A DNA stretch of 32,138 bases, taken from IMG/VR virus record IMGVR_UViG_3300037235_000018, positions 1 to 32,138 of that record; one strand, given 5' to 3'. Shown here piece by piece: positions 1-32,138 of the stretch. The stretch comes from a virus. The notes below the pieces were generated by a model. The model made no database searches and was not told the origin of the DNA. It worked only from the letters and a program-made list of their open reading frames with translations. The position numbers and the translations under genes are program-made. The stretch's first letter is position 1, and every line of letters starts with the position of its first letter.

Positions 1-947
1 GAAGAAGCGGGAGTATTACCCAAATTCTCGTCAATCAAAGACTGATAGCAGACGCTGCTCGAAACAACATAGGCCCCGATTGTGTAAGCGGTAGAAGAAC
101 TATATGCCGCAAACGAGATCACGAGATTGATGCTACCGCTCGTACCATTCGGAGTAACCTGAGCACCATTCGCCACGTAGGGAAGATACGGCCCGTCAAT
201 AAATTGTGCCGGCGTCAAAGAGAACTGAGCTGCTTGCGTCGAAGATGGTTCGACAGTGACGGCCAGAACTTGCGGCGGATAGTTGGCGTGCAACAACGTC
301 CCGAACTGGGTTTGTCCATCTCCCTGCACCATCTGCACACTGGCCCAGGAACCGCCGATATATGGCGTCACCACTTGCTGGATGGCATTGAGATTGCCAG
401 TACCGAAGGTCTGGAGAGCAGAGCCAGCGATAGCCGCCCCGGTCATAGCATCGTAGAGCTTGAATTCAGTGGTCGTGTGCATCGCCACTTGCTGGACTGT
501 GAACTGGCGATTGAGAAGCAGCGGATCGATAGCACTGAGGCTGCTGAACTTGACTGGTGTTCCGTTCGCGATGGTCGCTGCGGAGCTGAGCGTAACGACA
601 GCAGGAGTGGCCGACGAGATGCTGGAGATTGCCAGCCCAGTCAGACCTTCAGTGAAAGTGAGCTGTCCGCTCTGATAGAAGCGAAGCAGACCATCGGTGA
701 ATTCGAGCGTACAGGGGGCATTCTCCTGAAAAGCATACTCGATAGTGCGAGACGCCGTGCCATTTGCTGTCGCGTCACCAATCACAAACCCCGGCCGGCG
801 CGTCCAGGCACCTTTCTCCAACGGCAATCCATTGAGGCAGACATTCATAGCCGTCCGGTATTCCGGCAGCTCGATCCGTCCCTGCGCCGTCTGTGACCAT
901 TCCCCGCCGAGGAAGCTGGATTGGACAAATGAGAAATTGATGGCCAT
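1..947 (-). CDS. Tail tubular protein B (T7 gp12-like), C-terminus cut by window edge
   Basis: Leftward reading frame of 315 complete codons that stays open to the window edge, so the protein is partial. It starts MAINFSFVQSSFLGGEWSQ, and residues about 36-55 contain NVCLNGLPLEKGAWTRRPGF, the N-terminal 'RRPG' signature of podovirus nozzle/tubular proteins of the gp12 family. These form the distal part of the short tail tube. The ATG follows the stop of the gp11-like gene by one base, so translation is probably coupled. The last visible residues (AYSSSTAYTIGAYVVSSSVCYQSLIDENLGNTPAS) have the spacing of a small carbohydrate-binding-like module (Y..G..V......Y.s......G..P), also present in the neighbouring gp11-like protein. 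Role and family are inferred from motif and gene order; the C-terminal half is not visible. Confidence 0.8.
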   Translation of the reverse strand, partial: MAINFSFVQSSFLGGEWSQTAQGRIELPEYRTAMNVCLNGLPLEKGAWTRRPGFVIGDATANGTASRTIEYAFQENAPCTLEFTDGLLRFYQSGQLTFTEGLTGLAISSISSATPAVVTLSSAATIANGTPVKFSSLSAIDPLLLNRQFTVQQVAMHTTTEFKLYDAMTGAAIAGSALQTFGTGNLNAIQQVVTPYIGGSWASVQMVQGDGQTQFGTLLHANYPPQVLAVTVEPSSTQAAQFSLTPAQFIDGPYLPYVANGAQVTPNGTSGSINLVISFAAYSSSTAYTIGAYVVSSSVCYQSLIDENLGNTPAS

Positions 948-948
948 C

Positions 949-2283
949 TCACAACCTCGTTGTGATCCAGTCGTCTTCTGGCTGCGTCTCTGGCCCGATC
1001 TCGATTGCGTTCACCATCCTGGCTTCACCCATGCTCTCAGCATAGGCTTGCCGACAGGAGCCTCGCTTCTCAGTAGATTGAGTAATGCGCTCGCAAGTGA
1101 CATAGGCCATGCGCGCGGCCAAGCCCTCACAGAACATATCGTCCATGTCGATAACCTTCGTGATGTCAGCCACGAAGCGGAACACAATAGGTCCAGGGTC
1201 CATCGATGTGAAAAAGTTACTCTGGAAATACCAGTCAGTCGGCATCCGACCGGTTGGTGCTCCAAGGATCGAGACATCGCCAGCGCGCGGGTCCTGATTG
1301 GCCATTTTGAGATAGCCAGACGGTAGGCGGAACACATTGCGTGAGAAGGTTTCAGTTGAGGGTCCCGAACCAATTGGATAAGAGAACACCACCGTCTTCA
1401 GAGTGCAACCAATTGGAAGCCATTGCAAATCATAGGGATTAGGATTACTTACCAATCCCCATGCAGCCGGAACGCCAGCGTTTGACCAATAAGTAGCATT
1501 AGCCCCGCCGGCGGGATTGATATTCAAGCTATTTTGCAAGGCAGTATAAACAATTCCATCCGAACCAGCTACCGTATTATTGGTTACATAGGAAGTAGTT
1601 GCATTCCACGGTGCCGGGGCATTCGTAGGAGTATTACCTTTATTCAATTCAATCAAACTAATATAAGTGCTGCCACTATATTTAACTAGCTGATCGATAG
1701 AATAAATGTTTGCTGCGTTATAAGTTTGTCCAACATTTGGAACATCTGAATTATTGTTGGCCAGAGAGATGTAAATCCCGTAGAGAGGTTGCTCGCTGGT
1801 GCCGTTCGGAAACGGCAGATAGACGAGATCACCGGCATAGTAGGCCGTTGCCCCAGTCGTGTCATAGGGTTGAACATCGAGAGGACCAAAATAGGCTTCC
1901 CAAGAATTGTTGTTACCCCCAGGAGTGTTGCCAACATTGTTCTCTACCATTGAGAACCAATTCATGCCGTTCGTATCCTGTACAATGGCGCCTGGATAAT
2001 AGGTCTCGGCCGAATTGTAGGGTAGTGGCGTCAGCTCCATCGTCGGGAGAACAGCACCAGCACCAGCCGCGGTAGCAGGTACAAAAGAGTTGCGAGCGCG
2101 CAGCACCGTCTGCTTGATGGCGAACCGCCATTGATTGCGCCGCAATTCCGCACGGCGCAATTTGTCGTAAGCAAAGCTCAATTCAGCATTGGCAACACTA
2201 TCCTCGGTGACACTAAGTATCTTCGTTGTGCCGAGGAGTTGGCAACTCTGATTGGCAATGTCGAGACTGTCAAGAAACGGCAT
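949..2283 (-). CDS. Tail tubular protein A (T7 gp11-like) with inserted binding modules
   Basis: This is a 444-aa adaptor between the portal and the gp12-like nozzle. The N-terminus (MPFLDSLDIANQSCQLLGTT and ANAELSFAYDKLRRAELRRN, about residues 1-60) and C-terminus (residues about 318-444, with RLPSGYLKMANQDP, FRFVADITKVIDMDD and a Gln/Asp-rich end) match the gp11 fold, which is normally about 190-220 aa. The excess is a central insertion, about residues 85-280, built of roughly four modules of 40-50 aa with recurring W/Y-N-x-x-x-x-Y, G-x-x-V, Y-x-S/A-L and G-N-T-P positions, resembling ChiC/CBM5-12-type sugar-binding modules. A GAGG ribosome binding site lies about 9 nt before the ATG. The gene sits between the small 63-aa gene and the gp12-like gene. 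The module assignment is by pattern only. Confidence 0.85.
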   Translation of the reverse strand: MPFLDSLDIANQSCQLLGTTKILSVTEDSVANAELSFAYDKLRRAELRRNQWRFAIKQTVLRARNSFVPATAAGAGAVLPTMELTPLPYNSAETYYPGAIVQDTNGMNWFSMVENNVGNTPGGNNNSWEAYFGPLDVQPYDTTGATAYYAGDLVYLPFPNGTSEQPLYGIYISLANNNSDVPNVGQTYNAANIYSIDQLVKYSGSTYISLIELNKGNTPTNAPAPWNATTSYVTNNTVAGSDGIVYTALQNSLNINPAGGANATYWSNAGVPAAWGLVSNPNPYDLQWLPIGCTLKTVVFSYPIGSGPSTETFSRNVFRLPSGYLKMANQDPRAGDVSILGAPTGRMPTDWYFQSNFFTSMDPGPIVFRFVADITKVIDMDDMFCEGLAARMAYVTCERITQSTEKRGSCRQAYAESMGEARMVNAIEIGPETQPEDDWITTRL

Positions 2284-2461
2284 CTGGTTTAGCCTCTATA
2301 ACAGGAGGTGACGGAACTTTACTCGCTTGTTGTGCCTGAGCAATTTTTGTGGCTAAATGCACAACAGCCTGTGCGACTTGTAAACCCCCCGCCTTGCACG
2401 CCATATCCAAGAGCTGTTGTAACACCGTTGCTTCTTGCTCGTCCAAATTCAAAACAATCAT
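2270..2461 (-). CDS. Small hypothetical protein upstream of tail tubular protein A
   Basis: This is a 63-aa protein, MIVLNLDEQEATVLQQLLDMACKAGG at its start, predicted to be mostly helical with a Leu/Ala-rich amphipathic stretch (residues 3-45) and a Pro-rich tail. An upstream in-frame ATG exists at 2473, but the GGAGG at 2471-2467 would then lie inside the gene. With the ATG at 2461 the same GGAGG is 5 nt upstream, so the shorter start is chosen. The 3' end overlaps the next gene by 14 bp, which fits coupled translation. No function is recognised; proteins like this commonly accompany podovirus tail genes. Confidence 0.7.
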   Translation of the reverse strand: MIVLNLDEQEATVLQQLLDMACKAGGLQVAQAVVHLATKIAQAQQASKVPSPPVIEAKPDAVS

Positions 2462-2506
2462 CATATCCTCCATCAGTTAGAGTAGATTTTGTATAGCAAA
2501 ATCAGG

Positions 2507-2713
2507 TCATTTAGTCAAGGGCGGTAGCTTAGCTCCTGTGTCATAGAGGATAGCCGCAGAAGCTCGAAGAAGAGTGAGTGCCGTAGAGACACTTCGAGTT
2601 TGATAGAGCGTAGCCGCAGCATTACGAAGAACTGTCGGAATAGGAGGAATAGGTGATTGAGAGCCTCCGATCTGGCCTAGAGCTAATTCTCCAAGATTGC
2701 CTTGTCCGAGCAT
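2507..2713 (-). CDS. Small hypothetical protein after the tailspike
   Basis: A 68-aa protein beginning MLGQGNLGELALGQIGG. Its ATG overlaps the tailspike stop as TGATG, a strong sign of translational coupling. A GGGTGG-like weak ribosome binding site lies within the last tailspike codons. A longer in-frame start at 2743 lies inside the tailspike gene and has no good binding site. The body contains two similar stretches, LRNAAATLYQTRSVSTALT and LRASAAILYDTGAKLPPLT, that look like an internal duplication of about 22-25 residues. Function unknown; possibly a tail-associated accessory protein. Confidence 0.6.
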   Translation of the reverse strand: MLGQGNLGELALGQIGGSQSPIPPIPTVLRNAAATLYQTRSVSTALTLLRASAAILYDTGAKLPPLTK

Positions 2714-5592
2714 CACACTGCCACCCAAGCTGAACCATTCCATGTCACGAGAGCGTAAGCACTGCCGCCACCCGCGCCGATTAGAATATTGCTCGTAGCA
2801 TCTGATACTAGCGCCACAGAACCCGTCACACGACCTGTTGAGGGCAATGTAGTGACAGTATAAACGGTCAAATTATTAAACGGAGTGGTAACAGGGCTCG
2901 CGAAGGAGACTATCCCGGAACCATTCTGCTGAATGGCGTAAGCGCCGCTCGCCGTCTGGCTGTCGATCAATAGAGCGATTGGCGGATTTGTCAGTGTATT
3001 GGTGCCGGCGCCGGAAGGATTTTGATTTTGCAACTCGATGCCAATTAAGTTTGTCCAGGTGGAAGTGTCTCCAGTCACGGCCCCCGTGGGTTGAGCAATA
3101 ACTATTCCCCATGCGCTAGTGACCGTGCCACCATGAGTATGTTGGACGCTGATTCTAGAGCCGTACATGCTGCCGACATTGCCGCCGCCTATATTCGCAG
3201 CCGTGTCGTTCACGCCGTAGAGATTCGTTACCGTTCCGCTCCCGGCGTTTTGCGCGAAATAAGCGGCCCCGATTAAGTTGGTAACGGTTCCCGTGGAAGA
3301 GTTCTTGGCGATGAACTCTGCGGCCTGGATGGTCGCGTGGTTTGTCGAGTTGCCCGAAGGAGCGGTGACAACATCGAACAAGCCGTAGGCGCTGCCGGCG
3401 GCGATAGAGTTGTTGTATTGCAGGTCAATGACCTGTCCTTCGATGAACGGCGTAACACCGAGGCTCGTTACGATCCTTTGGATGTTAACCAGAGCATTAT
3501 CTGAAATGCTGTCGCCGTCCGTGATCGTCCCCGCCGCATTCGCTCCCTGAAAAAACACTTGCCCGGCGCCGACGTTAAGCGCCCAAGGGTTTGTGATGGT
3601 GACCGAACCACCCGCGAGCGGAGCATTGTCGATATAAAGCGTAGACGCGTTACTGATCGTGACCGACGAACTGTCCGTGATTGTCGGCTGATATAGCGAT
3701 GTTTTGTTAAACCCTTTTGCCGTCGTGATGTTCGTCGTACCAGTAACCGTTGTGGTTTCCGGTGCGATATTAATGTCATCAAGCGTTGCACTAGCACCGG
3801 AAGCAATAGTCCGAGCCGCAGTAGAGGTAAATTGGCCAGAGGCACCAGTAACTGTAAGAACTCCAGAAGCTGACAGAGTAGCATTGCCAGATATCGTTTT
3901 GGATAACCAGTCTGATCCCGATCCCTGATCGACAATTATATTGCCAGCCGTTGCAGCGGTAATCAAACCAAACGCGGCGCTACCTTCAGCCTGAAAAATA
4001 CTATGAGCGGTTGGTTGAAACAAACCTGAGCCGCCAAAAGTGGGGTTGAGTACCGGCGTCAAATTACCAAATGCAACATTTATTGCGCATCGCTGTGTGG
4101 CTACGTTTGAATTATTAGCATCAGTGTAATTCCCAGGGAAAATTAAATTGCGCAGAGACAATGCGCCCGATGGAGAAGTTACCAATGGGGCATAATCAAC
4201 ATAAAAAGCAGGAGTTGTACTGCCAGTCACGAGGAAATTTTCAATGGAAATCCCGATTGCTGTCTCTCCACTCCAGGGTTGATCATCCACGGTAAACAGA
4301 TCAATCAGATGTCCGGCCGAATTTGCCACCCCAGAAATTATTCCAGTGATCACAATATTCTCAAATAAAGTTCCGAGTTCAGACGTGGTGGATTTTGCAA
4401 ATTGAACGGTAGGGACCGTACCGCTATCGCCACTCTCATCAACATCAAGATTGATGCGGATATTGCGTAATATAGTATTTGTTGAGGTGTTCCAAGCCGA
4501 ACTCAATCCCATTGTGATATGAGAAGCAGAATTTGAGCCAGCGGTACGAGCGAGTGCTTTATAATTCAGAATTATATTCTCGTTAACCCCGCTATTTTGA
4601 TCGGCCGTTATGAGAACATCGTTTGCCCTACAGTTCTGAGAAACTACCGATATATCCGCATTGACAACGCCATGCAGAAAAACAGATCGATCTGCGTTCA
4701 ATGTGGATAATCCCCGAACAAAAATGCCAGAACAGGGGCCGGAGGTGGGGTTTCCTGCTCCGTCCGAAAACACCACCCCGTATAATGAATTAACACATTG
4801 GACATTCTCAACAACAACCCCAACCGTAGTTGCGCATTCAATTGGGCCTTGGCATCCGGTAATCACAGAATTAGTGAGAGAAATGACAGCACAACCGTCC
4901 GCCGCTGCTATCAGAAGTGTCCCATATGGAGTAGAAGACCCGACAGTAACGCCGTTGGTTTGAGTGACATTAACGCCATCGACCCAAACATTCGTTGATC
5001 CTATCAAATTGATGAGAGTAAGATTATCGGAAGTCGAGAAGGTATGACCGACAACTAAAGTTGCTCCGGTTCCAAAAATTCGAATATTGGAACAGGAGTT
5101 GAAATTAAGCAACGGGGATGAAATAGACTGGCCAGAATTGTAAACATTGTAGGAAAACCCTGGGACGAATTCAATTACTGCATTCCCGCTGTTTGCAGCA
5201 ATAGCCGTGGCCATCGCCTGAAATGCAGTTGTCCAATCAGTAGTGCCTGCGGGAGCAAAATCTTCAGGGCGATAGACAGCAGGAACAAAGTCAAACGCCG
5301 AGGCGGTTATAAAAACCTGGGCTTGCCCCGAAAGATTGATAGCCGCATTTGCATTTGTTGAAGAATGAGGATTGCGGGTGAGTGTAGTTCCCGACGCAGT
5401 GTAAGTCCCATAACCGATCTCCGATCCGCCAGCAATCGGATCGTAAATAGCATATCGAACAGTGTCGCCGTCTTGAACTCCAGCAGCAGAAAAGGCAAGA
5501 TAAGGCGGAACCGCGACACCAAGCGTAATTGTGCCGGTGCCGACCGTCTGCGTCGTCATCCTCGCCAGATCGTAGAGCTTAACAACGGTCAT
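2713..5592 (-). CDS. Tailspike / tail fibre with beta-helix domain
   Basis: This is a 959-aa receptor-binding or depolymerase-type protein. Residues about 1-100 (DLARMTTQTVGTGTITLGV..., then GDTVRYAIYDPIAGGSEIGYG and TLTRNPHSSTNANAAINLSG) form the N-terminal particle-anchoring domain common in phages of Gram-negative bacteria. Residues about 105-500 are a pectate-lyase-type right-handed beta-helix: a D/TTA..AMATAIAAN entry helix, then many short G/N/V-rich strands. The C-terminal third carries repeated tail-fibre modules (ASGATLDDINI, YQPTITDSSSVTISNASTLYID, GLFDVVTAPSGN..., TVTNLIGAAYFAQNAGSGTVTNLYGV). A ribosome binding site AAGGGG lies just before the ATG. Enzymatic activity cannot be judged because no catalytic residues can be assigned from sequence alone. 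The neighbours are tail-associated and tubular proteins. Confidence 0.88.
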   Translation of the reverse strand: MTVVKLYDLARMTTQTVGTGTITLGVAVPPYLAFSAAGVQDGDTVRYAIYDPIAGGSEIGYGTYTASGTTLTRNPHSSTNANAAINLSGQAQVFITASAFDFVPAVYRPEDFAPAGTTDWTTAFQAMATAIAANSGNAVIEFVPGFSYNVYNSGQSISSPLLNFNSCSNIRIFGTGATLVVGHTFSTSDNLTLINLIGSTNVWVDGVNVTQTNGVTVGSSTPYGTLLIAAADGCAVISLTNSVITGCQGPIECATTVGVVVENVQCVNSLYGVVFSDGAGNPTSGPCSGIFVRGLSTLNADRSVFLHGVVNADISVVSQNCRANDVLITADQNSGVNENIILNYKALARTAGSNSASHITMGLSSAWNTSTNTILRNIRINLDVDESGDSGTVPTVQFAKSTTSELGTLFENIVITGIISGVANSAGHLIDLFTVDDQPWSGETAIGISIENFLVTGSTTPAFYVDYAPLVTSPSGALSLRNLIFPGNYTDANNSNVATQRCAINVAFGNLTPVLNPTFGGSGLFQPTAHSIFQAEGSAAFGLITAATAGNIIVDQGSGSDWLSKTISGNATLSASGVLTVTGASGQFTSTAARTIASGASATLDDINIAPETTTVTGTTNITTAKGFNKTSLYQPTITDSSSVTISNASTLYIDNAPLAGGSVTITNPWALNVGAGQVFFQGANAAGTITDGDSISDNALVNIQRIVTSLGVTPFIEGQVIDLQYNNSIAAGSAYGLFDVVTAPSGNSTNHATIQAAEFIAKNSSTGTVTNLIGAAYFAQNAGSGTVTNLYGVNDTAANIGGGNVGSMYGSRISVQHTHGGTVTSAWGIVIAQPTGAVTGDTSTWTNLIGIELQNQNPSGAGTNTLTNPPIALLIDSQTASGAYAIQQNGSGIVSFASPVTTPFNNLTVYTVTTLPSTGRVTGSVALVSDATSNILIGAGGGSAYALVTWNGSAWVAV

Positions 5593-5601
5593 CTACGCCC
5601 C

Positions 5602-6294
5602 TTAGATGGGGACAGATTGGACAATCGCATACGTCCCGGAATTCGTCGTCTGCGTTATCTGATACGTCCCAGGAGGCAACCAGCCAAGACTTTGCCCATT
5701 CGCACTGAGGGTCAATGCGGTACTCAGGAGTGTCGAGCCATCCGGCCCTACCATTTGCACTGTGATCGAACCTGCGGCCCCACCAGCCTGATCTGTGGCC
5801 GGCGACCAAGTATTCCCGGCTGTCGTCGTGCTCACCGCGTATGAGTTGCCGGCTGTGCCGACTGCCTGTGCAGTCGAAGTCAAAGTCGTAGCCGTGACTG
5901 TCGCTGAGACTTCCGCATTGGCAGTCGTAGTGTAATAATTGACACCCGCCGTACCAGAGCCATTGATACACGCTGCCAAGTTTGACAGAGCCAGAACAAT
6001 CTTCGCCGCAGTCGTACCCGAAGCCGGCAGCGTCACATCATATGCCTGGGCCAGATTGCCGACAAGCTCGAAGCGGTACGCATGACCCCCGACAGTGACC
6101 GTATCGCCAGCGGCCGGCAAGTTGGCCATTGTGAGTGTGCTAGTCGAATAGGTGCCCCAGTTGCCCGAGGCTGTCAGAACGTAGTAGCCACCTTCGAGCT
6201 GGAATTGCCCCGAGCTGGCGGAGCCGAGGTTGAACGCATTCTGCCAGCCACCTTGGGCTGACCGAATAAGCGGTTGAGCTTCTGTGACGTTCAT
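5602..6294 (-). CDS. Tail-associated protein, paralogue with inserted domain
   Basis: A 230-aa protein. Its first ~47 residues (MNVTEAQPLIRSAQGGWQNA start, QFQLEGGYYVLTASGNWG) and last ~57 residues (VQMVGPDGSTLLSTALTL, PPGTYQIT, IVQSVPI end) are nearly the same as the 104-aa neighbour at 6304-6618. Between them sits about 126 extra residues (about 48-173), with GDTVTVGGHAYRFELVGNLAQ, AAKIVLALSNLAACINGSG and SVTATTLTSTAQAVGTAGNS. This resembles a small repeated domain found inside various phage baseplate and tail proteins. The outer shell looks like a beta-sandwich similar to head-decoration or fibre-associated proteins. It has an AGAGGG ribosome binding site. The pair lies directly upstream of the tailspike in transcription order, which suggests a tail role. 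Confidence 0.75.
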   Translation of the reverse strand: MNVTEAQPLIRSAQGGWQNAFNLGSASSGQFQLEGGYYVLTASGNWGTYSTSTLTMANLPAAGDTVTVGGHAYRFELVGNLAQAYDVTLPASGTTAAKIVLALSNLAACINGSGTAGVNYYTTTANAEVSATVTATTLTSTAQAVGTAGNSYAVSTTTAGNTWSPATDQAGGAAGSITVQMVGPDGSTLLSTALTLSANGQSLGWLPPGTYQITQTTNSGTYAIVQSVPI

Positions 6295-6303
6295 GGCGCC
6301 CTC

Positions 6304-6618
6304 TTAGATCGGAACGGATTGGACGACCGCGTAAACCGCCGTCGAAGTTGTGACAGTAATCTGATAAGTGCCGGGCGGGAGATAACCACCGACTTGCCCA
6401 TTCGCTGTCAGCGTCAAAGCAGTGCTGATCAATGTTGAACCATCTGGCCCTACGATCTGGAGAGTGACGCTGCCGCCACCCCAAGTCGCGGAAGCAGAAA
6501 GGATGTAGTAACCACCTTCGAGCTGGAACTGACCGGAGCTGGAGGAGCTGAGATGGAAGGCGTTTTGCCACCCGCCCTGCGCTGTTCGCGTCAGCGGTTG
6601 GGCTTCGGTGACATTCAT
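6304..6618 (-). CDS. Tail-associated protein, short paralogue
   Basis: A 104-aa protein, MNVTEAQPLTRTAQGGWQNA at its start, ending with AVVQSVPI. It is the uninterrupted version of the fold seen in the 230-aa neighbour: a Gln-Gly-Gly-Trp motif, SGQFQLEGGYYILSASATW, then VTLQIVGPDGSTLISTALTL and a PPGTYQITVTT hairpin. The composition, rich in beta-forming and small residues, fits a structural surface protein. A GGAG ribosome binding site precedes the ATG by about 9 nt. Tandem duplication followed by domain gain in the second copy is the simplest history. No catalytic residues are seen. Confidence 0.75.
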   Translation of the reverse strand: MNVTEAQPLTRTAQGGWQNAFHLSSSSSGQFQLEGGYYILSASATWGGGSVTLQIVGPDGSTLISTALTLTANGQVGGYLPPGTYQITVTTSTAVYAVVQSVPI

Positions 6619-6621
6619 GAC

Positions 6622-6855
6622 TTACATCTCCATTTCTGTCGTGAAGATGTCGTTGGCCTCCAAGACACGGAGGATGTTCTTCAGGGCAATGATAGCATCG
6701 ATCCGGCGCAGGACATTGCTGTTGGCATCGAGCGCTGGGAAATAGAAATAGAAATCCGTGGAGGGCACCGAAGATTGGATCGTGAAATCGGAACTATCCG
6801 TGCCGCCGCCAAGGGGCTCGTGATTGATACCAATGTAGGTATTTGCATTCGACAT
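6622..6855 (-). CDS. Small hypothetical structural-region protein
   Basis: A 77-aa protein, MSNANTYIGINHEPLGGGTD at its start. It has an aromatic-rich middle (STDFYFYFPALDAN) and an amphipathic C-terminal helix (NVLRRIDAIIALKNILRVLE). A clear AGGAGA ribosome binding site is 5 nt before the ATG, and only a few bases separate it from the following gene. Its place between the capsid-region protein and the tail-associated pair suggests a minor virion or assembly protein. The family is not recognised. Confidence 0.65.
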   Translation of the reverse strand: MSNANTYIGINHEPLGGGTDSSDFTIQSSVPSTDFYFYFPALDANSNVLRRIDAIIALKNILRVLEANDIFTTEMEM

Positions 6856-6904
6856 GCTGATCTCCTATGAGAAATGGGGAGGGCTGCGAACCCTCCCCTA
6901 CGCC

Positions 6905-7624
6905 TTACACGTCCGTATAGGAAACCTTGGCGTACATATTGTAAGCCGCCGCAGGCTGCGTATTGTAAGCGTGCGTGACCACAACGAAGATGTCGAAGTA
7001 GCCGAGGTTCTCCATCGCATAGCCGCGGCCATCGAGGAAATTGAACAGCTCGACCAACGGGGTCTGGGTCAGGTTCAGCATCGTCAGGCCGGAATAGGTA
7101 GCGGCCTGGACAGCACCGAACGTGATGTCGCCCTGCGGGAAAGCGCCGGTCGTGGTGTTCGCCGTGACCGTACCGAAGATGTAGTTGCCGGCCGCGGTGC
7201 CAGTCGGGAAGCCTGTCGCCAGCGTGCCAGCAGTCGTACCAGTGCCGGGAGTTGTCGGAAGGATCGGCCACTGGTTCTGATAGGCAACTGGAGTACCGTC
7301 GATAGTGCTGTCCGAGAAGACAACACCGACACCGAAAGTGAGAGCCGTCGAGGAAGTGCCACCGTCAACCAGCGACACATCGGTAAACAACTCAACTTTC
7401 TTGACCTTGGCATTCGTCGGAAAGCGGCACAAGCGATAGCCGTGACCGGCAGTGCCACCGCCAGTTTGAGCGATAGCGACGCTATCCTCAACGGACTTCA
7501 GTTGAGCGGGACCCCCTTCACCAGCGGAAAGCTGAGCAAGAGGCTGGCCGGCGTAACCCGTAGCAGGAGTGGCATCCAAGATCGTGAGATTGGTGCCAAG
7601 AGTGGTAACGACATAGTTGGTCAT
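6905..7624 (-). CDS. Structural protein downstream of the major capsid protein
   Basis: A 239-aa protein beginning MTNYVVTTLGTNLTILDATP. It has a soluble, Gly/Thr/Ala-rich beta composition with no signal peptide or membrane segment. Conserved-looking stretches include GYRLCRFPTNAKVKKVELFTD, GVGVVFSDSTIDG and LVELFNFLDGRGYAMENLGYFDIFVVVTHAY, typical of uncharacterised proteins encoded next to podovirus major capsid genes. It has an AGGGAGA ribosome binding site 6 nt before the ATG. It is co-transcribed with the capsid gene (15-bp gap). A head-decoration or capsid-associated role is inferred from position only. Confidence 0.75.
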   Translation of the reverse strand: MTNYVVTTLGTNLTILDATPATGYAGQPLAQLSAGEGGPAQLKSVEDSVAIAQTGGGTAGHGYRLCRFPTNAKVKKVELFTDVSLVDGGTSSTALTFGVGVVFSDSTIDGTPVAYQNQWPILPTTPGTGTTAGTLATGFPTGTAAGNYIFGTVTANTTTGAFPQGDITFGAVQAATYSGLTMLNLTQTPLVELFNFLDGRGYAMENLGYFDIFVVVTHAYNTQPAAAYNMYAKVSYTDV

Positions 7625-7639
7625 TGTAGTCTCCCTTCC

Positions 7640-8572
7640 TTACGGGTTGATGTCGGCGCCGGTCGTATCGGCACAGAGGATTTGGAGAACCTTACCGGGC
7701 TGCGTGCGCGTAGCACCGTACATCGCCTGCGTATAGACCTGCCAAGGCTCGCTCGACAGATCGTTGCGCTGCGAGACGCGGTTAGTCAGGTCTTTCCACA
7801 TGCCGAGATACATGCCAGTCTTCACGAAGGCAATGACACCGCGGACAGAACCAACAGTCGTCTGCGGGACACGCTCCATGAACACGAGGTTGAAGCCGAG
7901 GAACTTGCCGATCTTGCCCTCGCGCATAACAACAGCTTCGGCGCCGTATTGCTGCGACACGACCTGTTGCTGCTTGAGCAGATCAGCTTCCTGCTGCGAC
8001 CCCGCGATAATGGTCAGCATGTCGCTGTCCAGATCGTTGTGGTAGTGGCGGAAAATCTGCTTCGCGTGAATAAGCTTCGAGACCGTCAAGCCGGTGTTGC
8101 CGGACGCGAGATCGTTGACCGCGAGCTGGAAGTTCGTGGTATTGAACGTCTCGGCCGTCAGTGAGCCGGCATCGTTGCCGGTCTGAGCGGTGCCGGTCGT
8201 GGCCGCGAGAATACAGTCGTCCCAGGCGCGACCCATCGCGTAAGCCGCAGCCGTGACGAGGCCGGACTTCGGATCAACGAGGGTCTGCAACTCATCGAAC
8301 GTATCCACGAGCTGGTTGATGTCGGCCGTCTGCGGGAAAACCCACCGACGAACGTAACCAGCCTGGGTGTTGTTCTTCGGAGCGAAACGCTGAGCCGGCT
8401 GCTTGGCAGTGATCGGCTGGATTTGATTGATCGGCGAAGCCATCTTGCCGACATGGAAACCTTCGTCCACTTTGCCACGAAGCAGAGACCCCTTTTGCTG
8501 GAGCAGCAATTGGAGGTTCGTGGAATACTGGACGGTATAAAGAGGGACCAAACCTTCGTCATAAGCCGCCAT
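7640..8572 (-). CDS. Major capsid protein
   Basis: A 310-aa HK97-fold-type major head protein. The frame is open from 8602, but the ATG at 8572 (MAAYDEGLVPLYTVQYSTNL) has GGGAGA 6 nt upstream and is chosen. Recognisable features are the N-arm LQLLLQQKGSLLRGKVDEGFHVGK, the spine-type helix region DINQLVDTFDELQTLVDPKSGLV followed by AAAYAMGRAWDDCILAATTGT, and a C-terminal GFNLVFMERVPQT... GMYLGMWKDLTNRVSQRNDLS segment, as in podovirus capsid proteins located next to a scaffold gene. Its leader has its own promoter and a stable hairpin, consistent with high expression. The scaffold, Bbp19-like protein and portal lie upstream. Confidence 0.9.
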   Translation of the reverse strand: MAAYDEGLVPLYTVQYSTNLQLLLQQKGSLLRGKVDEGFHVGKMASPINQIQPITAKQPAQRFAPKNNTQAGYVRRWVFPQTADINQLVDTFDELQTLVDPKSGLVTAAAYAMGRAWDDCILAATTGTAQTGNDAGSLTAETFNTTNFQLAVNDLASGNTGLTVSKLIHAKQIFRHYHNDLDSDMLTIIAGSQQEADLLKQQQVVSQQYGAEAVVMREGKIGKFLGFNLVFMERVPQTTVGSVRGVIAFVKTGMYLGMWKDLTNRVSQRNDLSSEPWQVYTQAMYGATRTQPGKVLQILCADTTGADINP

Positions 8573-8648
8573 GATACTCTCCCTGAGTAGGCGTGAAACC
8601 ACAAGAATTTCGGGTGTGGCCTTGTCCTACCAGGGGGCCGAAGCAGCT

Positions 8649-8671
8649 CCCCGCCCTAATGGGTTCCGGGG
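8649..8671 (-). other. GC-rich hairpin in the capsid mRNA leader
   Basis: Arms CCCCG/CGGGG enclose an inner CCC/GGG pair with an ATTA loop and a short bulge. It lies between the predicted capsid promoter and the capsid start codon. It lacks a following T run, so it is more likely a leader stabiliser or processing site than an intrinsic terminator. Confidence 0.5.
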
Positions 8672-8682
8672 ATTAGGAATAT

Positions 8683-8711
8683 AATCTATAGGAAGGCAAA
8701 CCTATTGTCAA
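8683..8711 (-). promoter_or_regulatory. Leftward promoter for the capsid gene
   Basis: A perfect -35 TTGACA (8711-8706) is followed by 17 bp and TAGATT (8688-8683). A better -10 by sequence, TATATT, overlaps just downstream but would need a 22-bp spacer. The core TCCTA...TATATTC is shared with the other leftward promoter candidates at 14716-14744 and around 17604-17623. Transcription would start about 100 bp before the capsid ATG. Confidence 0.6.
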
Positions 8712-8716
8712 GCCCA

Positions 8717-8893
8717 TCATTTCTTGCGGGCGCGCATCCCTACCAGGGCCAGACGAGCACGCTTGCCAGCGCGGCCTTTGTCATGCTCATGCTTCTCAGC
8801 ATACTCGTGCGTTGACATGCCAGCGCGGTGCGCGGCATTCCGCTCTTGGCCGTGGGAATTCGCAAACGCCTTCTTCATCCAGTGCTTCGCCAT
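8717..8893 (-). CDS. Small basic protein, 58 aa
   Basis: Encodes MAKHWMKKAFANSHGQERNA... ending in RARLALVGMRARKK. It is strongly basic (many Lys, Arg, His) and Ala-rich, with a predicted helix. The ATG is one base after the stop of the preceding 56-aa gene (TGATATG), so the two are probably translated together. The 3' end lies at the -35 box of the capsid promoter. Very short Lys/Arg/His-rich proteins of this style occur near capsid genes in several phages. Nucleic-acid or capsid-interior binding is possible but unproven. Confidence 0.7.
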   Translation of the reverse strand: MAKHWMKKAFANSHGQERNAAHRAGMSTHEYAEKHEHDKGRAGKRARLALVGMRARKK

Positions 8894-8894
8894 A

Positions 8895-9065
8895 TCACTT
8901 ACTCGCTTTCTTCTTGGAGAAGTGCCGGCCTTTGTCGGCCTTCATGAACTCATTAGCAACAGAAACTGGGGCGGGCTTCTTACCGTGAGCACGGAGCTGC
9001 GCCCGCCCCTTTGCAGTGCGAGACATCGCCATGAAACCATGTTGATGGATGTTCGCACTAGGCAT
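8895..9065 (-). CDS. Small basic protein, 56 aa
   Basis: Encodes MPSANIHQHGFMAMSRTAKG... ending in GRHFSKKKASK. It is highly basic, with no hydrophobic segment. A GGGAGAG ribosome binding site is about 5 nt before the ATG, and the start lies one base after the stop of the 102-aa gene. It is adjacent to a second small basic gene of similar composition (both have a KADKGR/HDKGR-like stretch), so the two may be diverged duplicates. No known family recognised. Confidence 0.7.
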   Translation of the reverse strand: MPSANIHQHGFMAMSRTAKGRAQLRAHGKKPAPVSVANEFMKADKGRHFSKKKASK

Positions 9066-9066
9066 C

Positions 9067-9375
9067 TTACTCTCCCTTCATCAACGCCTCGACCGCTTCA
9101 GTCTTGGCGGCTTGACCCTTCTGATAAGGCATCCACGTCGCGTGCTCCAATCCCTGCGGCACCGTATCGCCATCCTGCAACAGGAGAACCTGTTGCCGAT
9201 AGGCATGAGTGCCATCGTGGGTGATGATCGAGAGATCGACCTTTCGATTGTCTCCCGCGATTGGGATTTTAATCACCGTCGCAGCACAGGGCTGCGCCGG
9301 ATCGGTGCGGAACGCCTTGTTGTCCGCGTCACTCGGATAGTACCAGACTTGCCGGCCGATTGTGGGGACTATCAT
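9067..9375 (-). CDS. Small hypothetical protein, 102 aa
   Basis: The frame is open further upstream, but MIVPTIGRQVWYYPSDADNK at 9375 has a GAGGA ribosome binding site 7 nt upstream and begins just after the scaffold stop, so it is chosen. Predicted to be an all-beta small domain (GRQVWYYP, PCAATVIKIPIAG, RKVDLSIITHDGTHAYRQQV) with an acidic C-terminal tail ending in LMKGE. The pattern 'G..V.Y......................A.I......-.V.L.....' resembles small beta-barrel proteins common in phage head operons. Function unknown. Confidence 0.75.
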   Translation of the reverse strand: MIVPTIGRQVWYYPSDADNKAFRTDPAQPCAATVIKIPIAGDNRKVDLSIITHDGTHAYRQQVLLLQDGDTVPQGLEHATWMPYQKGQAAKTEAVEALMKGE

Positions 9376-9377
9376 GA

Positions 9378-10274
9378 TCAAGTCCTCTTCTGATACTGGC
9401 CGGCGATGATCGAATTCACCGCGAGCATCTGATTGAGCGCAGTCGCATCGCCATTGTTGTAGCGGGCAACCCAAGCCGTGTCGGCCATGTAGCCAGCCTT
9501 CGTGGCTTCCGCTTCCGCCACCGTCATAGGTCCATTGCCGCCGGGGCGCCCGGTGCCGATGAACTCGGCTTCGCCGGTAGCCTTACCGATCTTGCGGAAC
9601 ATCTCCATGACTTTGGTGTAGCCGACACCCTCCATGTTCTGGAGAGCATCGATTGTCTTGGCGTCAATGCCGAGCTTCGCCGCAGTCTGCCGAGCAACGA
9701 AGAGATTGGCATCCCAGTTCGGACCCCAATCTTTCTGTAGCGCAGCCTTCTCCGCAGCGATAGCCTGAGTGCTCTCAGCCTTCTCCGCAGCTTCGTCCGC
9801 GTCCATCTTCTTCACCAAGTCTTGCGTCAGGCTCAGCGCTTCGGTCGGATTGAGATGGTACTTCGAGGCCAGATCGCGGGCGAAGTCTTGGAATTCAGGA
9901 GCAAGCTCCGTTCCATCCGCGAACTTCACACCATCGAACTTGTACGCAGCCTTGTCGGCCGGCACGCCAAGTTTCTCCCAGAATGCTTTCTGACCGGCAG
10001 CGTCATTCGCTTCCGGCAACCTCAGGAGCTTGTCGGCCGGAACGCCGTGCAGCTTCTGAAGATTGAAATGCGACTTCGCTGCTTCGAGCGCAGCTTCGGC
10101 CGGGGTCTTCTTGTCCCAACCGTGTTGCTGCATGTGCCCGAGCACAGTTTGATCAGCTCCTTTGTACCATTCGCCTCCAGGGTTACTCGCGGCAGCCGCA
10201 GCAGCCGCCGCAGCGGCTGCAGCCGCTCCAGCATCACCACCGGGGGCGCCGGCAGCAGGTGTTTCACCAGCCAT
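9378..10274 (-). CDS. Scaffolding protein
   Basis: A 298-aa head-assembly protein. It has a low-complexity N-terminus (MAGETPAAGAPGGDAGAAAA, with a run of more than a dozen Ala), then a mostly helical charged body: GEWYKGADQTVLGHMQQHGWD, the KLHGVPADKLLRLP and KLGVPADKAAYKF repeats, and a long coiled-coil-like segment about residues 125-185. The C-terminus (WVARYNNGDATALNQMLAVN) is short and helical, as in capsid-binding ends. It lies between the Bbp19-like protein and the capsid genes, the usual scaffold position in podoviruses. It overlaps the preceding gene by 11 bp. Sequence conservation among scaffolds is low, so the call rests on composition plus position and the 'GVPADKxxYK' motif. Confidence 0.82.
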   Translation of the reverse strand: MAGETPAAGAPGGDAGAAAAAAAAAAAAASNPGGEWYKGADQTVLGHMQQHGWDKKTPAEAALEAAKSHFNLQKLHGVPADKLLRLPEANDAAGQKAFWEKLGVPADKAAYKFDGVKFADGTELAPEFQDFARDLASKYHLNPTEALSLTQDLVKKMDADEAAEKAESTQAIAAEKAALQKDWGPNWDANLFVARQTAAKLGIDAKTIDALQNMEGVGYTKVMEMFRKIGKATGEAEFIGTGRPGGNGPMTVAEAEATKAGYMADTAWVARYNNGDATALNQMLAVNSIIAGQYQKRT

Positions 10275-10644
10275 CGTCGTTCTCCTCGTCCTCTACGGGT
10301 GCAGGAATATCGGAGCCATTGTAGAGGTTGAACAGCTTCCGACGATTTAGATAGAGATGTTGTTCGATACGTCGGATCACGTCTTGACGACCAAGAATGC
10401 GATCCTTGATGTGCTCGTTTTCGTGGAACGCACTCTCTTCCCATTTGCAGAACTGCATCAGGTCTTTGAGCACGATCCGAGCGGCGCCACTTCTACGCAC
10501 ATCGAATAGAAGCTGGTACGCCGTTTTGCGATCTTTCAGGAACAGAAGAGTGTTGTCGATCACCTTACCCCAAGTGATCGGCCGCTCTTTATCCGACCCG
10601 CTGAGATCGGGGTTCTTATCGATGTTGACTTCGATGGTCCCCAT
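10264..10644 (-). CDS. Bbp19-like phage protein
   Basis: A 126-aa protein (ATG at 10644 overlapping the portal stop as TGATG; the codon before it is TTG). The central block RKTAYQLLFDVRRSGAARIV, then LKDLMQFCKWEESAFHENEH, then GRQDVIRRIEQHLYL matches the helical signature of proteins related to Bbp19 of Bordetella phage BPP-1, which sit next to the portal in many podoviruses. The role is not established; a connector or scaffold helper is likely. The C-terminus is acidic (PAPVEDEENDDGW). Confidence 0.75.
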   Translation of the reverse strand: MGTIEVNIDKNPDLSGSDKERPITWGKVIDNTLLFLKDRKTAYQLLFDVRRSGAARIVLKDLMQFCKWEESAFHENEHIKDRILGRQDVIRRIEQHLYLNRRKLFNLYNGSDIPAPVEDEENDDGW

Positions 10645-12419
10645 CAAGCAGCTCCAAGGTTCATCTGTCTAGTTCCCTGCGGAGGACCAAGCATGGGCTG
10701 CGCGCCGGTTGGTGATACTCCAGGTTGGTTCTTCGAGACAGTATTCTGTGCTTTCAGCATCGCAGCCTGAGCCGGCAATGCCTGGATTTGCTCCTGACGC
10801 TGCTGAGCGGCACCCCGGTTCTGGCGCTTGCCAGCAATCATGCGCGCGTCAGCCATCCAGCTTTCCGGCACGCCCTGGATTTGAGCGATCTGCGGGATCG
10901 CAGTGTCGAAGTCGAACGGATCGAGCAGCGAAGCGTCACCAGTGATGTTCACCAGCTCCTTCACGCTTTCGACTGTACGAATAAAACCAGCCGCTTCTTG
11001 GGCTCGCATGGCACGAGCGATTGGGGAGGTATAGATAGGAGAGTGTCTATAGTGACCCATCGCTTCGCGCATGACTGCCGGCATTGGAGGGAGCAGTCGC
11101 AACTGAAATAACAAGTCAAGCTCTCTGTCGATAAGAGGACCCAAGTATTCAGACTGCTGCCGTCCCACGGTGGGTGCCAGTAGGATGCCTTTTTCATTGG
11201 TCCTCTCGATCACCTCAGTTGCTGTCATTTGAGGAGTTTCAGTCATGATCTGGAACAGCGTAACAAGGAAGGCGTCCATGATGATCGCCTTCTCGGCATC
11301 CATCATCTTCTCATTGATGGCGATCTGGCCGGTCGGCAGGATACCGACGAGCGGCTTGCCGTCGAGTGACATATAGCCCTTGTTCATTGAGCCAGGGCGC
11401 AAATTGAAATCCCCAAGCCCATCGTCTGCGGTGAGCAGAATAGGATCGCTCGCGCGATGGCCTTGCTTCAGGAAGACACGCTTCTGAGCATTCAAGGTTT
11501 TCAGCGTCGGGAGGACTTGGCCGGCTGGCCCGCGCCCGTAGGTTTCCATCGGCGCTTGGATGTAGCGCGAGATCGGCATCGGGAATGTGTTATAGCCGCC
11601 TTCACTGAGCAAGATTTGACCTTGGAGGAAGATGTAGTACGAGGCCCACGGTTTACCTTTCGCGTCGATACGCTCTCGGTCGTAATCGACCCTGGGCACG
11701 ACGCGCTGGATGAAGTCGAACACGGCTTGACTTTTCGCATCGAGCGCCGCCTGCATCTGTTGTGGGAAATTATCGGGAAACTGGGTCTTGGCCTGCTCCG
11801 CGGTCAATCGGAAAAAACGAATATAACCGCATGGCATTCCCTGATGGTTTTCTTTGATAAATATTTCTCCCAACGAGGGACAACGGTATCGCAAACCGCG
11901 TGTGCCATCATAACTGAAAAGGCTATCAATGAAAAGACCGCCAGTACCATAAAAGCACAGATTGTGATAGACGCCCTGGTTCTGCGAAGCGAAGTTTGCA
12001 TGGGGGAGATAGCGCTGCCGAAAGAGGGCTTTTGTTGCTTGCTCATACCACAGCCTCACATTCCTCTGCTTCATCAGATACTGATTGTCAGCCTCAAGCC
12101 CATGCCAATACATATTCCGAGGCGTCAGCAGGCTATCGAGAATAGCCTTGAATTTCTCACCAGCCAGCATCGCGGTGCTATCGATCTGGCGCTCAGTCTT
12201 CTTCTGACCGGGATAATTGTAGTTGCCTGGATAGAAGGTGTTCTTTGAGTTGGGATCGGCAATCTCAGCGATCTCTTCCCATTGACCGGCGTGCGTCGCG
12301 CGATAGGTTTGGCACTCCTTGTAGTCCTTCATGCTCTCTTCGACAATAGCCTGCTCGCGCGCAGTCATCTTGTAGGTGAGCACGTTCTCGATAGAAGCGG
12401 ACTGGAGTGCTTCGGGCAT
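10644..12419 (-). CDS. Portal protein (head-tail connector family)
   Basis: A 591-aa portal that forms the dodecameric DNA channel and the terminase docking ring. Recognisable regions are KDYKECQTYRATHAGQWEEI and the PGQKKTERQIDSTAMLAGEK N-terminal block, DSLLTPRNMYWHGL, the wing region GVYHNLCFYGTGGLFIDSLF, and GRGPAGQVLPTLKTLNAQKR leading to the stem. These are followed by TPQMTATEVIERTNEKGIL and GPLIDRELDLLFQLRLLP, both highly characteristic of the podovirus head-tail connector family. The C-terminus (residues about 525-591) is Gln/Pro/Ala-rich, typical of the flexible barrel end. It follows a 67-aa gene without a gap, and the Bbp19-like gene overlaps its stop. Confidence 0.93.
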   Translation of the reverse strand: MPEALQSASIENVLTYKMTAREQAIVEESMKDYKECQTYRATHAGQWEEIAEIADPNSKNTFYPGNYNYPGQKKTERQIDSTAMLAGEKFKAILDSLLTPRNMYWHGLEADNQYLMKQRNVRLWYEQATKALFRQRYLPHANFASQNQGVYHNLCFYGTGGLFIDSLFSYDGTRGLRYRCPSLGEIFIKENHQGMPCGYIRFFRLTAEQAKTQFPDNFPQQMQAALDAKSQAVFDFIQRVVPRVDYDRERIDAKGKPWASYYIFLQGQILLSEGGYNTFPMPISRYIQAPMETYGRGPAGQVLPTLKTLNAQKRVFLKQGHRASDPILLTADDGLGDFNLRPGSMNKGYMSLDGKPLVGILPTGQIAINEKMMDAEKAIIMDAFLVTLFQIMTETPQMTATEVIERTNEKGILLAPTVGRQQSEYLGPLIDRELDLLFQLRLLPPMPAVMREAMGHYRHSPIYTSPIARAMRAQEAAGFIRTVESVKELVNITGDASLLDPFDFDTAIPQIAQIQGVPESWMADARMIAGKRQNRGAAQQRQEQIQALPAQAAMLKAQNTVSKNQPGVSPTGAQPMLGPPQGTRQMNLGAA

Positions 12420-12623
12420 TTACATCGTTCCTGGCGCGCCGGTTCCGAGCAGAGCCATGCCAGCCGAGCCAGACAATGGGTTGGTCATCGCCTGCGACGC
12501 TCGCTTCTTGCGCTTGGCAATCTCGCTCTCAGCCTGGGCGTTGAGCTGATCACCTAAACCGAGCCCGAGATCGGTGCTTGCGTTTCCGCTTAGACCGAAG
12601 TTCTTTGTGTTCATCGAAGCCAT
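12420..12623 (-). CDS. Small hypothetical protein before the portal
   Basis: A 67-aa protein (MASMNTKNFGLSGNASTDLG...), Gly/Leu/Ala-rich with a short basic patch AKRKKRASQ at residues about 37-45. An AAGGA ribosome binding site lies 8 nt before the ATG. Its stop abuts the portal start, so it is probably translated with the portal. Similar short Gly-rich ORFs precede portal genes in related podoviruses. No motif gives a function. Confidence 0.65.
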   Translation of the reverse strand: MASMNTKNFGLSGNASTDLGLGLGDQLNAQAESEIAKRKKRASQAMTNPLSGSAGMALLGTGAPGTM

Positions 12624-12820
12624 CGAACAATTCCTTCGCCATCTTTAAGTGAACATGAGCCAGGAGGAGATGGCGTTTTACCAAGCTCAGTGATACGCGG
12701 GACAATGTAGATTTCTCCCAACTCTGTTACGAACTGCGAGATCGGGGGCAAGCTTCGGGCCTGCGTACCGTGCATTGTCCCGGTTGGTAGAAGAGTAATG
12801 GATTGGTCCAACGAGTGCAT
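12611..12820 (-). CDS. Small hypothetical protein, 69 aa
   Basis: Encodes MHSLDQSITLLPTGTMHGTQ..., followed by PPISQFVTELGEIYIVPRITELG and a Ser/Gly-rich end. The frame is open from a GTG at 12856, but this would overlap the preceding gene. The ATG at 12820 lies 11 bp after the upstream stop and is preferred, though it has no strong ribosome binding site and would rely on coupling. It overlaps the start of the 67-aa gene by 13 bp. Codon pattern and the tight fit between neighbours support it; function unknown. Confidence 0.5.
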   Translation of the reverse strand: MHSLDQSITLLPTGTMHGTQARSLPPISQFVTELGEIYIVPRITELGKTPSPPGSCSLKDGEGIVRWLR

Positions 12821-12831
12821 CACACACTGGC

Positions 12832-13170
12832 CTAATCGCGCCAGTCCCGATCCCACTTGTCTGCGGGCTTACGCATCCAGCTAGGACGAATATCGAGAGG
12901 CCGAGACACAGCAGGTTTCTTCGCTGCGGCGACCACGGCATCGACTTGAGATTGGAGAACTTCTGTCTGAGCAACACAACGGGCTTTTTCATTGAGGGCT
13001 CCAGTGATATAGAGGATGAGGCCGATGACGATCAGGATGGCCAGACGGATGACCGTCAAGCGGAGACTGGACTTGAAGTAGGCGACAATGCCTCCGAGCA
13101 GGAGAGCAACACCAGCCACCCCGATGTGCCAGACGAATGGAAGAATGCCAGCGAGCGCTACCGCGAACAT
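12832..13170 (-). CDS. Two-span membrane protein of the lysis cassette
   Basis: A 112-aa protein with two hydrophobic segments, about residues 2-31 (VALAGILPFVWHIGVAGVAL...) and 37-57 (LTVIRLAILIVIGLILYITG). A hydrophilic helical C-terminus (NEKARCVAQTEVLQSQVDAV) may form a short coiled coil, and the end is basic/Trp-rich. The ATG directly follows the TAA of the upstream gene, with GAGGGGG as ribosome binding site. Position after the lysozyme and a signal-peptide protein suggests a holin or inner-membrane spanin-type component; sequence alone cannot decide. It is not a canonical Rz, which would have one N-terminal span and a long periplasmic coil. Confidence 0.7.
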   Translation of the reverse strand: MFAVALAGILPFVWHIGVAGVALLLGGIVAYFKSSLRLTVIRLAILIVIGLILYITGALNEKARCVAQTEVLQSQVDAVVAAAKKPAVSRPLDIRPSWMRKPADKWDRDWRD

Positions 13171-13374
13171 TTATTCCCCCTCGGGCTTCTGCACACATTT
13201 GGCATCCGCCACAATCGCATCGATCTTCTTCAGCTTCAGTTGGCCATTCAGATTATCAATCTGGCTTTCCATATCCGCTTTACAAGAAGCTTCATCGGCA
13301 TAAGGTTGAACAAAATCGTTTACGAGCCACCGGGGCGGCCCAGAGACGATAGCAAGAACAAGCATGAGCCACAT
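13171..13374 (-). CDS. Small exported protein of the lysis cassette
   Basis: A 67-aa protein. The first ~12 residues (MWLMLVLAIVSG) are a short hydrophobic signal or anchor. The rest is a hydrophilic, helical segment with two cysteines (ASCKADMESQIDNLNGQLKL ... ADAKCVQKPEGE) that could form a disulfide in the periplasm. GGAGG lies 6 nt before the ATG, just after the lysozyme stop. It has no lipobox, so an outer-membrane spanin lipoprotein is not supported. It may be a periplasmic partner of the membrane protein that follows. Confidence 0.65.
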   Translation of the reverse strand: MWLMLVLAIVSGPPRWLVNDFVQPYADEASCKADMESQIDNLNGQLKLKKIDAIVADAKCVQKPEGE

Positions 13375-13375
13375 C

Positions 13376-13894
13376 TTAATCCTCCATCAGACAGAGTTCG
13401 CGTTCAGCACGACGACGATTGACTAATCCTTGGACGACAACACCTCCCGCATGAGTGTATCCCATGAGGGCGTTGCACGCTTGCTGTGGTCTTCCTGAAT
13501 TGAGATTGCGAGCCACAGAAGACTTGCAGAAAGCACCGCCGCCAACATTGTAAGTGAAGCTGACGAGAGCCGCGTGACGATGGGGCGGTAAAGCATCGTA
13601 CACCTCCGGTTTGAGACAGCGCTTGATCTCGGGATCGTACTTCTTCGTGAGTTGGATACCAAGCTGCTCCGAGCACTGCGCTTTAGTAAACGTAGTGCCC
13701 ATGGCCGGGATCGGACCATCGGCTCCGGTTTCTCCATAGCACCAAGTAATCGGGTGCCCGGTGCCGACGCGATCCACATAGGGCTTGCTGGCATAACCCT
13801 CAAAACCGGCAGTACAGGCGATGCAAATGCCAACCCAGGCGCCCGCCGCTGAATATCTACCGCCTTGCCGTTGAAAGTGATTAGCGATTGTCAT
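13376..13894 (-). CDS. Endolysin: GH24 (T4-type) lysozyme with signal-anchor
   Basis: A 172-aa muramidase that cleaves the MurNAc-GlcNAc bond of peptidoglycan. The catalytic triad is visible as E32 (GFEGY), D41 (YVDRVG) and T50 (PITWCYG), spaced as in the P22/R21-type GH24 group. Residues about 16-30 (AAGAWVGICIACTAG) are a weakly hydrophobic, Gly/Ala-rich segment directly before the catalytic Glu, typical of signal-anchor-release endolysins, with cysteines C24, C27 and C52 that could control activation by disulfide exchange. GAGGGG lies before the ATG, and it overlaps the upstream holin-like gene by 14 bp. The C-terminal part (FTYNVGGGAFCKSSVARNLN, GLVNRRRAERELC) is standard for the family. 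Confidence 0.92.
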   Translation of the reverse strand: MTIANHFQRQGGRYSAAGAWVGICIACTAGFEGYASKPYVDRVGTGHPITWCYGETGADGPIPAMGTTFTKAQCSEQLGIQLTKKYDPEIKRCLKPEVYDALPPHRHAALVSFTYNVGGGAFCKSSVARNLNSGRPQQACNALMGYTHAGGVVVQGLVNRRRAERELCLMED

Positions 13895-14114
13895 CAGGGA
13901 AACCCCTCTGTCCTGTCATACGCGCAAAACAGATCGCAACCGAGAGACCCATGCAAACACCAGCAAACTGTACTGGCGGAAGCAAACCCTGAAATGCCGG
14001 CATCGCCATCCAGAGCCCGCACAACGCGGCGGTCAGAACAGCGAAGCGAAAACTCCACGCCTTGTGGATGACGCGAATATCACGAGCGAGGCGATATTGA
14101 AACCATGAACCCAT
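13881..14114 (-). CDS. Holin-like membrane protein
   Basis: A 77-aa protein starting MGSWFQYRLARDIRVIHKAW at 14114, with GGAG 7 nt upstream. The longer open frame from 14156 lacks a binding site. Two hydrophobic segments, about residues 22-37 (FRFAVLTAALCGLWMA) and 46-62 (PPVQFAGVCMGLSVAIC), are separated by a Pro-containing turn, with a basic/acidic tail. The W-S-x-R-F-A entry to the first span is typical of small phage proteins encoded immediately before lysozymes and annotated as putative holins. It would time the release or activation of the endolysin. Confidence 0.72.
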   Translation of the reverse strand: MGSWFQYRLARDIRVIHKAWSFRFAVLTAALCGLWMAMPAFQGLLPPVQFAGVCMGLSVAICFARMTGQRGFPDDNR

Positions 14115-14193
14115 TTGTAAACTCCAGATAAAGGAGGGGATCACACAACGCGGCATTCACTGCCGTCAGGAAAATGAGGAACATGATCGGCAT
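14080..14193 (-). CDS. Candidate nested small membrane peptide
   Basis: A 37-codon frame beginning MPIMFLIFLTAVNAALCDPL. Its ATG overlaps the preceding stop as TGATG, and its 3' end overlaps the holin-like gene by 35 bp in another frame. The first 16 residues are a clear hydrophobic signal- or anchor-like segment. It could be an extra lysis peptide. There is no canonical lipobox around the Cys and no independent Shine-Dalgarno, so it is reported as a candidate only. Confidence 0.3.
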   Translation of the reverse strand: MPIMFLIFLTAVNAALCDPLLYLEFTNGFMVSISPRS

Positions 14194-14606
14194 CACTTGC
14201 CTCCGAGAACCTTTTCGACTTCAGCAAGTATGGATGTATCGTTTCCAAGCGCGGCTTTCATGCGCTCAAGAAGAGAAGAAGCCCCGGCCGGTGCCGCGGT
14301 TGATGCAGGCGCTGACGCTACAGTTGAAGCTGCTACCGGCGCGGCCGGGGCTATGGGTGCAATCGGAGCTGCTGGAGCTTGAGGCGCAGCAGGAGCAATC
14401 GGAGCTGAAGGAGCAGAAGGTGCCGACGCAGATTGGGATGCAGGCGCCACCACCTCCACAGGCGCTGACGCAGGCGCAACCGCCGCGATGCCATGAAAAG
14501 TTTTCTTATGCTCCTCCAGCCATCCCCACCCGTTCTGGAAAACATGCTCAGCTTCCTTTGCGACGATAGGCGCGACGACCTTGGCAACAGTAGCAATGAC
14601 AGCCAT
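14193..14606 (-). CDS. Ala/Pro-rich protein of unknown function
   Basis: A 137-aa protein starting MAVIATVAKVVAPIVAKEAE at 14606, with AAGGAG 7 nt upstream. An earlier in-frame ATG at 14654 has none. Residues 1-40 are a conserved-looking helical head (HVFQNGWGWLEEHKKTFHG). Residues about 43-107 are a low-complexity Ala/Pro/Ser linker, and residues 108-137 (SSLLERMKAALGNDTSILAE...) are a short helical tail. This head-linker-tail plan suggests a tether between two partners, possibly in the virion or at the membrane. It is the first gene after the leftward promoter at 14716-14744. Confidence 0.7.
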   Translation of the reverse strand: MAVIATVAKVVAPIVAKEAEHVFQNGWGWLEEHKKTFHGIAAVAPASAPVEVVAPASQSASAPSAPSAPIAPAAPQAPAAPIAPIAPAAPVAASTVASAPASTAAPAGASSLLERMKAALGNDTSILAEVEKVLGGK

Positions 14607-14715
14607 GAGCGATCTCCTTATGTGATGGATCGGGGTTGGCCTCGTTTTATCCACTCCCTTATCTCAATGCGAGGGACGCCTCACTGGAGGATTTTGGCGA
14701 TCCGATCCATATAGG

Positions 14716-14744
14716 AGAATATACCTAGGACAGATCAAAGTCAA
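14716..14744 (-). promoter_or_regulatory. Leftward promoter at the end of the large terminase gene
   Basis: -35 TTGACT (14744-14739) lies inside the last codons of the terminase gene. -10 is TATTCT at 17-bp spacing (14721-14716) or TATATT at 15-bp spacing. The spacer contains TCCTAGG. The 11-bp string CCTAGGACAGA on the plus strand here recurs at 17604-17614. It would drive the lysis and head genes. Confidence 0.55.
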
Positions 14745-16230
14745 CCCCGATACATCCACCGGGGAAATCTGGCTTTTCCGAAGACGCCGGCCGCTTGCGA
14801 TGCTCGTAGTTCCCGAGTGCGACCGCTCGCGCATGGCGCTTCATCATGATCGCGATCCGCGTCGAGGACATCTGGTCGTCGCGCACCTTGACGATCAATC
14901 CCTTGTCACGATGATAGAAGCGATACTCCTCGAACCAGCTCGTAAGATGGCTCGCAACCTTGAAGCGGTTCGTCGTGATGCGCTGACTGATCTCCTGGAC
15001 ACCAGCCTCAGTCGAGTAGCCACCTTCCGGCCACGTCGCGTGCATCGGCAGCATCCGAAGACCGAAGCCTTTATAGAGGCTGGAGAGATGGTGCGTTGCC
15101 GCAGTCTCACCCGCAACACGCTGCGTGCCATCCTGCGGCCACGCTACTGGCACCTGAGAAGCAATAGACTTGATCGCCTGAGCGTGATGGATTGGCTGAA
15201 GGTTTGCCATCTTCATAGAATGGATCACATGAATAGCGTCGTTGTCGCGATCCCAGGCAATCAGTGTCGCGCCGAACTGATGGCCCTCACTCAAACCGAA
15301 GTCGATGCCCCAGATGAAAACCCAGTGTGCCGGGAATTCGGTGATCAGCGGTTCCTTGATCAAGTCTTCCGAGAAAGGAAACACCCGACCCGATCCGAGG
15401 AGCGCAGTACCGTAGCGGCGAGCGTCGCGTTCATAGGCCAGATAGCCGGCGAGCTTCTTTCTCTTCTCCTCCTCGGTGAAATGCTCGGCCTCGTCCAACG
15501 ACATCTGGACAAAGGTTCGATCAGGTGAACTCTCTTTTACGAAACGACAATAGAGATCGGTCTCACCCTTCAGAGGAGTGAGAGTGTTCCACATGCTGCC
15601 CGGCCCGTTGATGCGGGTGAGAAATTCACTGTACACATCCATGTCAGGCTCTTCATCACACCATCCCCAATCTAGATCGTCGCCTTGAAACTTTTCTCGC
15701 CCTTGCTCAAATGATTTGAAAGAAGCAAGTGAAGTACCATCTTCAACGCCATTCGTTTTATGAACCACCTGTATAGTGTCGTAGGCATCAGTAACGCCAC
15801 GAGCCAGCGTGGGCTTATCAGCAAATCGATCTCGTGGAATGAAGCCGGTCCCGAAAGCTTTGACCATTCCGTATTGGCCGCAGAGTTTTGTTTGGGCAAC
15901 ATTGCGAACGTCCAGAGAAGTCGTTCCAGCCACCCAACCCTTAGTGGGATGATCAAATCGTTTTCCTTCCCAGTCATTTGGATAATCTCCTGTCAGGTGA
16001 CATGCAGCAAGTTCGGCTCCAGCTTCAGACTTGCCGACGCGGTTGCCGGCGAAGAACCCTACCTCGCGATGCGTCAGGGTGGCTTTGAAGAACGCTCTCT
16101 GCTTCGGATAAGGAACGAAATAGAGCATCTTGTTGTAGCGCTTGTGCTCGTCCATCGACGCCAGGAGATTGAGAAGGTCTCTCAGCTCCTGATCGGTGGG
16201 TACCCCCTGCGGCTTACCGAGATCGATCAT
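14725..16230 (-). CDS. Terminase large subunit
   Basis: A 501-aa DNA-packaging motor protein (ATPase plus nuclease). The ATG at 16230 overlaps the previous stop as ATGA; an in-frame GTG at 16242 is less likely. Residues about 35-60 (MLYFVPYPKQRAFFKATLTH) are the usual entry to the ATPase. The Walker A is GNRVGKS (about 62-68) and the Walker B with catalytic carboxylates is WGWCDEEPD (about 188-196). The coupling motif is NTLTPLKG (about 215-222), and the RNase H-type nuclease domain starts at IWGIDFGLSEG (first metal Asp about 310). It is encoded three genes after the small subunit. Length and motifs are normal. Confidence 0.94.
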   Translation of the reverse strand: MIDLGKPQGVPTDQELRDLLNLLASMDEHKRYNKMLYFVPYPKQRAFFKATLTHREVGFFAGNRVGKSEAGAELAACHLTGDYPNDWEGKRFDHPTKGWVAGTTSLDVRNVAQTKLCGQYGMVKAFGTGFIPRDRFADKPTLARGVTDAYDTIQVVHKTNGVEDGTSLASFKSFEQGREKFQGDDLDWGWCDEEPDMDVYSEFLTRINGPGSMWNTLTPLKGETDLYCRFVKESSPDRTFVQMSLDEAEHFTEEEKRKKLAGYLAYERDARRYGTALLGSGRVFPFSEDLIKEPLITEFPAHWVFIWGIDFGLSEGHQFGATLIAWDRDNDAIHVIHSMKMANLQPIHHAQAIKSIASQVPVAWPQDGTQRVAGETAATHHLSSLYKGFGLRMLPMHATWPEGGYSTEAGVQEISQRITTNRFKVASHLTSWFEEYRFYHRDKGLIVKVRDDQMSSTRIAIMMKRHARAVALGNYEHRKRPASSEKPDFPGGCIGVDFDLS

Positions 16231-16709
16231 CTCTTGATCCACTCGAAGGTCGAACCGCGGATCGTGCTATAGAGGAGAGAGCACGCGACAGGGGTGATCT
16301 TGTTCACCGGGACAACGAGCCGTGGGAATAGGAAGCCAGCCTCACCGGCCGCGGCCACCAGCTCCGAGCAGTACCAGCTATCGGTATCGCGCCAGCCGCG
16401 GTTGAAGAGGAAGGCTAGGATCGCGGTGTGATCGTAGGGCTTGCCAATCTCCATATAGAGGAAATTATAGAAGGCCCGTTCCTGCGTCTCCGTCGCCGGC
16501 ACTGCCAAGATTGCCTGCTTCGAGAATTCCAGATATTCTTGAGGGCGAACCTGAACACCGGCCTTGATGCCTTTCACCACATTGCTGCGCGCTCCGAGGA
16601 GCATCCCATCGGGAAGTACGGCATCGACATGGCTGAATTCTCCTGCGCTGAACCACTGGATCAAACGCGAGCCAGGATCGTTCTCAGCAATGAATTGAAG
16701 TCTGATCAT
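16227..16709 (-). CDS. Permuted NlpC/P60-like cysteine peptidase or amidase
   Basis: A 160-aa protein starting MIRLQFIAENDPGSRLIQWF. Motif order is His first, FSAGEFSHVDAVLPDG (His at about residue 27), then YDHTAILAFLF and finally WYCSELVAAAG (Cys about 114, Glu 116). This is the circularly permuted YiiX/LRAT-like NlpC/P60 arrangement. Such enzymes hydrolyse peptide, amide or ester bonds. A peptidoglycan or host-lipid target is possible but not shown. It lies between the terminase subunit genes, which is unusual. A GAGGAG ribosome binding site is present, and the start overlaps the previous stop as TGATG. Confidence 0.75.
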   Translation of the reverse strand: MIRLQFIAENDPGSRLIQWFSAGEFSHVDAVLPDGMLLGARSNVVKGIKAGVQVRPQEYLEFSKQAILAVPATETQERAFYNFLYMEIGKPYDHTAILAFLFNRGWRDTDSWYCSELVAAAGEAGFLFPRLVVPVNKITPVACSLLYSTIRGSTFEWIKR

Positions 16710-16897
16710 CACACATCTCTCCTCACCATTGTCCAGGTCTTATCATCCCAGACGAATTTATTATCAGTGCTGCGGAAGAAGCAACCATCGGGGAAACCAC
16801 ACTCGGCACAGTCCTCATATCGCGGAGAGTAGCAGAGACAAACATCATGCTTCTCCGAAAAGAGCCGCGTCAGGATCGACTTCAGAAAATTCCACAT
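16709..16897 (-). CDS. Small Cys-rich protein
   Basis: A 62-aa protein (MWNFLKSILTRLFSEKHDVC...) with five cysteines: CLC, then CAEC and GC in the middle of the chain, followed by FFRSTDNKFVWDDKTWTMV. The Cys arrangement (C-x-C ... C-x2-C-x4-C) suggests a small zinc-binding or disulfide domain. A strong AAGGAGG lies about 9 nt before the ATG, inside the small-terminase gene, and the two overlap by 53 bp in different frames. The binding site is the main evidence that it is real. Function unknown. Confidence 0.65.
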   Translation of the reverse strand: MWNFLKSILTRLFSEKHDVCLCYSPRYEDCAECGFPDGCFFRSTDNKFVWDDKTWTMVRRDV

Positions 16898-17432
16898 CGA
16901 CTGGTTCCTCCTTCTTTGACTTCCTGGCCTCCAGCAGCAACTGGATCGGCCGTGGCACCGCGGTAATGAAATCGGGATTTTTGGCCAGCATGGTTTCGAG
17001 CTGGAGCAACATCACCGTGCTGCTCTCGACCTTGACACTCTGATTGATGTTCATGTTGAACTGCGCGGCGATGCCGGCGCGGTCGAGAACCGCGAGAGCG
17101 GCCTTGAGTTTCAGTTGGCCCTTTGGTTGATTGGGATTTTTCATCAAGTCCTGCACACAGGCAATCGCTTCTGCGCTGATGCTCTGGAAAGTGGTGATGC
17201 CCTCCTCGACCATCGCGGCTGCGATCTTCGGATTTTTGGAATTGTTGTGACCCTGAACTTTGCAGGAATTAGGTCCACCAGAGTATCCGGCGATCATCGC
17301 AGCGCGCGTGTGGTTGCCATCACCTATCGCTTGGATCGCTCGGACGTAGCGGCGCTGGAGATCGGTCAGCGCGAGCATCGCCGGCCCGAGTTCTGCGGGG
17401 TCAATTGGTCCTATTTCGAGATCGGTGCCCAT
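16845..17432 (-). CDS. Terminase small subunit
   Basis: A 195-aa DNA-recognition subunit of the packaging motor. A helix-turn-helix-type N-terminal segment, LTDLQRRYVRAIQAIGDGNH then TRAAMIAGYSG (about residues 22-52), is the classic terminase-small pattern. The middle is helical (SAEAIACVQDLMKNPNQPKG then LKLKAALAVLDRAGIAA), and this 'LKAA..VLDRAG' is also a signature. The tail is acidic. A CGGAG ribosome binding site is 5 nt before the ATG. It is the first gene of the leftward arm, next to the control region. Confidence 0.9.
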   Translation of the reverse strand: MGTDLEIGPIDPAELGPAMLALTDLQRRYVRAIQAIGDGNHTRAAMIAGYSGGPNSCKVQGHNNSKNPKIAAAMVEEGITTFQSISAEAIACVQDLMKNPNQPKGQLKLKAALAVLDRAGIAAQFNMNINQSVKVESSTVMLLQLETMLAKNPDFITAVPRPIQLLLEARKSKKEEPVDVEFSEVDPDAALFGEA

Positions 17433-17475
17433 ACTAACTCCGTTATCACAGCGTTATTTTAAAGTCAATGGGTTT

Positions 17476-17503
17476 TACTCGCCGAGTAGAATTTTCAAAA
17501 TTC
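17476..17503. promoter_or_regulatory. Two adjacent perfect palindromes, candidate operators
   Basis: TACTCG-C-CGAGTA (17476-17488) is followed without a gap by GAATTTT-C-AAAATTC (17489-17503). Both have a single central base. They lie 45-70 bp before the small-terminase ATG, where they could control the packaging operon. Confidence 0.5.
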
Positions 17504-17539
17504 GCCGCGAAAAATTCTCTGCGGCCGGTTTTCGCGGCG
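17503..17539. repeat. 11-bp perfect inverted repeat
   Basis: CGCCGCGAAAA (17503-17513) and its exact reverse complement TTTTCGCGGCG (17529-17539) are separated by 15 bp. It could form a stem-loop or bind a dimeric protein. No T run follows on either strand, so an intrinsic terminator is unlikely. Confidence 0.6.
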
Positions 17540-17603
17540 CCAGCGAGATCGCGGGGGTACGGCGGCGGGTGCCCCGGTCTTTCCGAGCTGGCGATCCGAT
17601 GGT

Positions 17604-17651
17604 CCTAGGACAGAATACCTAGGAATGCAAGCCTAGGCATATGATCCTAAC
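17604..17651. repeat. CCTAGG motif repeated every 14 bp
   Basis: CCTAGG starts at 17604, 17618 and 17632, with a variant CCTAAC at 17646, exactly 14 bp apart. The minus-strand sequence around 17623-17610 (TCCTAGGTATTCT) resembles the core of the leftward promoter at 14716-14744, so part of this block may be the packaging-operon promoter with repeated operator sites. Confidence 0.55.
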
Positions 17652-17669
17652 GCTACAGCGTGTAGCGTT
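17649..17669. promoter_or_regulatory. 9-bp inverted repeat, candidate operator
   Basis: AACGCTACA and its exact reverse complement TGTAGCGTT are separated by only GCG. Perfect dyads of this size and spacing are typical of repressor or Cro-type binding sites. It overlaps the last unit of the 14-bp CCTAGG series by a few bases. Confidence 0.55.
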
Positions 17670-17710
17670 ACACGGGTTAGCACGCGAGTTCGCCATCTCG
17701 GCCGAATGCC

Positions 17711-17870
17711 TGAAGCAATTGAGCGCTAGCCGAGGCAATCGAGTGCTAGCCGAGGCAATTGACTGCTAGCCGAGGCAATCGAGTGCTAGCCGAGGCAATT
17801 GACTGCTAGCCGAGGCAATCGAGTGCTAGCCGAGGCAATTGACTGCTAGCCTAGGCAATAGAGGATGGTG
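17711..17870. repeat. 20-bp direct-repeat (iteron-like) array, eight units
   Basis: Eight units with an exact 20-bp period. Units 2, 4 and 6 are cgaggcaatcgagtgctagc and units 3, 5 and 7 are cgaggcaattgactgctagc, so the true period is a 40-bp A/B pair copied three times. Unit 1 is a hybrid and unit 8 is degenerate. Each unit contains GCTAGC. Twenty base pairs is close to two helical turns, so bound proteins would lie on nearly one face. Candidate replication-initiator sites or an activator array; the early promoter begins 33 bp downstream. Confidence 0.85.
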
Positions 17871-17902
17871 CAGGGTGCGACAGTCTGCCACACTTAGGCC
17901 AG

Positions 17903-17931
17903 TTGACATCTTGTTTAAACTCTGCTACTGT
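17903..17931 (+). promoter_or_regulatory. Main rightward early promoter
   Basis: TTGACA (17903-17908), a 17-bp spacer ending in TGC (an extended -10 element), and TACTGT (17926-17931). The predicted start is near 17938, about 95 nt before the first early gene. The same design recurs at 29613-29641. Two short hairpins lie in the leader. Confidence 0.75.
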
Positions 17932-18033
17932 GTGCGATAGCGTTCGGCTCAACCGAGCCGCGACCTGCCAGAGCAGGATCGGTCTGGAGCGACGCGCTTC
18001 GCACTCGTAGCGAATAAACCTGGAGAGTTTAAA

Positions 18034-18198
18034 ATGAACACTTATAAAATCATGTACTCTCGTGAGCAGTATTACGCTGTGACGGTGCAAGCGGCCGACC
18101 CCGATGAAGCGCGCAAACTGGCGGATGAACAGTTTGACCAGAACCAGCATTTCATCGCATCAAGCCCCGTCGAATACACTGACTATGAGGAAGTGTGA
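18034..18198 (+). CDS. Small early protein, 54 aa
   Basis: Encodes MNTYKIMYSREQYYAVTVQA, followed by ADPDEARKLADEQFDQNQHF and an acidic end (VEYTDYEEV). The composition (beta strand, helix with Asp/Glu, acidic tail) resembles the small 'V.A.s.eEA...A' domain seen in many phage and plasmid early genes. GGAGA lies 8 nt before the ATG. It is the first gene after the early promoter, and its stop codon forms part of the conserved RNA element downstream. A role in host takeover is inferred only from position. Confidence 0.75.
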   Translation: MNTYKIMYSREQYYAVTVQAADPDEARKLADEQFDQNQHFIASSPVEYTDYEEV

Positions 18199-18269
18199 TT
18201 GCAGCTATTGCCCTAGTGCGGCATTCGTGCTAGGGCAATGGCGGCGATCATAGGATTGCACCGCAGTCC
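18197..18269 (+). other. Conserved two-stem RNA element, copy A
   Basis: Outer stem GATTGC (18197-18202, overlapping the stop codon) pairs with GCGATC (18244-18249, one G-U). A 4x4 internal loop (AGCT/GGCG) leads to an inner 11-bp stem (18207-18217 with 18229-18239) with an 11-nt loop. A second hairpin follows (GGATTGC/GCAGTCC, 18253-18269). The 53-nt core matches copy B at 19325-19377 with compensatory changes. There is no T run, so it is not an ordinary terminator; an attenuator, processing site or regulatory RNA is possible. Confidence 0.7.
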
Positions 18270-18293
18270 GCGCCGACATCGGGAGCAACTACA

Positions 18294-18500
18294 ATGACTA
18301 GACTGCAAAGCATCGCGGACCAATACACCGGCCGCGCATGTCGTCTTTACACTCTTCATGGCGAGAAAGACGCGACAATCTGTGGGCGCCTCAATAACTT
18401 TGCCTCAATTGCAGCGCTCGACGGCTCTTGCTCAATTGAAGTGAATTGGTTGACGGTCGAGCGCAAAATGACTAGCGACCAATTGTTCTATGCCTGCTAG
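18294..18500 (+). CDS. Small early hypothetical protein, 68 aa
   Basis: Encodes MTRLQSIADQYTGRACRLYT, followed by LHGEKDATICGRLNNFASIA and a C-terminus IEVNWLTVERKMTSDQLFYAC. Compact alpha/beta composition with three cysteines. The segment ATICGRLNNFASIAALDGSCSIEVNW has the look of a small beta-barrel. A GGAG ribosome binding site lies about 9 nt before the ATG. It sits between RNA element A and a 57-aa gene. No family recognised. Confidence 0.7.
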   Translation: MTRLQSIADQYTGRACRLYTLHGEKDATICGRLNNFASIAALDGSCSIEVNWLTVERKMTSDQLFYAC

Positions 18501-18508
18501 GTGACGCC

Positions 18509-18682
18509 ATGAGCAACAACAGTCAATGGCGACGCGACCATGACATCGCGCACCGCTGCTATCTGGCCAAGGGAATACCGCAAACGCTGACGCGCGACAG
18601 TGTGCGGCGGGAAAATGAATTCGAGCGCGCATTGGAGCAACGCGGCCAAAAGGCTGTAGAGAACCTGGAGCAAATATCATGA
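18509..18682 (+). CDS. Small early hypothetical protein, 57 aa
   Basis: Encodes MSNNSQWRRDHDIAHRCYLA, then KGIPQTLTRDSVRRENEFER and ALEQRGQKAVENLEQIS. A charged, helical protein with many Arg, Glu and Asn. Its stop overlaps the start of the pentapeptide-repeat gene as ATGA, and that gene's GGAGC ribosome binding site lies within its last codons, so the two are translationally linked. No function can be assigned. Confidence 0.7.
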   Translation: MSNNSQWRRDHDIAHRCYLAKGIPQTLTRDSVRRENEFERALEQRGQKAVENLEQIS

Positions 18683-19326
18683 AAATCTTACAACTTGGCA
18701 CTGGTAAAGTTTTATGGGAGGGCGCGGACCTGTACGGTGCGAACCTGAGAGGCGCGAACCTGTACGGTGCGGACCTGAGAGGTGCGAACCTGAGAGGCGC
18801 GAACCTGAGAGACGCAGACCTGAGAGGCGCGAACCTGTACGGCGCGGACCTGAGCAGCGCGGACCTGAGCAGCGCGGACCTGAGCAGTGCGAACCTGTAC
18901 GGTGCGGACCTGAGAGGTGCGGACCTGTACGGTGCGAACCTGGACCGCGCGAACCTGAACCGCGCGAACCTGAGAGACGCGAACCTGAACCGCGCGAACC
19001 TGTACGGTGCGAACCTGCCAGAATTTCAAATCCCGCAAGAGGGCTCTTTAGTTGTTTGGAAAAAACTGGAAAATGGGCTTGCTAAACTTCGCATTCCAGA
19101 GGATGCCAAACGTACCATGTCTCTTGTTGGGCGTAAATGTCGTGCCGAATATGCCGAGGTGCTGGAATTAATCGGCTGTACTGTAGGCGTATCACGATTT
19201 AACGATAGCTTTTCTTATGTTGTGGGAACAATCGTTCGGCCGGATAAATATGATCCTGACATTCGGATTGAGTGTTCGTTTGGAATTCATTTCTTCTTGA
19301 CGCGCGAGGAAGCAGAGAATTATTGA
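18679..19326 (+). CDS. Pentapeptide-repeat protein with DUF5758-like C-terminus
   Basis: A 215-aa protein. Residues 1-15 (MKILQLGTGKVLWEG) are followed by about 20 perfect A-D/N-L-x-x pentapeptides (residues about 16-115), enough for about five turns of a right-handed quadrilateral beta-helix. The C-terminal ~100 residues (LPEFQIPQEGSLVVWKKLEN, LRIPEDAKRTMSLVGRKCRAEYAEV...) match the DUF5758 domain often found after such repeats. Pentapeptide helices can mimic B-form DNA (Qnr, MfpA and gyrase), so host DNA-enzyme binding is possible but unproven. The codons repeat at DNA level with a 15-bp period, leaving several frames open; only this frame is coding. Confidence 0.88.
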   Translation: MKILQLGTGKVLWEGADLYGANLRGANLYGADLRGANLRGANLRDADLRGANLYGADLSSADLSSADLSSANLYGADLRGADLYGANLDRANLNRANLRDANLNRANLYGANLPEFQIPQEGSLVVWKKLENGLAKLRIPEDAKRTMSLVGRKCRAEYAEVLELIGCTVGVSRFNDSFSYVVGTIVRPDKYDPDIRIECSFGIHFFLTREEAENY

Positions 19327-19406
19327 TTGCAGCTATTGATCCTAGCGCGCATTGTGCTAGGATCAATGTCGGCAATCATGCCGATGTTCAACACTACCGT
19401 TGAACA
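19325..19406 (+). other. Conserved two-stem RNA element, copy B
   Basis: Outer stem GATTGC (19325-19330, overlapping the stop codon of the pentapeptide gene) pairs with GCAATC (19372-19377). An AGCT/GTCG internal loop leads to an inner 11-bp perfect stem (19335-19345 with 19357-19367) and an 11-nt loop. A second hairpin follows (TGTTCAAC/GTTGAACA, 19385-19406, 6-nt loop). The core is 53 nt, the same as copy A. Six inner-stem positions differ from copy A with pairing kept on both sides. Confidence 0.7.
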
Positions 19407-19431
19407 AACATAGTCAACTGGAGACTGCGCC

Positions 19432-19647
19432 ATGACTACCGAACGGAATAACGCCAATCATCCTGACCAGCACAATCGGCGCCGCGAAGATGACGCCATG
19501 CGAGCCCAAGTCGCGGCCAACAAGTCACACCGCACCGTCGCGGCTATTTGGGCCAAGGCGGCGATTAAAGCCCTCTGGCGTGGCGACCATGACGTGGCGC
19601 AAGCCCGCTTCGACCAGGCCATCCTCGAATTGAGGGCAATCCGATGA
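19432..19647 (+). CDS. Small early hypothetical protein, 71 aa
   Basis: Encodes MTTERNNANHPDQHNRRRED at the N-terminus, followed by a helical Ala/Lys-rich body (AQVAANKSHRTVAAIWAKAA, IKALWRGDHDVAQARFDQAI). The helix-rich C-terminal half resembles a short TPR-like hairpin (A...W..A......GD...A...F..A). GGAG lies upstream of the ATG, and the stop overlaps the next ATG as ATGA. Function unknown. Confidence 0.7.
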   Translation: MTTERNNANHPDQHNRRREDDAMRAQVAANKSHRTVAAIWAKAAIKALWRGDHDVAQARFDQAILELRAIR

Positions 19648-19889
19648 CACGATTTGAAGCCGCTTGGCTTTATCGGCGGGAGGTGGCGCAAGCCATCTCC
19701 TGCTATGACCGCAAACGGCGGGACATTCTGGAACGCTTCGCGGGCAACAGCGACGCGATACAAGGCGCATTCTGCAATGTGTGGGCAACGTGTCGCGTCA
19801 TGTTCGCGATGGCTGACGTCATGCTTGCCAAGCGCCGTAAGGACGCGGAGCAATGGCGCCGGGATTGCCTAACCTGGAGAGGGTTCTAA
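19644..19889 (+). CDS. Small early hypothetical protein, 81 aa
   Basis: Encodes MTRFEAAWLYRREVAQAISC, then YDRKRRDILERFAGNSDAIQ, GAFCNVWATCRVMFAMADVM and a basic, Trp-containing end. It is helical and positively charged, with three Cys. The start overlaps the previous stop (ATGA), and the next, interrupted gene begins one base after its stop. An AGGGCA-like weak ribosome binding site fits coupled translation. No family recognised. Confidence 0.7.
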   Translation: MTRFEAAWLYRREVAQAISCYDRKRRDILERFAGNSDAIQGAFCNVWATCRVMFAMADVMLAKRRKDAEQWRRDCLTWRGF

Positions 19890-19921
19890 CATGGCACCCT
19901 TTGAAAAACGACACTATGAAG

Positions 19922-20219
19922 CATGCTTATCCGGTTTTCACCCACAGGAGCTAAATCATGAGCCTCGGTAAAGTTCACAAACTCAAACCGTTCGGGTCAG
20001 AAAGTCGCCGTGCGCGTTTTGGCAATCGCGAGACGTTTTGCGGCCTCGCAGGCTCCCTATGTCCAGGATTTTCCACTGAGTTTGATACCGATGAAGATAA
20101 TCGGTTTGAAGCAACAGACGGAAATGATGGCGTGACGTGCCTCCGTTGTAGAAAGGGCCGCTGGCCACGCACCGATGACGCTACGGCTCGCCCCTATGGG
20201 TAACAACCGGATAAGCATG
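19922..20219 (+). mobile_element. Single-gene TIR cassette 1 (298 bp)
   Basis: The left end CATGCTTATCCGGTT (19922-19936) and right end AACCGGATAAGCATG (20205-20219) are exact inverted copies. Beyond 15 bp the ends stay similar (ACCCAcAGGaGC versus ACCCAtAGGgGC). The perfect 8-bp direct repeats CTATGAAG flank it at 19914-19921 and 20220-20227. Excising the element plus one repeat restores the interrupted gene in frame. It carries only one small gene with its own AGGAG ribosome binding site and no transposase, so it must move by functions supplied elsewhere. Confidence 0.88.
19958..20203 (+). CDS. Cassette 1 cargo: small putative zinc-ribbon protein
   Basis: An 81-aa protein, MSLGKVHKLKPFGSESRRAR at its start. 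Cysteines are arranged as TFCG ... SLCPG in the first half and VTCLRCRKGRW near the end (a C-x2-C knuckle), suggesting a metal-binding fold, with an acidic stretch between them (DTDEDNRFEATDGND). AGGAG is 7 nt before the ATG and lies inside the cassette. The stop codon ends one base before the right terminal repeat, so the element is almost fully occupied by this gene. It does not resemble a transposase or nuclease. Function unknown. Confidence 0.75.
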   Translation: MSLGKVHKLKPFGSESRRARFGNRETFCGLAGSLCPGFSTEFDTDEDNRFEATDGNDGVTCLRCRKGRWPRTDDATARPYG

Positions 20220-20384
20220 CTATGAAGCAATCGATCGAGTTCTTCAAGAACAGCCGGCCGGAGATCAGCGGAGCGCCGATCTTAATAAGGCGTTTGCGAA
20301 TTTATTGGAATGGGACAATGCGCGCTTTGACCGGGAACATTTCTTGCGCGCGTGCATTCCCGGCAATAATGTGAGGGCGTGGGG

Positions 20385-20561
20385 ATGAGCCGACACGCGC
20401 CAGCACCATACACTAAATACAACAAGTCGCCCCATGTCTATTCGGCCGCTTACTATGACTGGCGCCGCACGATCTCGCGTAGCGCCAAGACAGCCGAACA
20501 GGAAGCGGCCGACCACCACAAACGCCAAGCCGAACGGCGGCGGGAGCGGAAACTTGTATAA
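20385..20561 (+). CDS. Small basic early protein, 58 aa
   Basis: Encodes MSRHAPAPYTKYNKSPHVYS, then AAYYDWRRTISRSAKTAEQE and a strongly basic helix (KRQAERRRERKLV). The ATG overlaps the stop of the interrupted gene as ATGA, which supports both the restored gene and this start; a GTG six bases earlier is less likely. It contains the binding site for the next gene (GGGAG). Nucleic-acid binding is possible from charge only. Confidence 0.7.
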   Translation: MSRHAPAPYTKYNKSPHVYSAAYYDWRRTISRSAKTAEQEAADHHKRQAERRRERKLV

Positions 20562-21183
20562 ACATCATGTCCCGACAATTGCCGCGGCAATGAGGCAAGA
20601 GCAATCTGTCTTCTGCCGCGGCGTGATGTTTGCCATATTGTCGGCGCGCGTCCAATTCCTGCGCGTGCCGGATCAATGTAAGGAGCTGCACAAGCACGGC
20701 GCCGATGCCTCTTGCCTATGGGGCTGGAAGTTCGATGCCTTCACTTACCTCCAGGATCATAAGAACGAGCTTTATGGCCAAGTAGCTACGGCGCTTGATC
20801 CTGAGAGGGCGCTATGGGACATTACGCGCATTCCCGGCATGGGAATTGTCAAAGGTGCATTCGTGCTGCAATTGCTCGGACACGATGTGGCTTGCCTGGA
20901 CGTTCGCAATATCATTCGCGATGGGAGGGCGCCGCGCGCCTATCGCACTGACGGCGAAAGTCGCAAATCCGCGCCGGCGTTCAAGCGCAAAATCTCTCGT
21001 TATCTGGCCGATGTGTCAGGCAAGGCGCAACACTACTGGGATATATGGTGCGAAGGAGTTGCAGCCGATTATGCCAGCACTCCCGAACGTATCAGTGAGC
21101 TTCACTTAACTAGCATCGTCCCACATGCTTATCGGCATCTCACGATGGCAGTGCCGGTCAGATTTAATGAATTGCCATTCTAA
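20554..21183 (+). CDS. Helix-hairpin-helix (HhH-GPD-like) protein
   Basis: Open from 20434, but the first 40 codons only shadow the previous gene. A TTG at 20554 with GGGAG 7 nt upstream is the best start (209 aa). An ATG at 20590 is the alternative. Residues about 93-120 (IPGMGIVKGAFVLQLLGHDV, ACLDVRN) align with the endonuclease III-type hairpin LPGVGxKTA... and the Asp that follows 19-20 residues later (here D116, Lys at 100). The rest is helical and Trp/His-rich. It may be a DNA glycosylase-like or DNA-binding protein. No iron-sulfur cysteine set is seen. It lies between a small basic gene and the second pentapeptide gene. Confidence 0.7.
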   Translation: MYKHHVPTIAAAMRQEQSVFCRGVMFAILSARVQFLRVPDQCKELHKHGADASCLWGWKFDAFTYLQDHKNELYGQVATALDPERALWDITRIPGMGIVKGAFVLQLLGHDVACLDVRNIIRDGRAPRAYRTDGESRKSAPAFKRKISRYLADVSGKAQHYWDIWCEGVAADYASTPERISELHLTSIVPHAYRHLTMAVPVRFNELPF

Positions 21184-21198
21184 TTTGGAGCAAGTATC

Positions 21199-21978
21199 AT
21201 GAAAATCTTACAACTTGGCACTGGTAAAGTTTTATGGGAGGGCGCGGACCTGAGCGGTGCGGACCTGAGCGGTGCGAACCTGAACCGCGCGAACCTGAAC
21301 CGCGCGGACCTGAACCGCGCGGACCTGTACGGTGCGGACCTGAGCGGTGCGGACCTGAGCGGTGCGGCCCTGAGCAGCGCGAACCTGACCCGCGCGGACC
21401 TGAGCAGCGCGGACCTGAGCAGCGCGGACCTGAGAAGCGCGAACCTGAGCAGCGCGGACCTGTACGGTGCGGACCTGAGCGGTGCGGACCTGAGAGGTGC
21501 GAACCTGTACGGTGCGGACCTGAGCAGCGCGAACCTGAGAGGCGCGGACCTGAGCAGCGCGAACCTGAGCAGCGCGTACCTGTACGGCGCGGACCTGAGC
21601 AGCGCGGACCTGAGCAGTGCGGACCTGAGCAGCGCGTACCTGAGCGGTGCGGACCTGAGAGGTGCGGACCTGTACGGTGCGGACCTGAGCGGTGCGAACC
21701 TGTACGGTGCGAACCTGGACCGCGCGAACCTGAACCGCGTGAACCTGAGAGACGCGACCCTGATAGTAAGCGGCCAACGATCAGATGGCTACAGGTTCTT
21801 AGGATATAGGGACAATGGTATTCTTATGATTCGTGCTGGTTGTCGTTACTTTACAGCAAAAGACGCGGTTAAACATTGGAAAACAACACGCGGTAAAACT
21901 CGATTAGGAAAGGAAAGTCTCTTGCTTGTTGCCCATCTCGTTGCTACTGCAAAACTCTTGAAATGGAGGATCAGATGA
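21199..21978 (+). CDS. Pentapeptide-repeat protein, long paralogue
   Basis: A 259-aa protein. It begins with the same 18 residues as the first copy (MKILQLGTGKVLWEGADL), and the DNA around the start is nearly identical, including the GGAGCAA(A/G)TATC leader. About 34 pentapeptides (residues about 16-188) would give more than eight helix turns. The C-terminal ~70 residues differ from the first paralogue: VSGQRSDGYRFLGYRDNGIL, then IRAGCRYFTAKDAVKHWKTT, a tail common to other pentapeptide proteins (GCR.F....A..HW). Host-enzyme binding by DNA mimicry is a family-based hypothesis only. Confidence 0.88.
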   Translation: MKILQLGTGKVLWEGADLSGADLSGANLNRANLNRADLNRADLYGADLSGADLSGAALSSANLTRADLSSADLSSADLRSANLSSADLYGADLSGADLRGANLYGADLSSANLRGADLSSANLSSAYLYGADLSSADLSSADLSSAYLSGADLRGADLYGADLSGANLYGANLDRANLNRVNLRDATLIVSGQRSDGYRFLGYRDNGILMIRAGCRYFTAKDAVKHWKTTRGKTRLGKESLLLVAHLVATAKLLKWRIR

Positions 21979-22319
21979 AACTCTTTCAACTAACACTGCC
22001 AATCGAGGTGCATGATGAGCGTTATGCTTGGCCCGGTGTACGCGCTACTGCCGATGAACGGGCGGCGCTGGAGCGTTTTGTATGTGAAGAGGTAGGAGGC
22101 TTCAGCAAATCCTCCGGACACTTTGGCGTCTGGTATGATGGTGAAGGCAAGCGCTATGAAGATCGTAACATAGTTTATCAAATCGCTTGTCATCCCGATA
22201 CGTTCCGTTCTATTCTGGCCAAGGCATTCGAGCTTTTTCATTTTGAGAAAGCGATCTTGTGGGCTGAGCTAGGAACGGCAACAGTAGAATATCGCCAGAT
22301 CGCAGAGGCCACAGAATGA
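21975..22319 (+). CDS. Early hypothetical protein, 114 aa
   Basis: Starts MKLFQLTLPIEVHDERYAWP. GGAGG lies 5 nt upstream, and the ATG overlaps the pentapeptide gene stop (ATGA), so the start four codons earlier is rejected. Features: RATADERAALERFVCEEVGG, FGVWYDGEGKRYEDRNIVYQ, then a helical C-terminus (DTFRSILAKAFELFHFEKAI and WAELGTATVEYRQIAEATE). A compact alpha/beta domain with no recognised catalytic residues. The stop overlaps the next start. Confidence 0.75.
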   Translation: MKLFQLTLPIEVHDERYAWPGVRATADERAALERFVCEEVGGFSKSSGHFGVWYDGEGKRYEDRNIVYQIACHPDTFRSILAKAFELFHFEKAILWAELGTATVEYRQIAEATE

Positions 22320-22438
22320 GCGGCTTAGGCTATAATCACCACAAGCTTGTCAGGCAACGCACTAAGCACTTACCGGGTTTGCTTCTCTATGTGGTCGCTA
22401 TTATTTTTCTGGCATGGCTACTGACGGGTCTCAAATGA
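22316..22438 (+). CDS. Small single-span membrane protein, 40 aa
   Basis: Encodes MSGLGYNHHKLVRQRTKHLP, then GLLLYVVAIIFLAWLLTGLK. It has a basic N-terminus and one hydrophobic span (residues about 21-37), so it is probably an inner-membrane peptide with its N-terminus in the cytoplasm. The start overlaps the previous stop (ATGA). The stop codon lies inside the 8-bp target duplication of cassette 2. Before the insertion its stop would have overlapped the start of the next phage gene, also as ATGA. Confidence 0.7.
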   Translation: MSGLGYNHHKLVRQRTKHLPGLLLYVVAIIFLAWLLTGLK

Positions 22439-22440
22439 GT

Positions 22441-22880
22441 CATGCTTATCCGGTTGCCGCACACAAATGCTGAGACCTACTAGATGTTGAAGCCAACACA
22501 GATCAAGGATTTCCCCGGCTGCGCCGTCGATCAGCATCTTAAGGTCACGGGCGCGCTCCCGGACGAAATATGCCAGTGCCCGATTTGCGGGCGAATGCAC
22601 CGGCATCTTGGAAGCCCGCCATGGAGAGACGCTATGCAGCCGCATCAGCAACGAGTTGTGGACGAAAAGAAGGAATTGGACGACAAACTCGATAAGTTGA
22701 AGGCTTTCATCGAGACAAGTCCGATATTCAAAAGCCTCTCGGCCGATGAGCGCGGGCGCCTGGGGAAGCAGTTCGACGTGATGGCCGAATATTCGAGCAT
22801 CTTGTCGCAACGCATCGCCGCCTTCCCGGCGTGACCAAAACACAAGATGTAGGGCTGTGTGTCTAAACCGGATAAGCATG
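22441..22880 (+). mobile_element. Single-gene TIR cassette 2 (440 bp)
   Basis: The ends CATGCTTATCCGGTT (22441-22455) and AACCGGATAAGCATG (22866-22880) are the same 15-bp terminal repeats as cassette 1. A CACACA string is present four bases inside each end. Flanking direct repeats AAATGAGT (22433-22440 and 22881-22888) are perfect and differ from those of cassette 1. The duplication gives the upstream gene its AAATGA end and the downstream gene its ATGAGT start, so neither is broken. One reading frame fills most of it; no transposase is present. Confidence 0.88.
22484..22834 (+). CDS. Cassette 2 cargo: DUF7681-like protein, possibly with zinc-finger N-terminus
   Basis: The frame is 116 codons. 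The second half, from the ATG at 22634 (MQPHQQRVVDEKKELDDKLD, then KLKAFIETSPIFKSLSADER and ends with YSSILSQRIAAFPA), is the compact helical protein common in phages as DUF7681, and it has GGAGA 6 nt upstream, so a 66-aa product from 22634 is well supported. The first half (MLKPTQIKDFPGCAVDQHLK, EICQCPICGRMHRH) contains C-x2-C and His residues like a zinc knuckle but has a poor ribosome binding site. Either one fused protein or two nested starts are possible. Nothing suggests a role in cassette movement. Confidence 0.7.
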   Translation: MLKPTQIKDFPGCAVDQHLKVTGALPDEICQCPICGRMHRHLGSPPWRDAMQPHQQRVVDEKKELDDKLDKLKAFIETSPIFKSLSADERGRLGKQFDVMAEYSSILSQRIAAFPA

Positions 22881-22882
22881 AA

Positions 22883-23185
22883 ATGAGTGATCAATGCAAG
22901 CTCGACCACAGCGATCCCGGCACAGTGCCCGAATTCCTGTGTCGGGCTTGCCATCCCGAATTCATCGCGACCCCGGAACAGCGGGCGCTCCAGGAAGCAC
23001 AGGAAATGGCCGATGCGCGCCATAAGATCGAGATTGCGGCGCGAGAGCGTGCCATCGGCAAGGCAATGCGTGACATTGAAGCCATGACCCGCAATGGTGA
23101 GCCTACGCGCCAGCCGGCAATCGGCATCCTCGCCAGCATACGCAAGAAGCTTGAACGCCTCCAGATCGAGGAGCTTATGGGATGA
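22883..23185 (+). CDS. Early hypothetical protein, 100 aa, Cys-containing
   Basis: Starts MSDQCKLDHSDPGTVPEFLC at 22883, inside the right target duplication of cassette 2. An open stretch upstream lies within the cassette's terminal repeat. C-x2-C (LCRACHPE) with nearby Cys/His suggests a small metal-binding head. The rest is a long charged helix (EQRALQEAQEMADARHKIEI then AARERAIGKAMRDIEAMTRN). Before the insertion its start overlapped the stop of the 40-aa membrane gene. The stop overlaps the next start (ATGA). Function unknown. Confidence 0.75.
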   Translation: MSDQCKLDHSDPGTVPEFLCRACHPEFIATPEQRALQEAQEMADARHKIEIAARERAIGKAMRDIEAMTRNGEPTRQPAIGILASIRKKLERLQIEELMG

Positions 23186-23364
23186 CTGAGCCCGATCTCT
23201 GGGATTTTCTCGCCTCGTTCCTATGTGTCAGGAGGGAGCTTGCCAAGCAATGGGCATATCTGATATTCTACCGAGGCAGTATCGATCCTTGGGTCGATCA
23301 CCTCGTCACGTCCGGCATAGAGGAGTTTTGCAATGGATATTACCGCACTCGACTTGAGCAATGA
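23182..23364 (+). CDS. Small early hypothetical protein, 60 aa
   Basis: Encodes MTEPDLWDFLASFLCVRREL, then AKQWAYLIFYRGSIDPWVDH and a Tyr/Arg-rich end. Aromatic-rich and amphipathic, with no clear membrane span. The start overlaps the previous stop as ATGA, and the 3' end overlaps the following gene by 32 bp. It carries the ribosome binding site (GAGGAG) of that gene. No family recognised. Confidence 0.65.
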   Translation: MTEPDLWDFLASFLCVRRELAKQWAYLIFYRGSIDPWVDHLVTSGIEEFCNGYYRTRLEQ

Positions 23365-23740
23365 ACAGATCGATGAGATTGAGAATAGCTGGAAATGGCG
23401 TTGTCTCCAATGGGCTAAGAGAGGCGGTCATAACTCGGTCTATTTGATCTTACGCGCCATGCACCGTGGGCCGCGCGAGCAGACCGGCCAGAAGGACATC
23501 CTTTGGCCGCGCCTAGGCAATGCTTGTCACATTCGGGCTGATGGTGTTGTGACTGCGATGTATCAAGGGGCCCCCACTGAGCCCTCCCGCGAGACTAACG
23601 TGGGCACTGTGACGCAGATCAGAGATGCGCTTCGCCGCATGGCAGATCAGCTCAAACTTAATGACATGGATCGCGTCGCGCTATTTGCTGCCTTCTCTGG
23701 ATGGATCGAAAAAGATGCACGCGCAACATCGGAGACTTGA
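23333..23740 (+). CDS. Early hypothetical protein, 135 aa
   Basis: Encodes MDITALDLSNEQIDEIENSW, KWRCLQWAKRGGHNSVYLIL, RAMHRGPREQTGQKDILWPR and a helical C-terminus (QIRDALRRMADQLKLNDMDR, VALFAAFSGWIEKDARATSE). GAGGAG lies about 8 nt before the ATG. A soluble, mostly helical protein; the pattern does not match an enzyme I recognise. It is followed by a 31-aa membrane peptide gene after one base. Confidence 0.72.
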   Translation: MDITALDLSNEQIDEIENSWKWRCLQWAKRGGHNSVYLILRAMHRGPREQTGQKDILWPRLGNACHIRADGVVTAMYQGAPTEPSRETNVGTVTQIRDALRRMADQLKLNDMDRVALFAAFSGWIEKDARATSET

Positions 23741-23741
23741 T

Positions 23742-23837
23742 ATGAGCAAAGATTTTTTAATTGATGCCAGCATAATCATCGGAACTTTTACCGTTTGTAT
23801 TGGGGGATTTTTCCTAGCAGTATGGGTTCTTCTATGA
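23742..23837 (+). CDS. Membrane microprotein, 31 aa
   Basis: Encodes MSKDFLIDASIIIGTFTVCI, then GGFFLAVWVLL. Nearly the whole chain after residue 8 is one hydrophobic span. GGAG is 7 nt before the ATG, and the stop overlaps the next start as ATGA. The ribosome binding site plus coupled spacing on both sides supports it as real despite its size. It may be a small regulator of a membrane protein; function unknown. Confidence 0.65.
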   Translation: MSKDFLIDASIIIGTFTVCIGGFFLAVWVLL

Positions 23838-24232
23838 CACCTCTCGAATGGGAGATCAGACTGCACAAGGAGCAGAAATGGGGTAGTGCTTATCCCCACG
23901 TCGAGCGTGAGGTGCGCGCCTACCTGAGCACTCTGGCCGCAGGCGTTACAATCTCGACTAATCAACTGGTCGAGGCGTTGTATCCCGTTGCCAGTGTCCG
24001 TGGTGAAGGCAATGGCCGGCAGCGCATATATGAGGCATTGAAGGCGACCCACCACGGCCGGCCGGCTATGCTCGAAGATTGCCGTATGCGCGGGCCAGTG
24101 AAGAAGATACATGGCGGCATCAAGGGCCATCCGTGGCTCTGGCACAAGCCGACGCCGCAGTTAGTGTGTTGCCCGAATTGTCAATATGAATTTGAAATTT
24201 CAAAGGAGATGCCAAATGCTGGAGGAGGTTGA
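23834..24232 (+). CDS. Early hypothetical protein with C-terminal zinc knuckle
   Basis: A 132-aa protein starting MTPLEWEIRLHKEQKWGSAY (ATG overlapping the previous stop; an earlier start would cover the membrane microprotein). Residues about 30-75 (AYLSTLAAGVTISTNQLVEA, LYPVASVRGEGNGRQRIYEA) look like a winged-helix-type domain, and the end VCCPNCQYEFEI is a C-x2-C metal knuckle. A DNA-binding or regulatory role is plausible by fold style but not proven. The next gene's AAGGAG is located in its last codons. Confidence 0.72.
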   Translation: MTPLEWEIRLHKEQKWGSAYPHVEREVRAYLSTLAAGVTISTNQLVEALYPVASVRGEGNGRQRIYEALKATHHGRPAMLEDCRMRGPVKKIHGGIKGHPWLWHKPTPQLVCCPNCQYEFEISKEMPNAGGG

Positions 24233-24401
24233 ATTATTTGACGGGTACGGCTATCGCTTAAAAGGTAAGTGGTTGCGGCTCACTTATGCGTTTGGCAGAT
24301 TTTATTATTTCAATCAAGGCCGTCAGGATCGGCAACCACCCCGGACGGCAGACACCAGCGCAGATGCTTCCCTTCCCCGAAAGTCAACTCATGAAGAGTA
24401 G
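24216..24401 (+). CDS. Small hypothetical protein converging on the primase gene
   Basis: A 61-aa protein starting MLEEVELFDGYGYRLKGKWL, with AAGGAG 7 nt before the ATG. The first ~37 residues look like a small beta domain rich in Tyr/Phe/Leu. The rest (RQDRQPPRTADTSADASLPR) is low-complexity, and that part is antisense to the 3' end of the primase-helicase gene (92-bp tail-to-tail overlap). The start is well supported; the true C-terminus may matter less. Confidence 0.55.
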   Translation: MLEEVELFDGYGYRLKGKWLRLTYAFGRFYYFNQGRQDRQPPRTADTSADASLPRKSTHEE

Positions 24402-26253
24402 ATCGCGCAAGCCGGCGAAGCGTTCTGTCCGCAGTCGTCACGTTAGCATCAAATCGTTCTTGGCTCTCGCCTTCGCTCTGCGCCGTGATCTTCATCGCCA
24501 GCGCTCGGGTGACAACGGCGAGTTCGTCATTGACAGCTCCCAAGTCCCGGAGGGAGGCTACAATCTTTCGTCTGTCGAATTCGTTTTGCACTTGATCGAA
24601 TGCTGAAGCCTCTTCATGGCTCAGCAGGTTGAACACCAACGACTGTCCCACCGGGCGACCCTCGAAGCGATAGGGTGCCTTACGCTCAGGAGCACCCCTA
24701 TGACGCCTCACGCGAAGTTTTACGTGATTAGTCCCTTCCTCACGAACGACATCGAGAACTGTGTCAACGCCATATTCCAGCGCGCTCGTGCCCCGCGTTC
24801 CTCGGGCTGTATCTTTTCCGAGATGTGCTTGGATGAGGACACTGCAACCAAATACGTTAATGAGCGACCGGCAGAAGAAGATCAGGCGATTGGCGTCAGA
24901 CGGATTATTTTCATCGAGCCCCATCATGCTGGCACTGTAAGTGTCAATAACGATGAGTTTAACGGGACGGCCTTCAATCTTGGCGCGCTCCTCTATGCCT
25001 GCTCCAAACTCTGTCAGCTCCGTTTCGATAGCCATGTGAGGACCGGCGCCCAGGAAAAACCCCGGCTCGGCATTCTGCTCCAGACCGTGGACGGAGAACC
25101 ACGCGGGGCGATGCATCTTGGCTATTTCCTCCATACTCTCATGGGCACCGTAGAAAACAAGGCCGGTGCTTGTTGGCTTTACTCCGAACGTCTCTTGCCC
25201 GGTACAGATGCCCAAGGCCAGATCGAGGGAGAGGAATGTCTTGAAGTGACCCTTCAGCGCCGACATGAGAACGATGCGGCGTTCGGGTATCACGTCTGGA
25301 ACCAGCCAAGTCGGGTCCGGTAGCGCAAGCTGTTCCTTGGTGCCCATGAACCACGGCGCCTTAGTGACAGTTGACTGCGCCGGCTCCGAGAGCGCGGGGA
25401 GGTTGGCACCTGCGAACACCTCGGATGCCGGCGCAGTCGCGTAAGCGCCCACCTCATTCTGGCCGTTGCGTGCGGCAGAGAGGACGCGCTCACGAACAAA
25501 TTCGGGTTGGTTGTTGGGAATGCAGTGAGGATACCAAATCTCAAGCATCAACTCTAGTGATAGCTCTGGAGAGAGCCCAAGGTCTCGGACGAGTTCGCAA
25601 GCGATTTCATAGCAAGTGTCATGTCCTCGCTGTCCGTCGATAGAGACACGCTTAGCGCGGACGAGATTATGTAACCTAGCTCTTGCAGCCGCGATGTTTC
25701 CAGACAGGTCCATGCGCTTGTCTGTAGCAGTAGCTGGCCCGCTGCGTGCAGCAACTCTAGTCTCGATTTCAAAAGGGAGGACAGCGGGTGCCAGAGAATT
25801 CTTTGCTTCATATCGCTTTCCTTCGACAACAGATGGAGGGAGGAGAGCGTAGCTTCCTCGGCCGCGGGTATCAATATATGGGCCAAGTCCCTTGTCAGGT
25901 TTAGTTGGATCACCAACGGAAGGCGGGAGTGACCCGACAAAATAGAAGTGAGTTCCGCCTCGGGGAGTTTGTACTTCGTAAGTAGGCGGGAGATCGAGTG
26001 CTGCAATGTTACATCCGTCATGGTAAGTGTCTCCATCGATGATCGCGAGCCCCACGTCTTCAGGTTCAAAAGCCAAATTGCAATCTGAGTATTCTGAGAA
26101 GAGCGCATTGACCTTTTCGGCCGTGTCCATCTTCGTATTGCGCCAGTCCGGCCACATGGGTATCTTCGACCCAGGCCAGCATGGGATGAGGGGATATCCG
26201 CGTGAAATATAGTCGAGCGCGGCCCCGTGCAGATCGGATGGAGTGCTTGACAA
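24310..26253 (-). CDS. Primase-helicase: Prim-Pol plus RepA-type ATPase
   Basis: Replication protein of about 648 aa. The N-terminal domain is an archaeo-eukaryotic-type bifunctional primase/polymerase (AALDYISRGYPLIPCWPGSK; metal-binding IIDGD, D73 and D75; GGTHFYF with H102; DTRGRGSYALLPPS). After a linker comes a RepA/RecA-like hexameric helicase: Walker A SALKGHFKT (about 331-339, with an unusual His-Phe before Lys), Walker B LIVIDTYSAS (about 433-442) and QAHLGKDTARGTRG sensor region. The frame is open to a GTG at 26319, but that lies upstream of a good minus-strand promoter (-10 at 26289-26284). The TTG at 26253 with GAGG 7 nt upstream is preferred. It is the only leftward gene in the early arm. 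Confidence 0.88.
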   Translation of the reverse strand: MSSTPSDLHGAALDYISRGYPLIPCWPGSKIPMWPDWRNTKMDTAEKVNALFSEYSDCNLAFEPEDVGLAIIDGDTYHDGCNIAALDLPPTYEVQTPRGGTHFYFVGSLPPSVGDPTKPDKGLGPYIDTRGRGSYALLPPSVVEGKRYEAKNSLAPAVLPFEIETRVAARSGPATATDKRMDLSGNIAAARARLHNLVRAKRVSIDGQRGHDTCYEIACELVRDLGLSPELSLELMLEIWYPHCIPNNQPEFVRERVLSAARNGQNEVGAYATAPASEVFAGANLPALSEPAQSTVTKAPWFMGTKEQLALPDPTWLVPDVIPERRIVLMSALKGHFKTFLSLDLALGICTGQETFGVKPTSTGLVFYGAHESMEEIAKMHRPAWFSVHGLEQNAEPGFFLGAGPHMAIETELTEFGAGIEERAKIEGRPVKLIVIDTYSASMMGLDENNPSDANRLIFFCRSLINVFGCSVLIQAHLGKDTARGTRGTSALEYGVDTVLDVVREEGTNHVKLRVRRHRGAPERKAPYRFEGRPVGQSLVFNLLSHEEASAFDQVQNEFDRRKIVASLRDLGAVNDELAVVTRALAMKITAQSEGESQERFDANVTTADRTLRRLARSTLHELTFGEGKHLRWCLPSGVVADPDGLD

Positions 26254-26276
26254 TGCCCAACCTCTTGGGTTATATT
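26247..26276 (+). promoter_or_regulatory. Rightward promoter for the metallopeptidase/helicase operon
   Basis: TTGACA (26247-26252), an 18-bp spacer, TATATT (26271-26276). The predicted start is near 26283, followed by GGAGG and a GTG start at 26313. It overlaps the first codons of the leftward primase gene and faces the leftward promoter at 26284-26312. Confidence 0.65.
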
Positions 26277-26283
26277 GCCGGTT

Positions 26284-26312
26284 CTTATAGACCTGTTCTG
26301 GAGGATAGTCAA
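26284..26312 (-). promoter_or_regulatory. Leftward promoter for the primase-helicase gene
   Basis: TTGACT (26312-26307), a 17-bp spacer, TATAAG (26289-26284). The predicted start is near 26277, about 24 nt before the TTG start of the primase. It lies within the leader of the rightward operon, so the two promoters face each other with start sites only about 6 bp apart. Confidence 0.65.
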
Positions 26313-26672
26313 GTGGCACACAAGTTTCTCTTGACAGCCGATCTGCTCCTTGCCACCTATAATATGGTTGCAGAGATGCCCCCGTTTGTAGGTTGGAATT
26401 TGCCGGATGGCGATGAGGTTGCGTTTCATCTAACGAATGAGAGAGGCACGCGTGGTTGGCATTCCTGTAGCAACAACAAACATGCTATCGGAATTTCCTC
26501 TGCTTGTGTTCAACGTTTTGACACTCTCATTCTTACGATGATGCACGAGATGGTTCACATGCACGAGAACCACACTAATCTTGATCGGGGTGATGTAGAT
26601 CATAGTCGTGCTTTTCGTAAGTGGGCTGAGCAGGTCTGCCGTATTCACAAACTCGATGTAGGTATCTTCTAA
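26313..26672 (+). CDS. SprT-like zinc metallopeptidase
   Basis: A 119-aa protein. The GTG at 26313 has GGAGG 8 nt upstream; the longer open frame lies under the primase gene. The zinc motif HEMVH (residues 78-82, MMHEMVHMHE) with a downstream DHSRAFRKWAEQVC (third ligand His 97) is the SprT/SprT-like arrangement. These proteases act on DNA-bound proteins in other organisms (Spartan family). Phage relatives are uncharacterised. The N-terminal half (LTADLLLATYNMVAEMPPFV, EVAFHLTNERGTRGWHS) is a normal beta-rich lead-in. It is the first gene of the operon that leads to the SNF2-type helicase. Confidence 0.82.
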   Translation: MAHKFLLTADLLLATYNMVAEMPPFVGWNLPDGDEVAFHLTNERGTRGWHSCSNNKHAIGISSACVQRFDTLILTMMHEMVHMHENHTNLDRGDVDHSRAFRKWAEQVCRIHKLDVGIF

Positions 26673-26686
26673 CCCCGGAGGTTGAC

Positions 26687-26920
26687 ATGACCCTGCCTGT
26701 GAAAGTCGGAAGTAAAATTCGCAACAACGATCCTCGCGCCAATGGCAAGATTGAGACTGTGATTGCTATCGTCGGAGATGGGACTGCTGCATTCGACAAG
26801 AACTACGCGGTATACCAGGGTGCCACGCGGCGCCATAAGGTCCGCTGTGACCGCATCGCGGAAGGCGGCAACAATAACAATCAGGGCTGGACCTGTGTGG
26901 ATGGCCTTGACGTTACCTGA
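26687..26920 (+). CDS. Small hypothetical protein before the SNF2-type helicase
   Basis: A 77-aa protein (MTLPVKVGSKIRNNDPRANG, KIETVIAIVGDGTAAFDKNY, then ATRRHKVRCDRIAEGG and a C-terminal WTCVDGLDVT). Predicted to be a small SH3-like or beta-barrel domain: G..I..ND.R...-...V..I... -.Y.VY.......V..DRI. GGAGG is 6 nt before the ATG. The next gene's GTG start follows immediately after the stop. An accessory nucleic-acid-binding role is plausible but unproven. Confidence 0.72.
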   Translation: MTLPVKVGSKIRNNDPRANGKIETVIAIVGDGTAAFDKNYAVYQGATRRHKVRCDRIAEGGNNNNQGWTCVDGLDVT

Positions 26921-28567
26921 GTGATCCTCGACTACAACCATAGTCAGGATCGTTTCCTGTTGCGCGTCGAACGCGGAGTGGACTTGGGCAAGCTCATGAA
27001 TGAGCATGGGCTCAACCATTCCGCGGTCGCCTCGTCGCCCAGGGAAGCCATCTTGTACACGGACGATCCGTATGCTGCCGCGGCCTTTGAGGACTGCGCG
27101 AGCGAGAATGCACTCCTCAAGCTGGCCCCGATACTACACGAGATCAATGAGAGCTGGCGGAGTACATCCAATGCCCACATCGCCGTACCAATGGACAAGG
27201 AATTATGGCCTTTCCAAAAAGCTGACGTTGAATACGCCCTACGGAGAACTAATTGTCTTATTGGAGATCAGCCCGGTCTCGGTAAGACTGAAACCGCCAT
27301 CGCATACTGCAACGAAACGCGCGCCAAGAAAACGCTCGTCATCTGTCCGGCCCAAATAAGATTGCAATGGGCAACGCGCATCCGGGAATGGACGACGATG
27401 GAGCGACCCTATTCCATCTATCCTATCCTCAGGGGCTCAGATGGCACGATGCCTAACGCTTCCTGGACGATAGTGAGTTACGATCTGGCCAGAACAGCGG
27501 CCATTGGCAAGGCCCTGGCGCGGGAGGAATACGATGTCCTCATCCTGGATGAACCACATTACCTCAAAGAGACGGATGCGCTCCGCACCAGGGCGATTTT
27601 TGGAGGGGGAAAATCACATGATTTTGCTCCGCTTGCTGAGCGCTGCCAAAATATCCTTGGCCTTACTGGAACTCCCCTCCCAAATCGACCACGAGAAGCT
27701 TACACGCTTGCTAGAGGAATGTGTTGGGACAGCATCGATTGGGCCAGTGAAGAGAAGTTCAAGCTCCGCTACAACCCCTCTGCGCGATACGAGATCATTG
27801 ATCATGACGGCAACCGAAAATTTCATGTTGATGAGAGAAGCGGACGGCACGCAGAACTTCAAAATCGTCTCAGAGCACACTTCATGTGCCGCCACCTCAA
27901 GCATGGTCCCAGGGGGGTTATGCCGCAGCTCCACATGCCCATCTACGATCTCATCCAGGTCGAGGAAACAGAAGCAATCAAGCAAGCCCTAAAGGCTGAG
28001 AGCCTGCTTGACATTGATCCTGAGATGGTTCAAGATGATGTGGACCTATTTGGAGGCCAGATAGCCACGGTGCGGCGTATGATGGGTATTGCGATGGCCC
28101 CTCAGATCGCAGACTATGTTGACATGCTGTTCGAGCAAGGCGAAGAGAAGCTAGTCCTGTTTGGTTGGCATACGGAAGTCCTTAACATCTGGGAGAAGAT
28201 GCTCCATGAGCACGGCCTTGTCAGGATTGACGGAAAAACTTCTCCGGGAGCTAAGGAGCGAGCTGTCAGAAAATTCACGCAAGACCCTAACACCCATCTT
28301 GCTATCGGAAACATTCTATCAATGGGCACAGGAACAGATGGTCTCCAAGAGGTTTGCAATCACGGTCTCATTGGAGAACCCGATTGGGTTCCTGGAAATA
28401 ACATCCAAGCGTTTGATCGTTTGGATCGTGGTGGTCAACATCGGCAAGTCCAGGGCGACATATTCGTTGCGCCCAATTCGATTGCCGCTAAAGTCCTTGC
28501 GTCTGCACTACGGAAAAATCAAACTGTTCACAAAGCACTCGACTATAGACTTGGAGACATGAGATGA
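26921..28567 (+). CDS. SNF2-family DNA helicase/ATPase
   Basis: A 548-aa protein with a GTG start directly after the previous stop. After a ~90-residue N-terminal part, the motor domain shows the Q-like LWPFQKADVEYAL, Walker A GDQPGLGKT (115-123), Walker B LILDEPH (Asp 210, His 213; DEPH instead of the common DEAH), motif III LTGTPLPNRPREAY (about 248-261), and C-lobe LVLFGWHTEVL, RIDGKTSPGAKERAVRKF, AIGNILSMGTGTDGLQ and motif VI AFDRLDRGGQHRQV (about 497-510). This is the SMARCAL1/phage-SNF2 pattern. It probably remodels or anneals DNA during replication or recombination. The stop overlaps the next gene (ATGA). Confidence 0.9.
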   Translation: MILDYNHSQDRFLLRVERGVDLGKLMNEHGLNHSAVASSPREAILYTDDPYAAAAFEDCASENALLKLAPILHEINESWRSTSNAHIAVPMDKELWPFQKADVEYALRRTNCLIGDQPGLGKTETAIAYCNETRAKKTLVICPAQIRLQWATRIREWTTMERPYSIYPILRGSDGTMPNASWTIVSYDLARTAAIGKALAREEYDVLILDEPHYLKETDALRTRAIFGGGKSHDFAPLAERCQNILGLTGTPLPNRPREAYTLARGMCWDSIDWASEEKFKLRYNPSARYEIIDHDGNRKFHVDERSGRHAELQNRLRAHFMCRHLKHGPRGVMPQLHMPIYDLIQVEETEAIKQALKAESLLDIDPEMVQDDVDLFGGQIATVRRMMGIAMAPQIADYVDMLFEQGEEKLVLFGWHTEVLNIWEKMLHEHGLVRIDGKTSPGAKERAVRKFTQDPNTHLAIGNILSMGTGTDGLQEVCNHGLIGEPDWVPGNNIQAFDRLDRGGQHRQVQGDIFVAPNSIAAKVLASALRKNQTVHKALDYRLGDMR

Positions 28568-28779
28568 CCGCTATCCTCCTCGTTGTCTTCATCCTCTTGC
28601 ATCAGGCGAACGGCAACCCTGTATATATCGTTCCTGGGCAGGTCGTCAGTGTTGGGCGTCTGATTGGCGCTGGCGGCGCCACTGAAAATCTTGTAGTCAC
28701 CATAAGCGGGAATATCTGGGTTAAGGAAAGTCCCGAGGAAGTTGTCAAAAAATTGGAGGGAAAAGATGGAGATCATTAA
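28564..28779 (+). CDS. Small exported or membrane-anchored protein, 71 aa
   Basis: Encodes MTAILLVVFILLHQANGNPV, IVPGQVVSVGRLIGAGGATE, then LVVTISGNIWVKESPEEVVK and a charged end. Residues 3-15 are a hydrophobic signal or anchor. The remainder is a small beta-rich domain. The start overlaps the helicase stop as ATGA. The 3' end includes the GGAGG of the next gene. Function unknown. Confidence 0.65.
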   Translation: MTAILLVVFILLHQANGNPVYIVPGQVVSVGRLIGAGGATENLVVTISGNIWVKESPEEVVKKLEGKDGDH

Positions 28780-28987
28780 GTCTGACAAGATCATCAAGGC
28801 AAACGCCGGTCTTCAGAAAACGATGCCGCAAGGCGCGACGATTGAATTCCGGCCGACGCCGAACGGCGCTGATCTGGTCTTCCGTCTAATCGACGACAAG
28901 GAGTTTGCTGCGTTTCATCTCGAAGACGTGGCACTCGGTATTTTAGCAGAGAAGTGTCTCGAAACCAAACGCAACCACGGAGGTTGA
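28766..28987 (+). CDS. Small hypothetical protein, 73 aa
   Basis: Starts MEIIKSDKIIKANAGLQKTM, with GGAGG 6 nt upstream; an earlier in-frame ATG at 28742 is less likely. The middle ATIEFRPTPNGADLVFRLID and AFHLEDVALGILAEKCLETK suggest a small alpha/beta domain. It is one of a series of compact genes with perfect Shine-Dalgarno sites between the helicase and the recombination genes. No function recognised. Confidence 0.7.
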   Translation: MEIIKSDKIIKANAGLQKTMPQGATIEFRPTPNGADLVFRLIDDKEFAAFHLEDVALGILAEKCLETKRNHGG

Positions 28988-28988
28988 C

Positions 28989-29183
28989 ATGCCCAAGTTT
29001 CCTAACCGCATCTTTGTACGAAGAGAAATGGCGGACAACGAAAGTTTCCTAGTCGCTGATGAAGACATCACAACTATGGTTACGGTCGGGGACAAAGAGA
29101 AAGTCGCCACCTATTCTCTCGTTGAAGTCAATGAACTCGAAGGCGCAGTAATCAACAACGAAACCAAAAAGAGGGTATCATGA
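28989..29183 (+). CDS. Small hypothetical protein, 64 aa
   Basis: Encodes MPKFPNRIFVRREMADNESF, then LVADEDITTMVTVGDKEKVA and YSLVEVNELEGAVINNETKK. Predicted to be a small all-beta domain. Its leader, GGAGGTTGACATG, is the same 13-bp string as that of the gene at 26687. The stop overlaps the next ATG as ATGA. Function unknown. Confidence 0.7.
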   Translation: MPKFPNRIFVRREMADNESFLVADEDITTMVTVGDKEKVATYSLVEVNELEGAVINNETKKRVS

Positions 29184-29524
29184 AAGCACAGACGTTTCTG
29201 AAACAGATTGGGGAAAAGAAGATCGAGCACAAGCGGCGCAAGCAGCCGGTGGTGCTGAAGCTGTTCACCCTGGTCAACAAGAGTGCGACCTGGGCTCAGC
29301 GCAACAGCGGCATCTTCCGAACGTGGTGGAAGGCCATGCACGGTCCCCGCAAGCTTTCCCATATCCTGGCCTCGCATATCCGGCCGTCGATCCAGGCTGC
29401 TGCGCTCAAGCGTGCCCACCGGGATCGCGCGAAGCTTGGGCCAGTGATGACGTTCACCACATGGAGGATGCTATGCCGTGCGATGAATGCGGGTTGGGAA
29501 TATATTCCGGCCCCGGCGGTGTAA
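29180..29524 (+). CDS. Basic hypothetical protein, 114 aa
   Basis: Encodes MKAQTFLKQIGEKKIEHKRR, KQPVVLKLFTLVNKSATWAQ, RNSGIFRTWWKAMHGPRKLS and a C-terminus with HRDRAKLGPVMTFTTWRMLC. Strongly basic, many Trp/His, so DNA or RNA binding is possible. The start overlaps the previous stop. Its 3' end overlaps the next 47-aa gene by 52 bp in another frame. No recognised family. Confidence 0.7.
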   Translation: MKAQTFLKQIGEKKIEHKRRKQPVVLKLFTLVNKSATWAQRNSGIFRTWWKAMHGPRKLSHILASHIRPSIQAAALKRAHRDRAKLGPVMTFTTWRMLCRAMNAGWEYIPAPAV

Positions 29525-29616
29525 CGGAATTCCCGCCAGAGTTCCAGATCGCTGTCTATCTGATCCTCGTGATCACAATCTGTATTTGTTTGCTGGCGGC
29601 TGAGAGTTCGACTTGA
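29473..29616 (+). CDS. Small membrane protein with N-terminal CxxC
   Basis: A 47-aa protein, MPCDECGLGIYSGPGGVTEF, then PPEFQIAVYLILVITICICL and LAAESST. It has a C-x2-C knuckle at residues 3-6 and one membrane span (about residues 25-42) with two further Cys in it. GGAGG lies 5 nt before the ATG, the reason to accept a gene that overlaps its neighbour. The stop overlaps the -35 box of the following promoter. Function unknown. Confidence 0.6.
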   Translation: MPCDECGLGIYSGPGGVTEFPPEFQIAVYLILVITICICLLAAESST

Positions 29617-29642
29617 CATGGCATTTAGCTGATGCTATGTCA
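29613..29642 (+). promoter_or_regulatory. Promoter for the recombination genes, overlapped by a palindrome
   Basis: TTGACA (29613-29618), a 17-bp spacer ending in TGC, TATGTC (29636-29641). Same layout as the early promoter at 17903. The sequence from TGACATGGCAT to ATGCTATGTCA (29614-29642) is an inverted repeat with 10 of 11 positions matched and a 7-bp spacer, covering both promoter boxes, so it may be an operator. A second perfect dyad, CCACAT-G-ATGTGG, lies at 29654-29666. Confidence 0.6.
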
Positions 29643-29804
29643 TCGGGAGTTGACCACATGATGTGGACAGGTGCGCCCTTTAGCTTCGCCGTTCGACGGA
29701 TGGCTGGAGAGCGAGAACACCGAACAGAAGACAGACAGAGCGGCCGGCGTCTGCCCAGGTATAGTCCTGGCGGCTCCCACCCTAGCTAACCAAAGGAGAC
29801 TGCA

Positions 29805-30440
29805 ATGGGAAGTATCACTGGAGGTAGCGTTACGTTCGGTCGCACTGTGCAGCCGGCGCAATATGAGAGCAAGAAGGCCGAGGTGACGATCACCTTTGCC
29901 TGTGCGGAGGACGACAAGCCGGAAGACGCGCACGCCATGCTCGACGGAGCCAGCGCAATGGCCAAGGCCAAGGCTCTGGAGATGCTCGGGCTCAAGGCTG
30001 TGGAAGCTCCTGCCCCGGCTGCCGGCAAGCGTGAGAGCGCTGCTGCACCGCTTGGTGAGGTTCCTGCCAAGCCTGAGAGGGCAAAGCCGGGTCCGAAGCC
30101 GAAGACCCCAGAGCCTGCCCCGAAGCCAGCAGTTTCAACGGATGCTGAAACGGTGGATTTGACTGAAACCCGCGATAAGGCTGCGGAGAGTGCCAACGAG
30201 GCCGCTGAAGCTTCTGCTGCGGATGCCGATGCCGATCTCCTCGGGCCGGCTCCCGCGCAGCCGATCACCGACAAGGACTTGATGGATGCTGTCACTAAGA
30301 AGATGGCTGAGATCAACGATCCGAAAGCCTTGAAGGAAGTGCGCGGTAAATTCGTGCAGGCACCGCTCGGCTTCAAGGATATTCCACAGGAGAAGCGCGC
30401 CGAGTGTATCGCTGCGATCAAGGCGCTCCAGAAAAAGTGA
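29805..30440 (+). CDS. Ala/Pro-rich protein of the recombination operon
   Basis: A 211-aa protein, MGSITGGSVTFGRTVQPAQY at its start. The N-terminal ~60 residues (KKAEVTITFACAEDDKPEDA, SAMAKAKALEMLGLK) form a compact domain. The centre (about 65-150) is a Pro/Ala/Lys/Glu linker (KPERAKPGPKPKTPEPAPKP). The C-terminus (PITDKDLMDAVTKKMAEIND then PKALKEVRGKFV) is helical. Similar two-domain, linker-rich proteins occur just before DUF2800/DUF2815 genes in other phages, so a recombination or single-strand-DNA helper role is likely. AAAGGAG is 8 nt before the ATG. Its leader matches that of the 31751 gene (AACCAAAGGAGACT). Confidence 0.75.
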   Translation: MGSITGGSVTFGRTVQPAQYESKKAEVTITFACAEDDKPEDAHAMLDGASAMAKAKALEMLGLKAVEAPAPAAGKRESAAAPLGEVPAKPERAKPGPKPKTPEPAPKPAVSTDAETVDLTETRDKAAESANEAAEASAADADADLLGPAPAQPITDKDLMDAVTKKMAEINDPKALKEVRGKFVQAPLGFKDIPQEKRAECIAAIKALQKK

Positions 30441-30530
30441 TCCCTAGAGAAATCCGGGCCTTGTATAGAACCCCGTCAGTAGTCTAGGGTCACAAGCGGC
30501 CTACCGGGGAAGCGAAAGCACCCGGTAGGC
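30438..30530 (+). other. Intergenic structured RNA starting at a stop codon
   Basis: Stem 1 pairs TGATCCCTAGA (30438-30448, with the stop codon; one bulged T) with TCTAGGGTCA (30483-30492). Stem 2 is a perfect 10-bp hairpin, GCCTACCGGG (30499-30508) with CCCGGTAGGC (30521-30530), whose loop folds further to GC-GAAA-GC, a GNRA tetraloop. No T run follows. The plan (stop-anchored CCTAG stem, then a second hairpin) resembles elements A and B. Confidence 0.6.
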
Positions 30531-30551
30531 ACATCAGAACTGGAGGTTCAG

Positions 30552-31721
30552 ATGGCTACAGAACAAAGACCAGCTCACTCTCCACTTGGAGCATCCGGTG
30601 CTGAGCGCTGGATGAATTGTGCTGGCAGTGTTGCACTCCTCAAGCATCTTCAGCTCCCGGAGACGGATGAGCCCGAGTATCGAACGCTCGGCACTTCCGC
30701 TCATGAATTGGCCAAGGTTTGCTTCGAGCAGAGCACCGATGCTTGGGAGAGAATTGGAGAACAGTTCGGCCACCATCAAGCGGACGAGGAGATGAGCAAT
30801 GCGGTTCAGATGTTTCTTGATGAATGTCGTCAGATCGTGGCTGCACATCCTGGCGGAACGATGTTTGTTGAGTGCCCAATTGATGCGCCCGAATTCCACG
30901 AACAGTTCTATGGTACTCTTGATTGGGGTTATGTTCTTGGCGACAAGCTTTGGGTCCGCGACTACAAGCATGGCGAAGGGATCGCCGTGGACGCGGAGTG
31001 GAACCCTCAACTCATGTACTACTGTTTTGGTCTTCTCAGGCGGTTCCCGGCTGTCGTTGCCGTTGACATGGGAATTGTCCAGCCGCGGGCTTTTCATGGG
31101 GACGGACCTGTTAGGACGTGGCCAATGGATGCTGATGCCTTACGAGCATGGGCAAACGATACTCTTCGGCCGGCTATGGACCGTACCTCATTGGACGCCG
31201 ATCTTGATGCTGGACGATGGTGCCGTTTTTGTCCGGCCAAGCTCGTGTGCCCCCTGATGACTTCGCTCTACGGAGCGGCAATGACTTCCGATCCGAAGCA
31301 CATCGTCAATCTGTCTGACGAGGGGCTCGGCCGATCCTACCAGTATCTCGACGCGGTGAAGATGTACATCAAGGCAATGGAGGAAGAAGCCTTCAGACGT
31401 CTGAACGCTGGCCGCAAGCTCGACGGCGCCAAACTCGTTGCTAAGAAGTCCAACCGCGTCTTCAAGGACGGCGCTGAGCCTGTGTTCAAGGAGAAGTACG
31501 GCGACGATGCCTACTCGAAGCCTGAGCTGAAGTCGCCGGCCGAGATGTCGCGTATCGGTGAAGCCGCCAAGGAGCTGGTGAACGAGTGGGCCTATAAGCC
31601 AGACACCGGCCTGACGGTAGCCAGCCGCGATGATCGACGGCCAGAGATCGTGGTGCGTTCCATCACTGAGCATTTTGGTGCCGCAGCCGCGGCTCTTGAC
31701 AAGCTCGCGGTGGCAGAGTAG
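30552..31721 (+). CDS. DUF2800 Cas4-like PD-(D/E)XK nuclease
   Basis: A 389-aa protein. Motifs: LGASGAERWMNCAGS (Cys 23), GTSAHELA (His 51), ECPIDAP (Glu 107), GTLDWGYV (Asp 124) and the active-site VRDYKHGEGI (Asp 137-x-Lys 139), then NPQLMYY. The C-terminal cysteines CRFCPAKLVC (224, 227, 233) together with Cys 23 give the four-cysteine iron-sulfur arrangement of Cas4/AddB-type nucleases. It probably resects DNA ends in phage recombination. It is followed closely by the DUF2815 single-strand-binding gene. A GGAGG ribosome binding site is present. Confidence 0.88.
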   Translation: MATEQRPAHSPLGASGAERWMNCAGSVALLKHLQLPETDEPEYRTLGTSAHELAKVCFEQSTDAWERIGEQFGHHQADEEMSNAVQMFLDECRQIVAAHPGGTMFVECPIDAPEFHEQFYGTLDWGYVLGDKLWVRDYKHGEGIAVDAEWNPQLMYYCFGLLRRFPAVVAVDMGIVQPRAFHGDGPVRTWPMDADALRAWANDTLRPAMDRTSLDADLDAGRWCRFCPAKLVCPLMTSLYGAAMTSDPKHIVNLSDEGLGRSYQYLDAVKMYIKAMEEEAFRRLNAGRKLDGAKLVAKKSNRVFKDGAEPVFKEKYGDDAYSKPELKSPAEMSRIGEAAKELVNEWAYKPDTGLTVASRDDRRPEIVVRSITEHFGAAAAALDKLAVAE

Positions 31722-31750
31722 ATTGTAGGCTTAACCAAAGGAGACTACAG

Positions 31751-32138
31751 ATGACCGAAGCAACTGAAGTGACTGGAATTGTCGATGTGTTGACCCCAGT
31801 AGTGATGGCTTTTCCGGCTGTCACTGAACCCCGGAAGATCAAAATCCGGGGCAAAGAGAGCGGCGAAGCCAAGTATGGCGCCAGCTTTGTTTTCCCCACC
31901 GATCACCCCGATCTCGCGAAGATCAAGGAACGCATCATGGGTCTCGCGAAAGCGAAGTGGCCTGGGCGTGACATCGCGGCCGATGTGAAGGCAGGGAACT
32001 TCAAGCTCCCGATCTCCCCTGGAAACAGTCTAATTGCGAAGCAGACTGCCAAGCTCGTGGCACAGGGCAAGACGTATGAGGGCAAGAGTGACTTCATGAA
32101 GGATAAGATCGTCCTGAAGGCGTCCTCGAAGTATCCTC
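31751..32138 (+). CDS. DUF2815 single-stranded DNA-binding protein, 3' end cut
   Basis: Starts MTEATEVTGIVDVLTPVVMA; 129 codons are visible before the window ends. ITEPRKIKIRGKESGEAKYG-like positions, ASFVFPTDHPDLAKIKERIM and FKLPISPGNSLIAKQTAKL match the DUF2815 OB-fold family, which is regularly encoded after DUF2800 nucleases and before phage DNA polymerases. It should coat single-stranded DNA during replication or recombination. AAAGGAG lies 8 nt before the ATG; its leader is almost the same as that of the 29805 gene. The C-terminus lies outside the window. Confidence 0.85.
   Translation, partial: MTEATEVTGIVDVLTPVVMAFPAVTEPRKIKIRGKESGEAKYGASFVFPTDHPDLAKIKERIMGLAKAKWPGRDIAADVKAGNFKLPISPGNSLIAKQTAKLVAQGKTYEGKSDFMKDKIVLKASSKYP

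Follow-up and report, generated by a model that had tools for sequence, protein, structure and literature searches.

A 20-bp tandem array in an uncultured phage contig belongs, by comparison of related loci, to a class of tandem arrays that recurs upstream of the small-terminase gene, by a conserved motif. We tentatively read the array as part of a packaging-initiation region, with confidence a little short of even, and its role there would probably be that of a small-terminase contact or a DNA-shape element. The window analyzed is the whole 32,138-base virus contig, which was classed as linear and is possibly a fragment.

Structural and terminase genes run leftward to the gene for the small terminase subunit (TerS; 16845-17432), and early genes run rightward from 18034. 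The features of this junction and the genes relevant to it are collected in Table 1. The gene map used here is codon scored and home-made; it took the place of a simple longest-ORF map that had put false ORFs into the junction.

Table 1. Features of the junction and selected genes of the window
Feature	Position	Strand	Basis
Large terminase subunit (TerL)	14725-16242	-	tblastn matches to annotated terminase large subunits
Small terminase subunit (TerS), N-terminal helix-turn-helix	16845-17432	-	PF03592, PDB profile matches, Foldseek
Candidate late promoter upstream of TerS, TTGACT-N17-TAACGG	17440-17468	-	Read from sequence
Perfect 11-bp inverted repeat, CGCCGCGAAAA / TTTTCGCGGCG, between the motif and the small-terminase gene	17503-17539		Repeat search
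Motif GAAAGACCGGGG plus G/C-rich stretch ending in ACCCCCGCG; candidate pac/cos-like site	17550-17583	- (terminase strand)	Locus comparison
Second periodic series: CCTAGG at 17604, 17618, and 17632 plus CCTAAC at 17646, 14-bp steps	17604-17651		Positions, lag-14 autocorrelation peak
Perfect 10-bp inverted repeat, TAACGCTACA-3 nt-TGTAGCGTTA	17648-17670		Inverted-repeat search
Partial unit copy, inverted and degenerate (85% complementary to TCGAGTGCTAGCC)	17675-17687	-	Repeat search
Tandem array of seven full 20-bp units followed by GCAAT, the start of an eighth	17715-17860	+	TRF, unit table, 20-bp-spaced direct repeats
Candidate early promoter, TTGACA-N17-TACTGT, extended -10 TG	17903-17931	+	Loose pattern
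First rightward (early) gene, 54 aa, no assigned function	18034-18198	+	Gene map
Prim-Pol fused to RepA-type hexameric helicase	24310-26319	-	PF09250 (E = 1.4e-25), profile matches

TerS matched PF03592 (Terminase_2) with an E value of 4e-5, just under the curated cut-off. Its alignment profile matched solved small terminases (6w7t, E = 4.9e-14; 7joq, E = 2.3e-12), with a weaker match to SF6 4zc3. The TerS model has an N-terminal helix-turn-helix, for which the top Foldseek match was the SF6 DNA-binding domain 4zc3; with an E value of 0.13, this predicted fold match is supportive only. As the preliminary description had stated, the phage encodes a primase-helicase (Table 1). The model of this Prim-Pol protein was poor overall (mean pLDDT, 55.5) and better in a helical C terminus (residues about 583 to 655), modeled as three helices plus short strands; this region could be a winged helix or other DNA-binding domain. 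The Prim-Pol/RepA-type helicase gene is antisense to the surrounding early genes, as it is in the closest relative.

The array is far above chance. TRF called it at 17715-17863 with a 20-bp period (7.4 copies, score 235) and with a 40-bp period (3.7 copies, score 270, 96% matches, no indels), while 40 dinucleotide-shuffled versions of the whole window reached 50 at most. The full units span 17715-17854 without indels and start at 17715, 17735, 17755, 17775, 17795, 17815, and 17835, with the partial unit GCAATAGAG at 17855. Thus, the array proposed in the preliminary description is present, with seven full units and the start of an eighth rather than eight full units. The alternation between two variants that it described holds for units 2 to 7, which consist of A (GCAATCGAGTGCTAGCCGAG) and B (GCAATTGACTGCTAGCCGAG) in three 40-bp pairs; unit 1 (GCAATTGAGCGCTAGCCGAG) matches neither. 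All A copies are identical, and the only difference among the B copies is CCTAG for CCGAG in the final one, in agreement with the proposed amplification of a 40-bp pair. Because the A/B pairs are near-identical, the array appears to be recent in origin. Each of the seven full units also contains the GCTAGC noted in that description, and these seven sites are the only ones in the window. The array lies 283 to 426 bp upstream of the TerS start, between the divergent terminase operon and the early genes.

Among the phages compared, the array is confined to this one, as judged from several searches. An exact search with the unit GCAATYGASTGCTAGCC found one viral contig (L001) and 25 genome stretches, all with single copies only; the L001 match was taken as chance, being a single copy in A+T-rich sequence. 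When up to 3 mismatches in the unit were allowed, no array was found in 25 other records. A blastn search of 16800-18400 against phages gave short chance matches only, and a DNA-level search with the corresponding region of the closest relative (locus L060) gave no matches.

Leftward from the array, the junction contains in order the degenerate unit copy, the 10-bp inverted repeat, the 14-bp series, the motif block, the 11-bp inverted repeat, and the candidate TerS promoter. The 14-bp series and the 10-bp inverted repeat had been missed in the preliminary list of elements; TRF did not detect the 14-bp CCTAGG series as an array. In another locus (L061), CCTAGG flanks a palindrome near 1056-1089. 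Perfect inverted repeats are weakly enriched at the TerS-upstream place in relatives; their candidacy as shared primase sites was dropped, since the enrichment was weak (0.46 versus 0.27 per kb for arms of at least 10). Single-strand folding of the junction gave a z score of -6, a type of score that tandem repeats inflate, and no Rfam family reached its gathering score.

The array had been placed just upstream of the early promoter. A candidate indeed starts about 44 bp past the array end (TTGACA at 17903, TACTGT at 17926), but a stricter consensus scan did not return it, so an early promoter at this position is plausible and not established. On the other side, the TTGACT of the candidate TerS promoter aligns with TTGACA in L060, and similar TTGACn-N17 sites were read in L033, L060, and L061 and found in L071 and L183. 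A transcript from the TerS promoter, if that promoter is real, would have almost no leader, with only 7 bases from the -10 box to the ATG, unlike in L060.

Relatives were found through portal and TerL alignments; Prim-Pol, TerS, or portal alone gave nothing usable. The closest relative found is contig G001 (46,583 bases; locus L060), which is broadly collinear with the window. Identities were 82% for the major capsid protein, 75% for the SNF2 helicase, 72% for portal, 63% for the exonuclease, 62% for Prim-Pol/helicase, 59% for TerL, and 53% for TerS. TRF found no 20-bp array anywhere in this contig. Its TerS-upstream stretch contains a 12-bp inverted repeat with a 23-nt loop and the AGACCGGGG block (the junction sequence of L168 is the same and is not independent). 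Since G001 has the same layout and replication proteins and no array, the array is unlikely, on this comparison, to be a unit needed by a conserved replication protein. The G001 contig both starts and ends within a pentapeptide-repeat gene, which makes an assembly break the probable cause of its linear ends.

What the window does share with relatives is the motif. AGACCGGGG followed by G/C-rich sequence occurs about 150 to 250 bp upstream of the small-terminase gene in many uncultured phages. TerL matches were present in 106 loci. Among the loci examined, from which an uncounted number with less than 150 bp of upstream sequence had been left out, AGACCGGGG lay no more than 2.6 kb upstream of TerL in 43, or in 36 without duplicates. 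Duplicates dropped before the 36-locus set was made were L067, L229, L230, L167, L168, L173, and L181. The consensus of the 36 loci is AA(A/T)AGACCGGGG(T/G), a G-rich stretch, and CCCC; elsewhere the motif lies, for example, at 3210 in L060, 1627 in L061, 7822 in L045, and 8977 in L041. After the motif comes a G/C-rich hairpin or G runs that are apparently able to form a G-quadruplex. On both strands of the terminase-bearing loci (2.21 million strand-bases), AGACCGGGG occurs 44 times, and 38 of these occurrences are within 1.5 kb upstream of TerL and on its strand.

As a test that did not start from terminase, AAAAGACCGGGGTGGG alone was scanned over 2.9 million viral contigs. The scan returned 42 loci (seven already known, four duplicates), of which 34 have a downstream TerL on the same strand, and TerS lies 145 to 468 bp downstream of the motif in all 34. 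One of the eight loci without a downstream TerL had only 116 bp of downstream sequence. By contrast, Prim-Pol was found in 6 of the 27 records searched and, among motif-bearing records longer than 36 kb, in 4 of 10 and not in the other 6. Conversely, G004 and G005 have Prim-Pol, and their loci (L131 and L068) show no AGACCGGGG upstream of TerL. These distributions indicate that the motif goes with the terminase and not with this Prim-Pol replication protein. We regard the motif as probably packaging related. The motif is absent from some relatives with similar TerL (L034, L077, and L131) and was not found in the known podophages epsilon15 and BPP-1. A literature search for AGACCGGGG and phage gave no packaging paper among the matches listed, which is no proof that the motif is unpublished.

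The place of the array, rather than its sequence, recurs in the motif-bearing loci. Arrays were defined as TRF calls with scores of at least 50 that lie no more than 400 bp from the motif, on the side away from TerS, and noncoding gaps of at least 100 bp elsewhere in the same loci served as controls. By this definition, arrays occur in 10 of all 36 loci (9 of 35 without the window) versus 3 of the 190 control gaps, and they cover 716 of 13,130 bp on the far side versus 140 of 46,135 bp in the other gaps. The motif-only scan reproduced this result, with arrays in 8 of 28 new loci; the two sets together hold 23 arrays in 18 of 60 loci (loci with less than 250 bp on the far side were left out of the 28- and 60-locus counts). 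About 70% of motif loci, the closest relative included, have no array, and the array is therefore not required. Arrays upstream of TerS were also found in 5 of 23 loci without the exact motif versus 9 of 26 with it (14 of 49 together). Since these frequencies are similar, the arrays are linked to the TerS-upstream region and not to the motif itself. In one locus (L045, contig G009), an array is present and a Prim-Pol match is absent. Such arrays were not described in the matches listed by literature searches on podophage cos sites, early-promoter arrays, and iterons close to the terminase of podoviruses.

The units are unrelated among loci, and their periods range from 11 to 55 bp. Periods favor multiples of 10.5 bp, with a mean cosine of 0.39 that 53 of 20,000 jittered sets equaled or exceeded; for the new scan set alone, 110 of 20,000 jittered sets reached the observed score. 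This helical phasing signal is modest and only suggestive, because several arrays share a locus and because arrays elsewhere in the same loci also lean toward 10.5 bp (mean cosine, 0.23). The remark in the preliminary description that a period near two helical turns would suit side-by-side protein binding remains a fair description, to which the whole-turn preference of the relatives' arrays can be added. Two loci show how varied these regions are. In L261, four different arrays of 20 to 23 bp are stacked upstream of TerS (883-1162), and in L220, which lacks the exact motif, large arrays of 24, 40, and 47 bp (1793-2186) precede a G-rich block, a TTGACA site, and TerS.

A packaging-initiation region is expected at or just upstream of the terminase genes and should contain an element conserved among relatives with the same terminase. 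The array lies in such a position, and the AGACCGGGG motif behaves as such an element (38 of 44 occurrences; 34 of 42 scan loci). Evidence for packaging is the far-side position and the presence of unrelated, mostly phased arrays at the same place in relatives. Several observations count against a simple form of this reading: the candidate early promoter lies closer to the array (about 44 bp) than the motif does (135 bp), arrays are not tied to the exact motif, and most motif loci have none. In the mechanism that we propose, the motif would be the site where terminase recognizes or cuts the concatemer, and the small-terminase ring would settle on the repeats, with the helix-turn-helix domains of its subunits contacting one face of the DNA at two-turn intervals, as has been proposed for the direct repeats of the SPP1 pac site. 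Such contact would depend more on phasing and bendability than on the letters, and the units could therefore be replaced or amplified anew without loss of function; the growth of the 40-bp A/B pair to three copies would be the instance seen here.

The closest known parallel is the pac region of SPP1 and SF6, which has direct repeats upstream of and overlapping the small-terminase start, and in which the repeats differ at the same place between these related phages (PMC4737164, as far as the available part of that paper goes). The window TerS weakly matches both Terminase_2 and the SF6 DNA-binding-domain fold. Unlike SPP1, where the box repeats are few, the window has a large uniform 20-bp array 135 bp from AGACCGGGG. 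In the same paper, the SF6 small-terminase DNA-binding domain showed little preference for the SPP1/SF6 box repeats, which counts against a simple packaging reading. A model recounted in part of PMC7672466 holds that SPP1 TerS recognizes bent DNA and not sequence. Phased repeats of any sequence would suit recognition of that kind. The best TerS profile matches, 6w7t and 7joq, are named small terminase subunit, and 6w7t is presumably the small terminase of PaP3. PaP3 TerS bound a 20-mer of its own cos sequence better than scrambled DNA, and the available portion of the source describes no repeat array at PaP3 cos (PMC7672466); no cos site was identified in the window. A more specific version of our reading, which we regard as quite doubtful, is a two-part packaging mark made of a fixed motif and G/C-rich stretch plus, in many members of this large group of phages, helically phased repeats of almost any sequence. 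The small-terminase ring would then read the repeats through DNA bending and not through letters. If true, such a shape code would explain why repeats are quickly replaced and amplified again while their place and turn spacing stay.

The position of the array is also compatible with transcriptional control of the divergent promoters. As an operator or activator array, it would be bound cooperatively at its CTAG-centered units by a regulator from phage or host, which would set the early, and perhaps the late, promoter. The short distance from the array end to the candidate early promoter fits this explanation, as do the resemblance of the 14-bp CCTAGG series and 10-bp palindrome to operators and the local density of CTAG (45 in the window versus 60 expected, with 11 of the 45 within 17601-17900). 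We nevertheless consider it somewhat unlikely. An operator array should depend on the divergent promoter, yet arrays occur in 3 of 16 loci with co-directional neighbors and in 8 of 26 with divergent ones; these are small numbers from home-made gene calls, which neither tie the arrays to the early promoter nor exclude a role there. For the earlier suggestion of an activator array for the early promoter, which stays a candidate, this means that a divergent early promoter is not needed. A Pfam scan recognized no repressor or activator gene among 20 mostly small proteins, and the four different stacked arrays of L261 would be odd for one regulator. Those same four unrelated arrays in a row also fit another explanation, in which the array has no selected function and slippage duplications simply pile up in a tolerant noncoding junction, differing by lineage. 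The near-identical A/B pairs, as after a recent amplification, point the same way, as do the unrelated units, periods, and copy numbers of the relatives, most of which have no array. We hold this neutral origin to be improbable, given that other noncoding gaps of the same phages rarely carry arrays (3 of 190) and that periods favor whole helical turns. Small phage genomes also tend to lose useless repeats.

The preliminary description had proposed a replication origin, in which the array would consist of iterons that an initiator binds to open the DNA, as RepC does at IncQ plasmid iterons; the initiator might be the C-terminal domain of the Prim-Pol/RepA-type helicase. We now judge this unlikely. 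Iteron origins such as those of RK2, F, P1, R6K, and IncQ/RSF1010 have repeats of 17 to 22 bp, in two to seven copies, with cooperative in-phase binding (PMC4980987, in part), and IncQ-3 plasmids combine 20-bp iterons with a G+C-rich region and palindromes (PMC7557826, in part). The seven in-phase 20-bp units fall within this range, the replication protein joins Prim-Pol to a helicase that matches RSF1010 RepA, and its modeled C-terminal helices could supply a binding domain. Against this stands G001, which keeps Prim-Pol (62%) and the SNF2 helicase (75%) and lacks the array; absence or variation in close relatives had been named in advance as a result that would count against an origin. The Prim-Pol helicase could still be the cognate initiator of the array. 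Iteron origins typically also have DnaA boxes and an adjacent A+T-rich unwinding region. No DnaA box (TTATCCACA, up to 1 mismatch) was found in 17433-18033, and no strongly A+T-rich stretch adjoins the array: the AT fraction around it is 0.40 to 0.45, and the richest nearby stretches are 17460-17499 (0.65) and 18020-18059 (0.70). DnaA boxes are not needed by every iteron origin. No plasmid-type or iteron-binding initiator gene was recognized among the scanned proteins, again unlike the plasmid systems. In the window the cumulative GC skew reaches its minimum close to the junction, and in G001 it does so close to the junction after wraparound. Third-codon GC skew showed no strand bias, however, and the skew pattern therefore follows gene content; with third-codon skew near zero and genes diverging at the junction, skew was dropped as origin evidence. 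The Prim-Pol domain also matches ORF904 of pRN1 (1rni, E = 1.7e-7). The available text of PMC4234260 describes the origin of this Prim-Pol replicon as a large stem-loop without iterons, and the pRN1 helicase is SF3 and not RepA-type.

How the small-terminase ring chooses viral DNA, by wrapping or threading, is debated (PMC11331095, in part), and SPP1 work has suggested shape over sequence (PMC7672466, in part). One fixed motif accompanied by many unrelated, phased arrays at the same place would amount to a natural experiment on this choice, and the motif may be of use for finding packaging sites in phages that have not been cultured. Our results also suggest that, before an iteron-like array in a phage contig is called an origin, it should be checked whether such arrays travel with terminase or with replication genes.

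Several other features of the window were observed. Two pentapeptide-repeat proteins are encoded by 15-bp tandem repeats, at 18679-19326 (with a DUF5758 tail) and 21199-21978. The gene at 22484-22834 matches a crAss001_48-related family (PF21825, E = 2.4e-20), and its G001 homologue lies elsewhere, beside the exonuclease gene. In the tail region, a tandem gene duplication (5602-6294 and 6304-6618, minus strand) encodes proteins with near-identical starts (MNVTEAQPL...).

Follow-up and report, generated by a model that had tools for sequence, protein, structure and literature searches.

Why do two genes in a run of small viral genes each end in an RNA hairpin that begins within the stop codon, and what would such a structure be selected for? 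The question arises from an entire IMG/VR virus record of 32,138 bases, called the window below, whose minus strand carries podovirus-like genes (terminase, head-tail adaptor and major head protein) and whose rightward small genes begin at 18034. An earlier note on this DNA had described two covarying segments behind two of the rightward genes, had read them as the result of selection on RNA shape and had pointed to RNase III.

Two hairpins in the window

Both segments are present on the plus strand and are more stable than expected by chance: the first hairpin (18196-18250) has a folding z of -8.3 and the second (19324-19378) a z of -7.0, and for either copy none of 200 shuffles was equally stable. 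A covariance model scores them at 39.9 and 54.1 bits, respectively. Each spans 55 nt and starts one base earlier than had been proposed. The start at the stop codon holds for both copies, the first base being the T of TGA and not the base after it. The TGA at 18196-18198 closes an ORF of 54 aa (18034-18198) with weak PHROG matches and unknown function, and that at 19324-19326 closes a gene of 215 aa with pentapeptide repeats and a DUF5758 domain (18679-19326; Pfam PF00805, PF19062). The plus-strand ORFs on the 3′ side, of 68 aa (18294-18500) and 71 aa (19432-19647), have no family match in Pfam-type and PHROG searches.

The internal anatomy differs from the first description. The lower stem has 7 bp and not 6 (18196-18202 with 18244-18250 in copy 1; 19324-19330 with 19372-19378 in copy 2). 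The supposed 4x4 internal loop is better parsed as an A.G mismatch (A18203.G18243; A19331.G19371), a G-C pair (G18204-C18242; G19332-C19370) and then a 2x2 loop, and in place of an 11-bp inner stem with an 11-nt loop there is an upper stem of 13-14 bp, running inwards from 18207/18239 and 19335/19367, with a loop of about 5-7 nt. Copy 2 is followed by a tail, TGCCG (19379-19383), of which GCCG at 19380-19383 can pair with CGGC at 19370-19373; copy 1 has no GCCG tail. The second hairpin noted behind each copy exists in both cases, as GGATTGC-ACC-GCAGTCC with one G-U pair at 18253-18269 and as TGTTCAAC-ACTACC-GTTGAACA with 8 Watson-Crick pairs at 19385-19406, but its z is modest (-1.8 and -2.8) and, across the family described below, a second hairpin with 6 or more pairs within 50 nt downstream occurs in just 13/99 copies (2.7% when shuffled), several of them with TTGGC or TGGC in the loop region.

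The same window holds repeats of other kinds. A 20-bp tandem repeat of 7.4 copies, in two alternating variants (40-bp period), occupies 17715-17863, just upstream of the rightward genes and near several CCTAGG palindromes, and is possibly an origin or a regulatory array. An inverted repeat of 26-32 nt (CATGCTTATCCGGTT...AACCGGATAAGCATG), with four exact 15-nt arms and none in the other loci, lies at 19920-19951/20190-20221 and at 22440-22465/22856-22881. The two pairs flank unrelated small ORFs, 19958-20203 and 22484-22834, which look like gene cassettes with inverted repeats as their bounds; YungJamal gene 60 is a comparable inverted-repeat case (PMC4351075). Furthermore, pentapeptide-repeat genes at 18679-19326 and 21199-21978 share a near-identical start, MKILQLGTGKVLWEGADL, and have long 15-nt repeat tracts; the hairpin follows the first of them only.

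The six inner-stem pairs that had been said to change on both sides do so in an ungapped alignment. The upper stems of the two copies, however, share CCTAG/CTAGG offset by one position, so that the window alone is weak proof of covariation: one inserted base pair and fewer changes would suffice, and covariation from the two-copy alignment alone was rejected. Because of this weakness relatives were sought, and the doubt was removed by a family of 99 copies.

A family of hairpins in viral contigs

A degenerate pattern applied to a viral contig collection found the element in unrelated phage contigs. The pattern TGATTGCAGC-N(18-45)-CGGCAATCA returned 51 stretches, mostly true hairpins by folding, and the reversed pattern returned one. 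A covariance model, R1, was built from an alignment of 38 sequences, and further patterns and covariance-model searches brought the family to 99 distinct sense copies in 56 viral contigs. A covariance-model search had been proposed in the earlier note, with an empty result as the outcome that would count against the structure; it found many further members. One phage can carry as many as about a dozen copies, which lie grouped on the same strand: for example, a 60-kb contig has 13 model matches, one of them antisense to another, a 46-kb contig has 12, antisense ones included, and a 110-kb contig has nine.

The copies share a clear plan. The lower stem most often has 7 bp, with the consensus TGATTGC/GCAATCA, and it usually opens with the stop codon of the upstream gene as its first three bases. 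The core, AGCN/NNCG, is near-invariant and consists of an A.G mismatch (A8.G72, 98/99), a G-C pair (G9-C71, 99/99) and the 2x2 loop. Beyond it the upper stem is free in sequence, usually 8-14 bp long (mode 10-11; merely 6-9 bp in some copies), and is closed by a terminal loop of 4-5 nt.

Pairing is kept while the letters change. In an alignment of 103 rows, including one antisense row that was excluded from later counts, 97.2% of the cells are paired and 218 cells carry double-sided changes, against 45 in shuffled alignments. Eleven of 15 pairs covary, in the lower as well as the upper stem, and the signal is lost when the partner is slid by 1-3 bases. Differences between orthologous hairpins of two loci, L044 and L116, are likewise compensatory. 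Within the stems G-U pairs outnumber A.C mismatches by 26 to 7 (p 0.0013), which indicates that the selected molecule is the sense-strand RNA. A search by structure only, in which the core and two stems were specified but neither lower-stem nor stop-codon sequence, gave 175 matches, 153 of them at stops, and control cores with other letters gave 1-20 matches, 0-1 at stops; these counts include overlapping loci. With about 100 relatives, strong compensatory change, the excess of G-U over A.C and the compensated orthologous hairpins, the earlier reading as selection on RNA shape stands: this is a real structured RNA family of phages.

A near-invariant core beside a free upper stem is typical of protein recognition, and the 2x2 loop retains wobble-type partners at position 11/69 in 74/99 copies, against 53.6 in shuffled sets (0/5000). 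The element might accordingly be a binding site at gene ends for a specific RNA-binding protein of phage or host, which would recognise the AGCN/NNCG core and the UUGC/GCAA stem and would protect 3′ ends or control translation or decay with no RNase III cut. Against such a site, six element-bearing phages that were compared have almost no proteins in common; the sole protein group present in four of the six is an SNF2/ResIII-like helicase (G008, G009, G010 and the window, 26921-28567). A common binder encoded by the phages is therefore unlikely unless highly diverged, while a host binder is possible. Taken as a whole, we hold a dedicated binding site to be a possible explanation, though on balance a doubtful one.

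Position between genes

The element sits at the ends of genes. In 86/99 copies its position is that of a stop codon closing a same-strand ORF of 40 aa or more, as against 7.9% at random positions, and in 64/99 the stop codon stands exactly before TTGC; since the initial patterns contained TGA, it is the in-frame position and not TGA itself that is informative. A Shine-Dalgarno-like motif with a start codon follows within 80 nt in 97/99 copies, at a median of 20 nt past the tail, and the Shine-Dalgarno site is outside both of the alternative hairpins described in the next section. The genes upstream are of diverse kinds and mostly small, with a median of 116 aa; they include AAA ATPase, DUF932, GP88 and ParB-like genes. 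In MT838835 a homologue (70% identical) of a hairpin-ended DUF932 gene has no hairpin, which means that the element does not belong inherently to the gene. As a separate observation, Mycobacterium phage Shida (L192, 3139-3215) has a 16-bp perfect hairpin, unrelated in sequence to the family, after the stop codon of an AAA-ATPase gene that is a homologue of one of the hairpin-ended AAA ATPase genes.

A strong hairpin after each stop codon, with a median folding energy of -26 kcal/mol, could be a transcription terminator or attenuator between genes. Such a role is very improbable: a U-tract is absent (none of the 99 copies has TTTT within 15 nt, and the T fraction is 0.13), no terminator-like site was found in window positions 17400-20400, and same-strand genes continue, with their Shine-Dalgarno site and start codon about 20 nt on.

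A single hairpin at the 3′ end of each gene, present up to about a dozen times in one phage, is also how attC sites mark integron cassettes, and the gene-hairpin units do move. L032 (5060-4090, minus strand) and L110 (12243-12800, plus strand) differ by the exact gain or loss of one unit of gene and 3′ hairpin, and in L044 and L116 such units are in different order. A cassette-boundary recombination site, at which a folded single DNA strand would be recombined, might leave this picture. The mapped breakpoints, however, are in the region of the Shine-Dalgarno site and start codon (between the two in L032/L110), about 20 nt beyond the hairpin, and none is in the stem. Furthermore, the consensus TGATTGC/GCAATCA is without GTT/AAC (GTT turned up in just 4/99 copies when the vicinity of the 3′ strand was crudely scanned), the G-U excess favours RNA, and ordinary homologous recombination explains the shuffling. 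We consider recombination at the hairpin improbable.

The GCCG tail and the alternative fold

In 84/99 copies (12% when shuffled) there is a GCCG tail that could pair with the core CGGC across a loop of 4-8 nt; about 15% of the copies are without it. The hairpin of tail and CGGC and the lower stem are mutually exclusive. When the RNA is assumed to be cut, a hairpin is predicted at the new 5′ end in 88/99 copies, against 20/99 shuffled. A cut followed by a 5′-terminal hairpin accounts for the conserved tail, and no other reading does so.

Mutually exclusive folds around a stop codon also suggest a part for the ribosome. As the stop codon lies in the lower stem, a ribosome terminating at UGA could melt that stem and switch the structures, a ribosome-release role that would couple the translation of the two genes with no cleavage, or the hairpin may serve as a passive stabiliser of 3′ ends. 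Both forms are unlikely, as the Shine-Dalgarno site is outside both hairpins, so that no sequestration is evident, and the T7-like internal loop is left unexplained.

Proposed processing by an RNase III-type enzyme

The RNase III suggestion of the earlier note is the best fit to the geometry. The best explanation overall, to which we give an even chance, is an intercistronic mRNA-processing hairpin of phages with a mode of action like that of the T7 RNase III sites. An early polycistronic transcript, "early" being judged from gene position, would fold at each stop codon into the lower stem, the small internal loop and an upper stem of about one helical turn. Host RNase III would bind the helix and cleave it at the internal loop, most probably on the 3′ strand and immediately ahead of CGGC, so that the upstream mRNA would keep a 3′ hairpin beginning at its own stop codon. 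The 5′ end of the downstream mRNA, CGGCAAUCA(N)GCCG, would refold into a small 5′-terminal hairpin before the next Shine-Dalgarno site, making each gene an independently stable message. Hairpins at the 5′ terminus protect mRNA from 5′-end-dependent decay; stabilisation of E. coli mRNA by 5′-terminal stem-loops is among the work cited in PMC3997798. The structure, its covariation, the selection of sense-strand RNA, the placement, the tail pairing and the T7-like geometry are observed in the copies; RNase III as the enzyme, the position of the cut and the stabilising role are what we infer.

As the six element phages share so few proteins, a host enzyme is favoured. RNase III needs no conserved sequence, and the strong conservation of UUGCAGC/CGGCAA speaks against it, suggesting an extra specific binder or a structural reason. 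RNase III alone leaves the conserved lower-stem sequence unexplained, so that the specific binder is the main rival. Further points against RNase III are the tail-less copies, copy 1 among them, the upper stems of 6-9 bp and the failure to find the element in those well-studied phages that were examined; also, the RNase III of Sinorhizobium meliloti favours longer dsRNA (PMC6121014). A bolder idea, which we rate as fairly unlikely, is an RNA device in the stop codon, shared by unrelated viruses, that would toggle the two exclusive folds (stop-codon stem versus 5′-cap hairpin) by means of some factor distinct from classical RNase III cutting and would mark each early gene as a self-contained expression cassette open to exchange.

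Distribution and meaning

As an intergenic structured RNA with covariation the element is of the type that Rfam catalogues, but no Rfam 15 family matches the window at the gathering threshold, and the matches in six loci were all below threshold and due to chance. A 53-nt copy used as a BLAST query found nothing among the phages of INPHARED or the plasmids of PLSDB, and in a set of 84,980 species genomes of bacteria and archaea a strict pattern gave eight matches, judged to be chance by folding and context. The covariance model gave none in 397 genomes of one bacterial order, a count that the fast filter makes uninformative. Relaxed variants are present in five IMG/VR records (L088, L105, L108, L147 and L150) that by their identifiers are apparently derived from isolates, and some prophages therefore carry the element. 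The nearest named relatives, Bcep176, RHph_N3_2 and CF418P1, have no convincing copy. In podovirus ctDrO704 (MW202512) the structure-only search found a single divergent copy, which has the lower stem TAATC/GATTA and lies at the stop codon that ends the annotated CDS 115-270. For the terminase of the window the nearest named relatives are Rhizobium phages; the collections searched may omit the genomes closest to the window. A literature search, limited for subscription papers, found no description of the element, and the family is apparently undescribed so far.

The spread is not accounted for by vertical descent of whole genomes, given that the six element phages have hardly any proteins in common. 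The location inside the stop codon is precise and unusual, and it recurs widely among phages that share little else. If the element is an RNase III site, mRNA processing in the style of T7 has evolved or spread in a second sequence form; the hairpin would then be a ready marker for annotating where genes end in uncultured phages, and a small natural part with which operons could be turned into independent messages. If it is not, many phages would exploit a host factor not yet recognised.

Comparison with known systems

A CRISPR-repeat mimic (Racr), compared by description only, would have a constant stem that matches a CRISPR repeat; the upper stem here is highly variable and compensated, unlike a fixed stem. 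The 17-bp dyad repeats of Cluster O mycobacteriophages and the start-associated sequences of Cluster K are also repeated short dyads, often intergenic, and have been tied to gene gain and loss (PMC4351075). The Cluster O repeats, however, are invariant in sequence, show no compensatory change and lie inside genes in about one third of cases, and the Cluster K repeats sit at starts, whereas the phage element changes in sequence while its pairing is preserved, and its place is at stops. An integron attC site is alike in being an imperfect palindrome at the 3′ end of a small gene, with two stems, an unpaired spacer and a variable tip, and in its gain and loss together with the gene; the element is unlike it in having no GTT/AAC core boxes, no breakpoint in the stem, no integron context and a G-U signature of the RNA strand.

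The closest likeness is to the T7 sites R0.3, R0.5, R1, R1.1 and R1.3, likewise hairpins that separate early genes on a polycistronic phage transcript. Folded from NC_001604 around the known cut positions, they show a similar lower stem, a small internal loop, an upper stem of 9-13 bp and a loop of 4-5 nt, and the lower stem of R0.5 also contains the upstream stop codon. There are several per genome, with a similar core and varying stems. The cuts reported by Dunn and Studier are on the 3′ side of the internal loop. In R1.1, which comes from the T7 early region and is 60 nt long, the internal loop has 4/5 nt, and the RNase III of the alphaproteobacterium S. meliloti cuts this hairpin at site a (PMC6121014). 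Model R2 had no match in T7 positions 500-7000 (L185), and there is no sequence homology to the T7 sites. In the element AGCN/NNCG forms the core in place of the loop sequence of T7, the stop codon usually sets the start, and most copies carry the GCCG tail for the alternative hairpin.
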